IMG/VR virus record: IMGVR_UViG_3300009285_003636
Location: 1 to 48,436 of that record
From: a virus
Length of the DNA: 48,436 nt
Direction: 5' to 3' (one strand)
Shown: in pieces, positions 1-48,436 of the stretch
How positions within the stretch are numbered: position 1 is the stretch's first letter
Layout: the number at the start of each line of letters is the position of its first letter
The notes under the pieces: model-generated
Databases searched by the model: none
What the model was told of the DNA's origin: nothing
The model's input: the letters and a program-made list of their open reading frames with translations, nothing else
Translations under genes and position numbers: made by a program

Positions 1-1607
1 ACTCCTGAAGTGGCTGTGTTGCATACAAAGTCTATTGTGTTATCAGCATCTTGATAAGTTATTGCTCCGCCAGTTTCGGTATTTCCAGTCCACATCGCTC
101 CTGCTGTGTCTGAAATGTATTCTGCGAGAGTATCAACTCCTATCCATAAGTTAGTGAAGAAGCCCGTAGTGGCTGTGAGAGTAGTAGAGAAGAAATTGGT
201 TGTTGTAGCTTGAGTTGTTGTGGAGTTGCCAGTGATATTGAGATTGCCTATAAGTGTAGAAGACGCGGTAGCACTAGAGCCGATGATAAAGTTTGTGGTA
301 GTTGCGAATATGCCTGCTGACGGATGAGTGAATGGGTCTGAACCTCCACCTCCCGTATTGAAATCTGTCCCACAAGAGAACACACCATTAGTCCAAAGAA
401 GTTTACCTGTTGTGGTATCACAAGAAGCTAGACCTGCTCCGTGATAGAGAGTTGAAGAAGCATAAGCAGTTGAGAATCCTAGAGTAGTAGAAGCATATTG
501 AGGGAAGATGACTGTGTTAGGAAAAGATAAGACCGCACCAGAAGCCCCGATAACTTTAGGAGAATTGGAGACAGATATTTGATTAGAAGTTCCTGCGAGA
601 GTAGTGGTGGCGACACTTCCGAGAGTAGTCCGACCTGATGTATTAGTGAAGTATGATAATCCTGATACTGCAATATCTGTAGTAGTGGCTATTTCAAAAG
701 CGGAAGTCCCTGCTCCACCGTCATCTGAGCCATCACAGAGTCCTGCACCACCTGTGATAGCGGTGCAGAAATCAGAGAGAGCCGTTCCAACTGTGCCGAA
801 GATTCTAAGTGTCCCTCCACCTATAGCAAGATTGGTGGTGGAAGCGGTCGTGCTAAAGAAGTTGGTCGAGGTGGCAGAGGTGGTGGTACTTCTAGTGATA
901 TTGTTGAAGATATTGGCTCCAGTCCAAGTGTTTGAGGTAGAGAAATCAAAGCCAACCGTGTCTCCCGTAAGAGTAATAGGTGAGGTAACAGCTAAGTTAG
1001 TATCATCTGAAACATCCAGTCCTGCGACATCGGCAGTTCCTACAGTAGCGCAAGTCGCTACACCTAGAACCGAAAGAACGCGAACAAATTGATTAGTGCA
1101 AGTTGTACCTGCGTATTCATCTAAAGAGCCATTGGCATCTGTTAAGAGTAAAGCCGAAGTGAGAGAGGAGACGGCAAAGTTAGTTGTAGTTGCCGAAGTT
1201 GTAGTGGCTCTAGTGGCAAAAGTAGTTGAAGCAACAAGTCCTAAGGGCGTACCTTTTAAGAATAGACCTGTGGAAGTAGCGTTGACTACTTGTCCTCCAT
1301 AAGTATCGGCAGTGAATGGAAATGTACCGCCTGTATCAGACGCGCAGTCCCAGTCATTGGTAGCGGTTTTTTTGAGAATTTCACCATTAGCGCAAGTTGA
1401 ACCGTCTGGCTGAATCTCTCCATCAAAGCGTAAATTAGACGGAGCATAAATACTCCAAGTCGAAACATTTGGTTGTAAAAGAGAAGAAACTAGCTTCCAA
1501 AAATTACCTCCCACCTGCGCGTTAGTTTTTTCAATAAAAAGAAAACCAAACACCCCCAAAAACATCATGCTAATAACAAATAATTTCAGTATTTTTTTAT
1601 GATTCAT
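1..1607 (-). CDS. Signal-peptide-bearing ATTTN-repeat surface/fibre-like protein (partial, 3' end off window)
   Basis: The frame is open from an ATG at 1607 to the window edge, about 535 residues, with no stop seen. The N-terminus has a lysine-rich start, a hydrophobic core (residues about 7-25) and an ALA-type ending before QVGG, so it looks like a signal peptide or membrane anchor. The rest is a Thr/Ser/Ala-rich repeat with motifs such as ATTTNF, STTASTTN and ATSTNFFST, plus a few cysteine pairs. I associate this style with secreted surface proteins of Parcubacteria-like CPR bacteria, and some phage fibres resemble it. The start overlaps the stop of the upstream virion gene by 11 bases. A signal peptide is unexpected for a virion part assembled in the cytoplasm, so it may be a host-surface protein, a conversion factor or a fibre. 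Function is not established. Confidence 0.75.
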   Translation of the reverse strand, partial: MNHKKILKLFVISMMFLGVFGFLFIEKTNAQVGGNFWKLVSSLLQPNVSTWSIYAPSNLRFDGEIQPDGSTCANGEILKKTATNDWDCASDTGGTFPFTADTYGGQVVNATSTGLFLKGTPLGLVASTTFATRATTTSATTTNFAVSSLTSALLLTDANGSLDEYAGTTCTNQFVRVLSVLGVATCATVGTADVAGLDVSDDTNLAVTSPITLTGDTVGFDFSTSNTWTGANIFNNITRSTTTSATSTNFFSTTASTTNLAIGGGTLRIFGTVGTALSDFCTAITGGAGLCDGSDDGGAGTSAFEIATTTDIAVSGLSYFTNTSGRTTLGSVATTTLAGTSNQISVSNSPKVIGASGAVLSFPNTVIFPQYASTTLGFSTAYASSTLYHGAGLASCDTTTGKLLWTNGVFSCGTDFNTGGGGSDPFTHPSAGIFATTTNFIIGSSATASSTLIGNLNITGNSTTTQATTTNFFSTTLTATTGFFTNLWIGVDTLAEYISDTAGAMWTGNTETGGAITYQDADNTIDFVCNTATSG

Positions 1608-2223
1608 ATAAATAAGTTATACCTTCACCATTAACAAGAGCATCAATATATAGAAGGTTAGTATTATTAACATTTAACACTATAGACTGAGTAGCATACA
1701 AATTTATTCCCCTCTGCGTACTATCTACCGCTGACACAACATTAACATCTCCTATAGTAACAACATTTGTATTACTTGCCAATGCCTGAATAGTGACCCT
1801 TTTACAACCAGCCGAAGCTAAACGCTCTCTAGTACCAGCTGTTGTTACAGTGTCAATGACTGTTCCTATAGCAGAAACTACCTCAACAGCCGTTTTAATC
1901 GCAGCAAGATGAGTAATCATAGTTGTCTGATTTGCCGAAATAGCAAGATCTCCAGTAGCAATCGTAGCTGTTATACTACCGGCAATACGCAGAGCTCCAG
2001 TTGAATCAAGACTAAACGGTATATAGTCACCATCAGCCCCAAAATTAGATTGCGTATCCTGTCGAACCCCCAACATCATTATTCCTGAGTCGCCAGAAAC
2101 ATGAATAGAATCCTCTAATTGAGCCAGACCACTAGAACCACTACCTAAAAGAATCTCGATGTTATCAAGACTATCCAGCATATCCTGCAATTGTTTGGGA
2201 TTCCCCGGAAACGGTTCGGGCAT
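1597..2223 (-). CDS. Probable virion protein sharing a C-terminal beta domain with its neighbour
   Basis: A 208-residue protein without a recognised family. Residues 1-60 are helix-prone and acidic (PKQLQDMLDSLDNIEILLG). The middle is Ser/Thr/Ala-rich. The last ~75 residues (from VTIQALASNTNVVTIG to GEGITYLYES) match the pattern of the neighbouring 187-residue protein's C-terminus: VxIQA/VKAKN..N..VTIG/ITVGY..SIxLxVxNxxxxxIDAxVxGEGxxxxYE. This looks like a duplicated beta-sandwich virion domain. It lies in the late cluster after the capsid gene and directly before the repeat surface protein. Likely a capsid or fibre accessory protein, inferred from position only. Confidence 0.7.
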   Translation of the reverse strand: MPEPFPGNPKQLQDMLDSLDNIEILLGSGSSGLAQLEDSIHVSGDSGIMMLGVRQDTQSNFGADGDYIPFSLDSTGALRIAGSITATIATGDLAISANQTTMITHLAAIKTAVEVVSAIGTVIDTVTTAGTRERLASAGCKRVTIQALASNTNVVTIGDVNVVSAVDSTQRGINLYATQSIVLNVNNTNLLYIDALVNGEGITYLYES

Positions 2224-2235
2224 GTTTTTAGTTAA

Positions 2236-2799
2236 TTAGGCTTGTAATTGTTTCTCGTAGATCACTTCTACACCCTCTCCCGTCACTGTGGCATCAAGCC
2301 ATACTCTGTCAATATTCTCAACTTGCAGAGTAATCGATTCATTGTTATCCAAACTGTACCATCCAGTACCAGTATTTAGGGCCGTTGCTGAACTATACCC
2401 TACAGTAATATTTCCGGTATTTGCGTTCTTAGCTTTGACTGTCACAGCCACACCATCGGGAACAGTCTTAGGAGCAGTCAATGTAACAGTAGCCCCAGCC
2501 GCTTCAGTCGTAAGGTCATTTCTTCTAAGAAGAGTAATTGTTCCCGCTACAACAGTATCAATCGTATAAGTTCCGTCATTTGAAGCAGAACCAGCAACGG
2601 TGATTTGATCACCAGCCTGAAATCCGGCAACAACAAAAAGACTGGATGAGTCGGTAATCGTATCAGCAGCTTCCGTATTTTCACTGAAAGCGATTGTCGT
2701 TGCTCGTCGCTTCACTTGGAGTTGCTCAGGCGTACCCGAGGTTTGGACATTAAACTGAAAAGTGAAAGGTAAGGGAAGGTTTGTAAGTCTCGTAGTCAT
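2236..2799 (-). CDS. Probable virion protein (beta-rich, related to next gene)
   Basis: 187 residues, beta-rich and low in charge. The N-terminus (MTTRLTNLPLPFTFQFNVQT) leads into a central segment of the type AFSENTEAADTITDSSSLF..GFQAGDQITVAGSASNDGTYTIDTV. That centre resembles small beta domains found in phage structural proteins. The C-terminal ~75 residues are related to the end of the 208-residue protein downstream. An A-rich leader precedes the ATG and no clear Shine-Dalgarno is seen. Probably a decoration or tail/fibre attachment subunit. The exact role cannot be read from sequence. Confidence 0.7.
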   Translation of the reverse strand: MTTRLTNLPLPFTFQFNVQTSGTPEQLQVKRRATTIAFSENTEAADTITDSSSLFVVAGFQAGDQITVAGSASNDGTYTIDTVVAGTITLLRRNDLTTEAAGATVTLTAPKTVPDGVAVTVKAKNANTGNITVGYSSATALNTGTGWYSLDNNESITLQVENIDRVWLDATVTGEGVEVIYEKQLQA

Positions 2800-2885
2800 T
2801 TTATTTTTTGATTAAACTCTCATGGCTCTCTCGCCGTGAGCGAGTCGCGGGAGAGAGTGAAAGTTCAAGAATTAAGTTGTTAATC

Positions 2886-5800
2886 CTAAGCTACGCGCGT
2901 GAACGCGTACGCAGTCGCGCTGGTGAACATAATTCTGTAGACCGCTACACCCGTTACACCAGATGCTACTGTTAGATCTCCGAACGAACCTCCTGTATCA
3001 ACAGCCGCAGTAGATAATACTCCATTCACTGCCACCGCAATGGTCACAGTGCTGGCTCCCGCCGAGTTGTCGATAACAAGATCAAACACATCTCCCGCCG
3101 AAGCAGACAACTCACCGCCCAACAGAGTTCCCGTTGGCAGAGTTATTGTTGTTGCAGCTGCTGATGTTGATGTAATTCGTCCAGTTGCCACTTCTGCCGC
3201 TGTTGCGGTTGCTGTTGCGTTAATTGCCGCAGCAGTAGAACGAGTGTCTATCGTTGTATTGAGTTCGGTCAATATCGGCAATACTGGTTTGGCAGTAAAT
3301 GTCGCCACGCCAGTTACCAACAAAGTCTCATCAAACACAACCGCACCCGCATCAACCTTAAGTCCTTCCATACCCGAATCGGTTGAGTTGATATACAAGG
3401 CCCACCTACCCGCAGTACTTGCTCCAGTTGCCTCAATAGAGAATAGATTCGAAGTTGAAGAATGATTTCCGTTTGACGTTATATTAACCAAATCTGCACC
3501 AGCAACCAAAGCTCCCGTGTGAGTAATATCCAAGGCACATCCTTCTCCAGAAACTCCAGTTCCTGCCGTAGTCATCTGAATAGCAGATCCCGCAACGTTC
3601 GTTCCCATCCCAATAAACAAGGCATTACCATCAGAAGCACCGGATGAGTAAGTAATATTAATCACATCCGAGTTAAGAACACCCGTTTGTGAAATTAAGA
3701 TCACGTGGTCATTCGTGCCACCATCAGCACCAGTATTCACGATGTTGATAAGTGGTTCTGATCTTGTTCCAGCCGCATCGATCTGAATCGCATTACCAGC
3801 AAGGTTCGTCCCCATATCAATATGGAGCGCGTCACCCGTAGAAGCCGAGGCGTTACCGAACACAATATCGATAATGTTACCGGTGTAGACCGCCGTAACG
3901 TCAATATCGAAGAGTGGACTTGCTGCCGCTCCAGTATTGGTAACGTTAATATCCCACAAGGTTCCACCAATCGTGGTTCCAGCTCCGTCGAATGTTGTTT
4001 CCATCAAGGGCTGTGTTCGTGTTACCGCTCCCGCGTCAAGATGTATCGCAGTAGCAGCCACGCCTGCATTCATATCAATATGAATGACATTACCTGTACA
4101 AGCTGAAGCCAAACCTACTTCAAAAACATTGCCTGCGTACACTCCTGTGGCAAAGTCAATATCAATGAGAGGATTAGAAGTCGCACCTGACTCATTAACA
4201 TCAATATCTATGAGTGTTCCGCCCGCACCCGTGCCAGTTCCTTCCATGATGAACTCAACAACTGGTTGAGTTCTTAGACCTGCGCCCGAGTCAACTCTAA
4301 CAGCTGTCGCAGCTAAACCAGCGTCAAGGTCGATGTTTATCACATTTCCCGTTGCGGCTGCTGACGTAACTATGTCAACGATGTTACCCGTTACAGCTCC
4401 CGTAATATTGATGTCAAGCAGTATACCCGAGGATGTTCCCGCGTCGCCGATTTCAAGAAGAGCAACAGTACGGTTCATTGCACCCGAGGCGATAACAACC
4501 GCCTGCCCGCCAGTTGCCGTCGCACCAAGATTGATGTCCAACACGTTTCCCGTATAGGTTACCGCACCGATACCAACATCAATCGTGTTTCCAGAAGCAG
4601 CTCCATTTTCTGCAATTTCAACAAGATTAGTCGTACGAGTCATCACTCCAGAAGTGAGAACTATTGCTTGAGCACCGGTCGCAGTAGCTCCTAAATCAAT
4701 AGCAATAGCATCACCGGTATCAGCAACAGCTCCATAGGTAATGTCAATAACATTACCAGATCCTGCCCCACCGACATTAATGTCGAAGAGCTGACCAGAG
4801 CCGGTGTTGTTATCCGCGATCTCACAAAGATCAAGGTTCCCGGTTGAGTCGTAAGTAACAGCAATTAAGTTTGCTGTCCGCGCACCCGCGCCGGCATCGA
4901 GGAAGAGGAACCGTCCACCGACCGCAGCGTTCATGTCCACATTAAAGACATCTCCAGTAGACGTTGTATCCATAGAGACCTCAAGAACGTGTCCCGAAAT
5001 TGCGCCAGTAAGAATGACCTCGACCATACTTAGGGTTCCCGTAGAATCTGACTGAAGTTCAATCATCGGCTGAGTGCGGGCACCAGATCCTTCTATATGA
5101 AGAGCGGTCATCGCAACAGCCGTATCAAGGTTAACGAAGAACACATTACCAGTCGCAATTCCCGATGTGGCAAACTGGAAAATGTCTCCGGTGTATGCAC
5201 CAGAAAGATCAATATCAATCATGGCCGCGCTTCCCGTTCCTGCGTCATCAATATCGATGACTGGAGCGGTTCGTACGCCCGTTCCTCCGGTAAAGAGAAA
5301 TCCAGTCGTATTTAGATTATTGCCATTGCCGAGAGTAATGCTTATCGCAGAACCGCCCGGAGATCCGGAAAAAGTCCCGGTAAAGTCCAGACCGATTGAA
5401 GCACCTGACCCGGAACTATTAATGTCGATAATACTGTGTGCACCAGTCGAATCATCCGTAAAGATAAGATCCGAACCCGTGCGTGCCGTACCGCCGGAAT
5501 CAATCTCAATTCCTTCAGCCGCAATACCATCGTCCATATCAATGTAGATAGCTCGAGCTGCAGTATTTGCTGCATCTTCAAACTTCAAAGAAAAGATATG
5601 TCCGCTTCCCGTGCCAGTCTTTGTTGCAGTAAGAGTATTAGCCGTCGCTTGTCCGTCATTAAGAACAATTGCGCCTTCATCCACCGTAATTGTGCTTCCG
5701 TTTTCATAAACACCGTTAAGATCACCAACCGAACCGGAGACAGAAGTTAGAAGGTTATATTCCGTCGTACCATCCCAGAACCGTAACCCGCTCGAACGAC

Positions 5801-5942
5801 GATACAAGAGCATGTCGTTCGTTGAAGTCGGGGTAGTCGTTATATCAGCATCGAATCTAATAGCGCCGAGATCGCTTCCGCGTCTCTGACGTATATTCCA
5901 TCCGCCGATAGAACCTGCCCGACCAGAATCAAATGTAGGCAT
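2886..5942 (-). CDS. Giant tandem-repeat beta protein of the virion (fibre/decoration-like)
   Basis: 1018 residues. Residues 1-75 (GRAGSIGGWNIRQRRGSDLGAIRFDAD..) resemble an anchoring head. Residues about 100-880 are degenerate tandem repeats built from short units such as TGNVIDI, ATGxAIxID, GAxxRTxPLxEI and GGTLIDIDV. These alternate small, hydrophobic and Asp residues, as in beta-solenoid or beta-helical fibres. A final ~110-residue beta domain (ITLPTGTLLGG..SAGDVFDLVIDNSAG..TVTIA) ends the chain and resembles C-terminal domains of head or tail decoration proteins. It follows the capsid gene directly. Long shadow frames on the opposite strand come from the repeat composition. A fibre is more likely than an enzyme; no catalytic motif is visible. 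Confidence 0.7.
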   Translation of the reverse strand: MPTFDSGRAGSIGGWNIRQRRGSDLGAIRFDADITTTPTSTNDMLLYRRSSGLRFWDGTTEYNLLTSVSGSVGDLNGVYENGSTITVDEGAIVLNDGQATANTLTATKTGTGSGHIFSLKFEDAANTAARAIYIDMDDGIAAEGIEIDSGGTARTGSDLIFTDDSTGAHSIIDINSSGSGASIGLDFTGTFSGSPGGSAISITLGNGNNLNTTGFLFTGGTGVRTAPVIDIDDAGTGSAAMIDIDLSGAYTGDIFQFATSGIATGNVFFVNLDTAVAMTALHIEGSGARTQPMIELQSDSTGTLSMVEVILTGAISGHVLEVSMDTTSTGDVFNVDMNAAVGGRFLFLDAGAGARTANLIAVTYDSTGNLDLCEIADNNTGSGQLFDINVGGAGSGNVIDITYGAVADTGDAIAIDLGATATGAQAIVLTSGVMTRTTNLVEIAENGAASGNTIDVGIGAVTYTGNVLDINLGATATGGQAVVIASGAMNRTVALLEIGDAGTSSGILLDINITGAVTGNIVDIVTSAAATGNVINIDLDAGLAATAVRVDSGAGLRTQPVVEFIMEGTGTGAGGTLIDIDVNESGATSNPLIDIDFATGVYAGNVFEVGLASACTGNVIHIDMNAGVAATAIHLDAGAVTRTQPLMETTFDGAGTTIGGTLWDINVTNTGAAASPLFDIDVTAVYTGNIIDIVFGNASASTGDALHIDMGTNLAGNAIQIDAAGTRSEPLINIVNTGADGGTNDHVILISQTGVLNSDVINITYSSGASDGNALFIGMGTNVAGSAIQMTTAGTGVSGEGCALDITHTGALVAGADLVNITSNGNHSSTSNLFSIEATGASTAGRWALYINSTDSGMEGLKVDAGAVVFDETLLVTGVATFTAKPVLPILTELNTTIDTRSTAAAINATATATAAEVATGRITSTSAAATTITLPTGTLLGGELSASAGDVFDLVIDNSAGASTVTIAVAVNGVLSTAAVDTGGSFGDLTVASGVTGVAVYRIMFTSATAYAFTRVA

Positions 5943-6056
5943 TTTTTAAGTGAGAGTGGGAGTCGCCAATAACTCTAGTCACCAAGATAAGAGGTGATCC
6001 CACTCTAACTAAGCTAATAATTAAGTGACTATATTCGTTTTTAATTCACTTCGTTA

Positions 6057-7037
6057 TCAAACGGAAGTACTTGCCGAACCGATAATCCACTTGTAGTCAA
6101 GAATACCGTAGGCATACGAAGCAGAACTTTTGAATTTCCAATCATCCGTGTCAAATTCCTCTCCATTTCCGCCAACACTCGGGGCGGTAAAGGTTGGATT
6201 CTCAGAGAATTCAAGTATAGCATCCTTATGCTTAAGATCAGCAAGGAACCAGAAGTAACGTCCGGTAGCAGTCGGGGCACCCAAGTTAGTCGTAGCGAGA
6301 AACGGAAGAACAATATGTCGATACTTACCCTTGTAAACGTTATCAGCGCGTTCAGCCGTATCAGGAGCAGAAACAGATCGCATGAACTCCATCACGATGT
6401 TAACAATGGCCGGATCATCACCCGTAATAATCGTATCCGGCTTTGGAACGACTTTGACATCGTTCATATTCACCATGTTTCTGAAGAGACGTTCACCCGC
6501 CTCAAGATTGGTGCGGTTGAAAGCTAGTGTACCGTTTTCGTTGTCAACAACCGTCGAAGAACCCGTAACAGTGTGAGAATCATAGAAAATTGGGTTCGCG
6601 TCTCCCGTGACTGTATTCACCGTTTCACCATCCATGTTTGTGTAAGACGAACCGAAACCGAAAGTGAAGAGATGAGTCAAGTCAAGTTCAATTCTTTGAG
6701 CCGTAGACTCACCAAGTCCACGCATTTTCTTTTCGATCTCGCGATACTTGTCATACTTACGCATTTCCCAAGTAACGGAATCTTTAAGACCAATGCGGGA
6801 CTTTGTGAGATTCAAGGTGTAACCTTGTCGCGGAGAACCAATAACATACGAACCACCTTCGTCTTTTCGACGAGCGAAGCCCGGACTATCGATCTGAGAG
6901 TATTCAGAAGTCTGATTTTCGTTCGGCACTATATCATAGAGCTGCCGAGCGTTTCTTTCTACTGAATCATACTCTTCTCTCCACTGGACCAGCGCATTTT
7001 TTACGAGGTCGTTGAACTGTGAAGTTAGAATAGGCAT
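6057..7037 (-). CDS. Major capsid protein (probable HK97 fold)
   Basis: 326 residues. It lies downstream of scaffold and decoration genes in the order portal, scaffold, decoration, capsid, which is the usual place for the major capsid protein. Visible features are an N-terminal helical arm (QFNDLVKNALVQWREEYDSVERNARQLYDIV), an extended charged loop (SPGFARRKDEGGSYVIGSPRQGYTL), a spine-helix-like stretch (RKYDKYREIEKKMRGLGESTAQRIELDLTH) and a C-terminal beta-rich segment ending in DYKWIIGSASTSV. No separate prohead protease was found. The HK97 fold is inferred from length, order and pattern. The leader is A/T-rich with no strong Shine-Dalgarno. Confidence 0.75.
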   Translation of the reverse strand: MPILTSQFNDLVKNALVQWREEYDSVERNARQLYDIVPNENQTSEYSQIDSPGFARRKDEGGSYVIGSPRQGYTLNLTKSRIGLKDSVTWEMRKYDKYREIEKKMRGLGESTAQRIELDLTHLFTFGFGSSYTNMDGETVNTVTGDANPIFYDSHTVTGSSTVVDNENGTLAFNRTNLEAGERLFRNMVNMNDVKVVPKPDTIITGDDPAIVNIVMEFMRSVSAPDTAERADNVYKGKYRHIVLPFLATTNLGAPTATGRYFWFLADLKHKDAILEFSENPTFTAPSVGGNGEEFDTDDWKFKSSASYAYGILDYKWIIGSASTSV

Positions 7038-7101
7038 AACTAATAAAATTAATTTTAACTAATAACACGCTTCGCTTATTCTACTTCGTTTTTTAATTCA
7101 C

Positions 7102-7530
7102 TTACTCAACAATCAAGGCACCAACAACCTTACGCGTCATCTTCGCTACCACCAAAGTAGTCGAGATAAACTGCGTTACATAGAAGTCGTTGTTTGAGGA
7201 AGTACCCACATCAACAGAATCTGAATCGTCAACGTCGATATACTCACCAACATCAGACTGCGCAGCCGTACCGGTAGCAACCGTACAGAGATACTCCGCT
7301 TCAGCACCAGCTACCAACACTGGAACCTTGGCGTTTGTCGCGCTAGAAGAAGCAATCGTTTGCTGAATCAAACCAAGTTGAGGAAAAGCAGATCCGTCCA
7401 AATACCTTGTCACATAGCCGGAAGTGTTAATTCCAACAATATCGTTGAAGGTAAAGGCTTCAGAAGCTGCTTTCTGATACCACTCAAGATGCGGATTCGA
7501 TCCGTTTTCACGGAATAGTACAATAGGCAT
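7102..7530 (-). CDS. Probable capsid decoration protein
   Basis: 142 residues, beta-rich, between scaffold and major capsid genes. It begins MPIVLFRENGSNPHLEWYQKAASEAFTFNDIV and has a pattern typical of small head-decoration or stabilisation proteins (INTSGYVTRYLDGSAFPQLGLIQQTI..VPVLVAGAEAEYLCTVATG). These recall DUF2190-like and phage L Dec-like domains that manage a surface trimer. No enzymatic motif is present. The assignment rests on size, composition and position. Confidence 0.6.
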   Translation of the reverse strand: MPIVLFRENGSNPHLEWYQKAASEAFTFNDIVGINTSGYVTRYLDGSAFPQLGLIQQTIASSSATNAKVPVLVAGAEAEYLCTVATGTAAQSDVGEYIDVDDSDSVDVGTSSNNDFYVTQFISTTLVVAKMTRKVVGALIVE

Positions 7531-7613
7531 ATATTTTTTAAGGAAGCGATGTCATTCCAATCGCATAAGCGATAAGCCCAATATCGTTCCAATTGTTAAC
7601 TTATTTGTAATCC

Positions 7614-8372
7614 TTAAGGAGTGGTCATTACATTGTCCTTTGTCAGATCGACTTTCGCCGCCTTCTCAGGATCAGTGTGCATGGCTCGGGCCATTTCCTT
7701 TCCTTTCTCGGAAAGACCTGTACCCTTGCCCTCACCCCCACCCCCACTTCTATCCCCAGCGCCTCCGGCATCTCTACCTGCATTAATTCCACCTTCAATT
7801 CGTCCTTCCTGCCTTCCGCGCTCTCTTTCTTTATTCAAGTGCTCATCAAGCTTACCAATAGATCGTTTATGTTCAAGCAGAGCTGCTTCCATCCGATCAA
7901 CGACTTCGTCATGTGTTAACTCCGTACCTTTAAAAGTAAGATTTGACATTAACGCCGTCCATTGAACATCATCAACATACTCAGGATGTGCCGTCAAGAA
8001 AGAACGTTTTGCTGTTCTCTCACTGGCAGTCCGCAAAGTCTTATTCGCGGCCGCGGTAGCCACCTCACCGACTTTTTTCTCATCGATGACATTACTTCCT
8101 CCGCCTTCACCTCCCTTTCCGTCGCCAGTGCCTTGATCTCCTTTGAGATCTCGTTCATCAGCTTTCTTTTTAAGCAACCCTGTCTTGTAATTATCACGAT
8201 CCTCATTACTCTGCTTCAGATCACTCTGTAGCTTTTCATGTTCGGTCTTCTTAATAGTGACTGTTTCTTCGCCTCCGCTTCCGGCGGCAGCCTTATCAGC
8301 TGCGGCTTTTGCTGCGGCGTCGTCACCACCAGCACCCGTACCTTTATTATCAATTACTGTTTCATTTGGCAT
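7614..8372 (-). CDS. Probable head scaffolding protein
   Basis: 252 residues, highly charged, with a Gly/Ala-rich N-terminus (GTGAGGDDAAAKAAADKAAAG) and a central coiled coil (KKTEHEKLQSDLKQSNEDRDNYKTGLLKKKADERDLKG). A folded helical part covers about residues 110-190 (VGEVATAAANKTLRTASER..FLTAHPEYVDDVQW), followed by another Gly-rich linker and a short C-terminal helix. This layout, next to portal and capsid genes, is typical of scaffolding proteins that are lost from the mature head. Two Gly-rich linkers give strong local DNA bias. Confidence 0.7.
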   Translation of the reverse strand: MPNETVIDNKGTGAGGDDAAAKAAADKAAAGSGGEETVTIKKTEHEKLQSDLKQSNEDRDNYKTGLLKKKADERDLKGDQGTGDGKGGEGGGSNVIDEKKVGEVATAAANKTLRTASERTAKRSFLTAHPEYVDDVQWTALMSNLTFKGTELTHDEVVDRMEAALLEHKRSIGKLDEHLNKERERGRQEGRIEGGINAGRDAGGAGDRSGGGGEGKGTGLSEKGKEMARAMHTDPEKAAKVDLTKDNVMTTP

Positions 8373-8442
8373 ATTTAAAACCGTTATTATTTTAAATCGC
8401 AGGTTCCCACGATCTTTATGCTAACGAACAGCCCGTCTTGGT

Positions 8443-8524
8443 GTAGGGGGCTGCAATCTACCAGCAAACATTTTGGAAAACGAAGTGCAAACCAAAACGT
8501 TACTGATAGATTGCAGCTTCCTAC
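8443..8524. repeat. Long imperfect inverted repeat (22-bp arms) in late-gene gap
   Basis: Arms 8443-8464 and 8503-8524 pair over 22 positions with three exceptions, all transitions, so two become G-U on one strand and one on the other. The 38-base loop holds a second nested stem (8468-8476 with 8492-8500, one mismatch). It lies in the 191-base gap between the scaffold gene and the upstream 144-residue gene, both on the minus strand. It could be a transcription attenuator, an RNA processing site or a mobile-element remnant. No T-run follows on either strand, so a simple terminator is less likely. Confidence 0.65.
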
Positions 8525-8563
8525 TAGCTGCTTCGCTTATTAGCTTAACTATTAATTGTCAAT

Positions 8564-8998
8564 CTACTTTGCTGCTGTCTCAAACGCTTCAAGCAGCTCA
8601 CCATACTCCTCAATATTTACCACCCAATTCTTTCCCCAATTCTCCCTGTTGAACTGTCCACTAAATATCGAGAAAGCATCCTTCTCTACCACAACATCCA
8701 CCACATCCATTCCGTGTTCCTTTGAGTATACACCAATCTCGTCATTAATCTTGTCCACACCGGCTTTTATTTCCTCTTCAGAGAGTTCCTTATTCTTAAC
8801 TTTTGCACTAAGATCCCTAGCCTTATCAAACATCTCAATGTAATGAGTAACATGAGTCCGTAAAGCCGGAAGAATGTCACCAATAGTTGCCTTTATTTCA
8901 GCCGTAGTCGGATACTCCTTCGGAGGAACATTCCTCAAGGCTCCATAGATAGACCACGCAAACACTCTCTTAATCTTTAACGTTTTCTGTTCTGACAT
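8564..8998 (-). CDS. Unknown late protein between portal and scaffold genes
   Basis: 144 residues, not recognised. It is mostly helical and acidic: a basic start (MSEQKTLKIKRVFAWSIYGALRNV), a helix-rich centre (EIKATIGDILPALRTHVTHYIEMFDKARDLSAKVKNKELSEEEIKAGVDKINDEIG) and a Trp/Asn-containing end. The leader is A-rich (AACTAAAAACGAAATC). It sits in the head-assembly cluster, so a head or portal accessory role is possible. Confidence 0.6.
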   Translation of the reverse strand: MSEQKTLKIKRVFAWSIYGALRNVPPKEYPTTAEIKATIGDILPALRTHVTHYIEMFDKARDLSAKVKNKELSEEEIKAGVDKINDEIGVYSKEHGMDVVDVVVEKDAFSIFSGQFNRENWGKNWVVNIEEYGELLEAFETAAK

Positions 8999-9020
8999 AA
9001 GATTTCGTTTTTAGTTACTA

Positions 9021-9347
9021 TTAATTTCCACCCTCACTTTCCTTAACTGCCTCCTTCTTTTCCTCCCGTGATTTCTTGTTCGCAAACGCCTTCTTCATCT
9101 CATCAAAGAGATAAAGAAGCTGAAGCCGTCTACCGACAAGAATACCATACATCGGATCCTGCTTATAGAAAGACAATTCCTTAAGAATTTTGAGATCCTC
9201 ATAAGCGAAGTAGCTTCGCCAACCCCTGTCGTCGAAACTTCGATAAGCCCAGTCTTCCACCGCTTGCTTATCTATTTGCTTATAGTCAATCTTGAAAGAA
9301 GAATCAAGAAGCCGAAGAACAAATCTAATCAAGAATCTTTTCCACAT
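9021..9347 (-). CDS. Unknown small basic protein downstream of portal
   Basis: 108 residues, not recognised. It is aromatic and charged (FKIDYKQIDKQAVEDWAYRSFDDRGWRSYFAYEDLKILKELSFYKQDPMYGILVGRRLQLLYLFDEMKKAF) with a Lys/Glu-rich tail. The gene begins 16 bases after the portal stop. Expression with the portal suggests a head-assembly function. No motif supports more. Confidence 0.55.
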   Translation of the reverse strand: MWKRFLIRFVLRLLDSSFKIDYKQIDKQAVEDWAYRSFDDRGWRSYFAYEDLKILKELSFYKQDPMYGILVGRRLQLLYLFDEMKKAFANKKSREEKKEAVKESEGGN

Positions 9348-9363
9348 ACTTCATTTTTTTAAT

Positions 9364-11415
9364 TTACTGTCCCATCATCTCGACCAATGGATTATTTCCA
9401 TCTGAACCGGTGATGTCACTTTTAATCCCCCCGCGTCCGCCACCTTTTCCTCCCGCCATACCCGTGGCTAATTCTAACCCCTTTTCCTGTGAGAAGTCCA
9501 TAGCCTGCGGCAACTTGTAACGACCCGGATCGTCGCCGTAACCCTTGATCAGATCTTGGAATAATAATTCTTTGTTCTGAGCAAAGTACTCAGGAAACAT
9601 TCTCTGAATAAGTTCAGACTTCTCCACCGTCATGGCCATATTAAGTGCCTGTGACGACTGCCAGAGAGTTTCCGTAATAATCTCTCCATCAAACGAGAAC
9701 CGATCCAGCCAGCCAAAAGGCAGAACTACCTTTTCGTACGGCTGGCCACTTGAAAGGTTTCGTTCTTCTTCTGCCTCAATATCAAGCAAGACCCCTTTCT
9801 TATCAGCCATCTCTTTTTCCGGCCGGAACTCAATACCTAAAGTTCCCTTGGTCCCATCAGAAAGCTCTGTTCGTTCAACATTAAACGAACGGTAACGCTC
9901 TTCAAGTTTCTTCGCACCCTCCTCTCCGGTAATCTCAGCAATCTTCGGCAGAGTATAAGAAAGAAGCACGTTCGGGATTCTCAAACGAATCTTCTGAAGC
10001 CAGAGTGACTCCATGAACATAAAGAATACTCCCTTCAACTGACGGGCCCGCTCATCAGCCGCCACTGCCGCCCGCGCGGTCACATACTTCTGTGCCACTC
10101 CTTGTTGTTGCGGATCAAGAGTAGTAAGATCCAAACCACGAGAAATTAGATCAATCATTTTAACGTCAGAATCAGAAATTCCTTTGATGTCCATCTGCTT
10201 GACCTGAGCAATATCATCAACATAAATCTTCGTATCTCCCGCCACCACTTCATCTTCAAGATCAAGCATATCTTTATTAACCATGCCGATAAGCAAAGGA
10301 GGAACAAACGATCGGTATTGTTTATCAAGCGATGAATTATAAAGAGTATTCAAAACATCACCTTCTCCCATCGCTGAATTCGGCAAAGAATTCCCATAAA
10401 AAAAGTCTGTATTAGCGAACGGTTCATAAATTGTTTTAGCAACTGGATAAGCCGCCCGGCCAAAATTCTTGCGTGTTACATCAATCCACGGCATCGGTCC
10501 ATTATAGAGTTCTACTCCGTTTGCCACGATACGGTACATACCCCGGCGTCCCTTATACTTATTCATGTAACAAGAAACCAAATACCCTTTCCCTTTTTCG
10601 ACACCCTCCGACCATAATTTATGGAAATAAGTATCATGTTCATCTACTTTAATATCACCGCAATTCTTTACAAGCTTAGCATTCGGATACTTTCCAAAAT
10701 TCGCCTCAAAACGTTCCTTATCGGGATAAAACTTCTCAAGACAAATAGCCGGCTGTTCCTGAATATCTCTAATATAAAAATTCTTAATCAAACATTTCAT
10801 AAGCGAAACCTCATAACTGACCGGTTCACCATATGACTCTTTCTCCATAATCTCTTCCTCAATATCACCCGTCACCAGATCAAAACTTTTGATTCTTGTC
10901 TTTTCATAGGTCTGTTTTTCATATCCTTCATAAGAAAGCACCGTACCCTTCCCAACATTTGACCAAGCAAGAAAGAAGAGATCTTCCTGCGGATTACCTT
11001 GATTATAAGAATGCCTGACAAGGTTCATGGCAATCTCAGCTGCAAAGTGATCAAAACGATCTTGGAAATTAACCGCCTTAATACGAATGCCCGGGATATC
11101 TCGAGCCGTCGCTGCCAATAAAGCTTTCGCTTTATTTGCATACGCACGCGTCGCAAAATTTGCCTGCCACTCTTCTTTACCTTGCGATGCTTTATCTAAA
11201 ACATAAGCGTTCAATCTTTTTTCAGAATCATCTATAAATTCCTTAAGAGTACGATCATTAAACTGGACATACGATTGGTCACGAAGCGTAACCATCTCAG
11301 CGCGCTGTTCATAAACAAATTTTATTCTTTCCTTTTGCGGTTCGCTAGGATTCCAAACTGCAGTACTTTCCTTTTTTTCTTCTGAAGTATTATATTGTGT
11401 TGTTTCTTCAGGCAT
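9364..11415 (-). CDS. Portal protein (podovirus/P22-like size class)
   Basis: 683 residues. The portal forms the dodecameric ring at one head vertex through which the terminase pumps DNA. Supporting signs are the position after the large terminase, an N-terminal helical region (NAYVLDKASQGKEEWQANFATRAYANKAKALLA), the portal-type phrase YEPFANTDFFYGNSLPN around residue 335, and a helix-rich stem region near residues 455-490 (QKYVTARAAVAADERARQLKG). A Gly-rich C-terminal segment (MAGGKGGGRGGIKSD) ends the chain. Length and phrasing fit large portals of short-tailed phages better than ~450-residue siphophage portals. The start overlaps the upstream gene's stop by 8 bases. Confidence 0.8.
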   Translation of the reverse strand: MPEETTQYNTSEEKKESTAVWNPSEPQKERIKFVYEQRAEMVTLRDQSYVQFNDRTLKEFIDDSEKRLNAYVLDKASQGKEEWQANFATRAYANKAKALLAATARDIPGIRIKAVNFQDRFDHFAAEIAMNLVRHSYNQGNPQEDLFFLAWSNVGKGTVLSYEGYEKQTYEKTRIKSFDLVTGDIEEEIMEKESYGEPVSYEVSLMKCLIKNFYIRDIQEQPAICLEKFYPDKERFEANFGKYPNAKLVKNCGDIKVDEHDTYFHKLWSEGVEKGKGYLVSCYMNKYKGRRGMYRIVANGVELYNGPMPWIDVTRKNFGRAAYPVAKTIYEPFANTDFFYGNSLPNSAMGEGDVLNTLYNSSLDKQYRSFVPPLLIGMVNKDMLDLEDEVVAGDTKIYVDDIAQVKQMDIKGISDSDVKMIDLISRGLDLTTLDPQQQGVAQKYVTARAAVAADERARQLKGVFFMFMESLWLQKIRLRIPNVLLSYTLPKIAEITGEEGAKKLEERYRSFNVERTELSDGTKGTLGIEFRPEKEMADKKGVLLDIEAEEERNLSSGQPYEKVVLPFGWLDRFSFDGEIITETLWQSSQALNMAMTVEKSELIQRMFPEYFAQNKELLFQDLIKGYGDDPGRYKLPQAMDFSQEKGLELATGMAGGKGGGRGGIKSDITGSDGNNPLVEMMGQ

Positions 11416-11926
11416 TTATAAGTTTTAATTTATTAGCTTCAACTTTCGTTATCGGTTTTACCCTAACAAGCTGATTAAAGGCCGCCACTTTTTTATCCCA
11501 ATCCTTATCATATTTAAATCGTATAGCCTCCTCATCGTTTACCAGTCGCGGATCAATCTGTCCGAAACTATCAAGAACTTTTTCTCCATGATGCACTAGA
11601 GAATCAAGTGAATCTTTTACTACTGCAAAGAGCTTTCCGCGTAACAGTTCTATCTGCTTCATTGTAGCACCATCTTCAATCGGATAAGTCATTCCAAAAT
11701 CCCTTCCAAGAATCCTGAACGCCATAGTCATCCTCAATGACTTACCACCCTCAACATCCTCCCAGTAATATACATATGGTATCACAATTCCTTTTAAAAC
11801 TGCCGAATCAACTTTCTTCGGTTTCTCTTTCTTTAAAAAATTTACCAACGGCCGAGCCTCTCCCGTTCCAGTTACAATCTCTACCGGTTTACTCTCTACT
11901 CCCTGACCAATAATAGGTACGCTCAT
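11408..11926 (-). CDS. Unknown late protein upstream of portal
   Basis: About 172 residues if started at the ATG at 11926. Alternative in-frame starts at 11944 or 12019 overlap the HNH gene, and the longest adds an unsupported hydrophobic N-terminus. Neither short start has a clear Shine-Dalgarno. The protein reads MSVPIIGQGVESKPVEIVTGTG, then a mixed region with VLKGIVIPYVYYWEDVEGGKSLRMTMAFRILGRDFGM and a helical C-terminus (DDEEAIRF-like, KKVAAFNQLVRVKPI). No family recognised. Its place between terminase/HNH and portal suggests a packaging or head role. Confidence 0.6.
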   Translation of the reverse strand: MSVPIIGQGVESKPVEIVTGTGEARPLVNFLKKEKPKKVDSAVLKGIVIPYVYYWEDVEGGKSLRMTMAFRILGRDFGMTYPIEDGATMKQIELLRGKLFAVVKDSLDSLVHHGEKVLDSFGQIDPRLVNDEEAIRFKYDKDWDKKVAAFNQLVRVKPITKVEANKLKLINA

Positions 11927-11930
11927 ATCA

Positions 11931-12269
11931 TTAGTGTACACCATAACTTTCCGTTCCCCTATGACAAGGTGAACAAACAGTCCTGCCACCATCAGTGTCC
12001 CAAAGCTCAAAACAAGCATATGCCTCTCCTATAGTAGTAATGTTGTTTTTGGAGAGAATCTCCGAGAACGAGACTGGATAGTGGTCCACATCAGTCCCGA
12101 TCATCTCTTTACAAATCTGACAAATATGCCTATCCCGCTTTAGAATCTTTACCCGCCATTGTTTATACTTCCAAGAATTCCTGATCTGGAGCCCAAGCAC
12201 CACCACCCTCGTATTTTTAAGCTCAAGGTCATCAAGTAAACCACGCTTAAGACCAAAAATATCCTTCAT
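11931..12269 (-). CDS. HNH endonuclease next to terminase
   Basis: 112 residues with an HNH (beta-beta-alpha metal) nuclease pattern. WRVKILKRDRHICQICK gives a first Cys pair, followed by DVDHYPVSFSE with the catalytic His. GGRTVCSPCHRGTESYG gives the second Cys pair and the last His. Phage HNH proteins beside the large terminase commonly cooperate in genome packaging cleavage, although free-standing homing endonucleases look similar. It follows the large terminase with one base between them. The N-terminal ~35 residues have no known role. Confidence 0.8.
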   Translation of the reverse strand: MKDIFGLKRGLLDDLELKNTRVVVLGLQIRNSWKYKQWRVKILKRDRHICQICKEMIGTDVDHYPVSFSEILSKNNITTIGEAYACFELWDTDGGRTVCSPCHRGTESYGVH

Positions 12270-12270
12270 T

Positions 12271-13830
12271 TTAGTATCCCCCCATTCTCACCTTAAGTCC
12301 ACGTCCCTGAACTCGCTTCCTCTTCTTAGCCTCCCGCCTCCGCTTCAGTTCCTCAAGATCCGCGTGTTCCTTCCTCACAAACGTGAGAACCCCGGCATCG
12401 GCAACATCAGGGCTATCAATCCCAACCGCCCTCATGTCATCCTTACTCATCACCCTCAAACGCCCCTTACTATCCGGTTTATATTTAACAGTACAAAGCT
12501 GAAACCAGTGATCATCTCGCGAAAGCCGTCCCCCCTTCTTGATCCACTCCCTCAAACGCCAATAGGCCTCCGCCCGCAAGTTCGCAAACCGGCTCATGTC
12601 AAGTGCTGACGAACTCATCGAAACTCCTCGCACCCTCTTGTTCTGAGCCAGTAAAGGATCAACCGCGCCTCCGCCCACACCCACATCATCTATAAAAACG
12701 TTCTCATCAATAACACTGTTCTCCCCCATAAAGAAAAGCGTCCGGCTGGCAATCTCCGTCAAATTATCCTGCTTGCTTATTCCTAAAATATTCATGTAGT
12801 TCATACTGCGCAATATCCAAACTGTATCATTCTCACCCCCGCGCGCCACATCGTTGCCAATCCTTTTCTCCCCGACATGTTTAATCTCCTCTCCCTCTTT
12901 TTGCATCGCTCTCTCAACATCGTCTTCCGACAAGAGCTGAGTCCAGCCGTGAACATCAATGTCCGTATCCGAAGGAAATTTATTGTCGTAAAGCACCCCG
13001 AAGTAGGGCTTCTCCCTCATCTCGTTAATAAACTCCTGCGTCAAACGGCCCTCCTTCAGTCCTACCTTGTAGTCCGCATTAATTTTAAAATAGGCCTCGT
13101 CACCATACGCTTTAAGAAAATGCCCCCGCGTGAACGGGTTTCCCACTTTAACCACGAAGTCCATCCCCTGCGCAGTAAAGCCGCCCACCATCCTCATCGC
13201 CTTCGCGTCCGCCTCGTCCCCGATGAGAGCCGCCTCATCCATGACCACGTTCGGCGCGCCGAATCCCATAAGAGCATTACCGACATCTTCTCCCTTCTTC
13301 AATCTCGACTCCCCAGAAAGAATAAAGACCTCGCCAATTTTTCCATCCCCAAGATCAAACGTTAACCTACTCTTCGAACGTTCGCGCCTGATAAAGTCCG
13401 CGCTCTCCCCCGGCTCCATCTTAAACCTCGCTTCCGTATACTCATTTTCGAAAATGTGTCTAATTAAATATCCCATGATGATTTTAGCCTTCGGTTGCGA
13501 TGGAGCGATCAGGGCCCACTTCTCTGAGAACGTCGCCACCCTCGTCAAGACCGCCATCGAAACCACATCCGATTTTCCGAACTGCGTATGTGTCATGACA
13601 TGGAGACGCTTCTTCCCCACGTTCGTCCCCTTCATAAAGATCGCATCAAAAATCAGGTTCTGCGTCGGCGTCATCTCAAACGCAGTATTGTACTCAGTCT
13701 TATACAAACTCTTCACCAGCTCCTTAGTAGTAGTGGCCGACAACCATTCCGCCGCCGTCCCAGCAACAGGAGTTTCCCCTACTGGCGGCAGATCCTCGTT
13801 CAAAATTTCCTCCAGTGCATTTCTAGCCAT
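12271..13830 (-). CDS. terL: Terminase large subunit (packaging ATPase/nuclease)
   Basis: 519 residues. It powers DNA translocation into the prohead and cuts the concatemer. The ATPase part has a Walker A-type loop THTQFGKS at residues 80-87 and a Walker B VVMDEAAL near residue 195. The nuclease part shows acidic clusters at [26 protein letters not shown] and the late DSPDVADAG. These fit the RNase H-like fold of TerL. Length is normal for the family. The start overlaps the stop of a tiny upstream gene by 8 bases. The C-terminus is a basic tail ([24 protein letters not shown]). Confidence 0.9.
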
Positions 13831-13966
13831 AGTGTTTCCTCTTCTTGCTCTTCCCCGCCTTACTATAACTGATCGCGATTGCCTGCCTTTGCGGATAGCC
13901 GCTGTGTCTCAACTCACTAATATTTCCACTGATCGTTCTCCTTGACGTTCCTCGTTTTAATGGCAT
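13823..13966 (-). CDS. Small DUF6496-like protein
   Basis: 47 residues starting [17 protein letters not shown], then [21 protein letters not shown] and a basic tail. This matches the pattern of small DUF6496-type proteins seen in many phages (MPLKxG.S..TISxNIxxLxxxGYPQxQAxAIAxxxAGKSKK). Their function is not known. It lies between the putative small and large terminase genes and overlaps the latter by 8 bases, so translation is probably coupled. Confidence 0.75.
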
Positions 13967-13970
13967 AGTT

Positions 13971-14441
13971 TTACTCGTTAACCAACTCCTCCATTCTTGG
14001 AGCAGCTAGATTTTTTATAATATGTTCAACAACAATAATGCCCTTCTTCTCCTCACTTATTTCCGTATAGGCCTTCGGCTTGCCAAGCACTCGATCCAAA
14101 GCATAAATGATAGCCGCGAGGTTCGGCCTAACTTTATAATACTTTAACTGACCATCAACTCCCGGCGCTCCCCGCGTCACGTACTCCCCTTCGATCAACT
14201 CAAAGAGCTTGTCCGTCAGATATTTCCCCTTCTTTCCTATACGCGCCACCACCTTCGTCTCCAGCGCCTGCCGGACATCCCGCTGTTTCGAAATATTCTG
14301 CGTACCGAGAATAAAACTGCGCGCCATCTTCTCCACATACTTCTCCGAAGTGTCCATGACAATCTCCGGCATAGGAGCACTCGGATCAGTCACCTCCACC
14401 GTCTCATCCGGTCTTAGTTTAAACTTTTTTTTGAAGGGCAT
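13971..14441 (-). CDS. terS: Probable terminase small subunit
   Basis: 156 residues immediately upstream of the DUF6496-like gene and TerL. It has a basic start ([17 protein letters not shown]), a helical centre ([52 protein letters not shown]) and a late segment ([37 protein letters not shown]). That late segment recalls DUF5681-type and other TerS-associated proteins. A DNA-recognition role for packaging is the best guess from position. No classical HTH is obvious, so confidence is moderate. An extended -10 promoter lies 10 bases upstream. Confidence 0.6.
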
Positions 14442-14451
14442 AATTTAAAAC

Positions 14452-14460
14452 AGTATACCA
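14452..14460 (-). promoter_or_regulatory. Extended -10 promoter for the terminase/late operon
   Basis: On the minus strand TGGTATACT reads as TG-N-TATACT, a strong extended -10. No good -35 is needed or seen. The ATG at 14441 starts 10 bases after the -10 hexamer, so a transcript from the usual +1 would be almost leaderless. It lies just downstream of a terminator-like hairpin (14470-14494), which would isolate this operon from VRR-NUC. Confidence 0.5.
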
Positions 14461-14469
14461 CTTTTTTAC

Positions 14470-14494
14470 AAACAAGAAACCGCCAAAGGCGGCT
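14470..14494 (-). terminator. Rho-independent-like terminator after the VRR-NUC gene
   Basis: On the minus strand AGCCGCC TTT GGCGGTTT folds into a 5- to 6-pair GC stem with a 3-base loop. A T-rich tail (TTTCTTGTTTGT) follows. It lies between the VRR-NUC stop (14613) and the late-operon promoter. The tail is not a pure T-run, hence moderate confidence. Confidence 0.5.
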
Positions 14495-14531
14495 CCTTAC
14501 CAAACCAAAATAAATAATCCAAAATCCAAAA

Positions 14532-14576
14532 TGTCTCGAGACAGAGCAGTCTCCTCGAACACTAAATCGAGGAGAC
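14532..14576. repeat. Palindrome plus 10-bp inverted repeat upstream of terminase
   Basis: A perfect 12-bp palindrome TGTCTCGAGACA (14532-14543) is followed by GTCTCCTCGA (14549-14558), an 8-base loop and the perfect reverse complement TCGAGGAGAC (14567-14576). All three arms share the GTCTC/GAGAC core. The gap lies between VRR-NUC and the putative small terminase. Candidates are a packaging (pac/cos-like) site, an operator or a processing hairpin. Confidence 0.6.
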
Positions 14577-14612
14577 ATTAAGCTTATCATATTTCCGACA
14601 TAAGGCAAGCAA

Positions 14613-14936
14613 TCAAACTGTGGATAAGAAGGCGCTCCACCATTCCTTAAAAGACTCAAAAGATCTGGCGACAAAAACAGCCCCGCCGTGATACTCGATG
14701 TTCTTCATGAAACCTTGCTGTTCTTCAGAAAGTCGGTCCTTACCTATTTTTATTTCTACAGCAATGAAACGAGATTTATAAATAGCGAGAATGTCAGTTA
14801 CTCCCTTCTTCGGCGCGGTTCGATAACCGCCCTTACTTCTGTCATAGATTCCCGTGGATGATGCGCGCCACGCGTACGCTCCGGTTTTATGAAAGTAGTC
14901 GATGATGTCATTCGTCAAGGAGGATGCCTCGGACAT
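14613..14936 (-). CDS. VRR-NUC domain nuclease
   Basis: 107 residues forming a complete small VRR-NUC (PD-(D/E)XK-type) fold. The N-terminus (SLTNDIIDYFHKTGAYAWRASSTGIY) is the usual first helix and strand. GVTDILAIY carries the catalytic Asp. FIAVEIKIGKDRLSEEQQGFMKNIEYHGG gives the E-x-K motif and the characteristic K-x-x-LSxEQ helix. Such stand-alone phage VRR-NUC proteins act on branched or flap DNA during replication or packaging. It is the first gene of the leftward late block. A DnaA-box-like 9-mer TGTGGATAA at 14619-14627 lies inside its last codons and is probably incidental. Confidence 0.85.
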   Translation of the reverse strand: MSEASSLTNDIIDYFHKTGAYAWRASSTGIYDRSKGGYRTAPKKGVTDILAIYKSRFIAVEIKIGKDRLSEEQQGFMKNIEYHGGAVFVARSFESFKEWWSAFLSTV

Positions 14937-15325
14937 AGACTAAGAGTAACACATGTTACCTATACTGGGCGATGAGGCGTGCGTGTCCTCCGCTGGCCTT
15001 GCACGCGAGTTCCCGACAGTGTCGCACAATCCTGCGTACCACAAACCCCGCCATAGGGTATATGTACTTATATAATTTTTTTTTAATACTATAGGGTTCT
15101 AGGAATAATAGAAAGAAAAATAATTTTGAATGTGGTGCTCTTACTGAACTTGTGGTAAGCTGGGGAAATATAGGTGATTGTATGGCTTAGAATAAGGGTT
15201 AGATATTTACAGATTATTAGATTGTGTTATAGTTTATAGTAATATCTTGCTTTTTTATATATCTAGGGTATATGATATTATATGTGTAGGATATTGTTAG
15301 TTATTAGTATAGTTAATAAAAAAAT
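14937..15325. other. Divergent AT-rich intergenic control region
   Basis: A 389-base noncoding stretch between the leftward VRR-NUC gene and the rightward RHH gene. The left third is GC-balanced and holds a small inverted repeat GTAACA-CA-TGTTAC (14946-14959). From about 15059 to 15325 it is strongly AT-rich, with T-runs and TATA-like strings. A weak -10-like TATAGT at 15308-15313 sits 12 bases before the RHH start codon, but no -35 matches. It could combine promoters, operators for the RHH protein and an easily melted replication-start segment. No reading frame of note was seen. Confidence 0.5.
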
Positions 15326-15703
15326 ATGAGTAGTATAAAGAAATTAATCTCTTTTACGGAAAGAGAAGTTAATATGGGAGAGTTTATTATGGAAAGAGAA
15401 GGTCTTAGATCTTTTTCTGAAGTGGTAAGGGCTTGTTTGAGGCAGTGGTATGGTCATAAATATGTTACAAAATTTAGAGATATTGGAAAAATTGATGGTA
15501 CTGATCCTGCAGAAAAAAGAAGTGAAGATAAAATGACCGATGAACAATTTTGTGAGAAGTATAAAGGTCTTATTGGTACGGATGCCGGGGGAGGAAGGTA
15601 CTGCACTGTAAAACTTGGTGCTGCTAGAATTTCTATTCCTATTACGAACAGAACTAGAATTGAGGAAGTGTTCAATCAAAATCAGGAATTAGTTAATAAA
15701 TAG
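15326..15703 (+). CDS. Ribbon-helix-helix-type regulator candidate
   Basis: 125 residues. The first 45 read as an RHH/Arc-like DNA-binding unit: short strand (IKKLISFTE), helix (REVNMGEFIMERE) and second helix (SFSEVVRACLRQWYG). The rest (60-125) is a small mixed domain (CTVKLGAARISIPITNRTRIEEVF) of unknown use. It is the first rightward gene beside the control region, with AT-rich DNA upstream, which fits an autoregulated early or lysogeny regulator. No classical CI-like repressor is present in the window. Confidence 0.6.
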   Translation: MSSIKKLISFTEREVNMGEFIMEREGLRSFSEVVRACLRQWYGHKYVTKFRDIGKIDGTDPAEKRSEDKMTDEQFCEKYKGLIGTDAGGGRYCTVKLGAARISIPITNRTRIEEVFNQNQELVNK

Positions 15704-15709
15704 GGACCA

Positions 15710-15729
15710 TTTTCAAAAAAAATTGAAAA
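15710..15729 (+). terminator. AT-rich hairpin after the RHH gene
   Basis: TTTTCAA (15710-15716), a six-A loop and TTGAAAA (15723-15729) form a perfect 7-bp stem seven bases after the stop codon. The stem lacks GC and no T-run follows, so termination would be weak. Confidence 0.3.
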
Positions 15730-15941
15730 CTTAGGGTGGGGGTGCCTGCGCTCGGGGATCCTAAGGCTATAAGATTTTATATTGGAGGTTCGTTTTTTCG
15801 GGCTGGGGGTTCAGGTAGATAATGGCTATATTACAACATCTTTATAAATAAATATCAATGGACACACGCACACAAGCACGCATGCGCAGGGGTACACACG
15901 CACGCCACAGCTACACAGAGCCATATATTATGATATTAGGG
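15730..15941. other. Noncoding stretch with CA/CG-rich alternating tract
   Basis: Part of the 457-base gap between the RHH gene and the first small membrane protein. It contains G-rich patches and, at about 15859-15911, an alternating purine-pyrimidine tract rich in ACACGCAC units that could adopt unusual DNA structure. No reading frame with support was seen. Confidence 0.4.
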
Positions 15942-16026
15942 TTCGCATTTTATACAAATAGCGAAGTTATCCACAGTTTGCGTGTGTTATAATGTTTTTT
16001 GCGTATTGACAATATAATAACTTCGC
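15942..16026. promoter_or_regulatory. DnaA box with flanking inverted repeats: candidate origin/operator
   Basis: GCGAAGTTAT (15961-15970) and its perfect reverse complement ATAACTTCGC (16017-16026) flank a 46-base AT-rich centre. A third half-site TTCGC (15942-15946) lies to the left, and TTCGCATT occurs as a direct repeat at both ends. A perfect DnaA box TTATCCACA lies at 15967-15975. The centre contains TATAAT at 15988-15993. A TTGACA (16005-16010 region) has TAGACT 17 bases further on, so at least one sigma70-like promoter may start here. Replication origin and operator are both open readings. Confidence 0.5.
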
Positions 16027-16160
16027 ATTAGACTTGTTATTGGGCGTGTGTTGTACTTTACATCACACAAGACGAAAACTTATACCACTAAAATATGTTT
16101 TTGTCTAACGCCTACGTTCGCGGTCTCGTATTCTCCTAACAGCTAATATCTAAAATAAAA

Positions 16161-16316
16161 ATGTTAAGCACAAGCAAGCTCTATACAGAGCTACGCACAC
16201 GATACGAAGATAAAGCAATTAAAAGAATAAATTACTTTGTACTTCTATTCGTAGCAAGTATCCTCGGAGGATTTATCCTCGGACATTTAGTAGGTTATCT
16301 AACCCTACTCAAATGA
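16161..16316 (+). CDS. Small membrane protein
   Basis: 51 residues: a basic amphipathic N-terminus (KLYTELRTRYEDKAIKRI) and one long hydrophobic segment (NYFVLLFVASILGGFILGHL). This predicts a single membrane span with the positive N-terminus inside. It is the first gene of the rightward block and overlaps the next start in an ATGA arrangement. Roles such as superinfection exclusion or membrane recruitment are only guesses. Confidence 0.6.
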   Translation: MLSTSKLYTELRTRYEDKAIKRINYFVLLFVASILGGFILGHLVGYLTLLK

Positions 16317-16459
16317 CCTGTTACTACAATAGAAACATCATGTGCTACGTTGCCAGTTATTATCATGGCGTAGATGTCCATGTCGGCCACGGCTCGACAC
16401 ACTATCACGCCATATGTGCCTGTCTCCGTAGTGTGTGGGGTGCATTACAAGTTAAATAG
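16313..16459 (+). CDS. Small Cys/His/Tyr-rich protein
   Basis: 48 residues beginning MTCYYNRNIMCYVASYYHG, then VDVHVGHGSTHYHAICACLR. Five Cys and five His in so few residues suggest metal binding, but no standard finger spacing is met. The ATG overlaps the preceding stop (ATGA), supporting real, coupled translation. Its stop is one base before the first copy of a two-hairpin RNA element. Confidence 0.5.
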   Translation: MTCYYNRNIMCYVASYYHGVDVHVGHGSTHYHAICACLRSVWGALQVK

Positions 16460-16460
16460 T

Positions 16461-16547
16461 TTGGCTTTTGATAGAGTGTCTGACATGGGGTTGGACACTT
16501 ATACGGGGAGCTAAGTTAGTCCCCAGCATTATAAGTTTAAGAAAACA
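16461..16547 (+). ncRNA. Two-hairpin RNA element, copy A
   Basis: It starts with the conserved box TTGGCTTTTGAT. Hairpin 1 pairs AGTGTC with GACACT around a variable loop. Hairpin 2 opens with GGGGAGCTAA and closes with TTAGTCCCC. The box CATTATAAGTTTAAGAAAAC then leads almost directly to the ATG at 16550. Copies B and C share boxes and architecture but have different stem sequences. This could be a cis-regulatory leader, an RNase processing site or a folded spacer between cistrons. Confidence 0.65.
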
Positions 16548-16549
16548 CT

Positions 16550-17179
16550 ATGGGAATATGTATCAGTCACCGGCTTGCACAAGAGGTCAAATATATAAAA
16601 CCGACTCTTGACCACGCCGAAGGTGTGGCCCGTGCAATCAAGAAGGAGCAAGCTGACAAGGTCGGGATCTCTTTTAAGATCAGAAGGCCAGATGATCTAT
16701 GTCTAATGATAGATATAGGAGAATGCGAGACACTAGCATTTCAGTTTAAGCCGTTGTCGGAGTATAAGGCGGAAGCAGAGCCGAAGCCGGAGGGTCACGG
16801 CTGGTCTTACACATGGGAGACACTAAAAGACTTTAAGCACTTTGACGATGACCATCAGGGCGAGCATTACGAGAAATGGCCGGATCAGAAGCTAGTCTGG
16901 TCGTCCGCTTTCTGTAAGACGCAGTTTATAGGATCGCTTGTACAGCATAAATGGGTGGCGGATCTAATTAGGGTCGTGGCCTCGATGTGTGTACTCGCAA
17001 GCGTAAACGATGAGGGTGATTACTACCATAATGGCCGGATAGAGGACGCCGGAGACGCTATCGGAGAGTGTGGAGTGTTGATAAATAGTATTGGCGGACA
17101 GCTCGCCGGTCTAGGATATGGCCAAGATCAGATCATCAAGGGCGGAGAGACAAGGGTGAAGGGTCGCAGGAAGGTATAA
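16550..17179 (+). CDS. Conserved-looking unknown early protein
   Basis: 209 residues, not recognised with certainty. It starts MGICISHRLAQEVKYIKPTLDHAEGVA and has a compact pattern (VGISFKIRRPDDLCLMIDIGECETLAFQFK), Trp-rich strands (HGWSYTWETLKDFKHFDDD) and a helical C-terminal half (FIGSLVQHKWVADLIRVVASMCVLASVNDEG). It looks like a soluble globular protein. No active-site motif is obvious. It is framed by RNA-element copies A (leader) and B (after the stop). Confidence 0.7.
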   Translation: MGICISHRLAQEVKYIKPTLDHAEGVARAIKKEQADKVGISFKIRRPDDLCLMIDIGECETLAFQFKPLSEYKAEAEPKPEGHGWSYTWETLKDFKHFDDDHQGEHYEKWPDQKLVWSSAFCKTQFIGSLVQHKWVADLIRVVASMCVLASVNDEGDYYHNGRIEDAGDAIGECGVLINSIGGQLAGLGYGQDQIIKGGETRVKGRRKV

Positions 17180-17186
17180 AGATAGG

Positions 17187-17277
17187 TTGGCTCTTGATTA
17201 TGCGCTCACCGCAAGAGCATGAGCGCATAAATGAGGGGCTAAGGATTAGCTTCTCAACATTATTAGTTTAGGAAAAC
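17187..17277 (+). ncRNA. Two-hairpin RNA element, copy B
   Basis: The box TTGGCTCTTGAT is followed by hairpin 1, TATGCGCTCA (17199-17208) with TGAGCGCATA (17220-17229), ten perfect pairs. Hairpin 2 is GAGGGGCTAA (17233-17242) with TTAGCTTCTC (17246-17255), ten pairs with two G-U. The box AACATTATTAGTTTAGGAAAAC follows. The next ATG is at 17282 with GGAG just before it, so the element is the leader of the acidic 55-residue gene. Confidence 0.7.
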
Positions 17278-17281
17278 GGAG

Positions 17282-17449
17282 ATGATAACTTATAAAATTA
17301 CCATTCCGGCTTTTACTAGAGAAATTGAAGCCGAGAACGAAGCAGAGGCGCTTGAGCAGTTTAATTTTGATTATGACTGCGCTCAAGATGATCCGGAGTG
17401 GCAACAGCCGATTATTAAAGTTATAGAAAAAAATGAAGAAAAAATATAA
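17282..17449 (+). CDS. Small acidic early protein
   Basis: 55 residues, strongly acidic. It starts MITYKITIPAFTREIEAENEAEALEQF, the pattern of a short beta-strand followed by a D/E-rich helix, as in small DpnD/PcfM-like and other E-x-A-E-x-A-L-E-Q-F domains. The start is preceded by GGAG. The end overlaps the next gene by 17 bases. DNA mimicry is possible from charge but unproven. Confidence 0.55.
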   Translation: MITYKITIPAFTREIEAENEAEALEQFNFDYDCAQDDPEWQQPIIKVIEKNEEKI

Positions 17450-17669
17450 GTGGAACGAAGTCCGGAGTGGGACTAAAATCACTTTAGAGAAAGATATTAC
17501 GCTTAAGAGTTTCAACGATGAAACTAGAGACTTGAAAGCCGGCAAGTATTTTATCACCGGCTTCTGGGTTGATATGTGTGGGTTGGGTAAAAAGAAAGAC
17601 AGCTTGAATGATGTGTGTATCAAGTCCACGGAGTTACTAGCGTTTAGAGAAATATCAAATGCTCTATAA
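17433..17669 (+). CDS. Small unknown early protein
   Basis: 78 residues (MKKKYKWNEVRSGTKITLEKD..). It reads like a small beta-barrel: TKITLEKDITLKSF, DLKAGKYFITGFWVD, DVCIKSTELLAFREI. No family recognised. It overlaps its neighbours on both sides (17 and 11 bases), placing it in one translation unit with the sliding clamp. Confidence 0.55.
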   Translation: MKKKYKWNEVRSGTKITLEKDITLKSFNDETRDLKAGKYFITGFWVDMCGLGKKKDSLNDVCIKSTELLAFREISNAL

Positions 17670-18246
17670 TAGACACAACCTAGCCGTGGCCGGTGTCGCT
17701 TCCGACAGCAGTATCAAGCCGGTGCTGTCCGGTGTGATGTTCACGAAAGACAAGACGGTAGCAACCGACAGTTACCGGCTCGTTGAAATAAGCGTGCATA
17801 AAGACGCTAGGGTGGATGAGTTTCCGAAAGTGCAGGGCATAAGTGCTATGCAAGGGATTAAGCCGTTCATTGTCTGGGCTAAGGGACTGAAAGAGATTAA
17901 GATACCGAAAAGCTCTCTACCCATGCTTGAGAATGTGGCTATCAAGCACGTTGACGATCAAGGTATTGAGTTTATCACTACTGATCTTGAAACGGTTGAT
18001 ATCAAGCGAGTAAAACGTATCAACGAGACGTTTCCGGACTATGAAAAGATATTTCCTGTCGGTGAGCCGTTAGCGGAAGTGGAAGTCAATGCGGAGTATT
18101 TAGCGGAAGTAGTGAAGATACTCGGTAAGCTCGACAGCATGAGCAGAGTGAAGATAAAGCTCTACGGAACACTGAAGCCTTTGGTGTTTGAAGCCGGTAA
18201 CGATAAACAGAGAGGACGCGGGCTTCTTATGCCTATGAATAAGTGA
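17659..18246 (+). CDS. Shortened DnaN-like sliding clamp
   Basis: 195 residues, against about 366 for cellular DnaN. SGVMFTKDKTVATDSYRLVEIS corresponds to the middle domain of bacterial beta clamps (xxGMLF..RTVATDGHRLAV). FPDYEKIFP is the conserved link before domain 3. The end (VKIKLYGTLKPLVFEAG..GRGLLMPMN) matches the DnaN C-terminal strand with its MPM motif. So domain 2 and the second half of domain 3 are visible; domain 1 is absent. It would tether a polymerase or other clamp-binding proteins. No polymerase gene is in the window. How a ring forms from such a short chain is open. Confidence 0.8.
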   Translation: MLYNRHNLAVAGVASDSSIKPVLSGVMFTKDKTVATDSYRLVEISVHKDARVDEFPKVQGISAMQGIKPFIVWAKGLKEIKIPKSSLPMLENVAIKHVDDQGIEFITTDLETVDIKRVKRINETFPDYEKIFPVGEPLAEVEVNAEYLAEVVKILGKLDSMSRVKIKLYGTLKPLVFEAGNDKQRGRGLLMPMNK

Positions 18247-18250
18247 TAGA

Positions 18251-18318
18251 ATGGCTCTTGGTAGTGGTGTCAAAGACTAAACGAAGTGTTGACATCACTA
18301 ACGAGGAGCTATCCTCGG
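18251..18318 (+). ncRNA. Two-hairpin RNA element, copy C
   Basis: The box ATGGCTCTTGGT is followed by hairpin 1, AGTGGTGTCA (18263-18272) with TGACATCACT (18290-18299), ten pairs with one G-U. Hairpin 2 is CGAGGA (18302-18307), loop GCTA, TCCTCG (18312-18317). GGACATTA follows and matches the CATTA box of copies A and B. The downstream A-rich box is not kept. Instead the copy leads into a further ~400 noncoding bases. Confidence 0.65.
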
Positions 18319-18720
18319 ACATTACGAGAATGACTTGTGTGAGGGTCGCTCTACGCTACCCCTTAATTGCACAAGTGCTGGCGTAGTGCCGAACAGCTTT
18401 TCGGATACCGGTGTGTCTTTTAGATACACATTGCGGGCGGAGATGCTATCTCTTATACGCTAGAGAAACTAAAAGGCGTTGGCAACTTGGAATTAGACAG
18501 GTAATGCGAAGATAACATTTAGTTATGTTCTGTATGTCCAGTGAACGGGAAACCGGTTAAATAGCTCCCTGCTGTTATAGGATCATGCTACGAATAACCT
18601 AGTCGGTTGCAATACCGAGTTCGAGAGAACGCAGACACTAAAGCGCTCTCTCGAGCGAACCTTGCGCCTTGACATATCTCATAGTGAACCGGCGATTAAA
18701 GTAGCGTGCGTGTTTTCGCT
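18319..18720 (+). ncRNA. Candidate large structured noncoding RNA
   Basis: About 400 bases with no convincing reading frame in a genome that is otherwise packed. Stems seen: ACTTGTG 18333-18339 with CACAAGT 18370-18376; GGGT/ACCC at 18343/18358 whose loop CTACGC (18351-18356) can pair with GCGTAG (18381-18386), a pseudoknot; CCGAA/TTCGG 18389-18404; an 8-pair stem 18411-18429; GAGAT/ATCTC 18440-18452; AACAT/ATGTT 18514-18529; a GAAA-loop hairpin near 18546; TCGGT/ACCGA 18603-18618; TCGAGAG/CTCTCGA 18621-18654. It does not match tRNA, tmRNA, RNase P or group I/II intron cores by eye. A GOLLD/ROOL-like phage RNA or a new class is possible. Confidence 0.55.
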
Positions 18721-18972
18721 ATGAGTCGTCAGGTCGCAAGGGAGTTAATCAATAACCAATACATGCAAATACCAGAAATAAATTGTACTCGGTGCGGAGA
18801 AAAACAATGGTCAGTAGCAGATCAAAAGTATGTTGAACTGTTTGATCTCTGTTGGAATTGTGATCGCCGGCGCTGGCATGAAGGGATTATTACTCTTCAT
18901 ACGTTTGAGACTAGAGAAAAACAAGCATCAGATGGGGCGCTCATGTTCGAAAGCCGGAGAGAAAACACATGA
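18721..18972 (+). CDS. Zinc-ribbon protein
   Basis: 83 residues from the ATG at 18721. An upstream in-frame GTG at 18706 adds five residues without support. INCTRCGEKQWSVADQKYVELFDLCWNCDRRRW contains CxxC...CxxC, one zinc ribbon. The C-terminal half is charged. The stop overlaps the recombinase start (ATGA), so the two are translated together. Likely a DNA or RNA-binding accessory. Confidence 0.65.
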   Translation: MSRQVARELINNQYMQIPEINCTRCGEKQWSVADQKYVELFDLCWNCDRRRWHEGIITLHTFETREKQASDGALMFESRRENT

Positions 18973-19520
18973 TCACACCGAAACGCAATATCAAATTTCT
19001 TGAGGAAGCGGAGATCAGACAGATCATCAATGCTATTCCAGATGACAGTCGGGGCCGGCGTGATCGGGCGCTTCTTGAAGTGTTATTCAGCACTGGTTTG
19101 CGTATCTCTGAAGCGTTGACGCTCTCGGATGCTCCGTTCGTAAAGGAGACGAAAGGTACGTTAGAATTAAGCATCACTGGCAAGGCAGGTTGGCAGAGAG
19201 TTATCTTTATCTCTCCAATAGCACTCAAGGTGGTTAAAAACTATTTGAAGTTTCGAACTGATAGTAACTTGCATCTCTTCCCTATCACGGCCCGTAGAGC
19301 GCAAATGATGATCAAGGAGAGAGCTAAGAAGGCCGGTATTGAAAAGCGTGTTACTCCGCACATGCTCCGACATTCGTTTGCGACTGATCTATTGCGTAAG
19401 GGTGTGGATATACGATTAGTGCAACAATTTTTAGGACACAGAAGTCTTAATAATACTATGATTTATACTCATGTGACTAACAACCAATTAAAAGAAGTGC
19501 ATAAGAAATTATATAAATGA
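18969..19520 (+). CDS. Tyrosine recombinase, catalytic domain only
   Basis: 183 residues with the complete catalytic set: R45 (STGLRISEAL), K72 (ITGKAG), H131-x-x-R134 (HMLRHSFATDL), H157 (FLGHRSL) and nucleophile Y166 (MIYTHV). The usual ~80-110-residue N-terminal core-binding domain is missing; the protein starts directly at the helix before the first Arg. XerC/D-type phrasing is clear. Such short integrase-like enzymes may integrate, resolve multimers or need a partner such as the coupled zinc-ribbon protein. No att core or direct repeat was identified nearby. Confidence 0.85.
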   Translation: MITPKRNIKFLEEAEIRQIINAIPDDSRGRRDRALLEVLFSTGLRISEALTLSDAPFVKETKGTLELSITGKAGWQRVIFISPIALKVVKNYLKFRTDSNLHLFPITARRAQMMIKERAKKAGIEKRVTPHMLRHSFATDLLRKGVDIRLVQQFLGHRSLNNTMIYTHVTNNQLKEVHKKLYK

Positions 19521-19816
19521 CAAAACTCTATTACACCGCACCTCCGGATGAGGCATTCGAGGAGATGAAGAAAGCGTGTCTTGATGTGTGGGGGCAGTAT
19601 AAAAATAGCCCGGGTGGGTACATGGAAGAAAAAACTAGCCGGATTAAGGATATCGGGAATGTACAGGACAACTTTATGTACATGCTTGCGATGTTTGATC
19701 AGAATAATCAGCGTATGGTAATTAGCAAATTAAGTGGTGAAACTAAAAACGAGGTAAGGGCACGGATGATTGATGGTGGAAATGATTATTATTATTTATT
19801 TGAAATTGGGTTATGA
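19517..19816 (+). CDS. Unknown early protein
   Basis: 99 residues, not recognised. It is helical at the start (PPDEAFEEMKKACLDVWGQYKN), then has VQDNFMYMLAMFDQNNQRMVISKLSGETKNEVRARM and an aromatic end. The ATG overlaps the recombinase stop (ATGA), and its own stop overlaps the next start, so it belongs to the recombinase-SNF2 operon. Confidence 0.6.
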   Translation: MTKLYYTAPPDEAFEEMKKACLDVWGQYKNSPGGYMEEKTSRIKDIGNVQDNFMYMLAMFDQNNQRMVISKLSGETKNEVRARMIDGGNDYYYLFEIGL

Positions 19817-20103
19817 AAAAATTAAACATTGAAATTACAAAGGCGCAACTTACGGGATTTAATGTGCAACTTGATCCAGAAGATCAACAAGTCAAGGTGT
19901 CAGCTACCATTGCCTTAATGACAGAGGGCGGGAAAGGTATCACGGACTATACCATTTGTACTCATTGCTGGAATGATAAAGACAAATTTACTCTACCAAT
20001 AGCTTGTATAAAGCCGATAACGAAAATATGCCAAGAGTTAGAGGTTGTGGTGGTTGAGCATTGCATGGATTCGGTATTGAAATTATCAGCACCTAAAGAA
20101 TAA
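19813..20103 (+). CDS. Unknown early protein
   Basis: 96 residues, beta-rich (MKKLNIEITKAQLTGFNVQLDPEDQQVKVSATIALMT) with Cys at three places (TICTHCWN, IACIKPITKICQ, EHCMDS). No family recognised. Coupled to the preceding gene by an ATGA overlap. The alternating pattern recalls single-domain proteins next to clamp and nuclease genes in other phages, but the resemblance is too weak to name. Confidence 0.55.
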   Translation: MKKLNIEITKAQLTGFNVQLDPEDQQVKVSATIALMTEGGKGITDYTICTHCWNDKDKFTLPIACIKPITKICQELEVVVVEHCMDSVLKLSAPKE

Positions 20104-20105
20104 GA

Positions 20106-20288
20106 ATGAACAAGAAAAAAACAATAGAAGTATTGGAGATAATAGCAAAAGATGCACAAGACGATGCTAGAAATTTCGATGGTCAATCGTTCACTGGTAA
20201 AACAGTCGGAACGTATTTCGGAAATCACGGAGCATCAATCGCTTCACTTGCAGAAATTGTCAAAGATATTCTAGAAGAAAAGTTATGA
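20106..20288 (+). CDS. Small unknown early protein
   Basis: 60 residues, helical and charged: MNKKKTIEVLEIIAKDAQDDARNFDGQSFTGKTVGTYFGNHGASIASLAEIVKDIL. Its gene starts two bases after the previous stop and overlaps the SNF2 start (ATGA). Unknown function; possibly an accessory of the helicase. Confidence 0.55.
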   Translation: MNKKKTIEVLEIIAKDAQDDARNFDGQSFTGKTVGTYFGNHGASIASLAEIVKDILEEKL

Positions 20289-21910
20289 AAGCCATTAAAC
20301 GCGGAGACAAAATAGAGATTAGCTTCCCTTATGATGAACGTCTGATCGCTCTCGCCCGCTCTTTTATCGGTAGAGAATATTCGCCGAGTACAAAAACGTG
20401 GTTTATACCTCTTGTCGGTGCCGGTTACGCTGTTGAGAAACTTCGCCGGTGGCAGTTTCAGATTGATCCGGCTGTGGATAAAGCTGTGGAGGATGAGGAT
20501 AAGTTGACGGTAGAGGCCGAGGCACTTGCGGTCATGGATGATACGGAGTTCGAGACTCCGCTTCCTCTCTTTCCATTTCAAAAAGTAGGGTCGGCGTTTT
20601 TATACAAGATCGGGTCCGGACTCTTGGGAGATGAGATGGGCCTCGGTAAAACCGTGCAAGCACTTGCAGTAGCAGAGAAAGTGAAGGCAGAAAAGATTTT
20701 AATCTTTTGTCCGGCTTCGGTTAAATGGCAATGGGCGCAAGAGATCGAGAAGTTTCTCGGAAAACAGGATACGAGAGTTGTTGAAGGAGGTAAGTTAAGG
20801 CGCTGGGATATATGGAAAGAGGATCACCGTTTCTATATTGCGAATTATGAGTTGTTATTAAGGGATTTTGATTTAATGAATGTGCGAGAATGGGATTTAA
20901 TAGTAGTTGATGAGGCTACCAAGATCAGTAATCCGCGAGCGAGACAAAGTAAGTTAGTTAAAAAGCTCCGAGGCAAGCGCCGGATAGCTATGACCGGTAC
21001 GCCGGTATCGAACAGAGCGCAAGAAGTATGGAATGTAGTGGATTTTTGCGTACCGGGCGCTATGGGTAAGTATTGGGATTTTCAGAATCGTTATTGTTTG
21101 AAGAATCAGTGGGGAGGAATATATGGTTACACGAACATGGACGAGCTTCAGCAAAAACTTAAGCGTTATATGATCCGAAGGAAGAAGATTGATGTGCTTC
21201 CGGAGTTACCGGAGAAGATCAGTACTGACATTCCTTTCGAACTCTCTGATAAGGAAATGTCTCTCTATAAGAACATCAAAAAAGAGATTCTCTTCGAGAT
21301 CAACAAAACCGACATCAACAAGATCGAACGACCTATGACGATCCAGTTTACTTTAGTAAAAATGCTCCGGCTTAGACAACTTACGGATTCGATGGAGCTT
21401 TTGGGTGAGTCGCAAAAATCATCAAAACTTGATGTATTGAGAGAGTTACTTAGCGAGGCCCTCACCAACGGTAAAAAAGCGATTGTATTTACGCAATTTG
21501 CAGAAATGGCTGATATTTTAGAGCGGAAACTGGCGGAATGGAGGCCGTTGAAGATTAGCGGTAAGATTCAGGAAGAATATAAAGATGTGGTGGCTCGATT
21601 TAATGAAGTTGAAGAACAGAAGGTTCTTATTATGACCAGTGCCGGACAGTTTGGCTTGAATATCCAGCGCGCCTCTGTCATTTTCCACTACGATCAGGAG
21701 TGGAGTTTAGCGAAGATGCAACAGCGAGAAGGGAGAGCTCACCGGATTGGTCAGAAAGATACGGTGATGATCTATAACCTCTTGGCGAAAGGAACGATTG
21801 ATTATTACGTTAAAAAAGTTCTTCATGGCAAGGCGGAGTTATCAAATCAAGTGCTGGGAGATATCCCGATGAACATGGAGGATATTAAACAAATACTAAA
21901 CTATGAATAA
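20285..21910 (+). CDS. SNF2-family helicase/translocase with HARP-like N-terminus
   Basis: 541 residues. Residues 1-60 (IEISFPYDERLIALARSFIGREYSPSTKTWFIPL) follow the HARP-domain pattern of SMARCAL1-type annealing helicases. The SF2 core has GDEMGLGKT (115-123, Walker A), VVDEATKI (a DEAT box in place of DEAH), MTGTPVSN (motif III), and in the second lobe KAIVFTQFAEM, TSAGQFGLNIQRAS and QREGRAHRIGQ (motifs V-VI). It probably remodels forks or anneals single strands during phage replication. It closes an operon of coupled small genes. Length is that of a minimal SNF2 protein. Confidence 0.9.
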   Translation: MKAIKRGDKIEISFPYDERLIALARSFIGREYSPSTKTWFIPLVGAGYAVEKLRRWQFQIDPAVDKAVEDEDKLTVEAEALAVMDDTEFETPLPLFPFQKVGSAFLYKIGSGLLGDEMGLGKTVQALAVAEKVKAEKILIFCPASVKWQWAQEIEKFLGKQDTRVVEGGKLRRWDIWKEDHRFYIANYELLLRDFDLMNVREWDLIVVDEATKISNPRARQSKLVKKLRGKRRIAMTGTPVSNRAQEVWNVVDFCVPGAMGKYWDFQNRYCLKNQWGGIYGYTNMDELQQKLKRYMIRRKKIDVLPELPEKISTDIPFELSDKEMSLYKNIKKEILFEINKTDINKIERPMTIQFTLVKMLRLRQLTDSMELLGESQKSSKLDVLRELLSEALTNGKKAIVFTQFAEMADILERKLAEWRPLKISGKIQEEYKDVVARFNEVEEQKVLIMTSAGQFGLNIQRASVIFHYDQEWSLAKMQQREGRAHRIGQKDTVMIYNLLAKGTIDYYVKKVLHGKAELSNQVLGDIPMNMEDIKQILNYE

Positions 21911-22055
21911 AACATTTGGAGACAAAGTATTGCCAGCTATTTTGTTTTGGGGATTACTAATTCTTATGGGTTGGTATTTTATGAAAAATGATGACAGTTA
22001 TTTAATTGATCCTTATTGGCCGGATGAGGGAGCTGATGTGCATATTTACCGATAA
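21903..22055 (+). CDS. Small single-span membrane protein
   Basis: 50 residues: short polar start, hydrophobic segment VLPAILFWGLLILMGWYF, then an acidic aromatic tail (NDDSYLIDPYWPDEGADVHIY). It overlaps the SNF2 end by 8 bases and shares one base with the next start (TAATG). One membrane span is predicted. Role unknown. Confidence 0.55.
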   Translation: MNKTFGDKVLPAILFWGLLILMGWYFMKNDDSYLIDPYWPDEGADVHIYR

Positions 22056-22429
22056 TGAGACCGCTTGAAGAGACTCAAATAATTCAGTTTTGCAGAATCT
22101 GTGAAACAGAGTTTGACAACAAGAAGTCTAACTTGTGTGATGTCCATCAAAGAATGTATAAGAAATACAATATTTATTTATGGCTGATGACCCAGTCGGT
22201 AAAATATCAAGAAGAGTATTTAAGAGAGAGACGTAGAAAGCTTCGATTTAGAGAAAGAGACCCGAGATACTATACTCCCGAAAAATTGAAAGTGAGAGCA
22301 ACCGTCCGTCACAGAAAAATAGCGTTAAAGAGTTTACACCGAAGACGTAAAGAGAAGATCAAGGCGGGGATTATCAAGCCGAAGAAGCGTATATACAAGA
22401 AATGCCGGAGGATGCCGTGGTGGGATTAA
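22055..22429 (+). CDS. Basic zinc-finger-like protein
   Basis: 124 residues. FCRICETEF..SNLCDVHQRMY gives a CxxC...CxxH site at the N-terminus. The rest is extremely Arg/Lys-rich (LRERRRKLRFRERD, VRHRKIALKSLHRRRKEKI), suggesting nucleic-acid binding. It is the last gene of the rightward block and overlaps the convergent ATPase stop by four bases. Confidence 0.6.
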   Translation: MRPLEETQIIQFCRICETEFDNKKSNLCDVHQRMYKKYNIYLWLMTQSVKYQEEYLRERRRKLRFRERDPRYYTPEKLKVRATVRHRKIALKSLHRRRKEKIKAGIIKPKKRIYKKCRRMPWWD

Positions 22430-23679
22430 AAGTTATCAAAGGCCTCATTTGCTGACTCTTCTTCAACTACTGTACCGCCCTCGGCCTTAGCTATCTCTTC
22501 AGTTAGTTCCTCTCCTTCAGTTTTAACATGTTCAAATTTTTGTATCATCTCACGATACTTCGGTTTCAGACTCCATTTGTCACTCCTTCCGCCTCCTTTA
22601 GCTCGGTCTATTACTTCAAGAGCATTGAGATCCTCACACCAACGTCTAACAGTGCCGGTCGGGAAATTTGTCTTAATACCTAAACCGGCTGTTTCAATCA
22701 CGTCATATTGGGCGAGAACAACTAAGACTCGACGCTTCGACTTAGTAATAGAGTCAAGATCAAGTTTATAGAGAATCTCGTGATCGCTCGGCAGTAAGTC
22801 CGCCTTACCGGTGTCGTTAAAGTTGATGCACATCAGAGCCATAGCCACCGTCTGAAGCTGGGCCGCAAAACGGGTCGGCATCTCCGGCGGGTATGCTTCG
22901 GTTATTTCCTTATTTGGACTGCGCCATTCACGCTCTACAGCCGAACGCGCGCGAGTAGCAAGTTCAGCAATCTCCAATAATTCTTCTCGAAGAGCATGTT
23001 TAATTTTCGGCATTTTTTCGGGTAGTTTGAATTCGTCAAGAAGATAATGATGAACAGCTTGTTGAACTTTAGCGCGCATTTCTTTCATCTTTCCGGACTC
23101 TTGATTTTCCATTGTTCGTCTAGCGGCATCAACACGATCCGGCTGAATCATGTTGTACATAAGAAAACGCTCACCCATAGAAGCATAGAGTTCTCGCAGG
23201 GAATGAATAGCATAAGTAGCGCCGGCAATGACGGTGATCTTGCCTTCCCATGAGACAGTTTCTCCTGTACCAAAGGTTTTATCAAATTTGCCTCCGTAGA
23301 TGGCCCGAAGTTGGCCCATGATCGCTCCGCGCTCGTCTTTGTTTTCCGATAAAAGTGTGGTGAAATCCTCGAAGGTAATGATGCCGTTCGTAATTTTTAG
23401 AAGGAGCGATGTCTCTTGTCCGGTTTTCTTCTGTCCGGAAACGAATGTCCTTGACGTGAGTGTTGAGAGAGGATGGACGTGGGAGAGTCCACTTAGGGTT
23501 TTGATCAACTCGGTCTTAAGACCCCCGGGCGGAGCCACGATGAAGGTCCAGACTGGATCTGAAGGGAGCCAGTGAGAAATAGCCAGTGCCATAAGGAGCT
23601 TGATGATGTGAGGGTCTTCGAGAAGATATACACTTTTTACGACATCTTCAACGTGTTTGATTCCTTCGTTTTGGGTCAT
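22426..23679 (-). CDS. AAA-type ATPase, probable replication helicase or loader
   Basis: 417 residues. IVAPPGGLKTELIKTL (residues 48-63) is the Walker A loop and GIITFEDFTTLL (about 98-109) a Walker B-like strand. VIAGATYAIHSL and MGERFLMYNM fit sensor and arginine-finger regions of AAA+ or SF3-like proteins. The C-terminal part (DLDSITKSKRRVLVVLAQYDVIETAGLGIKTN..TVRRWCEDLNALEVIDRAKGGG) is a winged-helix-like unit. Next to a HerA-like ATPase and the CHC2 protein, a role in replication start or unwinding is likely. No DnaB-type helicase is present in the window. The precise family could not be named. Confidence 0.65.
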   Translation of the reverse strand: MTQNEGIKHVEDVVKSVYLLEDPHIIKLLMALAISHWLPSDPVWTFIVAPPGGLKTELIKTLSGLSHVHPLSTLTSRTFVSGQKKTGQETSLLLKITNGIITFEDFTTLLSENKDERGAIMGQLRAIYGGKFDKTFGTGETVSWEGKITVIAGATYAIHSLRELYASMGERFLMYNMIQPDRVDAARRTMENQESGKMKEMRAKVQQAVHHYLLDEFKLPEKMPKIKHALREELLEIAELATRARSAVEREWRSPNKEITEAYPPEMPTRFAAQLQTVAMALMCINFNDTGKADLLPSDHEILYKLDLDSITKSKRRVLVVLAQYDVIETAGLGIKTNFPTGTVRRWCEDLNALEVIDRAKGGGRSDKWSLKPKYREMIQKFEHVKTEGEELTEEIAKAEGGTVVEEESANEAFDNF

Positions 23680-23691
23680 TGGGGTTAATAT

Positions 23692-23922
23692 TTAATTCAT
23701 GTGGAATAGACTTTTGATCCAGTAGACAAGATGCTGCCATTTAGTGCCGTGCGATTTAGAAACAAGAGGAGCTGTGTCGTTTGTAGGTTTTATTTCTTTC
23801 TTTTTGAGAGCCTCCTTACGAGCCTCGTTTTGAATTTCTAGTCGGCGAGATATGATTTTTCCTCTTCGGCTTCGTTCATAAACTCCTCGTTTTTCTTGAA
23901 TTTTTTGGAGTTTTGATTTCAT
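23692..23922 (-). CDS. Small basic protein
   Basis: 76 residues, Lys/Arg-rich helix (MKSKLQKIQEKRGVYERSRRGKIISRRLEIQNEARKEALKKKE) with a short C-terminal hydrophobic/aromatic tail (WQHLVYWIKSLFHMN). The start overlaps the stop of the HerA-like gene (ATGA), so it is translated with it. Perhaps a partner or DNA-binding adaptor. No family recognised. Confidence 0.55.
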   Translation of the reverse strand: MKSKLQKIQEKRGVYERSRRGKIISRRLEIQNEARKEALKKKEIKPTNDTAPLVSKSHGTKWQHLVYWIKSLFHMN

Positions 23923-25595
23923 AAGTTTAAAAGTTCTGGATTTACTGTTAATCCCCCATCTTGCCTACGGATTAGACCGATGGCGTTAAGATGAGAGACA
24001 GCATTATTAAATCCTCCGCTTGTAGAAGAATAGTGAGTCTCTTCTCCGATAGTTTCTTTGGTGTGTACCTCACCTTGTCTTTCCCACAACCACTTATAAA
24101 TCTCAATTTCACACTTACCAAGCTTCCGTTCCCAGAAACGAGGCTCCGGTGAGAATTCTTCTCCTTCGATGATATGTTCTGTATCTAATTGGCCCATCTC
24201 GATTAGCTCTCTATTCTTTCTGATGAGTCCAAGAGCATTGAGGCGTGCAATAGCATTGTTAAATCCACCAGACTTTGGAGAGTAACCGGTAACAGCTCCG
24301 AGCTGTACTTTAGTAAAGCTCTTTCCACTATTCTCATGTAGAAAACTGTAGATTTTCTTAGCACAAATACCAACTTCAGATCTATTTTCTTCACCGTCCA
24401 TTTTTGGTTCTTTTTGGACTGGTAGGGGTCTGATCGGTTCACTTTTAACGATATTTGAATTGCCCGGTAGTTTTCCTATGTAGCTTCCTGCCGGTTTATT
24501 ACTAGGCTTATTTTTCATTTTTTCATCAAGGTCTTTTATAACCTTAAGAAGATCAAGGCGAGTGTGTGCATGAATATATCCAACGAACTCTCTCCATTGT
24601 TCCACCCATTGATGTGTAGCTTTACGTTCAGTAGCAATAGCAATCAAATGTGGTTCGAGCTCTTTTTGTAAATTACCTACGGGAGCACATTTGTGCTGAC
24701 GAAGTTTTCTAATTTCAGCTTTCATTTCTGCTACCGTCTGTGCCTCTTTCTGTGCTTCAGCCGGAAGATCCGCTAACTTGCCTAGAAGTTTTTTTACTCT
24801 CTCTGTCGGAGGAACAACTTTATATTCAGCTCCTCCTTTTGGTATTGAGGTACTAACCTCGCCCACTTTAATCTTAATTACTTCGTTCGAGATAGCCGGA
24901 CCGAAAGCAAAGAATTCCCCCGGCTCAAGAGAGCGCAAGGCCAGAATTTTCTCCTTATCAGTAATACCAAGCTCATCAGCCGCGCGCTTACGGTCAATGT
25001 CAAGGGAAGCACGACCAATCAGCTTGTTATTACACTCCGCGGCTGCATCTTTATGAAGTTTAGAGATACGCTGAGTAGCAAGGATCAAGGAGAACTCACG
25101 TTTGCGACCGAGAGAAGCCATGCCAACCACAGCCGAAAGAGACTCTGCCTCACCCTTCTCAGGAGCGAAGGTGTGTGCTTCATCCAGAATAACCAGCGTG
25201 GGGTGATAGAGGCTTTTGGGGACATTAACCATAGACTCTAAAAATAGTCTTACAAAATGCTTGCGTTCTTGTGGGTGGAGTTCGTAGAGGTCTATGATTG
25301 TAGAAACTTTGAGCTCAAGTAATCGTGTCGCAAGAAGCGCTGCACTGCGAGGCTCTGCTGGGGTATCCCCTCCCTTACCGGCAAGCACAAAATCAAATTT
25401 CTCGCGCAAAGTTGAGAACTCTCCCTCCGGGTCAAGAATGATAATTTGGATCTTGCCGTAAGCGCGCTCGACAATACGGCGTATGAGCCATGACTTACCG
25501 CCACCAGAATTAGCTTGTACCAGAAGTTTACCCGAAATAAGTTTAGGGAGATCAATACTGACAGTGCTATTCAACCTGATGGCTTCGTTTTTCAT
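23919..25595 (-). CDS. HerA-like ATPase with two winged-helix repeats
   Basis: 558 residues. LLVQANSGGGKSWLIRRIVE holds Walker A (29-35), IIILDPEGEF is the HerA-type strand after it, and PTLVILDEAHTFAPE holds Walker B (about 134-140). SLILATQRISKLHKDAAAECNNKLIGR is a typical sensor/arginine region of DUF87/HerA-FtsK ATPases. A basic helical linker follows. Two related ~65-residue winged-helix units (AKKIYSFLHENSGKSFTKVQ.. and CEIEIYKWLWERQGEVHTKE..) both contain SGGFNNAxxxLNAxGLI, a clear internal duplication. HerA proteins pump DNA for end resection or packaging. Here it likely works with the phage nucleases. Confidence 0.8.
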   Translation of the reverse strand: MKNEAIRLNSTVSIDLPKLISGKLLVQANSGGGKSWLIRRIVERAYGKIQIIILDPEGEFSTLREKFDFVLAGKGGDTPAEPRSAALLATRLLELKVSTIIDLYELHPQERKHFVRLFLESMVNVPKSLYHPTLVILDEAHTFAPEKGEAESLSAVVGMASLGRKREFSLILATQRISKLHKDAAAECNNKLIGRASLDIDRKRAADELGITDKEKILALRSLEPGEFFAFGPAISNEVIKIKVGEVSTSIPKGGAEYKVVPPTERVKKLLGKLADLPAEAQKEAQTVAEMKAEIRKLRQHKCAPVGNLQKELEPHLIAIATERKATHQWVEQWREFVGYIHAHTRLDLLKVIKDLDEKMKNKPSNKPAGSYIGKLPGNSNIVKSEPIRPLPVQKEPKMDGEENRSEVGICAKKIYSFLHENSGKSFTKVQLGAVTGYSPKSGGFNNAIARLNALGLIRKNRELIEMGQLDTEHIIEGEEFSPEPRFWERKLGKCEIEIYKWLWERQGEVHTKETIGEETHYSSTSGGFNNAVSHLNAIGLIRRQDGGLTVNPELLNL

Positions 25596-25598
25596 TTT

Positions 25599-25763
25599 TT
25601 ATTTCGGTTCTCCGTTATTATTAAACTTCACTCCTTGAAGCATCATTTCAATATAAGAAATCATTACTAATGCTCTACCACGTTCTTTACATTCACCCTT
25701 TGGAAATTCTCCATCAAGAATGTCTACCATAGTGTTCCAATACTTTGATCGTTTTTTGGTCAT
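25599..25763 (-). CDS. Small unknown protein
   Basis: 54 residues: MTKKRSKYWNTMVDILDGEF, then PKGECKERGRALVMISYIEMMLQGV. Helical with one Cys. It starts one base after the CHC2 gene stop and ends just before the HerA-like start, so it fills the gap exactly as expected for a real cistron. Function unknown. Confidence 0.5.
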   Translation of the reverse strand: MTKKRSKYWNTMVDILDGEFPKGECKERGRALVMISYIEMMLQGVKFNNNGEPK

Positions 25764-25764
25764 C

Positions 25765-26412
25765 TTATTTATTGATTAGCAACTTTACCGCTTGTAAAAA
25801 ATTACACTTACTCGATTGCATGATGTACTCGATCACGTCTCCGCCAGCATTACAGCCGTAACAATAGAAGGTGTTTTGCTTGATATAGATCATGAAGCTT
25901 CCTGTTTTCTCTATATGGAACGGGCATTGTCCTGTTGCTCGACTGCCTTGTCGGTTCAATTTCCCGACATAAAGACTTTCAATCGGCACTTCTTTAGCTC
26001 TAGCGATGTCAGTGTCAGTAATTTTACTCGGATCCACCTCGCTCGCTTTCTTCGGCTTCAGCGCCGACAGATAGAACCGGCTCTGTTTAATCTTATTTTC
26101 TCTACCGGCCCGGAGGGGCTCTATATAAAAAACATTAAGAACAGATAGCCAAAATTCTTGAGAGCGCAGATCATTTGTTTTGTTAAAGATAATTTTTTTA
26201 CCTTCGTTTTCTACCCGGACTGATTCGTTAAGGTCAGCTTTATATTTTTTTATGTTTGTGAGGAGACCGCGTCTCATAGCCGGTCTAGCTTCAGGGAATA
26301 TTTCAAGGAGCTGGTAGAAAGTGTAGTTTGGTAAGCTTTCTTGATGATTTTTCTCGAGTTTTGTCAGATACCCTTCCCTTTCTTCATTTTGTATGTTAAG
26401 CAAGTTATCCAC
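25765..26412 (-). CDS. CHC2 primase zinc-finger protein without TOPRIM domain
   Basis: 215 residues from a GTG start. The C-terminal part (residues about 133-212) matches the DnaG N-terminal module: a helix (DIARAKEVPIESLYVGKL), then zinc ligands C163, H166, C184 and C187 in GQCPFHIEKTGSF and FYCYGCNAGGDVIEYI. The ~130 residues before it are helical and unknown. The TOPRIM polymerase domain of DnaG is missing. It may recruit a host primase, bind template DNA or represent a split primase. The start codon lies inside a DnaA-box sequence (26405-26413). Confidence 0.75.
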   Translation of the reverse strand: MDNLLNIQNEEREGYLTKLEKNHQESLPNYTFYQLLEIFPEARPAMRRGLLTNIKKYKADLNESVRVENEGKKIIFNKTNDLRSQEFWLSVLNVFYIEPLRAGRENKIKQSRFYLSALKPKKASEVDPSKITDTDIARAKEVPIESLYVGKLNRQGSRATGQCPFHIEKTGSFMIYIKQNTFYCYGCNAGGDVIEYIMQSSKCNFLQAVKLLINK

Positions 26413-26413
26413 A
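26405..26413 (+). promoter_or_regulatory. Perfect DnaA box
   Basis: TTATCCACA matches the DnaA consensus. It overlaps the GTG start of the CHC2 gene, in the divergent space before the rightward HTH gene. It could be chance or a regulatory site for host DnaA. Confidence 0.4.
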
Positions 26414-26441
26414 GGTTTGATGTTTTTAGTGCAAGTACCAG

Positions 26442-26470
26442 TTGCGTTCCGATAGTATATCCTTTATACT
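26442..26470 (+). promoter_or_regulatory. Promoter of the rightward middle operon (leaderless-like)
   Basis: TTGCGT (26442-26447), a 17-base spacer and TATACT (26465-26470) form a good sigma70-type promoter. The ATG of the HTH gene is at 26477, the normal +1 distance, so the transcript would start at the start codon with no leader. Confidence 0.55.
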
Positions 26471-26476
26471 GTAAAC

Positions 26477-26686
26477 ATGCCAATAGATATTGTTGGGGAT
26501 AAGGTGGAAGAGTTTTTAACAGATAAACGCAATGAGCTTATCTGGGCTCTTTTTAAACAAGACTATACTCCGTCACAAATTGGCAAGATATTCAATATGA
26601 AGCATATCTCAACAGTTATGCGTATTATTGGAAGGTGTCCGCCTCGATGGGTTCCTAAGTGGGTGAAAAAAGTTTATACGAAGTGA
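26477..26686 (+). CDS. Helix-turn-helix DNA-binding protein
   Basis: 69 residues. LFKQDYTPSQIGKIFNMKHISTVMRIIGRCPP is a helix-turn-helix of the type used to read DNA major grooves: helix, turn at IFNMKH, recognition helix STVMRII. The start ATG sits at the predicted transcription start. As first gene of the rightward middle operon it is a good candidate regulator. The Trp/Lys-rich tail is short. Confidence 0.6.
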   Translation: MPIDIVGDKVEEFLTDKRNELIWALFKQDYTPSQIGKIFNMKHISTVMRIIGRCPPRWVPKWVKKVYTK

Positions 26687-26699
26687 ATGCTGATCTTAC

Positions 26700-26906
26700 A
26701 TGAACACACAAAAAGATAAGCAGGTAGAAGAAAAAAATCGAGGGATCAAGGTTAATCCGATGCAAGTGGGGTGTCTTGTTCCTGAGCTTGAGCATGAGTG
26801 GCGAGTTGTGCCTCAATTCTATAAGGAGGTCAACAGTGTTCAGAGAAAGTATTGTGTCTATTGTATTCACTGTCTTCAAACGACAGTAATAGAGGTAACG
26901 TTATAA
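26700..26906 (+). CDS. Small Cys-containing protein
   Basis: 68 residues. A charged start (MNTQKDKQVEEKNRGIKVN) is followed by LVPELEHEWRVVPQFYKEVNSVQRKYCVYCIHCLQTTVIEV. YCVYCIHC gives two overlapping CxxC pairs, perhaps half a zinc site completed by dimerisation. No family recognised. Same operon as the HTH and SSB-like genes. Confidence 0.5.
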   Translation: MNTQKDKQVEEKNRGIKVNPMQVGCLVPELEHEWRVVPQFYKEVNSVQRKYCVYCIHCLQTTVIEVTL

Positions 26907-26921
26907 ATTAAAATTATTACC

Positions 26922-27374
26922 ATGCCAGATATATTTGATGATTCAAACTTCGATGAGTCAAGTGAGATGTCTTCACTAACTATCGATTGGGGGAAGGTTG
27001 GAAATTTCGTGATAGGTACATTCGTGAAAGCGCGTCATAACGTTGAAACGCAGTTCGGGTTAAACAGTATTTATGAGTTCTATACAGAGAAGGGCTCGTT
27101 TCATAAGCTCACTAAGAAAAAGCCGGCGGAAACGCCTACGGCAATCAATAAAGGTGAGTCGTGGAATGTCTGGGGACGTAATGACATCTTCAATGGTCAA
27201 ATGAATAGTCTCCGTCCGGGTCAGGTAGTCAAGCTTACTTTTACCGAAGAGGTAGAAGGTAAACTCGGACCAGCAAAAATTATCAAGATCTACGCTCCGA
27301 AGGATAACGAGGGTAAACCGACTATGAACAAGGAATGGCTTGATAGTCAGAGCGTAACGGGCGGGGACTTTTAA
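26922..27374 (+). CDS. Probable phage single-stranded-DNA-binding protein
   Basis: 150 residues with an acidic N-terminus (MPDIFDDSNFDESSEMSS) and a beta-rich body. GNFVIGTFVKARHNVETQFGLNSIYEFYTEKGSFHKL and ESWNVWGRNDIFNGQMNSLRPGQVVKLTFTEEVEGKLGPAKIIKIYAP have the pattern of an OB-fold (strands, Gly-rich turns, aromatic residues). Phage SSB-like proteins of this size commonly precede a RecB-like nuclease, as here. The acidic tail, usually C-terminal in SSBs, would be N-terminal. The name rests on pattern and context, not a clear signature. Confidence 0.55.
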   Translation: MPDIFDDSNFDESSEMSSLTIDWGKVGNFVIGTFVKARHNVETQFGLNSIYEFYTEKGSFHKLTKKKPAETPTAINKGESWNVWGRNDIFNGQMNSLRPGQVVKLTFTEEVEGKLGPAKIIKIYAPKDNEGKPTMNKEWLDSQSVTGGDF

Positions 27375-27379
27375 AAGTT

Positions 27380-27478
27380 ATGTTCAACTACAAAATCGTA
27401 AAGAAAAAGGAATGGAACATAATGTTAACTGTTCTTGATGATCAATTAAAAAGTATTAATAATCTACTAAGAAAATGA
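27380..27478 (+). CDS. Tiny protein coupled to the nuclease gene
   Basis: 32 residues, MFNYKIVKKKEWNIMLTVLD then DQLKSINNLLRK: a basic strand plus amphipathic helix. The stop overlaps the nuclease start (ATGA) and only five bases separate it from the SSB-like gene. May serve mainly for translational coupling. Confidence 0.4.
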   Translation: MFNYKIVKKKEWNIMLTVLDDQLKSINNLLRK

Positions 27479-28284
27479 AAATCCTTAAGCATTACAGAGT
27501 AGAGCTTGCCGATACGTTGACCGGACACTGGTATAACGTCTGGGAACAAGGCAAGAAGAAAGAGAAATTTCTCGGCACTTTTCCGTCCTCGACTACTATT
27601 CTCAATGCTTATCCGCAGTCTCCGCATCTTACTCAGTGGATTGCAGAGCAGGGCTGGCATGAGTCTCAGAGAATTAAGTCAAAAGCAGGAGAGCGAGGAA
27701 CGAGGATCCACACCGCTTGCGACAAGCTTGAGGACGGTGATACTCTCGTAAAAGAGGATTATTCTCTCGAAGAGTGGTTCAAGATTAACTCGTTTGTTGT
27801 CTGGTACAAAGATACACAACCGAAACTCGTCGCTAAGGAGTTTCCAGTATTCTCTAAGAAGGGTGGATATGCTGGCCGGCTCGATCGCATTTATGAGATT
27901 GCTAGTCAGAACGTACTTCTTGACCTTAAGAGTGGCTCCGGTATCCACGAACATTTCCCTCTTCAATTTGCTTCATATGCTAAAGCTGTTGAGGAGAATA
28001 CTGATCTGAAGATCGACATCACGGCTGCTCTTCAGCTCGGGGCGAAAAATAAGAACGGCTACCGTTATGTGCTTTACCCTGAGTGGAAAGAGCATTACAA
28101 GGTGTTTGAGAGTGTGCGCGCTGTCTGGCAGTACGACTATTTCGATAGTAAGAAGAACGCTAAGGAAGCGCCGGTGTTAGTATTACCAGCTAGTTTATCT
28201 CTTAATGAGCCAGAAAAAAAAGTTGAAGAAGTTACACCGCAAAAAAATGCGACTGGAAAGAGCAAAGAGAAAAAAGTAAAATAA
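27475..28284 (+). CDS. RecB/Cas4-like PD-(D/E)XK nuclease
   Basis: 269 residues. The RecB-type motifs are in order: GERGTRIHTACD with H79, GGYAGRLDRIYEI with D137, NVLLDLKSG with D150-x-K152, and FPLQFASYAKAVEE with the Q164-x-x-S-Y helix. This is the arrangement of phage exonucleases that process ends for recombination or packaging. The C-terminal ~45 residues are a charged, disordered tail (LNEPEKKVEEVTPQ..SKEKKVK). It follows the SSB-like gene, forming a recombination pair. Confidence 0.8.
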   Translation: MKILKHYRVELADTLTGHWYNVWEQGKKKEKFLGTFPSSTTILNAYPQSPHLTQWIAEQGWHESQRIKSKAGERGTRIHTACDKLEDGDTLVKEDYSLEEWFKINSFVVWYKDTQPKLVAKEFPVFSKKGGYAGRLDRIYEIASQNVLLDLKSGSGIHEHFPLQFASYAKAVEENTDLKIDITAALQLGAKNKNGYRYVLYPEWKEHYKVFESVRAVWQYDYFDSKKNAKEAPVLVLPASLSLNEPEKKVEEVTPQKNATGKSKEKKVK

Positions 28285-28289
28285 ATATT

Positions 28290-28988
28290 ATGGATAATAC
28301 AATTAACATTACTGGAAGTGGAATTACCACAGCTTCTTCTATTGATTGGCAAACTACCACCACGGCTGGAACCGGATCTTGGCTTATTGGTAATGGAATT
28401 ATTACAACAGTTGATAATGGTTGGATTCAGGGTAATGCTTATGTTGCTCGTAAACGTAAAACGTTTTGGGGTCGTAAGGATACCAGTCAGCCGGAACTTC
28501 AGGCGCGAGCTTTCTTTAAAGTAGTCAAGAAAGGCTTGACTAAAATGGAGAAGAAGTTTTATCAGAAACTGGCTGAAGAAGCCTTTGAACAGGCGGCTGA
28601 ACATGCTTCTATCGGGCAAAAGAATGTGGCAGAGCAATTTGAAAAAATTATGAATCTTAATCTCAAAAAAGCAGCTGCGAACTTGAGAGATTACGATACC
28701 ATCATTCATAAGAATATGATTGAGAAGTACCGTGATCATCTTCCTAAAGGTAAAGAGTTGGTGATTGATGATCTTGAGGAATACGATAAACCGCTTCCAA
28801 AACATGTTAAAGTTAAACTAGCCAGAGCACAGAAAGAAAAGATATTTGATTCTTTTTGTGTGTTCTGGATCAGAGATGTAGTAGATCCAATCCTCTTTGG
28901 TCAATTTAAAGAGGAACCGGATATTTACTACTTCATTGATGAATGGGATGAAGACGTCTCTATCAATGATCTGCTTAAATACAAATGA
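28290..28988 (+). CDS. Unknown protein of the recombination operon
   Basis: 232 residues, not recognised. The first 50 are Gly/Thr/Ile-rich beta repeats (NTINITGSGITTASSIDWQTTTTAGTG..). The rest is helical and charged (QARAFFKVVKKGLTKMEKKFYQKLAEEAFEQAAEHASIG, KNVAEQFEKIMNLNLKKAAANL) and ends in acidic FIDEWDEDVSINDLLKYK. The two-part composition is odd and could reflect a fusion. A large frame on the other strand here is a shadow. Confidence 0.6.
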   Translation: MDNTINITGSGITTASSIDWQTTTTAGTGSWLIGNGIITTVDNGWIQGNAYVARKRKTFWGRKDTSQPELQARAFFKVVKKGLTKMEKKFYQKLAEEAFEQAAEHASIGQKNVAEQFEKIMNLNLKKAAANLRDYDTIIHKNMIEKYRDHLPKGKELVIDDLEEYDKPLPKHVKVKLARAQKEKIFDSFCVFWIRDVVDPILFGQFKEEPDIYYFIDEWDEDVSINDLLKYK

Positions 28989-29051
28989 GCAGATGGATTT
29001 TGAGATCGACAAGGTCCGAAAAGTCTTTATTAGAATTAATTAAATAATAAT

Positions 29052-29210
29052 ATGCCAAGTTATAAAGTCCTCGTGGAGTTTGAGCTCGATGGTGCTGTAC
29101 AAGTAGTCGACTCAGTAGTAGAGCTTTCAGAAGAAGTGGCACAGCCGCTCGTTAACGAAGGTAAGCTCGAAGCAGTAGCTACGGGTGGAGGCGGAGGAGG
29201 TGCTGCTTAG
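29052..29210 (+). CDS. Small acidic Gly-tailed protein
   Basis: 52 residues: MPSYKVLVEFELDGAVQVVDS, VVELSEEVAQPLVNEGKLEAV and a Gly/Ala tail. The fold pattern (strand, strand, short helix, strand) resembles small phage proteins with the phrase VELxEExAxxLVxxGxxE. Role unknown. It is followed by 152 bases with a weak CAATGG/CCATTG hairpin but no gene. Confidence 0.5.
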   Translation: MPSYKVLVEFELDGAVQVVDSVVELSEEVAQPLVNEGKLEAVATGGGGGGAA

Positions 29211-29362
29211 TAGTCCTCTCTTTTGGGGATTATCATAGGGGGCGTGTCAATGGTTTGGAAAGGGCACTTCATATTGTCCTCCCAACGTAAGTAAACTTTG
29301 GCCATTGTTCTCCCTCTGATGATCCTCAAGGTGGGCGGATTATTAAATTAAGTTTTGAGAAA

Positions 29363-29539
29363 ATGCCAAGTCAAGAAATTAAATGTGCGGAACCCGGATG
29401 CAATATTATTTTTGAATTTACGGAAAGAGATCAAAGTTACTATGCTGAACAAGGATACCCTCCACCGAAACGATGTTCTGAACATCGACTTAAGCAACGA
29501 GAAAGATTTAAAGGTAAGGACAATGAACGACGCAATTAA
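29363..29539 (+). CDS. Small zinc-ribbon protein (zf-trcl-like)
   Basis: 58 residues: KCAEPGCNIIFEFTERDQSYY then AEQGYPPPKRCSEHRLKQRE. C8/C13 and C38/H41 mimic the probable zinc-ribbon family with ...CxxCGxxFxFTxxEQxFYxxKGFxxPKRCxxCR, here with one extra residue in the first pair and His as the fourth ligand. The frame overlaps a longer nominal frame on the same strand, but this one has the family signature. The end overlaps the next start by 17 bases. Confidence 0.7.
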   Translation: MPSQEIKCAEPGCNIIFEFTERDQSYYAEQGYPPPKRCSEHRLKQRERFKGKDNERRN

Positions 29540-29957
29540 GAAAAAATATGATATCGCTAAAGGAGATGAGCCATTAAGACTCTTTCTTTACAGCGTACAA
29601 GAAGGTCCGATGTTTATTCAGTTTCCTTTCAGAGTCATGGCGGTATTGGCTTTTAGTGAAGGAGACGCTTATAACATTGTCCGGGCCGGTTACCCTCAAG
29701 GGAAACTTCTTTCTATTTCACAGAAAGGCATACTTAAAATTCAAGAGCTTCTTGATCAACTTAACTTCACTGTACCTACAAGCGGCGGTATGGAAGTTAA
29801 GATGAATACAGAACCGGTCCCTGAAAAAAAAGAGGCACCGATAATAGGCAAAGAACATTTTGTTTATAACATGTTTTATATAGCCGATAACTTTGTCACA
29901 GATCTTCGTGATCGGGCGACGCTTAAGAAAATTATCGGTAAAATTAAATTGACATGA
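29523..29957 (+). CDS. Unknown middle-operon protein
   Basis: 144 residues from the ATG at 29523. A longer in-frame start at 29355 would overlap the zinc-ribbon gene and has unlikely composition. MNDAIKKKYDIAKGDEPLRLFLYSVQEGPMFIQFPFRVMAVLAFSEGDAYNIVRAGYPQG is beta/alpha mixed. Then a helix (GILKIQELLDQLN), an acidic linker and a final helical segment. No family recognised. The stop overlaps the methionine aminopeptidase start (ATGA). Confidence 0.6.
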   Translation: MNDAIKKKYDIAKGDEPLRLFLYSVQEGPMFIQFPFRVMAVLAFSEGDAYNIVRAGYPQGKLLSISQKGILKIQELLDQLNFTVPTSGGMEVKMNTEPVPEKKEAPIIGKEHFVYNMFYIADNFVTDLRDRATLKKIIGKIKLT

Positions 29958-30751
29958 GTTTATTTTCATTTTTATCTTCTGGAAGTGAACTTGAAAACAT
30001 GCGTAAAGCCGCCGATATTGTTTCTAAAGTACTTCTTGAACTTGAAAAAATGACCGCTCCCGGAGTCAGTCTTGACATGCTCGACGAACTGGCCGAACGC
30101 CTAATCCGAGAAGCCGGTGCCATTCCTTTTAATAAAGGCTATCATCCTAAGTGGGCCGAGATCCCGTATCCGGCTACGGTCTGTTTTGCTCTCAATGAGG
30201 AGATTTGTCACGCTCCGCCCCATAACAGGACCTTAAAGGATGGAGACATCATTACTTACGACTTAGGAATAAAATATAAAGGTGTCTGCGGTGATGCCGC
30301 CCTGACTGTGCCTGTCGGAGAACATGTCTCAAATAGACGCCTTAGAGCCTTGAGATATGCTAAGGAAGGACTTTATCGCGGTATTGAGGTAGTGAGAGCT
30401 GGAGCGCCTGTTTCAGCCATAGGCAGAGCTATTGAGGACTATGTCTCCAAAATGGGATTTAGAGTCATCAAGGACTTTGGGGGTCATGCTATAGGCAAGG
30501 AAATGCACATGAAACCCTTTATTCCTCACTATTACGATAAGGCAAACGACAATATTTTGCTCGAAGAAGGTCAAATTATCTGTGTTGAGCCGATGATCAC
30601 TCCGGGCAAGGCCATTGTAGGCATGATGGGTGATAAATGGACTGCGTTTTGTATTGATGATCAGGTTTGCGCTATGTTCGAACATATGATTTTAGTGAAG
30701 AAAGACGGATTTGAAATATTAACAAGTCATATAGCTGAGTCCCACGGCTGA
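29954..30751 (+). CDS. map: Methionine aminopeptidase
   Basis: 265 residues, the normal length of type I enzymes. It removes the initiator Met from new proteins. All metal and catalytic residues of the pita-bread fold are in place: His in EEICHAPPH, Asp in DIITYDLGI, Asp in GVCGDAAL, His in GGHAIGKEMH, Glu in IICVEPMI and Glu in AMFEHMILV. So it should be active. Phages rarely carry this enzyme. It may support fast processing of virion proteins or supplement a reduced host. It is translationally coupled to the preceding gene (ATGA). Confidence 0.93.
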   Translation: MSLFSFLSSGSELENMRKAADIVSKVLLELEKMTAPGVSLDMLDELAERLIREAGAIPFNKGYHPKWAEIPYPATVCFALNEEICHAPPHNRTLKDGDIITYDLGIKYKGVCGDAALTVPVGEHVSNRRLRALRYAKEGLYRGIEVVRAGAPVSAIGRAIEDYVSKMGFRVIKDFGGHAIGKEMHMKPFIPHYYDKANDNILLEEGQIICVEPMITPGKAIVGMMGDKWTAFCIDDQVCAMFEHMILVKKDGFEILTSHIAESHG

Positions 30752-30785
30752 GAGAGGGGAAATTATAAGTAATCTTCAAAGATTA

Positions 30786-31670
30786 ATGAAAAAATTATTA
30801 TCAATTGCACTTTTAGCCATGTTTGCGCTTCCGCTCAGTGCAGGAGCAACAGTAGTCGCCTGTGGTGCAGAGTTTGTTTATGAACAAAGAAGCACTGGAT
30901 CCCATGAGGGCAACTTCGGAGACTACTACGACGAGAAAGTTTCTATTGACTTCGACTTCCCTCTAGCTAGAGAAATAACAATCTCTACCAACGATCCGTA
31001 TGTGCTGGTAAAAGTGGAACTTGATGTGGATGGGGACGGACACGCCGGATACTTTGACTACATCGATGAGTTCCCCGGAGAGTTCAACCCTAGCCCGGGT
31101 GACAGAATCGACAACGCAAGGGTCACGGTCAAAAAAGACTGTCCCGATGTTTGCCCGAATATCGATGGCAATCAATACGAAGTGCCTGAGGGATATATCT
31201 TAGAGGAAGGGCAGTGTGTGCTACCTCCGCCTCCCGTAGATGTTTGCCCGAATCTTGAAGGCAATCAGGAAATTGTACCAGAGGGCTACATTCTTGAAGA
31301 AGGAGAATGCGTATTGCCCCCGCCTCCGCCAGTAGATTTGTGTCCAGAGGAAGGAATACAAACAGAACTTCCTTGCGCAGAGCCACCGGCTCCAGTAGAC
31401 GTATGCCCGAACGACGAGGGAATACAGACAGAGGTTCCGTGTCCTTCGGACACGCCCCCTCCACCTCCATCTGCTCTTGCACCTATAGAAGTTCATAGAA
31501 CACCAAGTGGAGGCATTGTGTGGTGTACAGCAACAAGAACGGAGTGGTGCAGACAACCAGAAGGATTTGGTGGTAGTGTAAGCTGGCTAGAACAGCAGAT
31601 TTTAAACTTGATGCAACAGTTGATTGATCAACTAAAAGTAGAGATAGAGTTGTTGGCAATGTCTCTTTAG
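30786..31670 (+). CDS. Secreted Cys/Pro-repeat protein of CPR style
   Basis: 294 residues. The signal peptide is clear (MKKLLSIALLAMFALPLSAG with ATVVA). Residues about 25-115 form an acidic beta domain (ELDVDGDGHAGYFDYIDEF). Then come four repeats starting DVCPN/DLCPE: two with EGNQxxVPEGYILEEGxCVLPPPP and two shorter ones, separated by Pro runs. The C-terminus has a Cys pair (VWCTATRTEWC) and a Leu/Gln helix (WLEQQILNLMQQLIDQLKVEIELL). I know this CPN..VPEGY style from Parcubacteria secreted proteins. Likely exported, disulphide-stabilised, at or outside the envelope. A role in host surface change or lysis is a guess. Confidence 0.7.
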   Translation: MKKLLSIALLAMFALPLSAGATVVACGAEFVYEQRSTGSHEGNFGDYYDEKVSIDFDFPLAREITISTNDPYVLVKVELDVDGDGHAGYFDYIDEFPGEFNPSPGDRIDNARVTVKKDCPDVCPNIDGNQYEVPEGYILEEGQCVLPPPPVDVCPNLEGNQEIVPEGYILEEGECVLPPPPPVDLCPEEGIQTELPCAEPPAPVDVCPNDEGIQTEVPCPSDTPPPPPSALAPIEVHRTPSGGIVWCTATRTEWCRQPEGFGGSVSWLEQQILNLMQQLIDQLKVEIELLAMSL

Positions 31671-31675
31671 AAAGG

Positions 31676-31897
31676 ATGAAGAAAGAACAAATTAAAGAGG
31701 AGTTCAAAAAACACTTTCATTATGTCCAGCTTGGTGTTACTGAAAAAGAAGTAGATTGGTGGCTATCTATTCTCGCTCAAAGAGAGGAGGAGTTAAAAAG
31801 AAAAATTAAGTCAAAGAAAATAAACGGAGTAGTTTTTCTTGATATTCAGGTTGAAGCGTTACTCTCTCTTTTTCAAGAATCAAAGGAAAAGAAATGA
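31676..31897 (+). CDS. Small charged helical protein
   Basis: 73 residues (MKKEQIKEEFKKHFHYVQLGVTEKEVDWWLSILAQREEELKRKIKSK), an amphipathic helix pair. The next gene, coupled by ATGA, encodes a similar-sized protein with comparable phrasing (SLLSKRQEEVKRLI vs SILAQREEELKRKI), so the two may be distant paralogues. Unknown role. Confidence 0.55.
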   Translation: MKKEQIKEEFKKHFHYVQLGVTEKEVDWWLSILAQREEELKRKIKSKKINGVVFLDIQVEALLSLFQESKEKK

Positions 31898-32109
31898 AAG
31901 ACGAAATTAAAAGAGAATTGTCAAAACTATTGCCAGAAGATACTTCTTCTGATGTAATTACTAGATTGGCAACGTATGCAGAAAGTTTGCTTTCTAAAAG
32001 ACAGGAAGAAGTTAAGCGACTAATTACAGATGAGATGCTTGTGGCTAGACATGAGGGTCAACCGACTTCTCGACTTACGAGTCTGTATAATAAAATTATG
32101 ATAAAATAA
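31894..32109 (+). CDS. Small charged helical protein, possible paralogue of previous
   Basis: 71 residues (MKDEIKRELSKLLPEDTSSDVITRLATYAESLLSKRQEEVKRLITDE). Helical, acidic and basic in alternation. The pair shares KxEIKxEL/KEQIKEEF starts and the LLxKRQEEVKR/ILAQREEELKR segment. Five bases separate it from the transglycosylase start. Confidence 0.5.
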   Translation: MKDEIKRELSKLLPEDTSSDVITRLATYAESLLSKRQEEVKRLITDEMLVARHEGQPTSRLTSLYNKIMIK

Positions 32110-32113
32110 AATA

Positions 32114-32545
32114 GTGTTACACTATAAGGGATTGCTTTTACTTTTAACAGGTATGAGCACCTTCGCTGGAACGATTGCGATGGTTGTCCCTCAACAAGAA
32201 ACTTATATACGGGAAGAAGTAGTGATTAAAGAAGAATACAAGCATCAAGAATTTCTTGATTTTTTAATCCAATGTGAATCTGGTGGAAACGAACAGATTA
32301 TTAATAAAGCTGACACTGACGGTACTCCTTCTTATGGTTTGCTTCAATTTAAAATAGGCACTTTATATTATTATATTAAAAAATATAATATCTTACCGGA
32401 CATAGAACTGGGAGAAATTATGAATGTTATTTTTGATGGGGAACTTCAGGTAAAGGTTTTCAAAGAGATGATGAATGATCCAGAAGTAGATCTAACTCAT
32501 GAATTTCCAACCTGTTATAAGATGTGGAAAGCTAAACAGGTCTAG
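32114..32545 (+). CDS. Membrane-anchored lytic transglycosylase (SLT-like)
   Basis: 143 residues from GTG. The N-terminus (LLLLLTGMSTFAGTIAMVV) is a signal anchor, which supports the GTG rather than the internal ATG at 32153. FLDFLIQCESGGNEQIINKADTDGTPSYGLLQF matches the lysozyme/SLT core: catalytic Glu in CESGGN and the SYGLLQF motif. The remaining part is short for the family, so it may be a minimal domain. It would cut glycan strands of peptidoglycan at entry or lysis. Converges with the KH gene, overlapping by 14 bases. Confidence 0.7.
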   Translation: MLHYKGLLLLLTGMSTFAGTIAMVVPQQETYIREEVVIKEEYKHQEFLDFLIQCESGGNEQIINKADTDGTPSYGLLQFKIGTLYYYIKKYNILPDIELGEIMNVIFDGELQVKVFKEMMNDPEVDLTHEFPTCYKMWKAKQV

Positions 32546-32807
32546 TTACTCCTACTTCTCTCGGTCTTGGATCAAAAATTTTAATTGATACCCGAGCACT
32601 ATTTTTAGTGCCGATGATTTGAACCAATGTTCTAATCGCTTTAGCAGTTACGCCGCTGCGACCTATCACTTTCCCCATATCAAGAGGATTAACTTTTAAA
32701 TCTAAGAGAACACCCATTTCGTCTACGGTTCTTTTAATTTCCACATCATCAGGATAATCAACAATTCCTTTTACAACCATTTCAAGAAAAACTTGATCAG
32801 GATTCAT
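32532..32807 (-). CDS. khpA: KH-domain RNA-binding protein, KhpA-like
   Basis: 91 residues, nearly all of it a KH domain. The GxxG loop is in DMGKVIGRSGVTAKAIRTLV (GRSG at about 49-52). The start NPDQVFLEMVVKGIVDYPDDVEI matches bacterial KhpA/YlqC proteins, which bind RNA and affect division and mRNA use. The tail SARVSIKIFDPRPREVG is a CPR-like variant. Phages seldom carry this protein. A host-takeover role in RNA handling, or a partner for the structured RNAs in this genome, is inference. Confidence 0.85.
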   Translation of the reverse strand: MNPDQVFLEMVVKGIVDYPDDVEIKRTVDEMGVLLDLKVNPLDMGKVIGRSGVTAKAIRTLVQIIGTKNSARVSIKIFDPRPREVGVTRPV

Positions 32808-32851
32808 GACAAAAATTATTATTATTAATAACTAGTTAAATTGTATCACAC

Positions 32852-32874
32852 AAAAAACCACAGACGAATCTGTG
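32852..32874 (-). terminator. Rho-independent terminator of the zinc mini-operon
   Basis: On the minus strand CACAGA-TTCG-TCTGTG is followed by GG and six T. This is a clean stem of six pairs with a UUCG tetraloop and U-run. It ends the leftward operon of small zinc proteins before the KH gene. Confidence 0.75.
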
Positions 32875-32882
32875 ATTTGGGC

Positions 32883-32918
32883 GGAGGGGTGGAGCCAGAC
32901 AAATCTGACTACCCCTCC
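32883..32918. repeat. Hairpin-forming inverted repeat
   Basis: GGAGGGGT (32883-32890) and ACCCCTCC (32911-32918) pair perfectly, with an inner CAGA/TCTG stem. It lies between the 79-residue gene and its terminator. Possible RNA stabiliser or 3' end processing hairpin. Confidence 0.55.
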
Positions 32919-32970
32919 TAAAGAACGTGGGGAGGAACACTAGCAGTTACTAACGGAATCGTTCCAATGG

Positions 32971-33210
32971 TCATCGTACCAACTCTCGTCGGTGCTGTGA
33001 AGACCGAAAGCGACTGATAATGTCCATGCGTCTTGTGGGCTTATCTTCGAGAAGAATACTTTGCAAATCGGGTGTTCCATTTTTCTCCTCCTTTTCTGGT
33101 ACGGGATATTTCACATCGTGAGTATCTCTGCAACCGCTACAATAATGAGTGTAGGTGCCGTCATCTCGGAGCATCAGGCTTGTCCATGCCTTTCCTTTTT
33201 CGCAGTACAT
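32971..33210 (-). CDS. Small zinc-binding protein
   Basis: 79 residues from the ATG at 33210, chosen because AAAGGAG lies eight bases upstream. MYCEKGKAWTSLMLRDDGTYTHYCSGCRDTHDV gives one Cys, then CxxC and His, a probable zinc knuckle. The C-terminal half is charged. It starts inside the preceding 48-residue gene in another frame, showing tight coupling. Confidence 0.55.
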   Translation of the reverse strand: MYCEKGKAWTSLMLRDDGTYTHYCSGCRDTHDVKYPVPEKEEKNGTPDLQSILLEDKPTRRMDIISRFRSSQHRRELVR

Positions 33211-33320
33211 GGCATTTCTCCTTTCGCGAAACAGCGATTGCAGAAGCAACACCTTATCCAATCGAGCGGGGCATAGTCCACACAATCAGGACAGACGGAG
33301 TGTCCGCAAAAGATGCACAT
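33174..33320 (-). CDS. Small cysteine-rich zinc protein
   Basis: 48 residues with eight Cys: MCIFCGHSVCPDCVDYA then WIRCCFCNRCFAKGEMPCTA. CxxC pairs at CIFC, CPDC, CCFC and CNRC suit two zinc ions in a ribbon or RING-like arrangement. AGGTGAT upstream is a good Shine-Dalgarno. The nine-residue basic tail ends the chain. Function unknown; nucleic-acid or protein contact is likely. Confidence 0.6.
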   Translation of the reverse strand: MCIFCGHSVCPDCVDYAPLDWIRCCFCNRCFAKGEMPCTAKKERHGQA

Positions 33321-33323
33321 ATA

Positions 33324-33434
33324 TCACCTCCCATATCTTCGATGTCGCCATTCTTTTTTTGCTTTGCGACAGGCTAGCCGATATTGAACATCGAGCCAGA
33401 ACCACCGAAAGTTTGCTTTGATAACTTTCCACAT
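33324..33434 (-). CDS. Tiny basic Trp-rich protein
   Basis: 36 residues: MWKVIKANFRWFWLDVQYRL then ACRKAKKEWRHRRYGR, a basic aromatic helix. It has a near-perfect Shine-Dalgarno (AAGGAGG, seven bases before the ATG). It is the first cistron of the mini-operon, and three bases separate its stop from the Cys-rich gene. Membrane or nucleic-acid binding could suit it. Confidence 0.55.
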   Translation of the reverse strand: MWKVIKANFRWFWLDVQYRLACRKAKKEWRHRRYGR

Positions 33435-33502
33435 AAATCCTCCTTGTTAAAGAGCAGTGGAATACGACCAATTCGTATCCCTCCTCCGTCTTACAGTTTC
33501 CC

Positions 33503-33508
33503 ATTATA
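33503..33508 (-). promoter_or_regulatory. -10 box of the zinc mini-operon promoter
   Basis: TATAAT on the minus strand, consensus. TTCTCA about 19 bases upstream is only a poor -35. The expected start near 33496 leaves a ~60-base leader before the first Shine-Dalgarno. This location makes the nominal frame beginning at 33504 untranslated. Confidence 0.45.
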
Positions 33509-33538
33509 GATTACTTTAAGACGGGAGTGAGAAACGAA

Positions 33539-33667
33539 TTAAACTTCCTCATCATCTATTTCACCTTCAGCTGGAAAATCGACATCTTCTTCAGGTTCGA
33601 TAATATCTACTTCTTCATCCAGTCCTTCTTTCGGTTCCTCTTCTGGATTTTCAGGTTCGTTTTCCAT
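33539..33667 (-). CDS. Tiny very acidic protein
   Basis: 42 residues, mostly Glu, Asp and Pro: MENEPENPEEEPKEGLDEEV then DIIEPEEDVDFPAEGEIDD. No Cys, no hydrophobic segment. It could mimic DNA or be a chaperone-like tail. It starts six bases after the holin stop, continuing the lysis operon. Confidence 0.5.
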   Translation of the reverse strand: MENEPENPEEEPKEGLDEEVDIIEPEEDVDFPAEGEIDDEEV

Positions 33668-33673
33668 GTTTTG

Positions 33674-33886
33674 TTATACCACTGTCTTAGATCTCACCTT
33701 AATATAATTGACCAACATCACAATTACTCCACCAGTAGTAAGACTTCCGACTACTGGCCTCAAGTATTGTTCCAACAAACTCCATATCGTTATGTCTGAG
33801 AAACCGGCAAAAGCTACCAATGAACCGGTAATTGCCAAGAGAGACAGAGCTCCTTTTCCTAAACCTCTAGTGAATGAATATGCCAT
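33674..33886 (-). CDS. Holin-like membrane protein
   Basis: 70 residues with two hydrophobic segments (ALSLLAITGSLVAFAGF and GSLTTGGVIVMLVNYI) joined by a polar turn (SDITIWSLLEQYLRPVV). Size, topology and position next to the M23 endolysin fit a class II holin, which would form holes in the inner membrane. The name is by context; no signature exists. Confidence 0.6.
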   Translation of the reverse strand: MAYSFTRGLGKGALSLLAITGSLVAFAGFSDITIWSLLEQYLRPVVGSLTTGGVIVMLVNYIKVRSKTVV

Positions 33887-33939
33887 AATTTATAATTAGC
33901 TAATCAATACTTAGTTTAAGGTCTCGAGTTTCGGACCGC

Positions 33940-34521
33940 TTATGTAATTCCGAACAAAGATTCTCTGATTTTATTAAGAAAGTGGATGAATGGTGGCAGA
34001 TCCTTTGCCTGTCCGGTGTCTGTTTCTGAGACATACCACTTAGTGAAGTCAAAGATTTCTCTTGGGTCTACTAAAACATTATTAACGTAAGTCATAAGGT
34101 GCAAATGAGACCCCGCGTGGACATTCCAAACAGATGGTTCAGGTCGGACAGTTCCAGAGTTTCCCATGTAACCTAAAACATCTTTCTCCCTATATTCTCC
34201 TTGTTGGTTAGTTTCAGATAAGTGCCAGACTAAACACTGATTTAATCCTTTCTCATCTCGCCATCTAATTCTAACACCATTCCCTTGAGTAGAAAGGGGA
34301 GTAGTAAAGTAGACTTTATCCAGTAGAGCTGTAGGAACAGGGCAGACTAATTTTGTTCCATAAGTCGCTACTGCTCCGCCAGTAACTATATCTGTACCAT
34401 TGTGTTCTTTGAGGTCTATCCCTTTTGATTTGTACCAAGCGACACTAGATTTGTCTCCATATTCTTGAGTTACGATAGGCGAACGACCTCTGACTATTTC
34501 GATGGGTAATGGATATTTCAT
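33940..34521 (-). CDS. M23-family endopeptidase (endolysin)
   Basis: 193 residues. M23 metallopeptidases cut peptidoglycan cross-bridges. The zinc ligands are in HNGTDIV (H40, D44) and GSHLHLMTY (H139, H141), with GYMGNSGTV before the second pair, the family's usual order. There is no signal peptide, so export needs the holin. It lies in the lysis cluster, overlapped by the upstream 66-residue protein (ATGA). Confidence 0.85.
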   Translation of the reverse strand: MKYPLPIEIVRGRSPIVTQEYGDKSSVAWYKSKGIDLKEHNGTDIVTGGAVATYGTKLVCPVPTALLDKVYFTTPLSTQGNGVRIRWRDEKGLNQCLVWHLSETNQQGEYREKDVLGYMGNSGTVRPEPSVWNVHAGSHLHLMTYVNNVLVDPREIFDFTKWYVSETDTGQAKDLPPFIHFLNKIRESLFGIT

Positions 34522-34718
34522 GTTTTTAAAAAGTTAAAATAAAATTGTAATGCGTAAGACACACCTATTGCAACAGCTCCCCACATCTCCAGTCTTCTAA
34601 GTCTAATTTCATGGTCTTTTCCGTCCTTGATAAATAATTCTAGTTTCTCATCAATTCTAATGAGCAAATCGTGGTCTGACTGATGCTGCTTGTTAAAAAA
34701 TTCTTGAGGTTTAATCAT
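34518..34718 (-). CDS. Small membrane protein, hemolysin/XhlA-like
   Basis: 66 residues: a polar helical start (KQHQSDHDLLIRIDEKLELFIKDGKDHEIRLRRLE) and one C-terminal span (MWGAVAIGVSYALQFYFNFL). This is the layout of XhlA-like holin helpers. Coupled to the endolysin by ATGA. Similar architecture to the 79-residue protein at 46834-47073, with the order reversed there. Confidence 0.55.
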   Translation of the reverse strand: MIKPQEFFNKQHQSDHDLLIRIDEKLELFIKDGKDHEIRLRRLEMWGAVAIGVSYALQFYFNFLKT

Positions 34719-34740
34719 ACTATTTTTCTTTAGGAATGAA

Positions 34741-34770
34741 TTGACATTTCATTTCGTTTGTGTATATAAT
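34741..34770 (+). promoter_or_regulatory. Consensus sigma70 promoter
   Basis: TTGACA (34741-34746), 18-base spacer, TATAAT (34765-34770). Both hexamers are perfect. It drives a lone rightward gene in the leftward late block. The expected start falls at or next to the ATG at 34780, so the transcript would have essentially no leader. Confidence 0.7.
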
Positions 34771-34779
34771 ATCATGTCT

Positions 34780-34926
34780 ATGGTTAAGGAATTTATTAAG
34801 GAAACGCTTCGGTGGACAGTTATACTGACTTGTTACACTATTCTAGCATGGGCTGGTTACTACATGTTACTAGGAGTTTTTGATGTTGGTTCATCTGAAG
34901 AGTATGAAGTAACGTATCCATATTAA
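34780..34926 (+). CDS. Lone rightward single-span membrane protein
   Basis: 48 residues from the ATG at 34780 (MVKEFIKETLRW..). An ATG six bases earlier and a longer frame from 34741 are excluded because they lie in or before the promoter. The span is TVILTCYTILAWAGYYMLLGVF, followed by an acidic end (SSEEYEVTYPY). It is the only plus-strand gene in 32-48 kb and has its own consensus promoter. Its stop overlaps the ejection-protein stop by three bases (TTAA). A prophage-expressed or early exclusion protein is possible. Confidence 0.55.
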   Translation: MVKEFIKETLRWTVILTCYTILAWAGYYMLLGVFDVGSSEEYEVTYPY

Positions 34927-37835
34927 CGTAAATCTTTGTATTTCTCAAAGACTGCTCTAATCATCAGCCCCGAAGCCTTAAGTTCAGCTAACTTTTCCTT
35001 GAGAGCTTCCCCAGAAAGATCTTGAGTTAGCTCCAATACTTTTTCAGCTCGAGCCACAATCTTAGCTTTATTGGCAAACTCATCAATCTTTTTCGCTTTT
35101 TCATCATCAGCCAGTTTTTGATATCTTGGACTGTTTATCAAGGTTGTCATTTTACTTTCAGTAATCTGCCCGGCCCGTTTCAGAAGATCAGTATTTTGTT
35201 CTGGAGTCAATGCGGAGTACCCCTTCTTGTCCCCAAGTAAAGTCGGAGAAACTTTGAATCCAGCTTTACTAAGGCGTCTTAATTCTTCAATAAGAGGAGT
35301 TGAAATTTCTTTTGTAGGACGAGTCGGGTCTATCATCGTTTCTAAAAAGTTTCCCCCGACTACCCGTTCTTTCCCAAAAACGTCAACCTGAGGCTCAAGT
35401 TCTTCTCGTAAGAATGGAGTTCGAGCCTTGACCCGTTCAATAGCTGTGCGTGCTCTGCGTTCTGTCCCATCCTTTGCTCTAGCAACGTCAGAGACAATAG
35501 TCGGCACTCCGGAAGCTAGAAGGTTGCCGAAATAAGCATCAGCATATCTTTCTGGATCATCCCATGCTTCAACAAAACTTCGTACTCCTTGCAGAAAAGT
35601 TTGTTCCGTAAACGACTTCGCCCCGCCGGTAAAAGCTTTGTAGATACCAGCAATAGGGCTGCCTGTATCTTTATAAGCTTCTTGGAAATGTGCTCCTACT
35701 ATAAGAAGACTTCCAGCTGGACCAAGCGACTGGATCGAGCGCCATTTATCACCAATTTTAATTGTATTTGGTTTTCTACCTTCAGCTTTAAGAACCTCTT
35801 GTTCTCTTTCTCCTTTGGGGTAATCGAGAGTAACGAGATCGTTATCATAGAGTTTTGTTCCAAGATACAAAAAGCCGGTGCCAGTAATCCCTCTCCCCAT
35901 GCCTTGAGCAAAGAGACGCTGGTCAAATTTACCTTTACCCATATTTTGTACAATAGTTTTAACTAACCCAACAGGAGAATAATTAATTACTTGTGTAGCA
36001 ACAGATGAAGGAGTGCGCGAGAAAGGCACAAATATTTCTCCTATCGGGAATCGTTCCCCTCCTATTTTCTGTATAGCTCGAGCCGCCTTGCCAAGAGCTG
36101 TTTTATTTTGAAACACGGCCGTTTCAGCGTCGACTGCGGCATATTTGAGCATGTCGTCAGTTGGGCTTTTAACCATGTCGGAAACGAATTCAGTTAGTTC
36201 GTCTGCCTTAAGACCGAGGTTTTTTCCTTGAGCAATGGCTTGTGAATAGAGTGATCGAGCTTTAGCTCCATAATAAAAGGGTTGATCTTCTGCTCCCAGA
36301 ATTCTAAAAATGGTTTCTTCGTATTTTTTGATGCTTCTGGCGAAAACACTCTTGCCGAAACTGACATTTTTGTAGTCAAATTTTTGAGCAATGTTTCTTT
36401 CGTCAAATCCAGATCTGAAAAACTTCCAACCTTTTTCAAATCCTTCAGTTATTCCACTACCTGTCCCTTTCAAAGTAAAAGCTAGAGTACGTTTACCGGT
36501 AAAAAGAGAGGCTACGCTATCTACTATGGCGGCTGGTACATCTTTTGCTGTTTCAGTTATAGCATGAGACACATTAGCAAAAATGTTTAAACCGCTTGTT
36601 TTTATTCCCGTCAAAAGTCCCGCTTTCCAAACAGTGACAATCTTTTTGAAAAGAGGAGATGGCACCATTTCAAAAATTTCTTTTTGTAGTTTCTGAAATT
36701 CTTCAGCTTTTTGTATGCCGTCGGGAAGACTGGCAATTTCGTTCATTTTGTCAGTTATGGTTCCAATCTGTTTGCCAGTTAATTCCGGTATCTCTTTCAT
36801 GAAGGGAAGCTTTGTTTGTTTAACTATCTCATTATATTTCTGGATTTCTCGAGCGGCAAAACGTATTTGTCCCTCAGGAGTCATCTTTCCTAAAAGTGAA
36901 GCGGCTTGGACCGATCGTCCGTGTTCAGTCAAAGCTTTGGCTAAAGGGTTTACTATTTCGGCCATCTTATCCTCCATAGAAGCTTTAATGAGAGTATCCG
37001 AGGCATTAGCAGCCGCGTCAGCATAATGTCTTATAAGTTCATCAGCTGTGGCGACGGCAACGTCGTCAATCCCGGTTTTAGCCAGATGTTCCGCTTTTAA
37101 AAAGTCATCTTGGATAAGTTTTCTGGCTGTTCTTACTAACTCATCATTTGGTTTAGGAATATACTGACCGGCTACTTTAGAAGAAGCATCAGGAAAAGCC
37201 TCTTTGACGCTAGTGACGAACCCTCGTTCTCGCAGTGTTTGAGCGACTCTTTTCCCCTTTTTTGCTATAGATCCAGTTTCTTTGACCGCCTCGTCAAGTA
37301 GCCCAGAAATTTTTGCTTCGTCAGTAAGACTGGCAAACTTAGGAGCATATTTTTTAGCAATATCATCTGAGAACTTAAAAGCACTTTTTAATATTTTAAA
37401 AGCGTCGTCTGTCTTGTTGACTTCCCTTAAAAGTTTAAGACCTTGTTTAGCTTGACTGCCTCCCGGGATAAGGTCAGAAATTCCCAAAGCAGCACCGACG
37501 AAAGGAGCAGCTTTTCTTCCCTTAACGCCGGGAATTTCTTCTCCGACTGATCTTAAGCTAAAAGATTGGTCAGTGCCAAAAAGTTTTTTTTGAAATTGTC
37601 CTTGAGGCATAAACTCTGAAGATTCCCCTCTGGTTGAGATAAGTTGTCCCAGAGCTCCATAACCGCGCCATGTTGCTTGCCCGCTTTGAACAAAAAAGTT
37701 TCCGAGTTTAGTGCCAACGTCTTTAAGGCTTTCTGGCAAGTTACGGATAACATCGCGAGTACGCACTTGTTCTGGATCAGGTTCAAAAAAACTTTTAAGT
37801 CTTTGAGCTATTCCGTTAAACTGTGATACTGGCAT
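34923..37835 (-). CDS. Large internal virion/ejection protein
   Basis: 970 residues, mostly helical. Features: N-terminal helices, a hydrophobic stretch AAPFVGAALGISDLIPGGSQA, the segment WKAGLLTGIKTSGLNIFANVSHAITET and later FVPFSRTPSSVATQVINYSPVGL. The GLLTGIKTSGLN phrase resembles the LLSGPxTHxxN pattern of large polyvalent/internal virion proteins in short-tailed phages. These are ejected with the genome and may form a channel across the envelope. No peptidase motif is visible. It is the last of three helical proteins after the tail fibre gene, typical of an ejection-protein trio. Confidence 0.65.
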   Translation of the reverse strand: MPVSQFNGIAQRLKSFFEPDPEQVRTRDVIRNLPESLKDVGTKLGNFFVQSGQATWRGYGALGQLISTRGESSEFMPQGQFQKKLFGTDQSFSLRSVGEEIPGVKGRKAAPFVGAALGISDLIPGGSQAKQGLKLLREVNKTDDAFKILKSAFKFSDDIAKKYAPKFASLTDEAKISGLLDEAVKETGSIAKKGKRVAQTLRERGFVTSVKEAFPDASSKVAGQYIPKPNDELVRTARKLIQDDFLKAEHLAKTGIDDVAVATADELIRHYADAAANASDTLIKASMEDKMAEIVNPLAKALTEHGRSVQAASLLGKMTPEGQIRFAAREIQKYNEIVKQTKLPFMKEIPELTGKQIGTITDKMNEIASLPDGIQKAEEFQKLQKEIFEMVPSPLFKKIVTVWKAGLLTGIKTSGLNIFANVSHAITETAKDVPAAIVDSVASLFTGKRTLAFTLKGTGSGITEGFEKGWKFFRSGFDERNIAQKFDYKNVSFGKSVFARSIKKYEETIFRILGAEDQPFYYGAKARSLYSQAIAQGKNLGLKADELTEFVSDMVKSPTDDMLKYAAVDAETAVFQNKTALGKAARAIQKIGGERFPIGEIFVPFSRTPSSVATQVINYSPVGLVKTIVQNMGKGKFDQRLFAQGMGRGITGTGFLYLGTKLYDNDLVTLDYPKGEREQEVLKAEGRKPNTIKIGDKWRSIQSLGPAGSLLIVGAHFQEAYKDTGSPIAGIYKAFTGGAKSFTEQTFLQGVRSFVEAWDDPERYADAYFGNLLASGVPTIVSDVARAKDGTERRARTAIERVKARTPFLREELEPQVDVFGKERVVGGNFLETMIDPTRPTKEISTPLIEELRRLSKAGFKVSPTLLGDKKGYSALTPEQNTDLLKRAGQITESKMTTLINSPRYQKLADDEKAKKIDEFANKAKIVARAEKVLELTQDLSGEALKEKLAELKASGLMIRAVFEKYKDLR

Positions 37836-37838
37836 AGT

Positions 37839-38870
37839 TTATAAGTTATCGAAGTCGTCTGTTCCGCTACTGGTAAAAGTATCATTAAATGCTCCTCTAA
37901 ATTCGTTCCAGAGTGTTATTAACTCACTTGGCAAGATCGATTGCTTTCGTTCATTTTCTATCATTGTTCTAAACCATGCCGGAGGAGTATTACTTTCAAG
38001 TTGAGACTGAAGTGTTCCCCATGTTGTTCCTACCAAAGAAACTGGAAGTCCTAATTGTTGAACATCGGTTCGAGTCAAAGTTTTTGCGGTTGGTCCTTTA
38101 TCTTTCTGCTCTTCTTTTAATAGTCGATCCACCTCCGGAGTGGCATAAGCTAGTGCTGTTTCAAGATCGGCATCCGCCGGTATAATTGAACCGAACTCTA
38201 AGCGCAGTTTATCAACAGCTTGTCGTTCTTGTTTTTTATCCGCTACCTGACTTTCATAAAGAGCCAGTTCCCGATCATAAATTTGCAACTTTACCCGATT
38301 CTCTTCACTCTGGATGCTGATCAGTCTGTCGTACTGCCTTTCTCGTGCGTCTTGGGCGCGTTCGTAGCTTCTGGTTTTAGCTTCGTTCGTTTCTCTGAAA
38401 GTCCCGACAATATCGCTAAAAGTTGTCTCTACCGGAGTTTTAATACCACCTCTGATCAGGTCAACGATTGATCCCATCGTGCCGGGAATATTTTTAGAGA
38501 GTGGAGCCACCTGTTTATAGTTACTTTCTACTCGGGCCCGAGCGGCTTCGTTTAAGGCATCTCTAAGAGAAGCTTTGAGATTTCCTAGATTAGTGAACTG
38601 CGGAGTAGGTACTTCCGGCAAAGGATTAGTTGCTGTGCCAGTTACGTTTAATGTCGGTGGAGTTGGGGGAGTAAGAGCCGGAAGTGTACCGGATGGTATT
38701 GCTGTTGTCGCTGCGGGAGCAGCAACCGGAGTTGCTGCCGCTCCAGTAACAAGTGATACTCCACTATGAGGGTCGGCTACACTTTTAACGGCGGCAAGAG
38801 CCGAAGCCGAATCTTTCGCCTCGACTGTCGCCAGCTGTCCCGTTTTGTTTACATATTGATATGTAGGCAT
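37839..38870 (-). CDS. Probable internal virion/ejection protein
   Basis: 343 residues. A small N-terminal domain (MPTYQYVNKTGQLATVEAKD) is followed by a Pro/Thr/Ala linker (ATPVAAPAATTAIPSG..PALTPPTPPTLNV). A long coiled coil covers about residues 160-240 (ETNEAKTRSYERAQDARERQYDRLISIQSEENRVKLQIYD), and the C-terminal ~60 residues are compact. It starts nine bases after the 363-residue protein stop and shares its linker-then-coiled-coil build. Likely an ejection partner of the 970-residue protein. Confidence 0.6.
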   Translation of the reverse strand: MPTYQYVNKTGQLATVEAKDSASALAAVKSVADPHSGVSLVTGAAATPVAAPAATTAIPSGTLPALTPPTPPTLNVTGTATNPLPEVPTPQFTNLGNLKASLRDALNEAARARVESNYKQVAPLSKNIPGTMGSIVDLIRGGIKTPVETTFSDIVGTFRETNEAKTRSYERAQDARERQYDRLISIQSEENRVKLQIYDRELALYESQVADKKQERQAVDKLRLEFGSIIPADADLETALAYATPEVDRLLKEEQKDKGPTAKTLTRTDVQQLGLPVSLVGTTWGTLQSQLESNTPPAWFRTMIENERKQSILPSELITLWNEFRGAFNDTFTSSGTDDFDNL

Positions 38871-38879
38871 ATTGTTATA

Positions 38880-39971
38880 TTATATAAACCCTTTTTGAAG
38901 ATTTACAAAAGCGCCGACGTCGGAAATGACAGCTTTCTGTTTTTCTTCCTCAATTTTACCGATCACTCCGCCAGCCGGTGTATATCCTTCTACGGCCGGA
39001 AGGTTCGTTGTACCTAACACTTCTTCAGCCGCTCGACCGATCTTCTGAAGATCAAAGGCTTTCTGGCCGGTCAAAGCTTCAAGTTGTCTTTGGGCGTCAA
39101 GATCGCCTCTCTGAGCTCTGATTTCAAGTTCCTTAATTCTCATGTTTGTGACTCGTTGAGTTGACTGTACTACTTCTCCATACTGTTCAGTGCGTCTTTC
39201 TTCTGCCAAAGCTCGAGAGCGCGCGCCAGTGGCAAAAGTTAAACCTTTCTCGGCTGCTTGATCAGCAATAGTCAACAGATCTTCTTCATAAACACTAAGT
39301 TCTTTGCCTAAGAGAGCTTGCTGTTCCAGAGTCAGATATTCCCGACCTCGTTTTAGATCTTCAAAAAGTTCGTCTCTAGTTCGTTTCAAAATTTCCGCTT
39401 TAGTCTGAAAATCAAAATTCTTTTCAGCAATGGCTCCTTGAATTTCCCCTAAAGCAAGAGTTAATACTGATCGGAAATATGGATCGGCAATGGCTTTTGC
39501 TTGAGTAATAGCATTAGCAAAAATTCTAGCTTCTTCTTCGCCCCCGACGGAAATTAAGTTGTAAGCCAAATCAACAAAATCTTTTTCTTCTTGAGTCAAA
39601 GCTTTATAAGCTTCAGTGTTTTTAAAAGCAGCTGATGTTGGGACAGGCTGAGTAATGTTTGTAGGAGAGGTTGATGTAGCTGAAACATTAGGAGCAGGTG
39701 CAGGAGCAAGTTGCGCCCAGACAGAGTTTGTAGCATAAGAAGCAGGAGCAGTCCTTCCCCACTGAGTATTAAATGCTTGAGCTTGTGCCAGTTGCTGTTC
39801 TGGGGTCATCGTAGAAGCTGTATCTTTTACAAAGTCGTAGTCAGAATCTCTCCAGTTAGCTGGGGCATAAGACTGTTGAATATAAAGATTTCCAGACTTA
39901 GCCAAGTCAAAGGCCGCTTTTCCCTCAGGGTCATCTAGGTTATATGTAACTCCCTTAAATACTTCTTGCAT
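38880..39971 (-). CDS. Probable internal virion/ejection protein
   Basis: 363 residues. N-terminus MQEVFKGVTYNLDDPEGKAAFDLAKSG, a Pro/Ala/Thr linker (APAPAPNVSATSTSPTN), then a helical body with coiled-coil character (AEKNFDFQTKAEILKRTRDELFEDLKRGREYLTLEQQALLGKELSVYEEDL) and an IKELEIRAQRGDLDAQ segment. It may be related in build to the 343-residue neighbour. A structural or ejection role follows from position after the fibre gene. Confidence 0.6.
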   Translation of the reverse strand: MQEVFKGVTYNLDDPEGKAAFDLAKSGNLYIQQSYAPANWRDSDYDFVKDTASTMTPEQQLAQAQAFNTQWGRTAPASYATNSVWAQLAPAPAPNVSATSTSPTNITQPVPTSAAFKNTEAYKALTQEEKDFVDLAYNLISVGGEEEARIFANAITQAKAIADPYFRSVLTLALGEIQGAIAEKNFDFQTKAEILKRTRDELFEDLKRGREYLTLEQQALLGKELSVYEEDLLTIADQAAEKGLTFATGARSRALAEERRTEQYGEVVQSTQRVTNMRIKELEIRAQRGDLDAQRQLEALTGQKAFDLQKIGRAAEEVLGTTNLPAVEGYTPAGGVIGKIEEEKQKAVISDVGAFVNLQKGFI

Positions 39972-39991
39972 TTTATTTTATTATACCATTA

Positions 39992-42325
39992 TTAAAAGAA
40001 TATTGTGTTCTCAACAACTAAAGCTAAACCGGCAGTGCCGGCGCTTCCATCACCGGCAGTGCTTGCTCCTCCATTAGTTCCAGCACTACTGGCAGTCTGT
40101 CCACTGCCACCACTACCACCACCCATGCCAGTATCAGGTCCAGCAGAATAATCTGCTACTGAACCAGTAGCGGCGCCACCAGAAACAACAACAGTGCCAG
40201 AATTAGCTGTAAGCGTGTTATAGAGAGCCAGAAAGAATCCCCCTCCACCGCCTCCACCTCCGCCTCCTGATGCTCTGGTAGTACCACCTTGACTTGGAGC
40301 TGTTCCAACTTTACCTGCGACAGAAATACCACTAGCAGTCGTGAAGTTCCAAGCTCCGGCACATTCAATAATCAATGCTCCACCTCCATATCCCCCACCA
40401 CCCGAAGTGACCGTTCCTGCATCCGATCCTGTCGTCCATCCTGCCGCTCCACTACCTCCGCCAGAACCCACAAAAGCGTTAAAGTATTTAGAAATATAAA
40501 TACTTTCTGCGGTGGTTTTATAAGTAAAAGCACCTGTTAGGGCCGCGGAAGCAGTGCCACCCACGTCGGCAGTTGCCTTGATTCCATTACCAGTAGACCA
40601 CATCGTAAAGTCGGTTGTCCCGACTGTTCCGTTATTTCCGTTGGTAGTTCCGTTACTACTTTGAGAAACAGCGGTTCCTCCGGTAGCCCCCATTCCAGAA
40701 GCATCGATAATGGTTGCGGAGGCGGTCAAAGTTACGTTGCCTTGTGATTTCAAAATAATCAGAGTGCCGTTAGCATGAGGATTAGAAAAAGTGAGTTTAG
40801 CCGATCCTGTTAGAGAAATGAGAGTATAGTTTTTAACAACAGATTTTGCTCCTGCAAGGTCAATATCAGTTGTGCCAGACGAAGCGGAAAGAGCTCCGTC
40901 AGAACCGTCACCCCCGAACGTACCTTGACTAGCAGAAGGAATATTGTCTGCAAATACATCAAAAGTGCCAGCAGAGTTATCCCACTTTGCATAAGACCCC
41001 GTAGCGTCATCACCCATGATGACGTCCCCTACGTCTCCGCCGGTAAGAAGAATCTCAAATATTACTGCGGCACTGGCATTGATTCCCTGAAAAGCACTCG
41101 ATGTCATTACGAACCTTGTGCCAGAAGAAGCGGTTTGAATAGTGGCTCCTGTTACTGTTCCTGCGGTGATAGTGCCAAGGTCTGCGGCGATAGCCGAGAG
41201 TTGTGAAACCGTCAGTTTGCCGGCCGTGATCGTAGAAGCGGCAATGTTCCCAGCTACAATCGAGAGTGCTCCGATATTTGCTCCGTCTATCAAGATTTGT
41301 CCCGCTCCGTAGGGAACGAAGTTTGCAGTTATTGTGTTATTTTGTGCCGTTCCTATCAGTCTCTTGTTTGCTCCCATCGCTGTCGAATAGGTGGTAGTTA
41401 CTTGAAGCACAGTCGAAGAAACTGCTGGGTCAAGATAAATATAAGTGAGAGCTACCATATTTCCGGTGTTACCAGCATCAATCGTAAATGTTCGGGCATT
41501 CGAGAAAATTATCGTGCCTGTGGCCCACGCGATTGTGTCGGCATCAGTAACTGAGAAAACAAGGTTATGAGAACATTCCATCAAAGAAATATCCGTTGAA
41601 GTATTGTTAGGTATACCTGCAATAGAAACTCCCGTGATGTCTCCGCCTCGAGTATGGAAATCGCCACCAGCATCTATATAAAAATTAAAAGCATGAATCG
41701 AAGAATTTGACCCATCGGAGTAAATGGTCATATCTCCGGCGTTGGCTGTGTAAGCGGCAAAGTCCTCCGTGCCTGTGTAGATTGAAGTAGAATTTATTGT
41801 CCAACCACCGATTGCTCCTGACGTGGCTGTGATAGTGCCAGTAATAGTTACACCAGTAGCAGTCAAGGCTCCGGCGCTGGAAACTTTAAAAGGAGCCACT
41901 GCAAATGTTGCTGCTCCCATCCACATGTTTCCGTCAACATCAACGTGAAAGGAAGTGGCGTCAGACCCTCCGATATCAAGCAAATCAATACTGACCCCCC
42001 CGACGATGATCAATTCTGTACCTGTCCAGTTTAAATAATCGGTAGTGTTACCGATGTAAAACTTCATTAAACCGTCAGCCTCATCAATACCCAAACGATA
42101 ACCAGTCTCAGTATTATCAAAAGCAGTTTTTCCATTAAAGAGTACTCCTACCGCTTGTTCCAGATCAGAAATAACTTCACCAGAAGTAACGTTCTTAGGA
42201 GCTATCCCTTGCGTAATGACGTTGATAAGTTCCGGAGTTGTTTGTAATGAATTATTTTTAATTAAACTTTTATCAAATCCGAGATCAAGAATATTGTAAC
42301 CAATCTCATCAATAAAAATACTCAT
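39992..42325 (-). CDS. Tail fibre/spike-like protein with glycine-rich tip
   Basis: 777 residues from the ATG at 42325, one base after the upstream stop; a TTG at 42346 is less likely. The N-terminus resembles an attachment domain. Residues about 150-470 are beta-repeats of fibre type (SSAGALTATGVTITGTITATSGAIGGWTI; SIVAGNIAASTITAGKLTVSQLSAIAADLGTITAGTVTGATIQT), as in phage and prophage fibres. The C-terminal ~180 residues are Gly/Ser-rich (GSGGGSGAAGW, ASGGGGGGGGGGFFLALYN), a style found in adhesins and phage tips. It probably binds the host surface. Confidence 0.75.
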   Translation of the reverse strand: MSIFIDEIGYNILDLGFDKSLIKNNSLQTTPELINVITQGIAPKNVTSGEVISDLEQAVGVLFNGKTAFDNTETGYRLGIDEADGLMKFYIGNTTDYLNWTGTELIIVGGVSIDLLDIGGSDATSFHVDVDGNMWMGAATFAVAPFKVSSAGALTATGVTITGTITATSGAIGGWTINSTSIYTGTEDFAAYTANAGDMTIYSDGSNSSIHAFNFYIDAGGDFHTRGGDITGVSIAGIPNNTSTDISLMECSHNLVFSVTDADTIAWATGTIIFSNARTFTIDAGNTGNMVALTYIYLDPAVSSTVLQVTTTYSTAMGANKRLIGTAQNNTITANFVPYGAGQILIDGANIGALSIVAGNIAASTITAGKLTVSQLSAIAADLGTITAGTVTGATIQTASSGTRFVMTSSAFQGINASAAVIFEILLTGGDVGDVIMGDDATGSYAKWDNSAGTFDVFADNIPSASQGTFGGDGSDGALSASSGTTDIDLAGAKSVVKNYTLISLTGSAKLTFSNPHANGTLIILKSQGNVTLTASATIIDASGMGATGGTAVSQSSNGTTNGNNGTVGTTDFTMWSTGNGIKATADVGGTASAALTGAFTYKTTAESIYISKYFNAFVGSGGGSGAAGWTTGSDAGTVTSGGGGYGGGALIIECAGAWNFTTASGISVAGKVGTAPSQGGTTRASGGGGGGGGGGFFLALYNTLTANSGTVVVSGGAATGSVADYSAGPDTGMGGGSGGSGQTASSAGTNGGASTAGDGSAGTAGLALVVENTIFF

Positions 42326-42326
42326 A

Positions 42327-43754
42327 TCATTTTGAAGATTCTTCAATATTTATATTGGGAAAATCTAGGCCCCTCAACTTAATCTGCTCTCCAGTAGTCG
42401 AATCCACTACTCGAAACTCAAAGACCCGAGCCCGAAGCGGTTTATTAATCAGTACTTCCGTCACAATATCTCCAAGAGAACCGAAGGCTTCCCATTGTCC
42501 GTAATCAAGCCGTCTCTGAATTTCTGCTCCTCGAGTACCGTCAGAATGAACCACAATCTTCTCGTTTATAGTTTTATATTTACCACGATCACCGAAGTCA
42601 AATTCCGGAGACTGCAGAATATAAGTGATAGCCTGATTGTTATAATCACTATTTCCAGAATTGAGTTGCTGTACTTGTCCATCATCATCTCCGCCTACAA
42701 TCACAAGATCATCACCAGTAAGGTATTGAGACAAGAACTGAAACTGATTAGCGTAACGAAGAGGAGCCCAAGCTCCACTATCAATATGATAACGTAAAAC
42801 CACATTAGTATATGTTTCCGTAAAGCCACGATCAAAATTTACTGTAACGTTTCCGACAGACCAATAAATATGTTCGTTGTCGCTCCAGCCATTAACATCT
42901 TCATAAAAAGAACTAGCCATGCCTTCAACGATTCTTTGAACCGGACGTGAGATAAGTTGCGGGTATCCACCATTCGTCTCATAAAATCCTTTCGGACCAT
43001 AGAAGAAGTAGTTTCTCCCTCGCGCTCGCACAATACTTTCGTTTGATTGCGTACCGATGTTAACCAAGTCTTCAGGAAAAGCCGAGTCAAAATTCCAACG
43101 CTTAAGCGATCGTTGTTTATAAAGCATCAGATACCCCGGTACTTTATTCAAACCCTGAAGAGTGCCACCACCGTCTTCTTGTTCCGCTTGCAGAGATCCT
43201 GAACCAGCAGCAGTCCAACTGACTGTCCCGCTCAAAGGAGTAGCTGTGTAATAAATCCGATCAGTTACAGCACAATAAACTCGATCCTTGAACTCTATCG
43301 GGAACTGTGCTCCGGCCGGTACTCCACCCACTCCTAACGGCCCCCCAGAAGAAGCCCAACTGCCACCGTTATAAGCTCGAGCTACCACTCCATTGAGCAT
43401 CAGTGTTGTATTAAGAAAAGTGGCAAAACGCATCTTAGCTGTAGTACTTAGACCACTGAGAGAAGTAGCCCCGGTTACAGCGTTATAGATAACTCCATTA
43501 AATCCGGCAAAAAGTACACTACTGGCAACAGTAGTATCAAGATGCTGGAAAAGACCTTGACAATTATTTCCGGCAGAAAGTTGAGTACCAATGATGGTCG
43601 TACCTTCACGCGAGACGGCTTCTCCAAGCACTTTATCGAAAAGGAGGTTCATCGAGAACGGCACCGAGTTCGGGATAGTAATATCAGAAGAAACTGCTTG
43701 GATATTACCCGCAGAGACGTCTCTCCACTTGACTGTTTTCTCTAACTTTGCCAT
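42327..43754 (-). CDS. Tail nozzle/stabilisation protein (gp10-like beta-propeller)
   Basis: 475 residues, almost all beta. Repeated blocks such as GLFQHLDTTVASSVLFAGFNGVIYN, TLMLNGVVARAYNGGSW, IEFKDRVYCAVTDRIYYTATP, GYLMLYKQRSLKRWNF and NYFFYGPKGFYETNGG look like propeller blades. P22 gp10 and T7 gp12-like nozzle proteins of short-tailed phages have this build and stabilise packaged DNA under the portal. It follows the adaptor gene and precedes the fibre gene, the expected order. Confidence 0.7.
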   Translation of the reverse strand: MAKLEKTVKWRDVSAGNIQAVSSDITIPNSVPFSMNLLFDKVLGEAVSREGTTIIGTQLSAGNNCQGLFQHLDTTVASSVLFAGFNGVIYNAVTGATSLSGLSTTAKMRFATFLNTTLMLNGVVARAYNGGSWASSGGPLGVGGVPAGAQFPIEFKDRVYCAVTDRIYYTATPLSGTVSWTAAGSGSLQAEQEDGGGTLQGLNKVPGYLMLYKQRSLKRWNFDSAFPEDLVNIGTQSNESIVRARGRNYFFYGPKGFYETNGGYPQLISRPVQRIVEGMASSFYEDVNGWSDNEHIYWSVGNVTVNFDRGFTETYTNVVLRYHIDSGAWAPLRYANQFQFLSQYLTGDDLVIVGGDDDGQVQQLNSGNSDYNNQAITYILQSPEFDFGDRGKYKTINEKIVVHSDGTRGAEIQRRLDYGQWEAFGSLGDIVTEVLINKPLRARVFEFRVVDSTTGEQIKLRGLDFPNINIEESSK

Positions 43755-43759
43755 AAGGC

Positions 43760-45214
43760 TTATTCACTATACGGCTCTCTTCTGATGCCCGAACGATAAT
43801 TAATTTCGTTTATTTTAGGAGCCATTTTGTATTTTTGTCCGGAGACTTCCGTTCGAATTGCAGACTTTAAAGTATCACCGAAAAGCTTAAAATCTCCGTC
43901 ATCCAGATCTTCCTTACCATTATTGCGCCAGTAATTCTTTCCTTGCCAAAGTAACCAGTACCGAACCATATCAAAACGCGGGGCATCAATAGTGTCCGCT
44001 TCCGAATCAACCGCCGTGGCCTCTTCATTGTAGTCCATCGTGACGTTCTTATTTATCCAAGTAGAATCTACCAACGGCCAAATACGGATGCGACCACTTC
44101 TGACGTTAAAATATCTCGGCTGACCTTCCTGTTCATCCTGCCAGACGTTCTGATCAACAACGTGGGCTGCGCCAATAGCTCCAGCACCAGATGCCGGGAC
44201 GCCGGTCAGAATCCCCGCAGTTGCCGAACGTGTTACTCCAGTATAAGTAATAGCGTCAAGAGTATTTGAACTGTAAACGTTTACAGTCCCCGAGTCGTCA
44301 AAGTCATAAGAATTGTCAATCTCAAGAGTCGTTCCACCCACCACCGCAAGTGTACGCACTTGCGTATGTTTAGCGTCATTCATCGCAGCCTCAAATTCTT
44401 TTTCATCAAGCGGTTTTAAAGGTCTGTCCAGACCGCCAATCTTTACTTGAAGAACCGACTTATTTGTTTCATCATCATAAATATCCGCAGGAAGTGCAAA
44501 ATCAAAGACTCCTCGAGCCGTTTGCCCGATCACATAATCCGCAATTAAGTAACGACTCCAGCGCTTAAGTTTTCCTTGAACGTAGCGCAGACACGCATTG
44601 ATCTCATCCATCGCTACCTGTTTTGAGAACGTTTCGTTCCATTCCTGACCAAGCTTGCGACGCACAGATTCAAGCACATAACCGACTTCGTCTTCGGCAA
44701 AAGTGACTTCTACTTGTCCCCACGGAATAGCGTCCGAATAAAGCAAGTTGACGGAATTAATACTGTCAATAAATCGCCAATAGTAAAATCCTGATGTCTG
44801 TGTCGTGTCATCGTAAAAGTTTCGAACAAGGGTCGGATCGATGTTCTGAGCCGCCGCCAGCGCCGTCAACGTAGAATCATCTGAATTAGCGTTTACTTCT
44901 GTAGCGGAACTATAGAATCGGACTGTATTCGCTCTAATGATGTAGATCACCGTACCAGCCGGATGAGGCTCCACAAGACCCGCCGCTACCAACGTCACGG
45001 TATTGCCTGACGGCGCCGTAGAGGCAGAGGTGACGACAATCTCAGCCGACTCGTTGCCGGGGAAACGAAAAAACAAAATATTGTCAATAGCCGCACCGGT
45101 AATACTTTTTACAGTAATAGACGTAGCGCCAGCGGCAACGTCAGCGTCGAGAATAAGCGTTTCTGCTCCATCGAGGAGTTCACTTATGTCAGAGTATATG
45201 CGGCGAACTGGCAT
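43760..45214 (-). CDS. Head-tail adaptor-like protein with N-terminal Ig-like extension
   Basis: 484 residues. The first ~120 form a beta domain (AGATSITVKSITGAAIDNILFFRFPGNESAEIVVTSAS). From about 170 a helical connector body starts (VGYVLESVRRKLGQEWNETFSKQVAMDEINACLRYVQGKLKRWSRYLIADYVI), then FALPADIYDDETNKSVLQVKIGG and GRIRIWPLVDSTWINKNVTMDYNEEA, phrases typical of gp11/gp4-type adaptors or tail tubular A proteins (LPADxxR, IxxxPxxxxx..xYxxxP). It likely sits between portal and nozzle. Confidence 0.6.
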   Translation of the reverse strand: MPVRRIYSDISELLDGAETLILDADVAAGATSITVKSITGAAIDNILFFRFPGNESAEIVVTSASTAPSGNTVTLVAAGLVEPHPAGTVIYIIRANTVRFYSSATEVNANSDDSTLTALAAAQNIDPTLVRNFYDDTTQTSGFYYWRFIDSINSVNLLYSDAIPWGQVEVTFAEDEVGYVLESVRRKLGQEWNETFSKQVAMDEINACLRYVQGKLKRWSRYLIADYVIGQTARGVFDFALPADIYDDETNKSVLQVKIGGLDRPLKPLDEKEFEAAMNDAKHTQVRTLAVVGGTTLEIDNSYDFDDSGTVNVYSSNTLDAITYTGVTRSATAGILTGVPASGAGAIGAAHVVDQNVWQDEQEGQPRYFNVRSGRIRIWPLVDSTWINKNVTMDYNEEATAVDSEADTIDAPRFDMVRYWLLWQGKNYWRNNGKEDLDDGDFKLFGDTLKSAIRTEVSGQKYKMAPKINEINYRSGIRREPYSE

Positions 45215-45226
45215 GATAGTTTATTT

Positions 45227-45475
45227 TTATTCATTTTTTTTATCATCCTTATCACCCTCGCCACTGTCTCCTCCGGCTCTTAATTCCTTAATTTTTTCTT
45301 TCAACTTTTCATTCTCTTTTTCCAACTTTTCATTCTCTTTTTCCAACTTTTCAACCTTTTCTTCTAACTTATCCATTCCCACTAACATCGGAATCTGTCC
45401 TCTTTGTTCTTTAGGAAGCCTTCCTATAGCTGCTAACTTTTGCCAATCCGGTTTTCCCGCAGTAATTTTAGTCAC
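45227..45475 (-). CDS. Coiled-coil protein with heptad repeats
   Basis: 82 residues. The central KLEEKVEKLEKENEKLEKEN then EKLKEKIKELRAG is a regular leucine-zipper, encoded by near-perfect 21-base repeats. The N-terminal 30 residues (DWQKLAAIGRLPKEQRGQIPML) may be a small binding domain. The start overlaps the HNH stop by eight bases. Likely an oligomeric assembly helper. Confidence 0.6.
   Translation of the reverse strand: MTKITAGKPDWQKLAAIGRLPKEQRGQIPMLVGMDKLEEKVEKLEKENEKLEKENEKLKEKIKELRAGGDSGEGDKDDKKNE
45302..45364. repeat. 21-bp tandem repeat, three units (third diverged)
   Basis: Units start at 45302, 45323 and 45344. The first two are identical and the third differs in its second half. 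They encode the heptads of the coiled-coil protein, so copy number could vary between isolates. Confidence 0.75.
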
Positions 45476-45992
45476 TTGATACTGACACTAAAGCCTGAAA
45501 TTCAGACTGTAGTCGTTTCTCTTCTTCCTTCCTTCTCGGATGATGGAAGTGACATAGTGTAATGCCATTATTAAGCTGATAACGAAGTTCAGGATAATCA
45601 GCCCATCGTAAAATGTGATGGACCTCCAACTGTCCAGAACAATCCCCATTAGATATTCTACACTTAAAGCTATCTCTCACAAACACAGACTTGCGCCAAA
45701 GAACATATTCAGGACTAAAAAGCGAATGATAACTTCTGACATCCACTCCTCCTCTATAATTCCACGGTCTTACTCCTTTCTTAAATTCAGTAAACACTGC
45801 ATAACGCCTACCCTTTCGAGCATCACTTATTCTTTCTCGAACAGATTCAGTATGAGTCTTTCCAAAAAATGGATTTAATCCTCCCACATTCTTTTTTAGA
45901 CTGATACCATAACATTTTTGAGAACAAAATTTAGCCATTTTCTTATATTTAGAAACAAAACCTTTTTTACACTGTTGACAAATTTTATTCAT
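45468..45992 (-). CDS. HNH homing endonuclease with NUMOD3-like motif
   Basis: 174 residues. An N-terminal zinc-finger-like part (MNKICQQCKKGFVSKYKKMAKFCSQKCYG) is followed by GGLNPFFGKTHTESVRERIS, the NUMOD3 DNA-binding motif of GIY-YIG/HNH homing enzymes. The HNH core is VFVRDSFKCRISNGDCSGQLEVHHILRW..NNGITLCHFHH. It is a free-standing selfish or accessory nuclease in the tail region. Two-base spacing to the upstream gene suggests it inserted without disrupting the operon. Confidence 0.85.
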   Translation of the reverse strand: MNKICQQCKKGFVSKYKKMAKFCSQKCYGISLKKNVGGLNPFFGKTHTESVRERISDARKGRRYAVFTEFKKGVRPWNYRGGVDVRSYHSLFSPEYVLWRKSVFVRDSFKCRISNGDCSGQLEVHHILRWADYPELRYQLNNGITLCHFHHPRRKEEEKRLQSEFQALVSVSSD

Positions 45993-45994
45993 AG

Positions 45995-46711
45995 TTACTC
46001 TCTTATTGTATCACTAAATTCTTCCACACTATCAACTAACGGCCTATTTTCCTTCATCAACATTCTATCCTTGGGAAACTTGGTATTCCAGCCCCGTTCC
46101 ACCCTTCGTTCCAGCCGCATCAGATCCCGGGCCTTATTTTCTAGAAACTCCTGATACTCCTGAAGCTCGAGCTTCTTACCGGACAAAGACTCACTCTCAC
46201 TACTGATAGTTGTCAAAAGTTCTGCCAGTTCTTTTTCTTTTAAATCAAGTTCAACCTTTAAGTCATTTAAATTTTTCTTCTTAACTGTAATTTCATTATC
46301 AGTTGACTGCATAACACCCTCAAGGTGAGCCCGTCTAACAGTCAACTCTCTTTCAATAGACTCTTTTGTCTTAGACAAAACACTTGTCTGTTCAATCAAC
46401 TTTATTTGTTCCTGCTTAAGAGATTCATTACTGCGCCCGAGTAGAGACTCCTCCTCTTTCAATTTAGGAATAAAGGAAACAAGGGTCTGATATTCTTTTA
46501 ATGTCAAAACAACTTTACTCAAATCTTCGTTTTCTTCGTCAATCATCTCACCAGTAATCTTTGATCGTACATTCTCAAGAAATCGAGTCTCAAATCTTAG
46601 AGCATTTAATTTTGCTTCTTCTTGCGCCACCGCCACTTGAAGAATAGCGATCGTTTTTCCTGACTGATCCTGAACTCCACTTAAACTGTTTCTAGGATGA
46701 ATAAGAGTCAT
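45995..46711 (-). CDS. Long coiled-coil protein
   Basis: 238 residues, helical throughout: repeated E/K/L heptads (KLKEEESLLGRSNESLKQEQIKLIEQTSVLSKTKESIERELTVRRAHL..). No membrane segment. Phage tail-assembly or structural tether proteins look like this, but a specific name is not supported. It directly follows the 41-residue gene (one base between ATG and the stop). Confidence 0.6.
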   Translation of the reverse strand: MTLIHPRNSLSGVQDQSGKTIAILQVAVAQEEAKLNALRFETRFLENVRSKITGEMIDEENEDLSKVVLTLKEYQTLVSFIPKLKEEESLLGRSNESLKQEQIKLIEQTSVLSKTKESIERELTVRRAHLEGVMQSTDNEITVKKKNLNDLKVELDLKEKELAELLTTISSESESLSGKKLELQEYQEFLENKARDLMRLERRVERGWNTKFPKDRMLMKENRPLVDSVEEFSDTIRE

Positions 46712-46837
46712 TTAACTTTTTCCCATATTATTAGTCGTCGACACCGTGATAGCCACCGCCACCGCTACCACTGCTTCGGGGTGAGTATTGCAGATGCCCC
46801 AAACATATTTATAACTATAAGATATTTGAGGTGTCAT
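46712..46837 (-). CDS. Tiny protein in a coupled membrane-protein string
   Basis: 41 residues, MTPQISYSYKYVWGICNTHP then EAVVAVAVAITVSTTNNMGKS, a weakly hydrophobic Ala/Val segment. Its ATG overlaps the preceding stop (ATGA) like the two upstream starts, and its stop abuts the next ATG, which supports real translation. Unknown role. Confidence 0.45.
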   Translation of the reverse strand: MTPQISYSYKYVWGICNTHPEAVVAVAVAITVSTTNNMGKS

Positions 46838-47073
46838 TTTAGAGTTTTTTGTATGATAAGTTTGTCCAATTTTTCTTCTATGCGGGACAAATCTTTTCTA
46901 AGCTCTTGATAATGTAACATTTCTCTTTCTTCATTCACTTGGACTTGTGTATTAACATCTCCAAGTTTGTTGTTTGCTGTCGCCCAAGAAGTGAACGCTG
47001 AAGCGGTGATAATACCTAAAGCTCCGATTAAAGCTGTCATTATGTTTATCTGTCCTCTGTTAAAGTTTTTCAT
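46834..47073 (-). CDS. Small membrane protein with helical tail (holin-accessory-like)
   Basis: 79 residues. The N-terminal span is NIMTALIGALGIITASAFTSW, and the C-terminal tail (NTQVQVNEEREMLHYQELRKDLSRIEEKLDKLI) is a coiled coil. The build mirrors the 66-residue protein at 34518-34718. Start coupled by ATGA. Candidate spanin/holin helper. Confidence 0.5.
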   Translation of the reverse strand: MKNFNRGQINIMTALIGALGIITASAFTSWATANNKLGDVNTQVQVNEEREMLHYQELRKDLSRIEEKLDKLIIQKTLK

Positions 47074-47252
47074 CCTTTTCCTTGATTAGTTTCGTGAGGT
47101 ATCTGATATTCTGGCGAGAAGTTTTGCTCTATCTTCGGCAAGATTGGTTCGTTTGCAAAGAATTTATAAATTACAAAGGCGAGCGAGAAAGCGATTGTTC
47201 CTAGAATTATTATCGTAGCTGTTCCTAAATAAATGGTTCGGAGATTTTTCAT
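47070..47252 (-). CDS. Small single-span membrane protein
   Basis: 60 residues from the ATG at 47252, chosen because it overlaps the upstream stop (ATGA); a longer start at 47303 adds 17 unsupported residues inside the LamG gene. The span is TIYLGTATIIILGTIAFSLAFVIYKFF, with an acidic/polar tail (EQNFSPEYQIPHETNQGKG). Second member of the coupled string after the LamG-like gene. Confidence 0.5.
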   Translation of the reverse strand: MKNLRTIYLGTATIIILGTIAFSLAFVIYKFFANEPILPKIEQNFSPEYQIPHETNQGKG

Positions 47253-48436
47253 GGAATTATTAAACGACCGTTGAGGATGAATAAGCCATCGTTTATTAGA
47301 CACATTGGAGAACTTGTAACATTTTGTGAAGTAATGCCGTCCACATATTCGACCACAGCTACAAGGGTTGAAACATCAATATCATTAGCACTCAAAGAAG
47401 CTACCCCGATTTGCATATTATCTATAGAATTTGTACCTGTAGGAGTCCAAGCTATACCTGTTGTCGGGTCTATGTAAGAAACAAGCTTTTTTCTAAAAGC
47501 AGTGGAAGAAACTGGATTGGTTTGCCAAGTAGTGCCACCAACATCCGTACTAGTTGTTGTTGCAAGAGTTCCACCGGAAGCAGATTTGATTCGTAGTTGA
47601 TAAAGTGTTGCTGCAGCCGATTCTTCCCTAATTCTAACCCGAATTTCTACAAGTGAAATTGTATCTGAAGAATTTATACCAACCTGACTAGTCGAAGAAG
47701 CATTAAAGTCTGCAATTGTTGTTGCCGCGTCTAAATCAATAAACGAAGTAGCATTATCTGGTGGGAGTTCGTCTATCAAATTAAAAGTACCAAGAGTAGG
47801 AGCATTGTCACCCGCTGCACTTGGTAGAATATGAACTATTTTTCCTGTTCCAGGCCAAGAGTTCTGGACAGAACCACCCGCACCATTTATTGCGACATCA
47901 TCAATATACATATACATCGTTGGTATGTCTATATGAGTTCCAATCTGCATGCTTGTAATTGAACCCGTAACAACATTTGTACCACTAGCAAAACTTGTCC
48001 CATCTAATTGTGCTTCTAAAGGTAAACCATTGGTTGTCCCATCGTCTTGGCATTTGAGCTCAACTTGGTACCATGTATTTAGAGACAAAGTAGCAGAATC
48101 AGAACCAACCTGCGCCGTATCACCCTTATGGAGTTCTAGAGTTAGATTTGCTGCATCAAAATCAATCAAACAAATAGCAGTTCCACCTGATGTTCTAAAA
48201 ACCATTATTGTAGTATCGGTTGATGGAAAGGTGGAAAATCTAAAGTAGACCCGTGCATATTGAATACTTGAAGTTGCCACTGTATAGTTAAAGGATAGAT
48301 TTTGGTTACTCACTGCAGGGTCAAACACGATTGATGAGGAACCACTACGAGTCGTTGTGCCTATGTTAAAACCAGCATCTATTACTGTAAAATCGACATT
48401 TGTCGTTATTGTTCCCCATTCAAATCCAGTAGTGTA
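47249..48436 (-). CDS. LamG/concanavalin-like protein (partial, 5' end off window)
   Basis: The frame is open to the right edge; 395 residues are seen. The internal GTG at 48328 is not a proven start. SSSIVFDPAVSNQNLSFNYT and YARVYFRFSTFPSTDTTIMVFRTSGG, then LELHKGDTAQVGSDSATLSLNTWYQVELKCQDDG and MYIDDVAINGAGG, are the LamG/jelly-roll lectin pattern. A second beta domain follows (SLVEIRVRIREESAAATLYQLRIKSASGG). It likely binds glycans, as part of a fibre or baseplate. It stands just upstream of small membrane genes, coupled by ATGA. Confidence 0.7.
   Translation of the reverse strand, partial: YTTGFEWGTITTNVDFTVIDAGFNIGTTTRSGSSSIVFDPAVSNQNLSFNYTVATSSIQYARVYFRFSTFPSTDTTIMVFRTSGGTAICLIDFDAANLTLELHKGDTAQVGSDSATLSLNTWYQVELKCQDDGTTNGLPLEAQLDGTSFASGTNVVTGSITSMQIGTHIDIPTMYMYIDDVAINGAGGSVQNSWPGTGKIVHILPSAAGDNAPTLGTFNLIDELPPDNATSFIDLDAATTIADFNASSTSQVGINSSDTISLVEIRVRIREESAAATLYQLRIKSASGGTLATTTSTDVGGTTWQTNPVSSTAFRKKLVSYIDPTTGIAWTPTGTNSIDNMQIGVASLSANDIDVSTLVAVVEYVDGITSQNVTSSPMCLINDGLFILNGRLIIP

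Follow-up and report, generated by a model that had tools for sequence, protein, structure and literature searches.

The window analysed here, a 48,436-b IMG/VR virus record, carries a minus-strand operon at its left end that runs from the terminase through the major capsid protein, a 1018-aa repeat protein, P0003 and P0002 to P0001, which is cut by the window edge (Table 1). The preliminary description had placed P0001 among structural genes, and its position in a late operon with terminase, capsid and head genes agrees with this. The ATG of P0001 overlaps the end of P0002 by 11 b, which shows that the gene is packed into the operon; its frame is still open where it runs off the contig edge. 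No Pfam or PHROG match was obtained for P0001. The product of 9364-11415 may be the portal, judging from its size and place. The 1018-aa protein behind the capsid gene (2886-5942, minus strand) consists of many short degenerate repeats, and in relatives the gene at its place has a similar start and a length of 168 to 1100 aa.

Table 1. Features of the window discussed in the text, with coordinates in the window.
Feature	Position	Strand	Basis or remark
P0001, signal-peptide repeat fibre, 535 aa	3..1607	-	ATG start; 3' end beyond window
Phage tail-fibre motif, P0001 residues 496-530	18..122	-	60-74% in fibres of L002, L003, L004
Host-like block, P0001 residues 209-302, ATSTNF repeat	702..983	-	58% over 94 aa, E 8.2e-19, G016:C62
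Host-like block, P0001 residues 73-173	1089..1391	-	60% over 101 aa, E 1.8e-27, G898:C21
Predicted signal peptide, P0001 residues 1-30, predicted cleavage TNA↓Q	1518..1607	-	sequence; strict rule
P0002, upstream gene without signal peptide	1597..2223	-	overlaps P0001 start; phage relatives L021-L027
P0003, head protein	2236..2799	-	phrog_1236, E 2e-7
Major capsid protein	6057..7037	-	PF25209, E 6.8e-7; 16 viral relatives
Terminase large subunit	12271..13830	-	phrog_2, E 1.7e-18
Conserved virion-module gene, marker of right end following left	43760..45214	-	69% in L018, 68% in L009
P0005/P0008, lectin-like virion-type protein	47249..48436	-	phrog_14065, E 7.9e-42; 5' end open in window

The leader of P0001

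The N-terminus of P0001 reads MNHKKILKLFVISMMFLGVFGFLFIEKTNA↓QVGG. A basic n-region (MNHKKILK) is followed by approximately 17 hydrophobic residues, and the leader ends in FLFIEKTNA↓Q, in which TNA↓Q is predicted to be a textbook signal peptidase I site. The 19-residue hydropathy mean is 2.36 in the leader against a maximum of 1.64 beyond residue 40. P0001 passes a strict rule of our own (a hydrophobic core plus an A-x-A site), which is also passed by 257 of 50,000 shuffled versions of its N-terminal 60 residues, by 0 of 430 internal windows and by 5 of 286 ORFs from the window and the 16 capsid relatives, although it misses 4 of 12 leaders chosen by eye. The five ORFs are P0001, the fibre of L011, two proteins behind the L019 capsid and a 294-aa protein with a clear signal peptide that is encoded outside the late operon (30786-31670, plus strand). 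A looser rule is weak alone: 8.4% of the shuffles pass it, as do 12 of the 430 internal windows. By our own rule, n-region, hydrophobic core and signal peptidase I site, the features of a Sec-type signal, are all present, and what had been described as a clear export signal is indeed, by sequence, a canonical signal peptide.

An uncleaved hydrophobic N-terminus has to be weighed against this, since our rules cannot separate anchors from signals and such a segment on a fibre gene could be a docking helix; P0001 would then be a virion fibre anchored in the tail or in a membrane. Against it, a small residue occupies -1 and -3 just after the core in P0001, in several other fibres and in P0008, and the sequence often continues with Q; this makes an anchor improbable, as does the exact end of the P0008 leader described below. 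Reading of P0001 revealed neither a lipobox nor a wall sorting signal (the cleavage site has no cysteine), and no wall or membrane anchor and no second membrane segment were seen. The cleavage site, together with the lack of a lipobox or second membrane segment, thus disfavours the earlier suggestion that the N-terminus anchors the protein in a membrane.

Host-like repeats and phage-type ends

P0001 contains ATTTNF/ATSTNF repeats at residues 139, 245, 435 and 467. The pattern [AS]T[TS]TN[FLI] accordingly occurs four times, a number reached by 0 of 20,000 shuffles (never more than two copies), and it is found in no other window ORF of at least 100 aa. Among genome contigs a repeat pattern matches 21 loci, in ten of which the motif lies in a frame of 233-2666 aa with 1-23 repeats; nine of these ten are titled Patescibacteria, Parcubacteria or Zambryskibacteria and one is an untitled bacterium, while the other 11 loci comprise three Paenibacillus frames (265-313 aa, one copy each) and short frames. 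The five loci in viral contigs include only one, L087, in a long repeat frame. The host-like character that had been ascribed to the ATTTN repeats is upheld by the occurrence of the motif in long host proteins.

Alignment by tblastn extends this likeness beyond the motif. Residues 96-173 are 70.5% identical over 78 aa to a Patescibacteria protein, and further host matches are 53% over 92 aa, 88.6% over 35 aa and weaker pieces of 34-51%, so that the best pieces against Patescibacteria proteins have 53-88% identity over 35-92 aa. Matches to P0001 were obtained in 5 of 11 motif-selected genomes, in 2 of 379 genomes of a phylum sample (E<=1e-6) and in 8 of 397 genomes of an order sample (E<=1e-5), both samples including G016, which was itself chosen by motif. 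The search of CPR genomes that had been proposed for the repeat domain thus returns matches in Patescibacteria; with the low rates in the samples, the host match is real but sparse. A search of the phylum of a Pseudomonas genome gave 0 of 150, in a sample that had no known positive and shows nothing by itself. For the 72-aa linker, 173 pattern matches in genome contigs yielded 0 confirmed cases.

The large signal-bearing repeat proteins of Patescibacteria compared with P0001 have either an HTH-like start and repeats or a signal peptide and SYQGRL/INYQGKL. Several host repeat genes code for large products whose N-terminus is HTH-like, and HTH_17 was detected at E 6.1e-5, below the Pfam cut-off, in one of two host proteins scanned. 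In the large Patescibacteria proteins of L075 3-2546, L076 888-6305 and L078 2-8386 the HTH-like start gives way to TTT-rich repeats; proteins of this type lie, in three genomes, near a gene that we take to be gatB-like. No phage genes were seen beside host repeat genes in the stretches read. The large signal-bearing Patescibacteria proteins resemble P0001 in combining the ATTTN motif with linker blocks and some cysteines. P0001 differs from the Patescibacteria repeat proteins in its place in a phage operon and in lacking their N-terminal domains, neither the HTH-like nor the SYQGRL/INYQGKL domain being recognizable by reading.

A short phage-type motif lies near the visible end of P0001. Residues 496-530 are 57% identical to a leaderless protein, the tail fiber of Pelagibacter phage HTVC033P; this weak 35-aa match to the motif was the only one for P0001 by tblastn against 50,697 phage records, in which P0007 and P0015 had no match. 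The fibre proteins of L002, L003 and L004 begin with a leader by the loose rule, and right behind the leader of L004 and L002 is what we take to be an apparently ordinary tail-fibre N-terminal motif. P0001 shares its position and this one short motif with ordinary phage tail fibres and differs from them in its signal peptide and spaced cysteine pairs.

The missing 3' end can probably be assigned from a second contig. L028 is part of a contig of 26,260 b. Each of the ten window proteins with a homologue in L028 is matched there at 100% identity, and L028 reaches 556 b past the right edge of the window. It contains the end of a frame, 160 aa with TTT/ATST repeats; this frame end finishes in ...GKLQFDGYNTDGSRICMYVVTTTLTIQSGACNQ, with the C-terminus ...SGACNQ and no hydrophobic tail. 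In both L018 and L009 the capsid gene, the P0003 homologue and the homologue of 43760-45214 occur in one stretch in the same order, which indicates that the left end of the window very probably leads to its right end. The 160-aa frame end is thus probably the C-terminus of P0001, an assignment made across a missing stretch between the left edge and L028; an exact search of the viral contigs found none that bridges the left edge. An HNH endonuclease gene lies inside the virion module at 45468-45992 (minus strand; phrog_1271, E 1e-11).

The last approximately 65 aa of the L028 frame are common to a 691-aa fibre of L029 and a 1164-aa fibre of L087. In hosts this segment (alignment A2) has a single weak match, at 4.6e-4 in one of the 379 genomes sampled from the phylum, and none in the 347 from the order; of the 10 phage records searched it matches three, those from which the alignment was built. 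A longer C-terminal alignment, A5, matches 7 of 15 host genomes, most of which were chosen for carrying repeats, and does so only to position 139 of 157. The preliminary description had suggested capture from the host. The repeat region does appear host-like in origin, whereas capture of the whole gene is not consistent with a mosaic that includes a phage tail-fibre motif. A simple captured host gene was accordingly rejected, given host-like blocks joined to that motif and, probably, to a phage-fibre C-terminus.

Leaders on P0008 and on fibres of other phages

The lectin-like neighbour P0008 has its own predicted signal peptide. Its true start lies past the right edge and was read in L028 (485-1744), where it is MKKLIILLVLIAFGIPSPIYA↓ERMYTTGFEW. 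The AlphaFold model (mean pLDDT 72.5) matches ConA/LamG-type domains as well as phage proteins, one of which is named as a virion structural protein. In sequence, P0008 resembles phrog_14065, or the 'minor tail protein' of Streptomyces phages such as Hiyaa and Galactica, with 31-32% identity over 76-92% of P0008 across five Streptomyces phage records. The Galactica protein starts MARIWTCGFEM and has no leader, in contrast to P0008. When 32 viral loci with the P0008 domain were sorted by eye, 20 had a bare start ([MVL][AS]R...), three (the window virus, L029 and L113) had a hydrophobic leader, which ends in A, and nine were internal or unclear; the loose rule had flagged a leader on L093 that we judged false and had missed that of L113, which was read by eye. 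The P0008 leader ends exactly where the leaderless homologues begin. Leaders are kept between P0008 homologues that are 40% identical, which points to selection. The leader of L113 (609-2093) is joined before the P0008 domain on a GC-rich (59.9%) phage contig, and the leader theme may therefore extend beyond Patescibacteria phages.

Signal-peptide-like leaders, counted by the looser rule, also occur on late genes of other phages. Of the 17 late genes of at least 100 aa in the phage of L029, 11 have them, including 691-aa and 1767-aa repeat fibres and every fibre candidate visible. Eight consecutive late genes of this phage (L029 3420-14880; G006 25703-37163) all have signal-peptide-like or membrane leaders; the same phage encodes what is by eye a GroEL-type chaperonin (L081; G006 3844-5553), and an HNH gene may interrupt its capsid gene. 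The phage of L087 has leaders on 4 of 15 late genes, including the 1164-aa repeat fibre, and a phage in a Patescibacteria genome bin (G557:C17) on 2 of 12, including a 773-aa fibre. G557:C17 was the only capsid-alignment match among 297 genomes of the order searched, and if the binning is right it ties the capsid family to Patescibacteria. Among the close capsid relatives L005-L010 and L018, 1 of 44 late genes was flagged, weakly and on a head protein, and the position of P0001 is held by fibres without a signal peptide.

P0001 is thus not a lone oddity, as P0008 and the fibres of several other phages also carry predicted signal peptides. This recurrence on distinct phages bears on the possibility that the leader is incidental, either as a segment recently gained from a host by a gene that is decaying or neutral, or as a start-codon artefact. 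The host-like blocks do show exchange with hosts, and GAAGG lies 14 b before the ATG of P0001, a long spacing; against this, leaders recur, have been retained on divergent P0008 homologues, and the P0001 frame is open over its 535 aa. We regard an incidental leader as very unlikely.

The cysteines of P0001 are also unusual. It has nine, compared with 0-4 in each of the other 19 window proteins counted, and they include the pairs 72/88, 170/186, 281/291 and 396/412 with spacings of 16, 16, 10 and 16 (four pairs versus 1.3 expected, P 0.003). An excess of pairs is likewise present in L087 (P 0.002) and in the 1767-aa (P 5e-5) and 691-aa (P 1.5e-4) fibres of L029; pairing in the G557 fibre is not significant (P 0.074), and the signal-peptide fibre of L011 has one cysteine. 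Signal-peptide-like proteins of at least 200 aa are richer in cysteine (18 versus 92 non-independent proteins, P 0.03). The pairs do not prove export, because they could have come with the host blocks or could close after lysis.

A proposed exported fibre-adhesin

The signal-tagged P0001 is real, recurrent and unusual; its function we infer from sequence, together with export, processing, disulphides, host phylum and a surface role. The cleavable leader, the paired cysteines and the host surface blocks make export and action outside the membrane the simplest reading. With a probability of roughly 45%, we propose that P0001 is a Sec-exported, host-mimicking mosaic fibre-adhesin of a Patescibacteria tailed phage that acts most likely at the surface of the infected cell. 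P0001 would be made late, from the virion operon, by a tailed phage infecting Patescibacteria; its cleavable Sec signal peptide would send it across the host membrane, signal peptidase would take off residues 1-30, and the paired cysteines would close in the oxidising outside. The host-like repeat stalk and the phage-type ends would then function extracellularly, most likely at the infected-cell surface. There P0001, as an adhesin or a mimic of a receptor, may block superinfection or alter cell-cell attachment, acting together with the exported lectin-like P0008. Display by the infected host is plausible, although retention at the surface is unexplained given that no wall or membrane anchor was seen.

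Its virion-fibre motif and fibre position mean that P0001 fits a virion role no less well than a surface role. A receptor-binding fibre matured via Sec, which would be exported, cleaved and oxidised and would join virions at lysis, is somewhat unlikely. P0001 occupies the place of a fibre, and apart from a weak stretch (30% identity over 83 aa, E 0.003) neither the window nor L028 has a homologue of the leaderless fibres of L005, L008, L009, L010 and L018; a leaderless fibre may still exist, however, since part of the fibre module is missing. The tail-fibre motif of P0001, the presumed tail-fibre N-terminal motif behind the L004 and L002 leaders and the leaders on all visible fibre candidates of the L029 phage are each consistent with a virion fibre, but exported fibres would be diluted before lysis, and we know of no tailed phage that assembles its fibres via Sec export. 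In a broader and rather unlikely version, a set of Patescibacteria phages would pass its whole fibre and adsorption module through the host Sec system, the host-block fibres being oxidised outside and then arming the epibiont surface or joining virions; fibre maturation outside the cytoplasm via Sec is, to our knowledge, not a known route for tailed phages.

For the fibre-adhesin that we favour, the nearest known case would be PblB of streptococcal prophages. Pneumococcal PblB is described (PMC4508584) as a repeat-containing protein with a predicted signal peptide and an end of galactose-binding-like type, and PblB/PblA as phage-encoded bacterial-surface adhesins with tail-type homology; on that account an adhesin can be a phage protein of tail type that bears a predicted signal peptide, and the likeness to P0001 is one of analogy only. 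PblB of S. mitis is reported to reach cells after phage-induced permeabilisation, whereas the route suggested for P0001 is its predicted signal peptide. The P0001 phage further differs from the PblB case in that its repeats are Patescibacteria-like and several leader-bearing genes are adjacent. Judged by titles and abstracts, we found no report of signal peptides on Patescibacteria phage fibres in the literature.

Patescibacteria are regarded as living in attachment to other bacteria, and whether and how their phages influence this symbiosis is described as unknown (PMC13059738). If the proposal is true, an exported host-block fibre with an exported lectin-like P0008 would be a direct handle on attachment, superinfection or transfer between cells. 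The comparison of P0008 with and without its added leader offers a clean test of the redirection of virion-type proteins outside the cell. As the arrangement recurs in other viruses, export of fibres from the infected cell may be a feature of some phages.

Follow-up and report, generated by a model that had tools for sequence, protein, structure and literature searches.

A structured RNA family outside Rfam, with a repeated hairpin module, in the replication operon of uncultivated phages

What is encoded by a hairpin-rich stretch of some 450 nt that lies directly 3' of a sliding-clamp-like gene and bears no gene of its own? The question was raised by one locus of an uncultivated phage, and it was followed in the whole 48,436-nt stretch of DNA analysed (the window) and in related phages. 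Three genes of the window mark its surroundings:

17659 to 18246, plus strand: sliding-clamp-like gene directly upstream, a syntenic landmark (PHROG DNA polymerase processivity factor; 53 and 48% identity to homologues)
18969 to 19520, plus strand: tyrosine recombinase, downstream (Pfam PF00589)
20285 to 21910, plus strand: SNF2-type helicase (Pfam), with homologues in genomes G001, G002 and G004, downstream in 4/4 genomes

The stop codon of the clamp gene ends at 18246 and the gap from 18247 to 18705 was gene-free, as a preliminary description of the region had claimed. Stops were present in all six frames (6-14 in each plus-strand frame), the longest open stretch was 53 codons, and no frame was open throughout all the homologues described below. 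The RNA stretch itself extends from 18252 to 18725, about 475 nt without protein-coding content, its true 3' end being nearer 18725 than the 18720 first given. That this is the longest gap of the genome is not secure, because the noncoding gap at 15704-16160 has about the same length. The latter and a further gap at 14937-15325 are partly AT-rich and could contain a replication origin.

The plus strand folded with -169.6 kcal/mol compared with a mean of -134.3 for shuffled sequence (z -5.86), none of 100 shuffles being equally stable, so that the region surpassed the shuffled controls proposed for it; the fold of the minus strand was weaker (z -2.48). When its 5' hairpin, P1, was left out, the plus-strand z-score was -5.20. 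The minimum free energy structure of the window RNA without P1 lacked the P2 domain described below, and single-sequence folds of this RNA are therefore unreliable. No Rfam family matched anywhere in the window at gathering thresholds, and a permissive search (E<=10) of positions 18000-19000 returned irrelevant weak matches only. Neither ARAGORN nor Rfam detected a tRNA or tmRNA in the whole window, nor did Rfam detect an RNase P RNA; the epsC family (EAR) was unmatched in both gathering and permissive searches, and permissive searches of the window, L001, L008, L095 and L096 gave no match to ribozyme families or to group I or group II introns. The judgement, made by eye, that tRNA, tmRNA, RNase P and intron cores were absent was borne out by these searches.

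The window RNA belongs to a previously unrecorded structured RNA family outside Rfam. Homologues occupied the corresponding position in at least three other uncultivated phages (L001, L008 and L095), which with the window make up the four firm members, and a weak candidate was found in a fourth (L096). L001 was found through its SNF2 helicase (68% identity), L008 by a DNA pattern built on the window and L001, and L095, L096 and L098 by means of a clamp alignment. The hairpin-rich noncoding stretch adjoined the clamp gene, or lay one small ORF beyond it, in all four firm members, and the length of the RNA was approximately 375-475 nt in the family. Independent folding of L001 gave a matching 5' architecture (z -6.47); the folds of L008 (z -2.82) and L095 (z -2.36) were less striking, yet better than those of nearly all shuffles.

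A covariance model of the P2 domain (R1), built on the window, L001, L008 and L095, found exactly one copy in each of these four records with default filters and, with the same filters, no further copies elsewhere among the searched relatives. R1 was not found across 83 loci of distant helicase relatives, nor in the terminase relatives L131, L134, L135 and L136, two of which, L131 and L134, terminate close to the expected site or short of it. In L096 a weak R1 match was located exactly 3' of the clamp gene (12.4 bits and E 0.0035 when 601 bases were searched with the filters switched off), and the noncoding gap directly 3' of that gene (L096:4595-4950) had a strong fold (z -6.55). L096 is a possible distant fifth member, retained as a candidate only because the ordinary whole-record search did not report its R1 match. 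L098 had a gene directly 3' of the clamp and no convincing R1 match there (best E 0.09). Blast searches of 50,697 phage records gave no matches for either the RNA or the clamp. IMG/VR, scanned with a wider motif, yielded 18 matches, of which only L001, L008 and the L095 contig were real; eight of the other 15 were inspected and were apparently unrelated sequence, and the remaining seven share their span with several of those. When 84,980 species genomes were scanned for the core-motif pattern, five matches emerged; P1 was not seen in the flanks of any of them, and they were taken as chance.

The features recognised in the body of the RNA were as follows:

18316 to 18391, plus strand: P2 domain, with double-sided changes in 13 of 24 pairs and one R1 copy per genome
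18343 to 18362, plus strand: cap hairpin of P2, GGGTCGC-loop-GCTACCCC (alignment A5)
18485 to 18502, plus strand: hairpin ACTTG-GAATTAGA-CAGGT, its loop conserved in four homologues
18546 to 18555, plus strand: GAAA-capped hairpin seen in the sequence, window-specific, no homologue counterpart seen
18678 to 18725, plus strand: 3' terminal domain, with double-sided changes in 7 of 9 pairs and folds of four homologues

Standard pairs occupied 94.8% of the cells of P2, none of 500 shuffles reached its covariation, and the pairing signal was destroyed when partners were slid by 1-3 columns. Its outer helix has 10 covarying bp and a bulged A (18319 in the window) at the same place in 4/4 sequences, followed by a conserved internal loop of AGAATG (18327-18332) opposite GCTGG (18377-18381), an inner helix of 9-10 bp and the cap hairpin, which has a conserved asymmetric internal loop TC/TAC (CC/UAC in L095). 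Unpaired motifs kept in sequence between helices that vary are usual in folded RNAs with a binding partner, which is how we would read this pattern. The pseudoknot earlier suggested between CTACGC and GCGTAG proved specific to the window, with eight complementary bases there compared with four in each homologue, and most of its GCGTAG strand is taken up by the 3' side of the outer P2 helix, which covaries.

Downstream of P2, the loop of the 18485-18502 hairpin has the consensus GAAAUAGA, of which the window carries the version GAATTAGA; covariation in its 5-bp stem was weak. The GAAA-capped hairpin had been described correctly. The 3' terminal domain consists of a 9-bp helix, CTCATAGTG/CGCTATGAG, around a shorter helix in which GTAG is mostly conserved. 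A long-range closing helix that appeared in single-sequence folds was inconsistent among the homologues by eye and was discarded.

The 5' end of the region had been described as the third copy of a two-hairpin element, and this was correct, the P1 covariance model (R2) placing three copies in the window:

16462 to 16514, plus strand: P1 copy A (R2 44.6 bits, copy in model), 2 nt past the stop of a 48-aa ORF and leader of ORF 16550
17188 to 17242, plus strand: P1 copy B (R2 60.9 bits, copy in model), 8 nt past the stop of ORF 16550-17179 and leader of ORF 17282
18252 to 18312, plus strand: P1 copy C (R2 52.5 bits, copy in model), beginning 5 nt past the clamp stop codon

Copy C forms a 24-bp helix, GGCTCTTGG...ACGAGGAGC, interrupted by one bulged A and by a conserved G.G mismatch. 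P1 was also found in G001 (25045, 26153 and 27109, the first of these left out of the R2 model), on the minus strand of G002 (2647, 2031 and 1026) and in L001 (3560), making three copies or junctions per genome in each of three larger genomes. Two contigs outside the model also carried it, L134 (E 6e-8) and L131 (E 0.009), in the corresponding region 5' of the terminase; the whole-record R2 search reports the L131 copy and omits that of L134. The helix measured 18-25 bp in 12 copies, the mismatch and the bulge being kept in nearly all of them, with a conserved base (GGCUCUUG/GAGGAGC) and an upper half free to vary. Over nine copies, 8 of 13 pairs showed double-sided changes, which no shuffle out of 500 reproduced. 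P1 is a separate module, usually located immediately 3' of a stop codon in the early operon.

Covariation in P2, in the 3' helix and in P1 supports a real RNA structure. The counts for P2 and the 3' helix come from four sequences, with helix assignments chosen by us and structures derived from the same sequences, and they therefore overstate the significance somewhat; alignments A10 and A12 consist of hand-cut helix segments with artificial flanks. Even so, the agreement of three separate domains would be hard to explain without RNA structure.

Most P1 copies begin 1-8 nt past a stop codon, the stop overlaps P1 in L131 and L134, and the G001 copy at 25045 is exceptional in lying about 31 nt from one. 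The 3' arm of P1 could alternatively pair just downstream in copies A and B and in the copy at the L095 clamp, according to single-sequence folds only, a switch-like arrangement that spans 16462-16545 and 17188-17265 in the window. Such placement and pairing would suit an element of translation or mRNA stability, in which P1 couples or uncouples the next gene at the stop codon and the large RNA protects or insulates the mRNA, as would the rare use of Shine-Dalgarno sites (6 of 44 genes). However, the spacing between P1 and the following start codon was highly variable, and this role, which we consider unlikely, leaves unexplained why the internal-loop motifs are conserved and why the P2 and 3' domains are so complex and present only once.

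An HNH_3 endonuclease ORF (L095:5019-5519, E 2.6e-10) was located between P1 and the RNA body of L095. P1 and P2 therefore need not adjoin, and this insertion suggests that P1 and the body are separable. A 19-base sequence, ATACATCTATCAAAGTATG, was present at L095:4925-4943 and again at 5812-5830, as two hairpin ends flanking the HNH gene. Homing endonucleases are frequent residents of introns, so that the ORF could point to a self-splicing or self-cleaving ribozyme or to the remnant of an intron, and structured RNA together with an HNH ORF in one copy does resemble group I and II introns that carry HNH genes. In contrast to these, the element is intergenic and not within a gene, the other three of the four copies have no HNH ORF, and the permissive searches of the window and its relatives gave no intron or ribozyme match; this origin appears very unlikely.

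The record of L095, G002, has a 99-nt terminal overlap and is most likely a complete circular genome. It keeps the RNA and the helicase, and no homologue of the window tyrosine recombinase was detected in it by search, for which reason the RNA is seemingly independent of that enzyme. The recombinase gene neighbours the RNA in three of the four genomes, as would be expected if the stretch acted as DNA, either as the recombination site of that enzyme or as a replication origin. Against this, G002 has the RNA in the absence of a detectable homologue of this recombinase, the fold is strand-biased (z -5.86 vs -2.48) and the pairs vary through G-U, as RNA would. The recombination-site version is largely refuted by these data, and a DNA-level element of either kind is the most improbable of the explanations considered.

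A consensus scan for the promoter of the operon that bears the RNA gave one best site:

16006 to 16034, plus strand: best sigma-70-like promoter, TTGACA-17-TAGACT (consensus scan only; site count near chance)

No convincing promoter or intrinsic terminator of the RNA itself was found in promoter and terminator scans, and the 3' helix had no plus-strand site with a GC stem and U tract, so release of the RNA would require processing. P1 copies A and B form hairpins in gene leaders 3' of the likely promoter, and the large RNA (375-475 nt) lies about 2.2 kb downstream of that promoter. The put RNA of phage HK022 suppresses termination through the zinc-binding domain of the RNA polymerase beta' subunit. 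The put RNAs, about 70 nt with two stem-loops, are located downstream of early promoters (PMC9378689), and like them and EAR (epsC) the present elements are structured, cis-placed and in or near the start of an operon, with two-hairpin P1 leaders. The main rival to an RNA acting in trans is antitermination in cis, in which the P1 modules and the large RNA would load on RNA polymerase and block termination or polarity across the operon of about 6 kb; the fixed place within one co-directional operon and the repeated two-hairpin modules near its promoter end are consistent with it. The family differs from EAR in lacking an epsC match in Rfam. Against antitermination, the body exceeds put 5-6 times in size and is far from the likely promoter, P1 is present three times where one antiterminator would not require that, the element is split by the HNH gene in L095, and the scan revealed no clear terminators to be read through. 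We regard this role as possible, if doubtful.

The reading that we prefer, with a probability of about 0.42, is that of a new large structured RNA carried in the early replication-operon transcript, released at P1 by RNase III-like processing and acting in trans. The conserved position, the covarying structure and the repeated P1 are established here; processing, release and action in trans we infer. The RNA, of about 375-475 nt, would be borne within the early transcript in tailed phages that form a small clade, and the host RNase III would cleave at the two-turn P1 hairpins between genes, as in the T7 early transcript. A cut at copy C, with subsequent trimming of the 3' end as far as the covarying terminal helix, would free an RNA running from P2 to the 3' helix, which may act during early infection as a folded RNA, alone or bound to protein, with the conserved internal loops AGAAUG/GCUGG and UC/UAC and the GAAAUAGA loop as its putative working surface. 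The KH protein earlier proposed as a partner was not substantiated, since Pfam recognised no KH domain among the 40 ORFs scanned.

P1 is taken as the processing site because of its length and intergenic placement and because neither a promoter nor a terminator is clearly present near the RNA; its predicted helices have the near-continuous run of about 20 or more bp, between cistrons, by which RNase III sites are judged. In phage T7 the early genes are separated by RNase III sites, and we know of no link between these and a large conserved RNA. P1 resembles them in being intergenic, about two helical turns long and placed between early-operon genes, and differs in the strong conservation of its base, its cleavage being putative; the T7 site R1.1 has been studied as an RNase III substrate (PMC4858673). 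The single copy per genome and the synteny count for the preferred reading. Against it, the 3' end has no P1 module, the conservation of the P1 base exceeds the known needs of RNase III, the fixed position upstream of the helicase would also fit a role in cis, and the firm members number only four. That the single-copy RNA, excised at P1, is an RNA machine of a new class, which contacts a factor of the host, be it ribosome, RNA polymerase or nuclease, through its conserved internal-loop surface or assembles with itself during takeover, seems to us rather doubtful. If true, a machine cut from the early operon at repeated P1 hairpins would be a new class of phage RNA.

By kind, the nearest known RNAs are GOLLD and ROOL, comparable as a broad class only, which are likewise large, complex, structured and phage-encoded. 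They are often located near tRNA genes; in contrast, the window has no tRNA, and the RNA is in a replication-operon setting with clamp, recombinase and helicase as neighbours. GOLLD and ROOL occur in phages and prophages, form homo-oligomers and have functions that are still unknown, one ROOL having 659 nt and GOLLD often more than 800 nt (PMC12286853). The window RNA is shorter than these, has no Rfam match, and has a 5' hairpin common to other intergenic sites. The suggestion that it could be a new large structured phage RNA holds in that it is real, large, structured and absent from Rfam; membership of GOLLD or ROOL is not supported. Large structured phage RNAs are few. The present family adds one outside Rfam, in which covariation supports the domains, the core is defined and the repeated module is separable, and the phages that carry it make little use of Shine-Dalgarno sites. 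Its possible roles are already narrowed by the most likely complete circular genome in which that recombinase was not detectable and by the copy split by the HNH gene.

Some minor observations were made in the same records. In G002 the SNF2 helicase gene is in two ORFs (L125:9249-11386), split by an insert of about 0.5 kb with a small ORF that has a weak zinc-finger match and is HNH-like by eye; the insert had no intron-family match. The segment L095:1088-1226 gave a score with a plant microRNA model that stays under the curated cut-off (E 2.8e-6) and is probably a simple long inverted repeat. Shine-Dalgarno-like sites were confined to 6 of the 44 window genes examined, and A-rich leaders were present before many starts. 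A gene of the metallopeptidase M24 family (methionine aminopeptidase-like), unexpected for a phage, is located at 29954-30751 of the window, and a tandem 89-base repeat occupies 31146-31327, inside a protein-coding gene that gave a weak EGF-like match.
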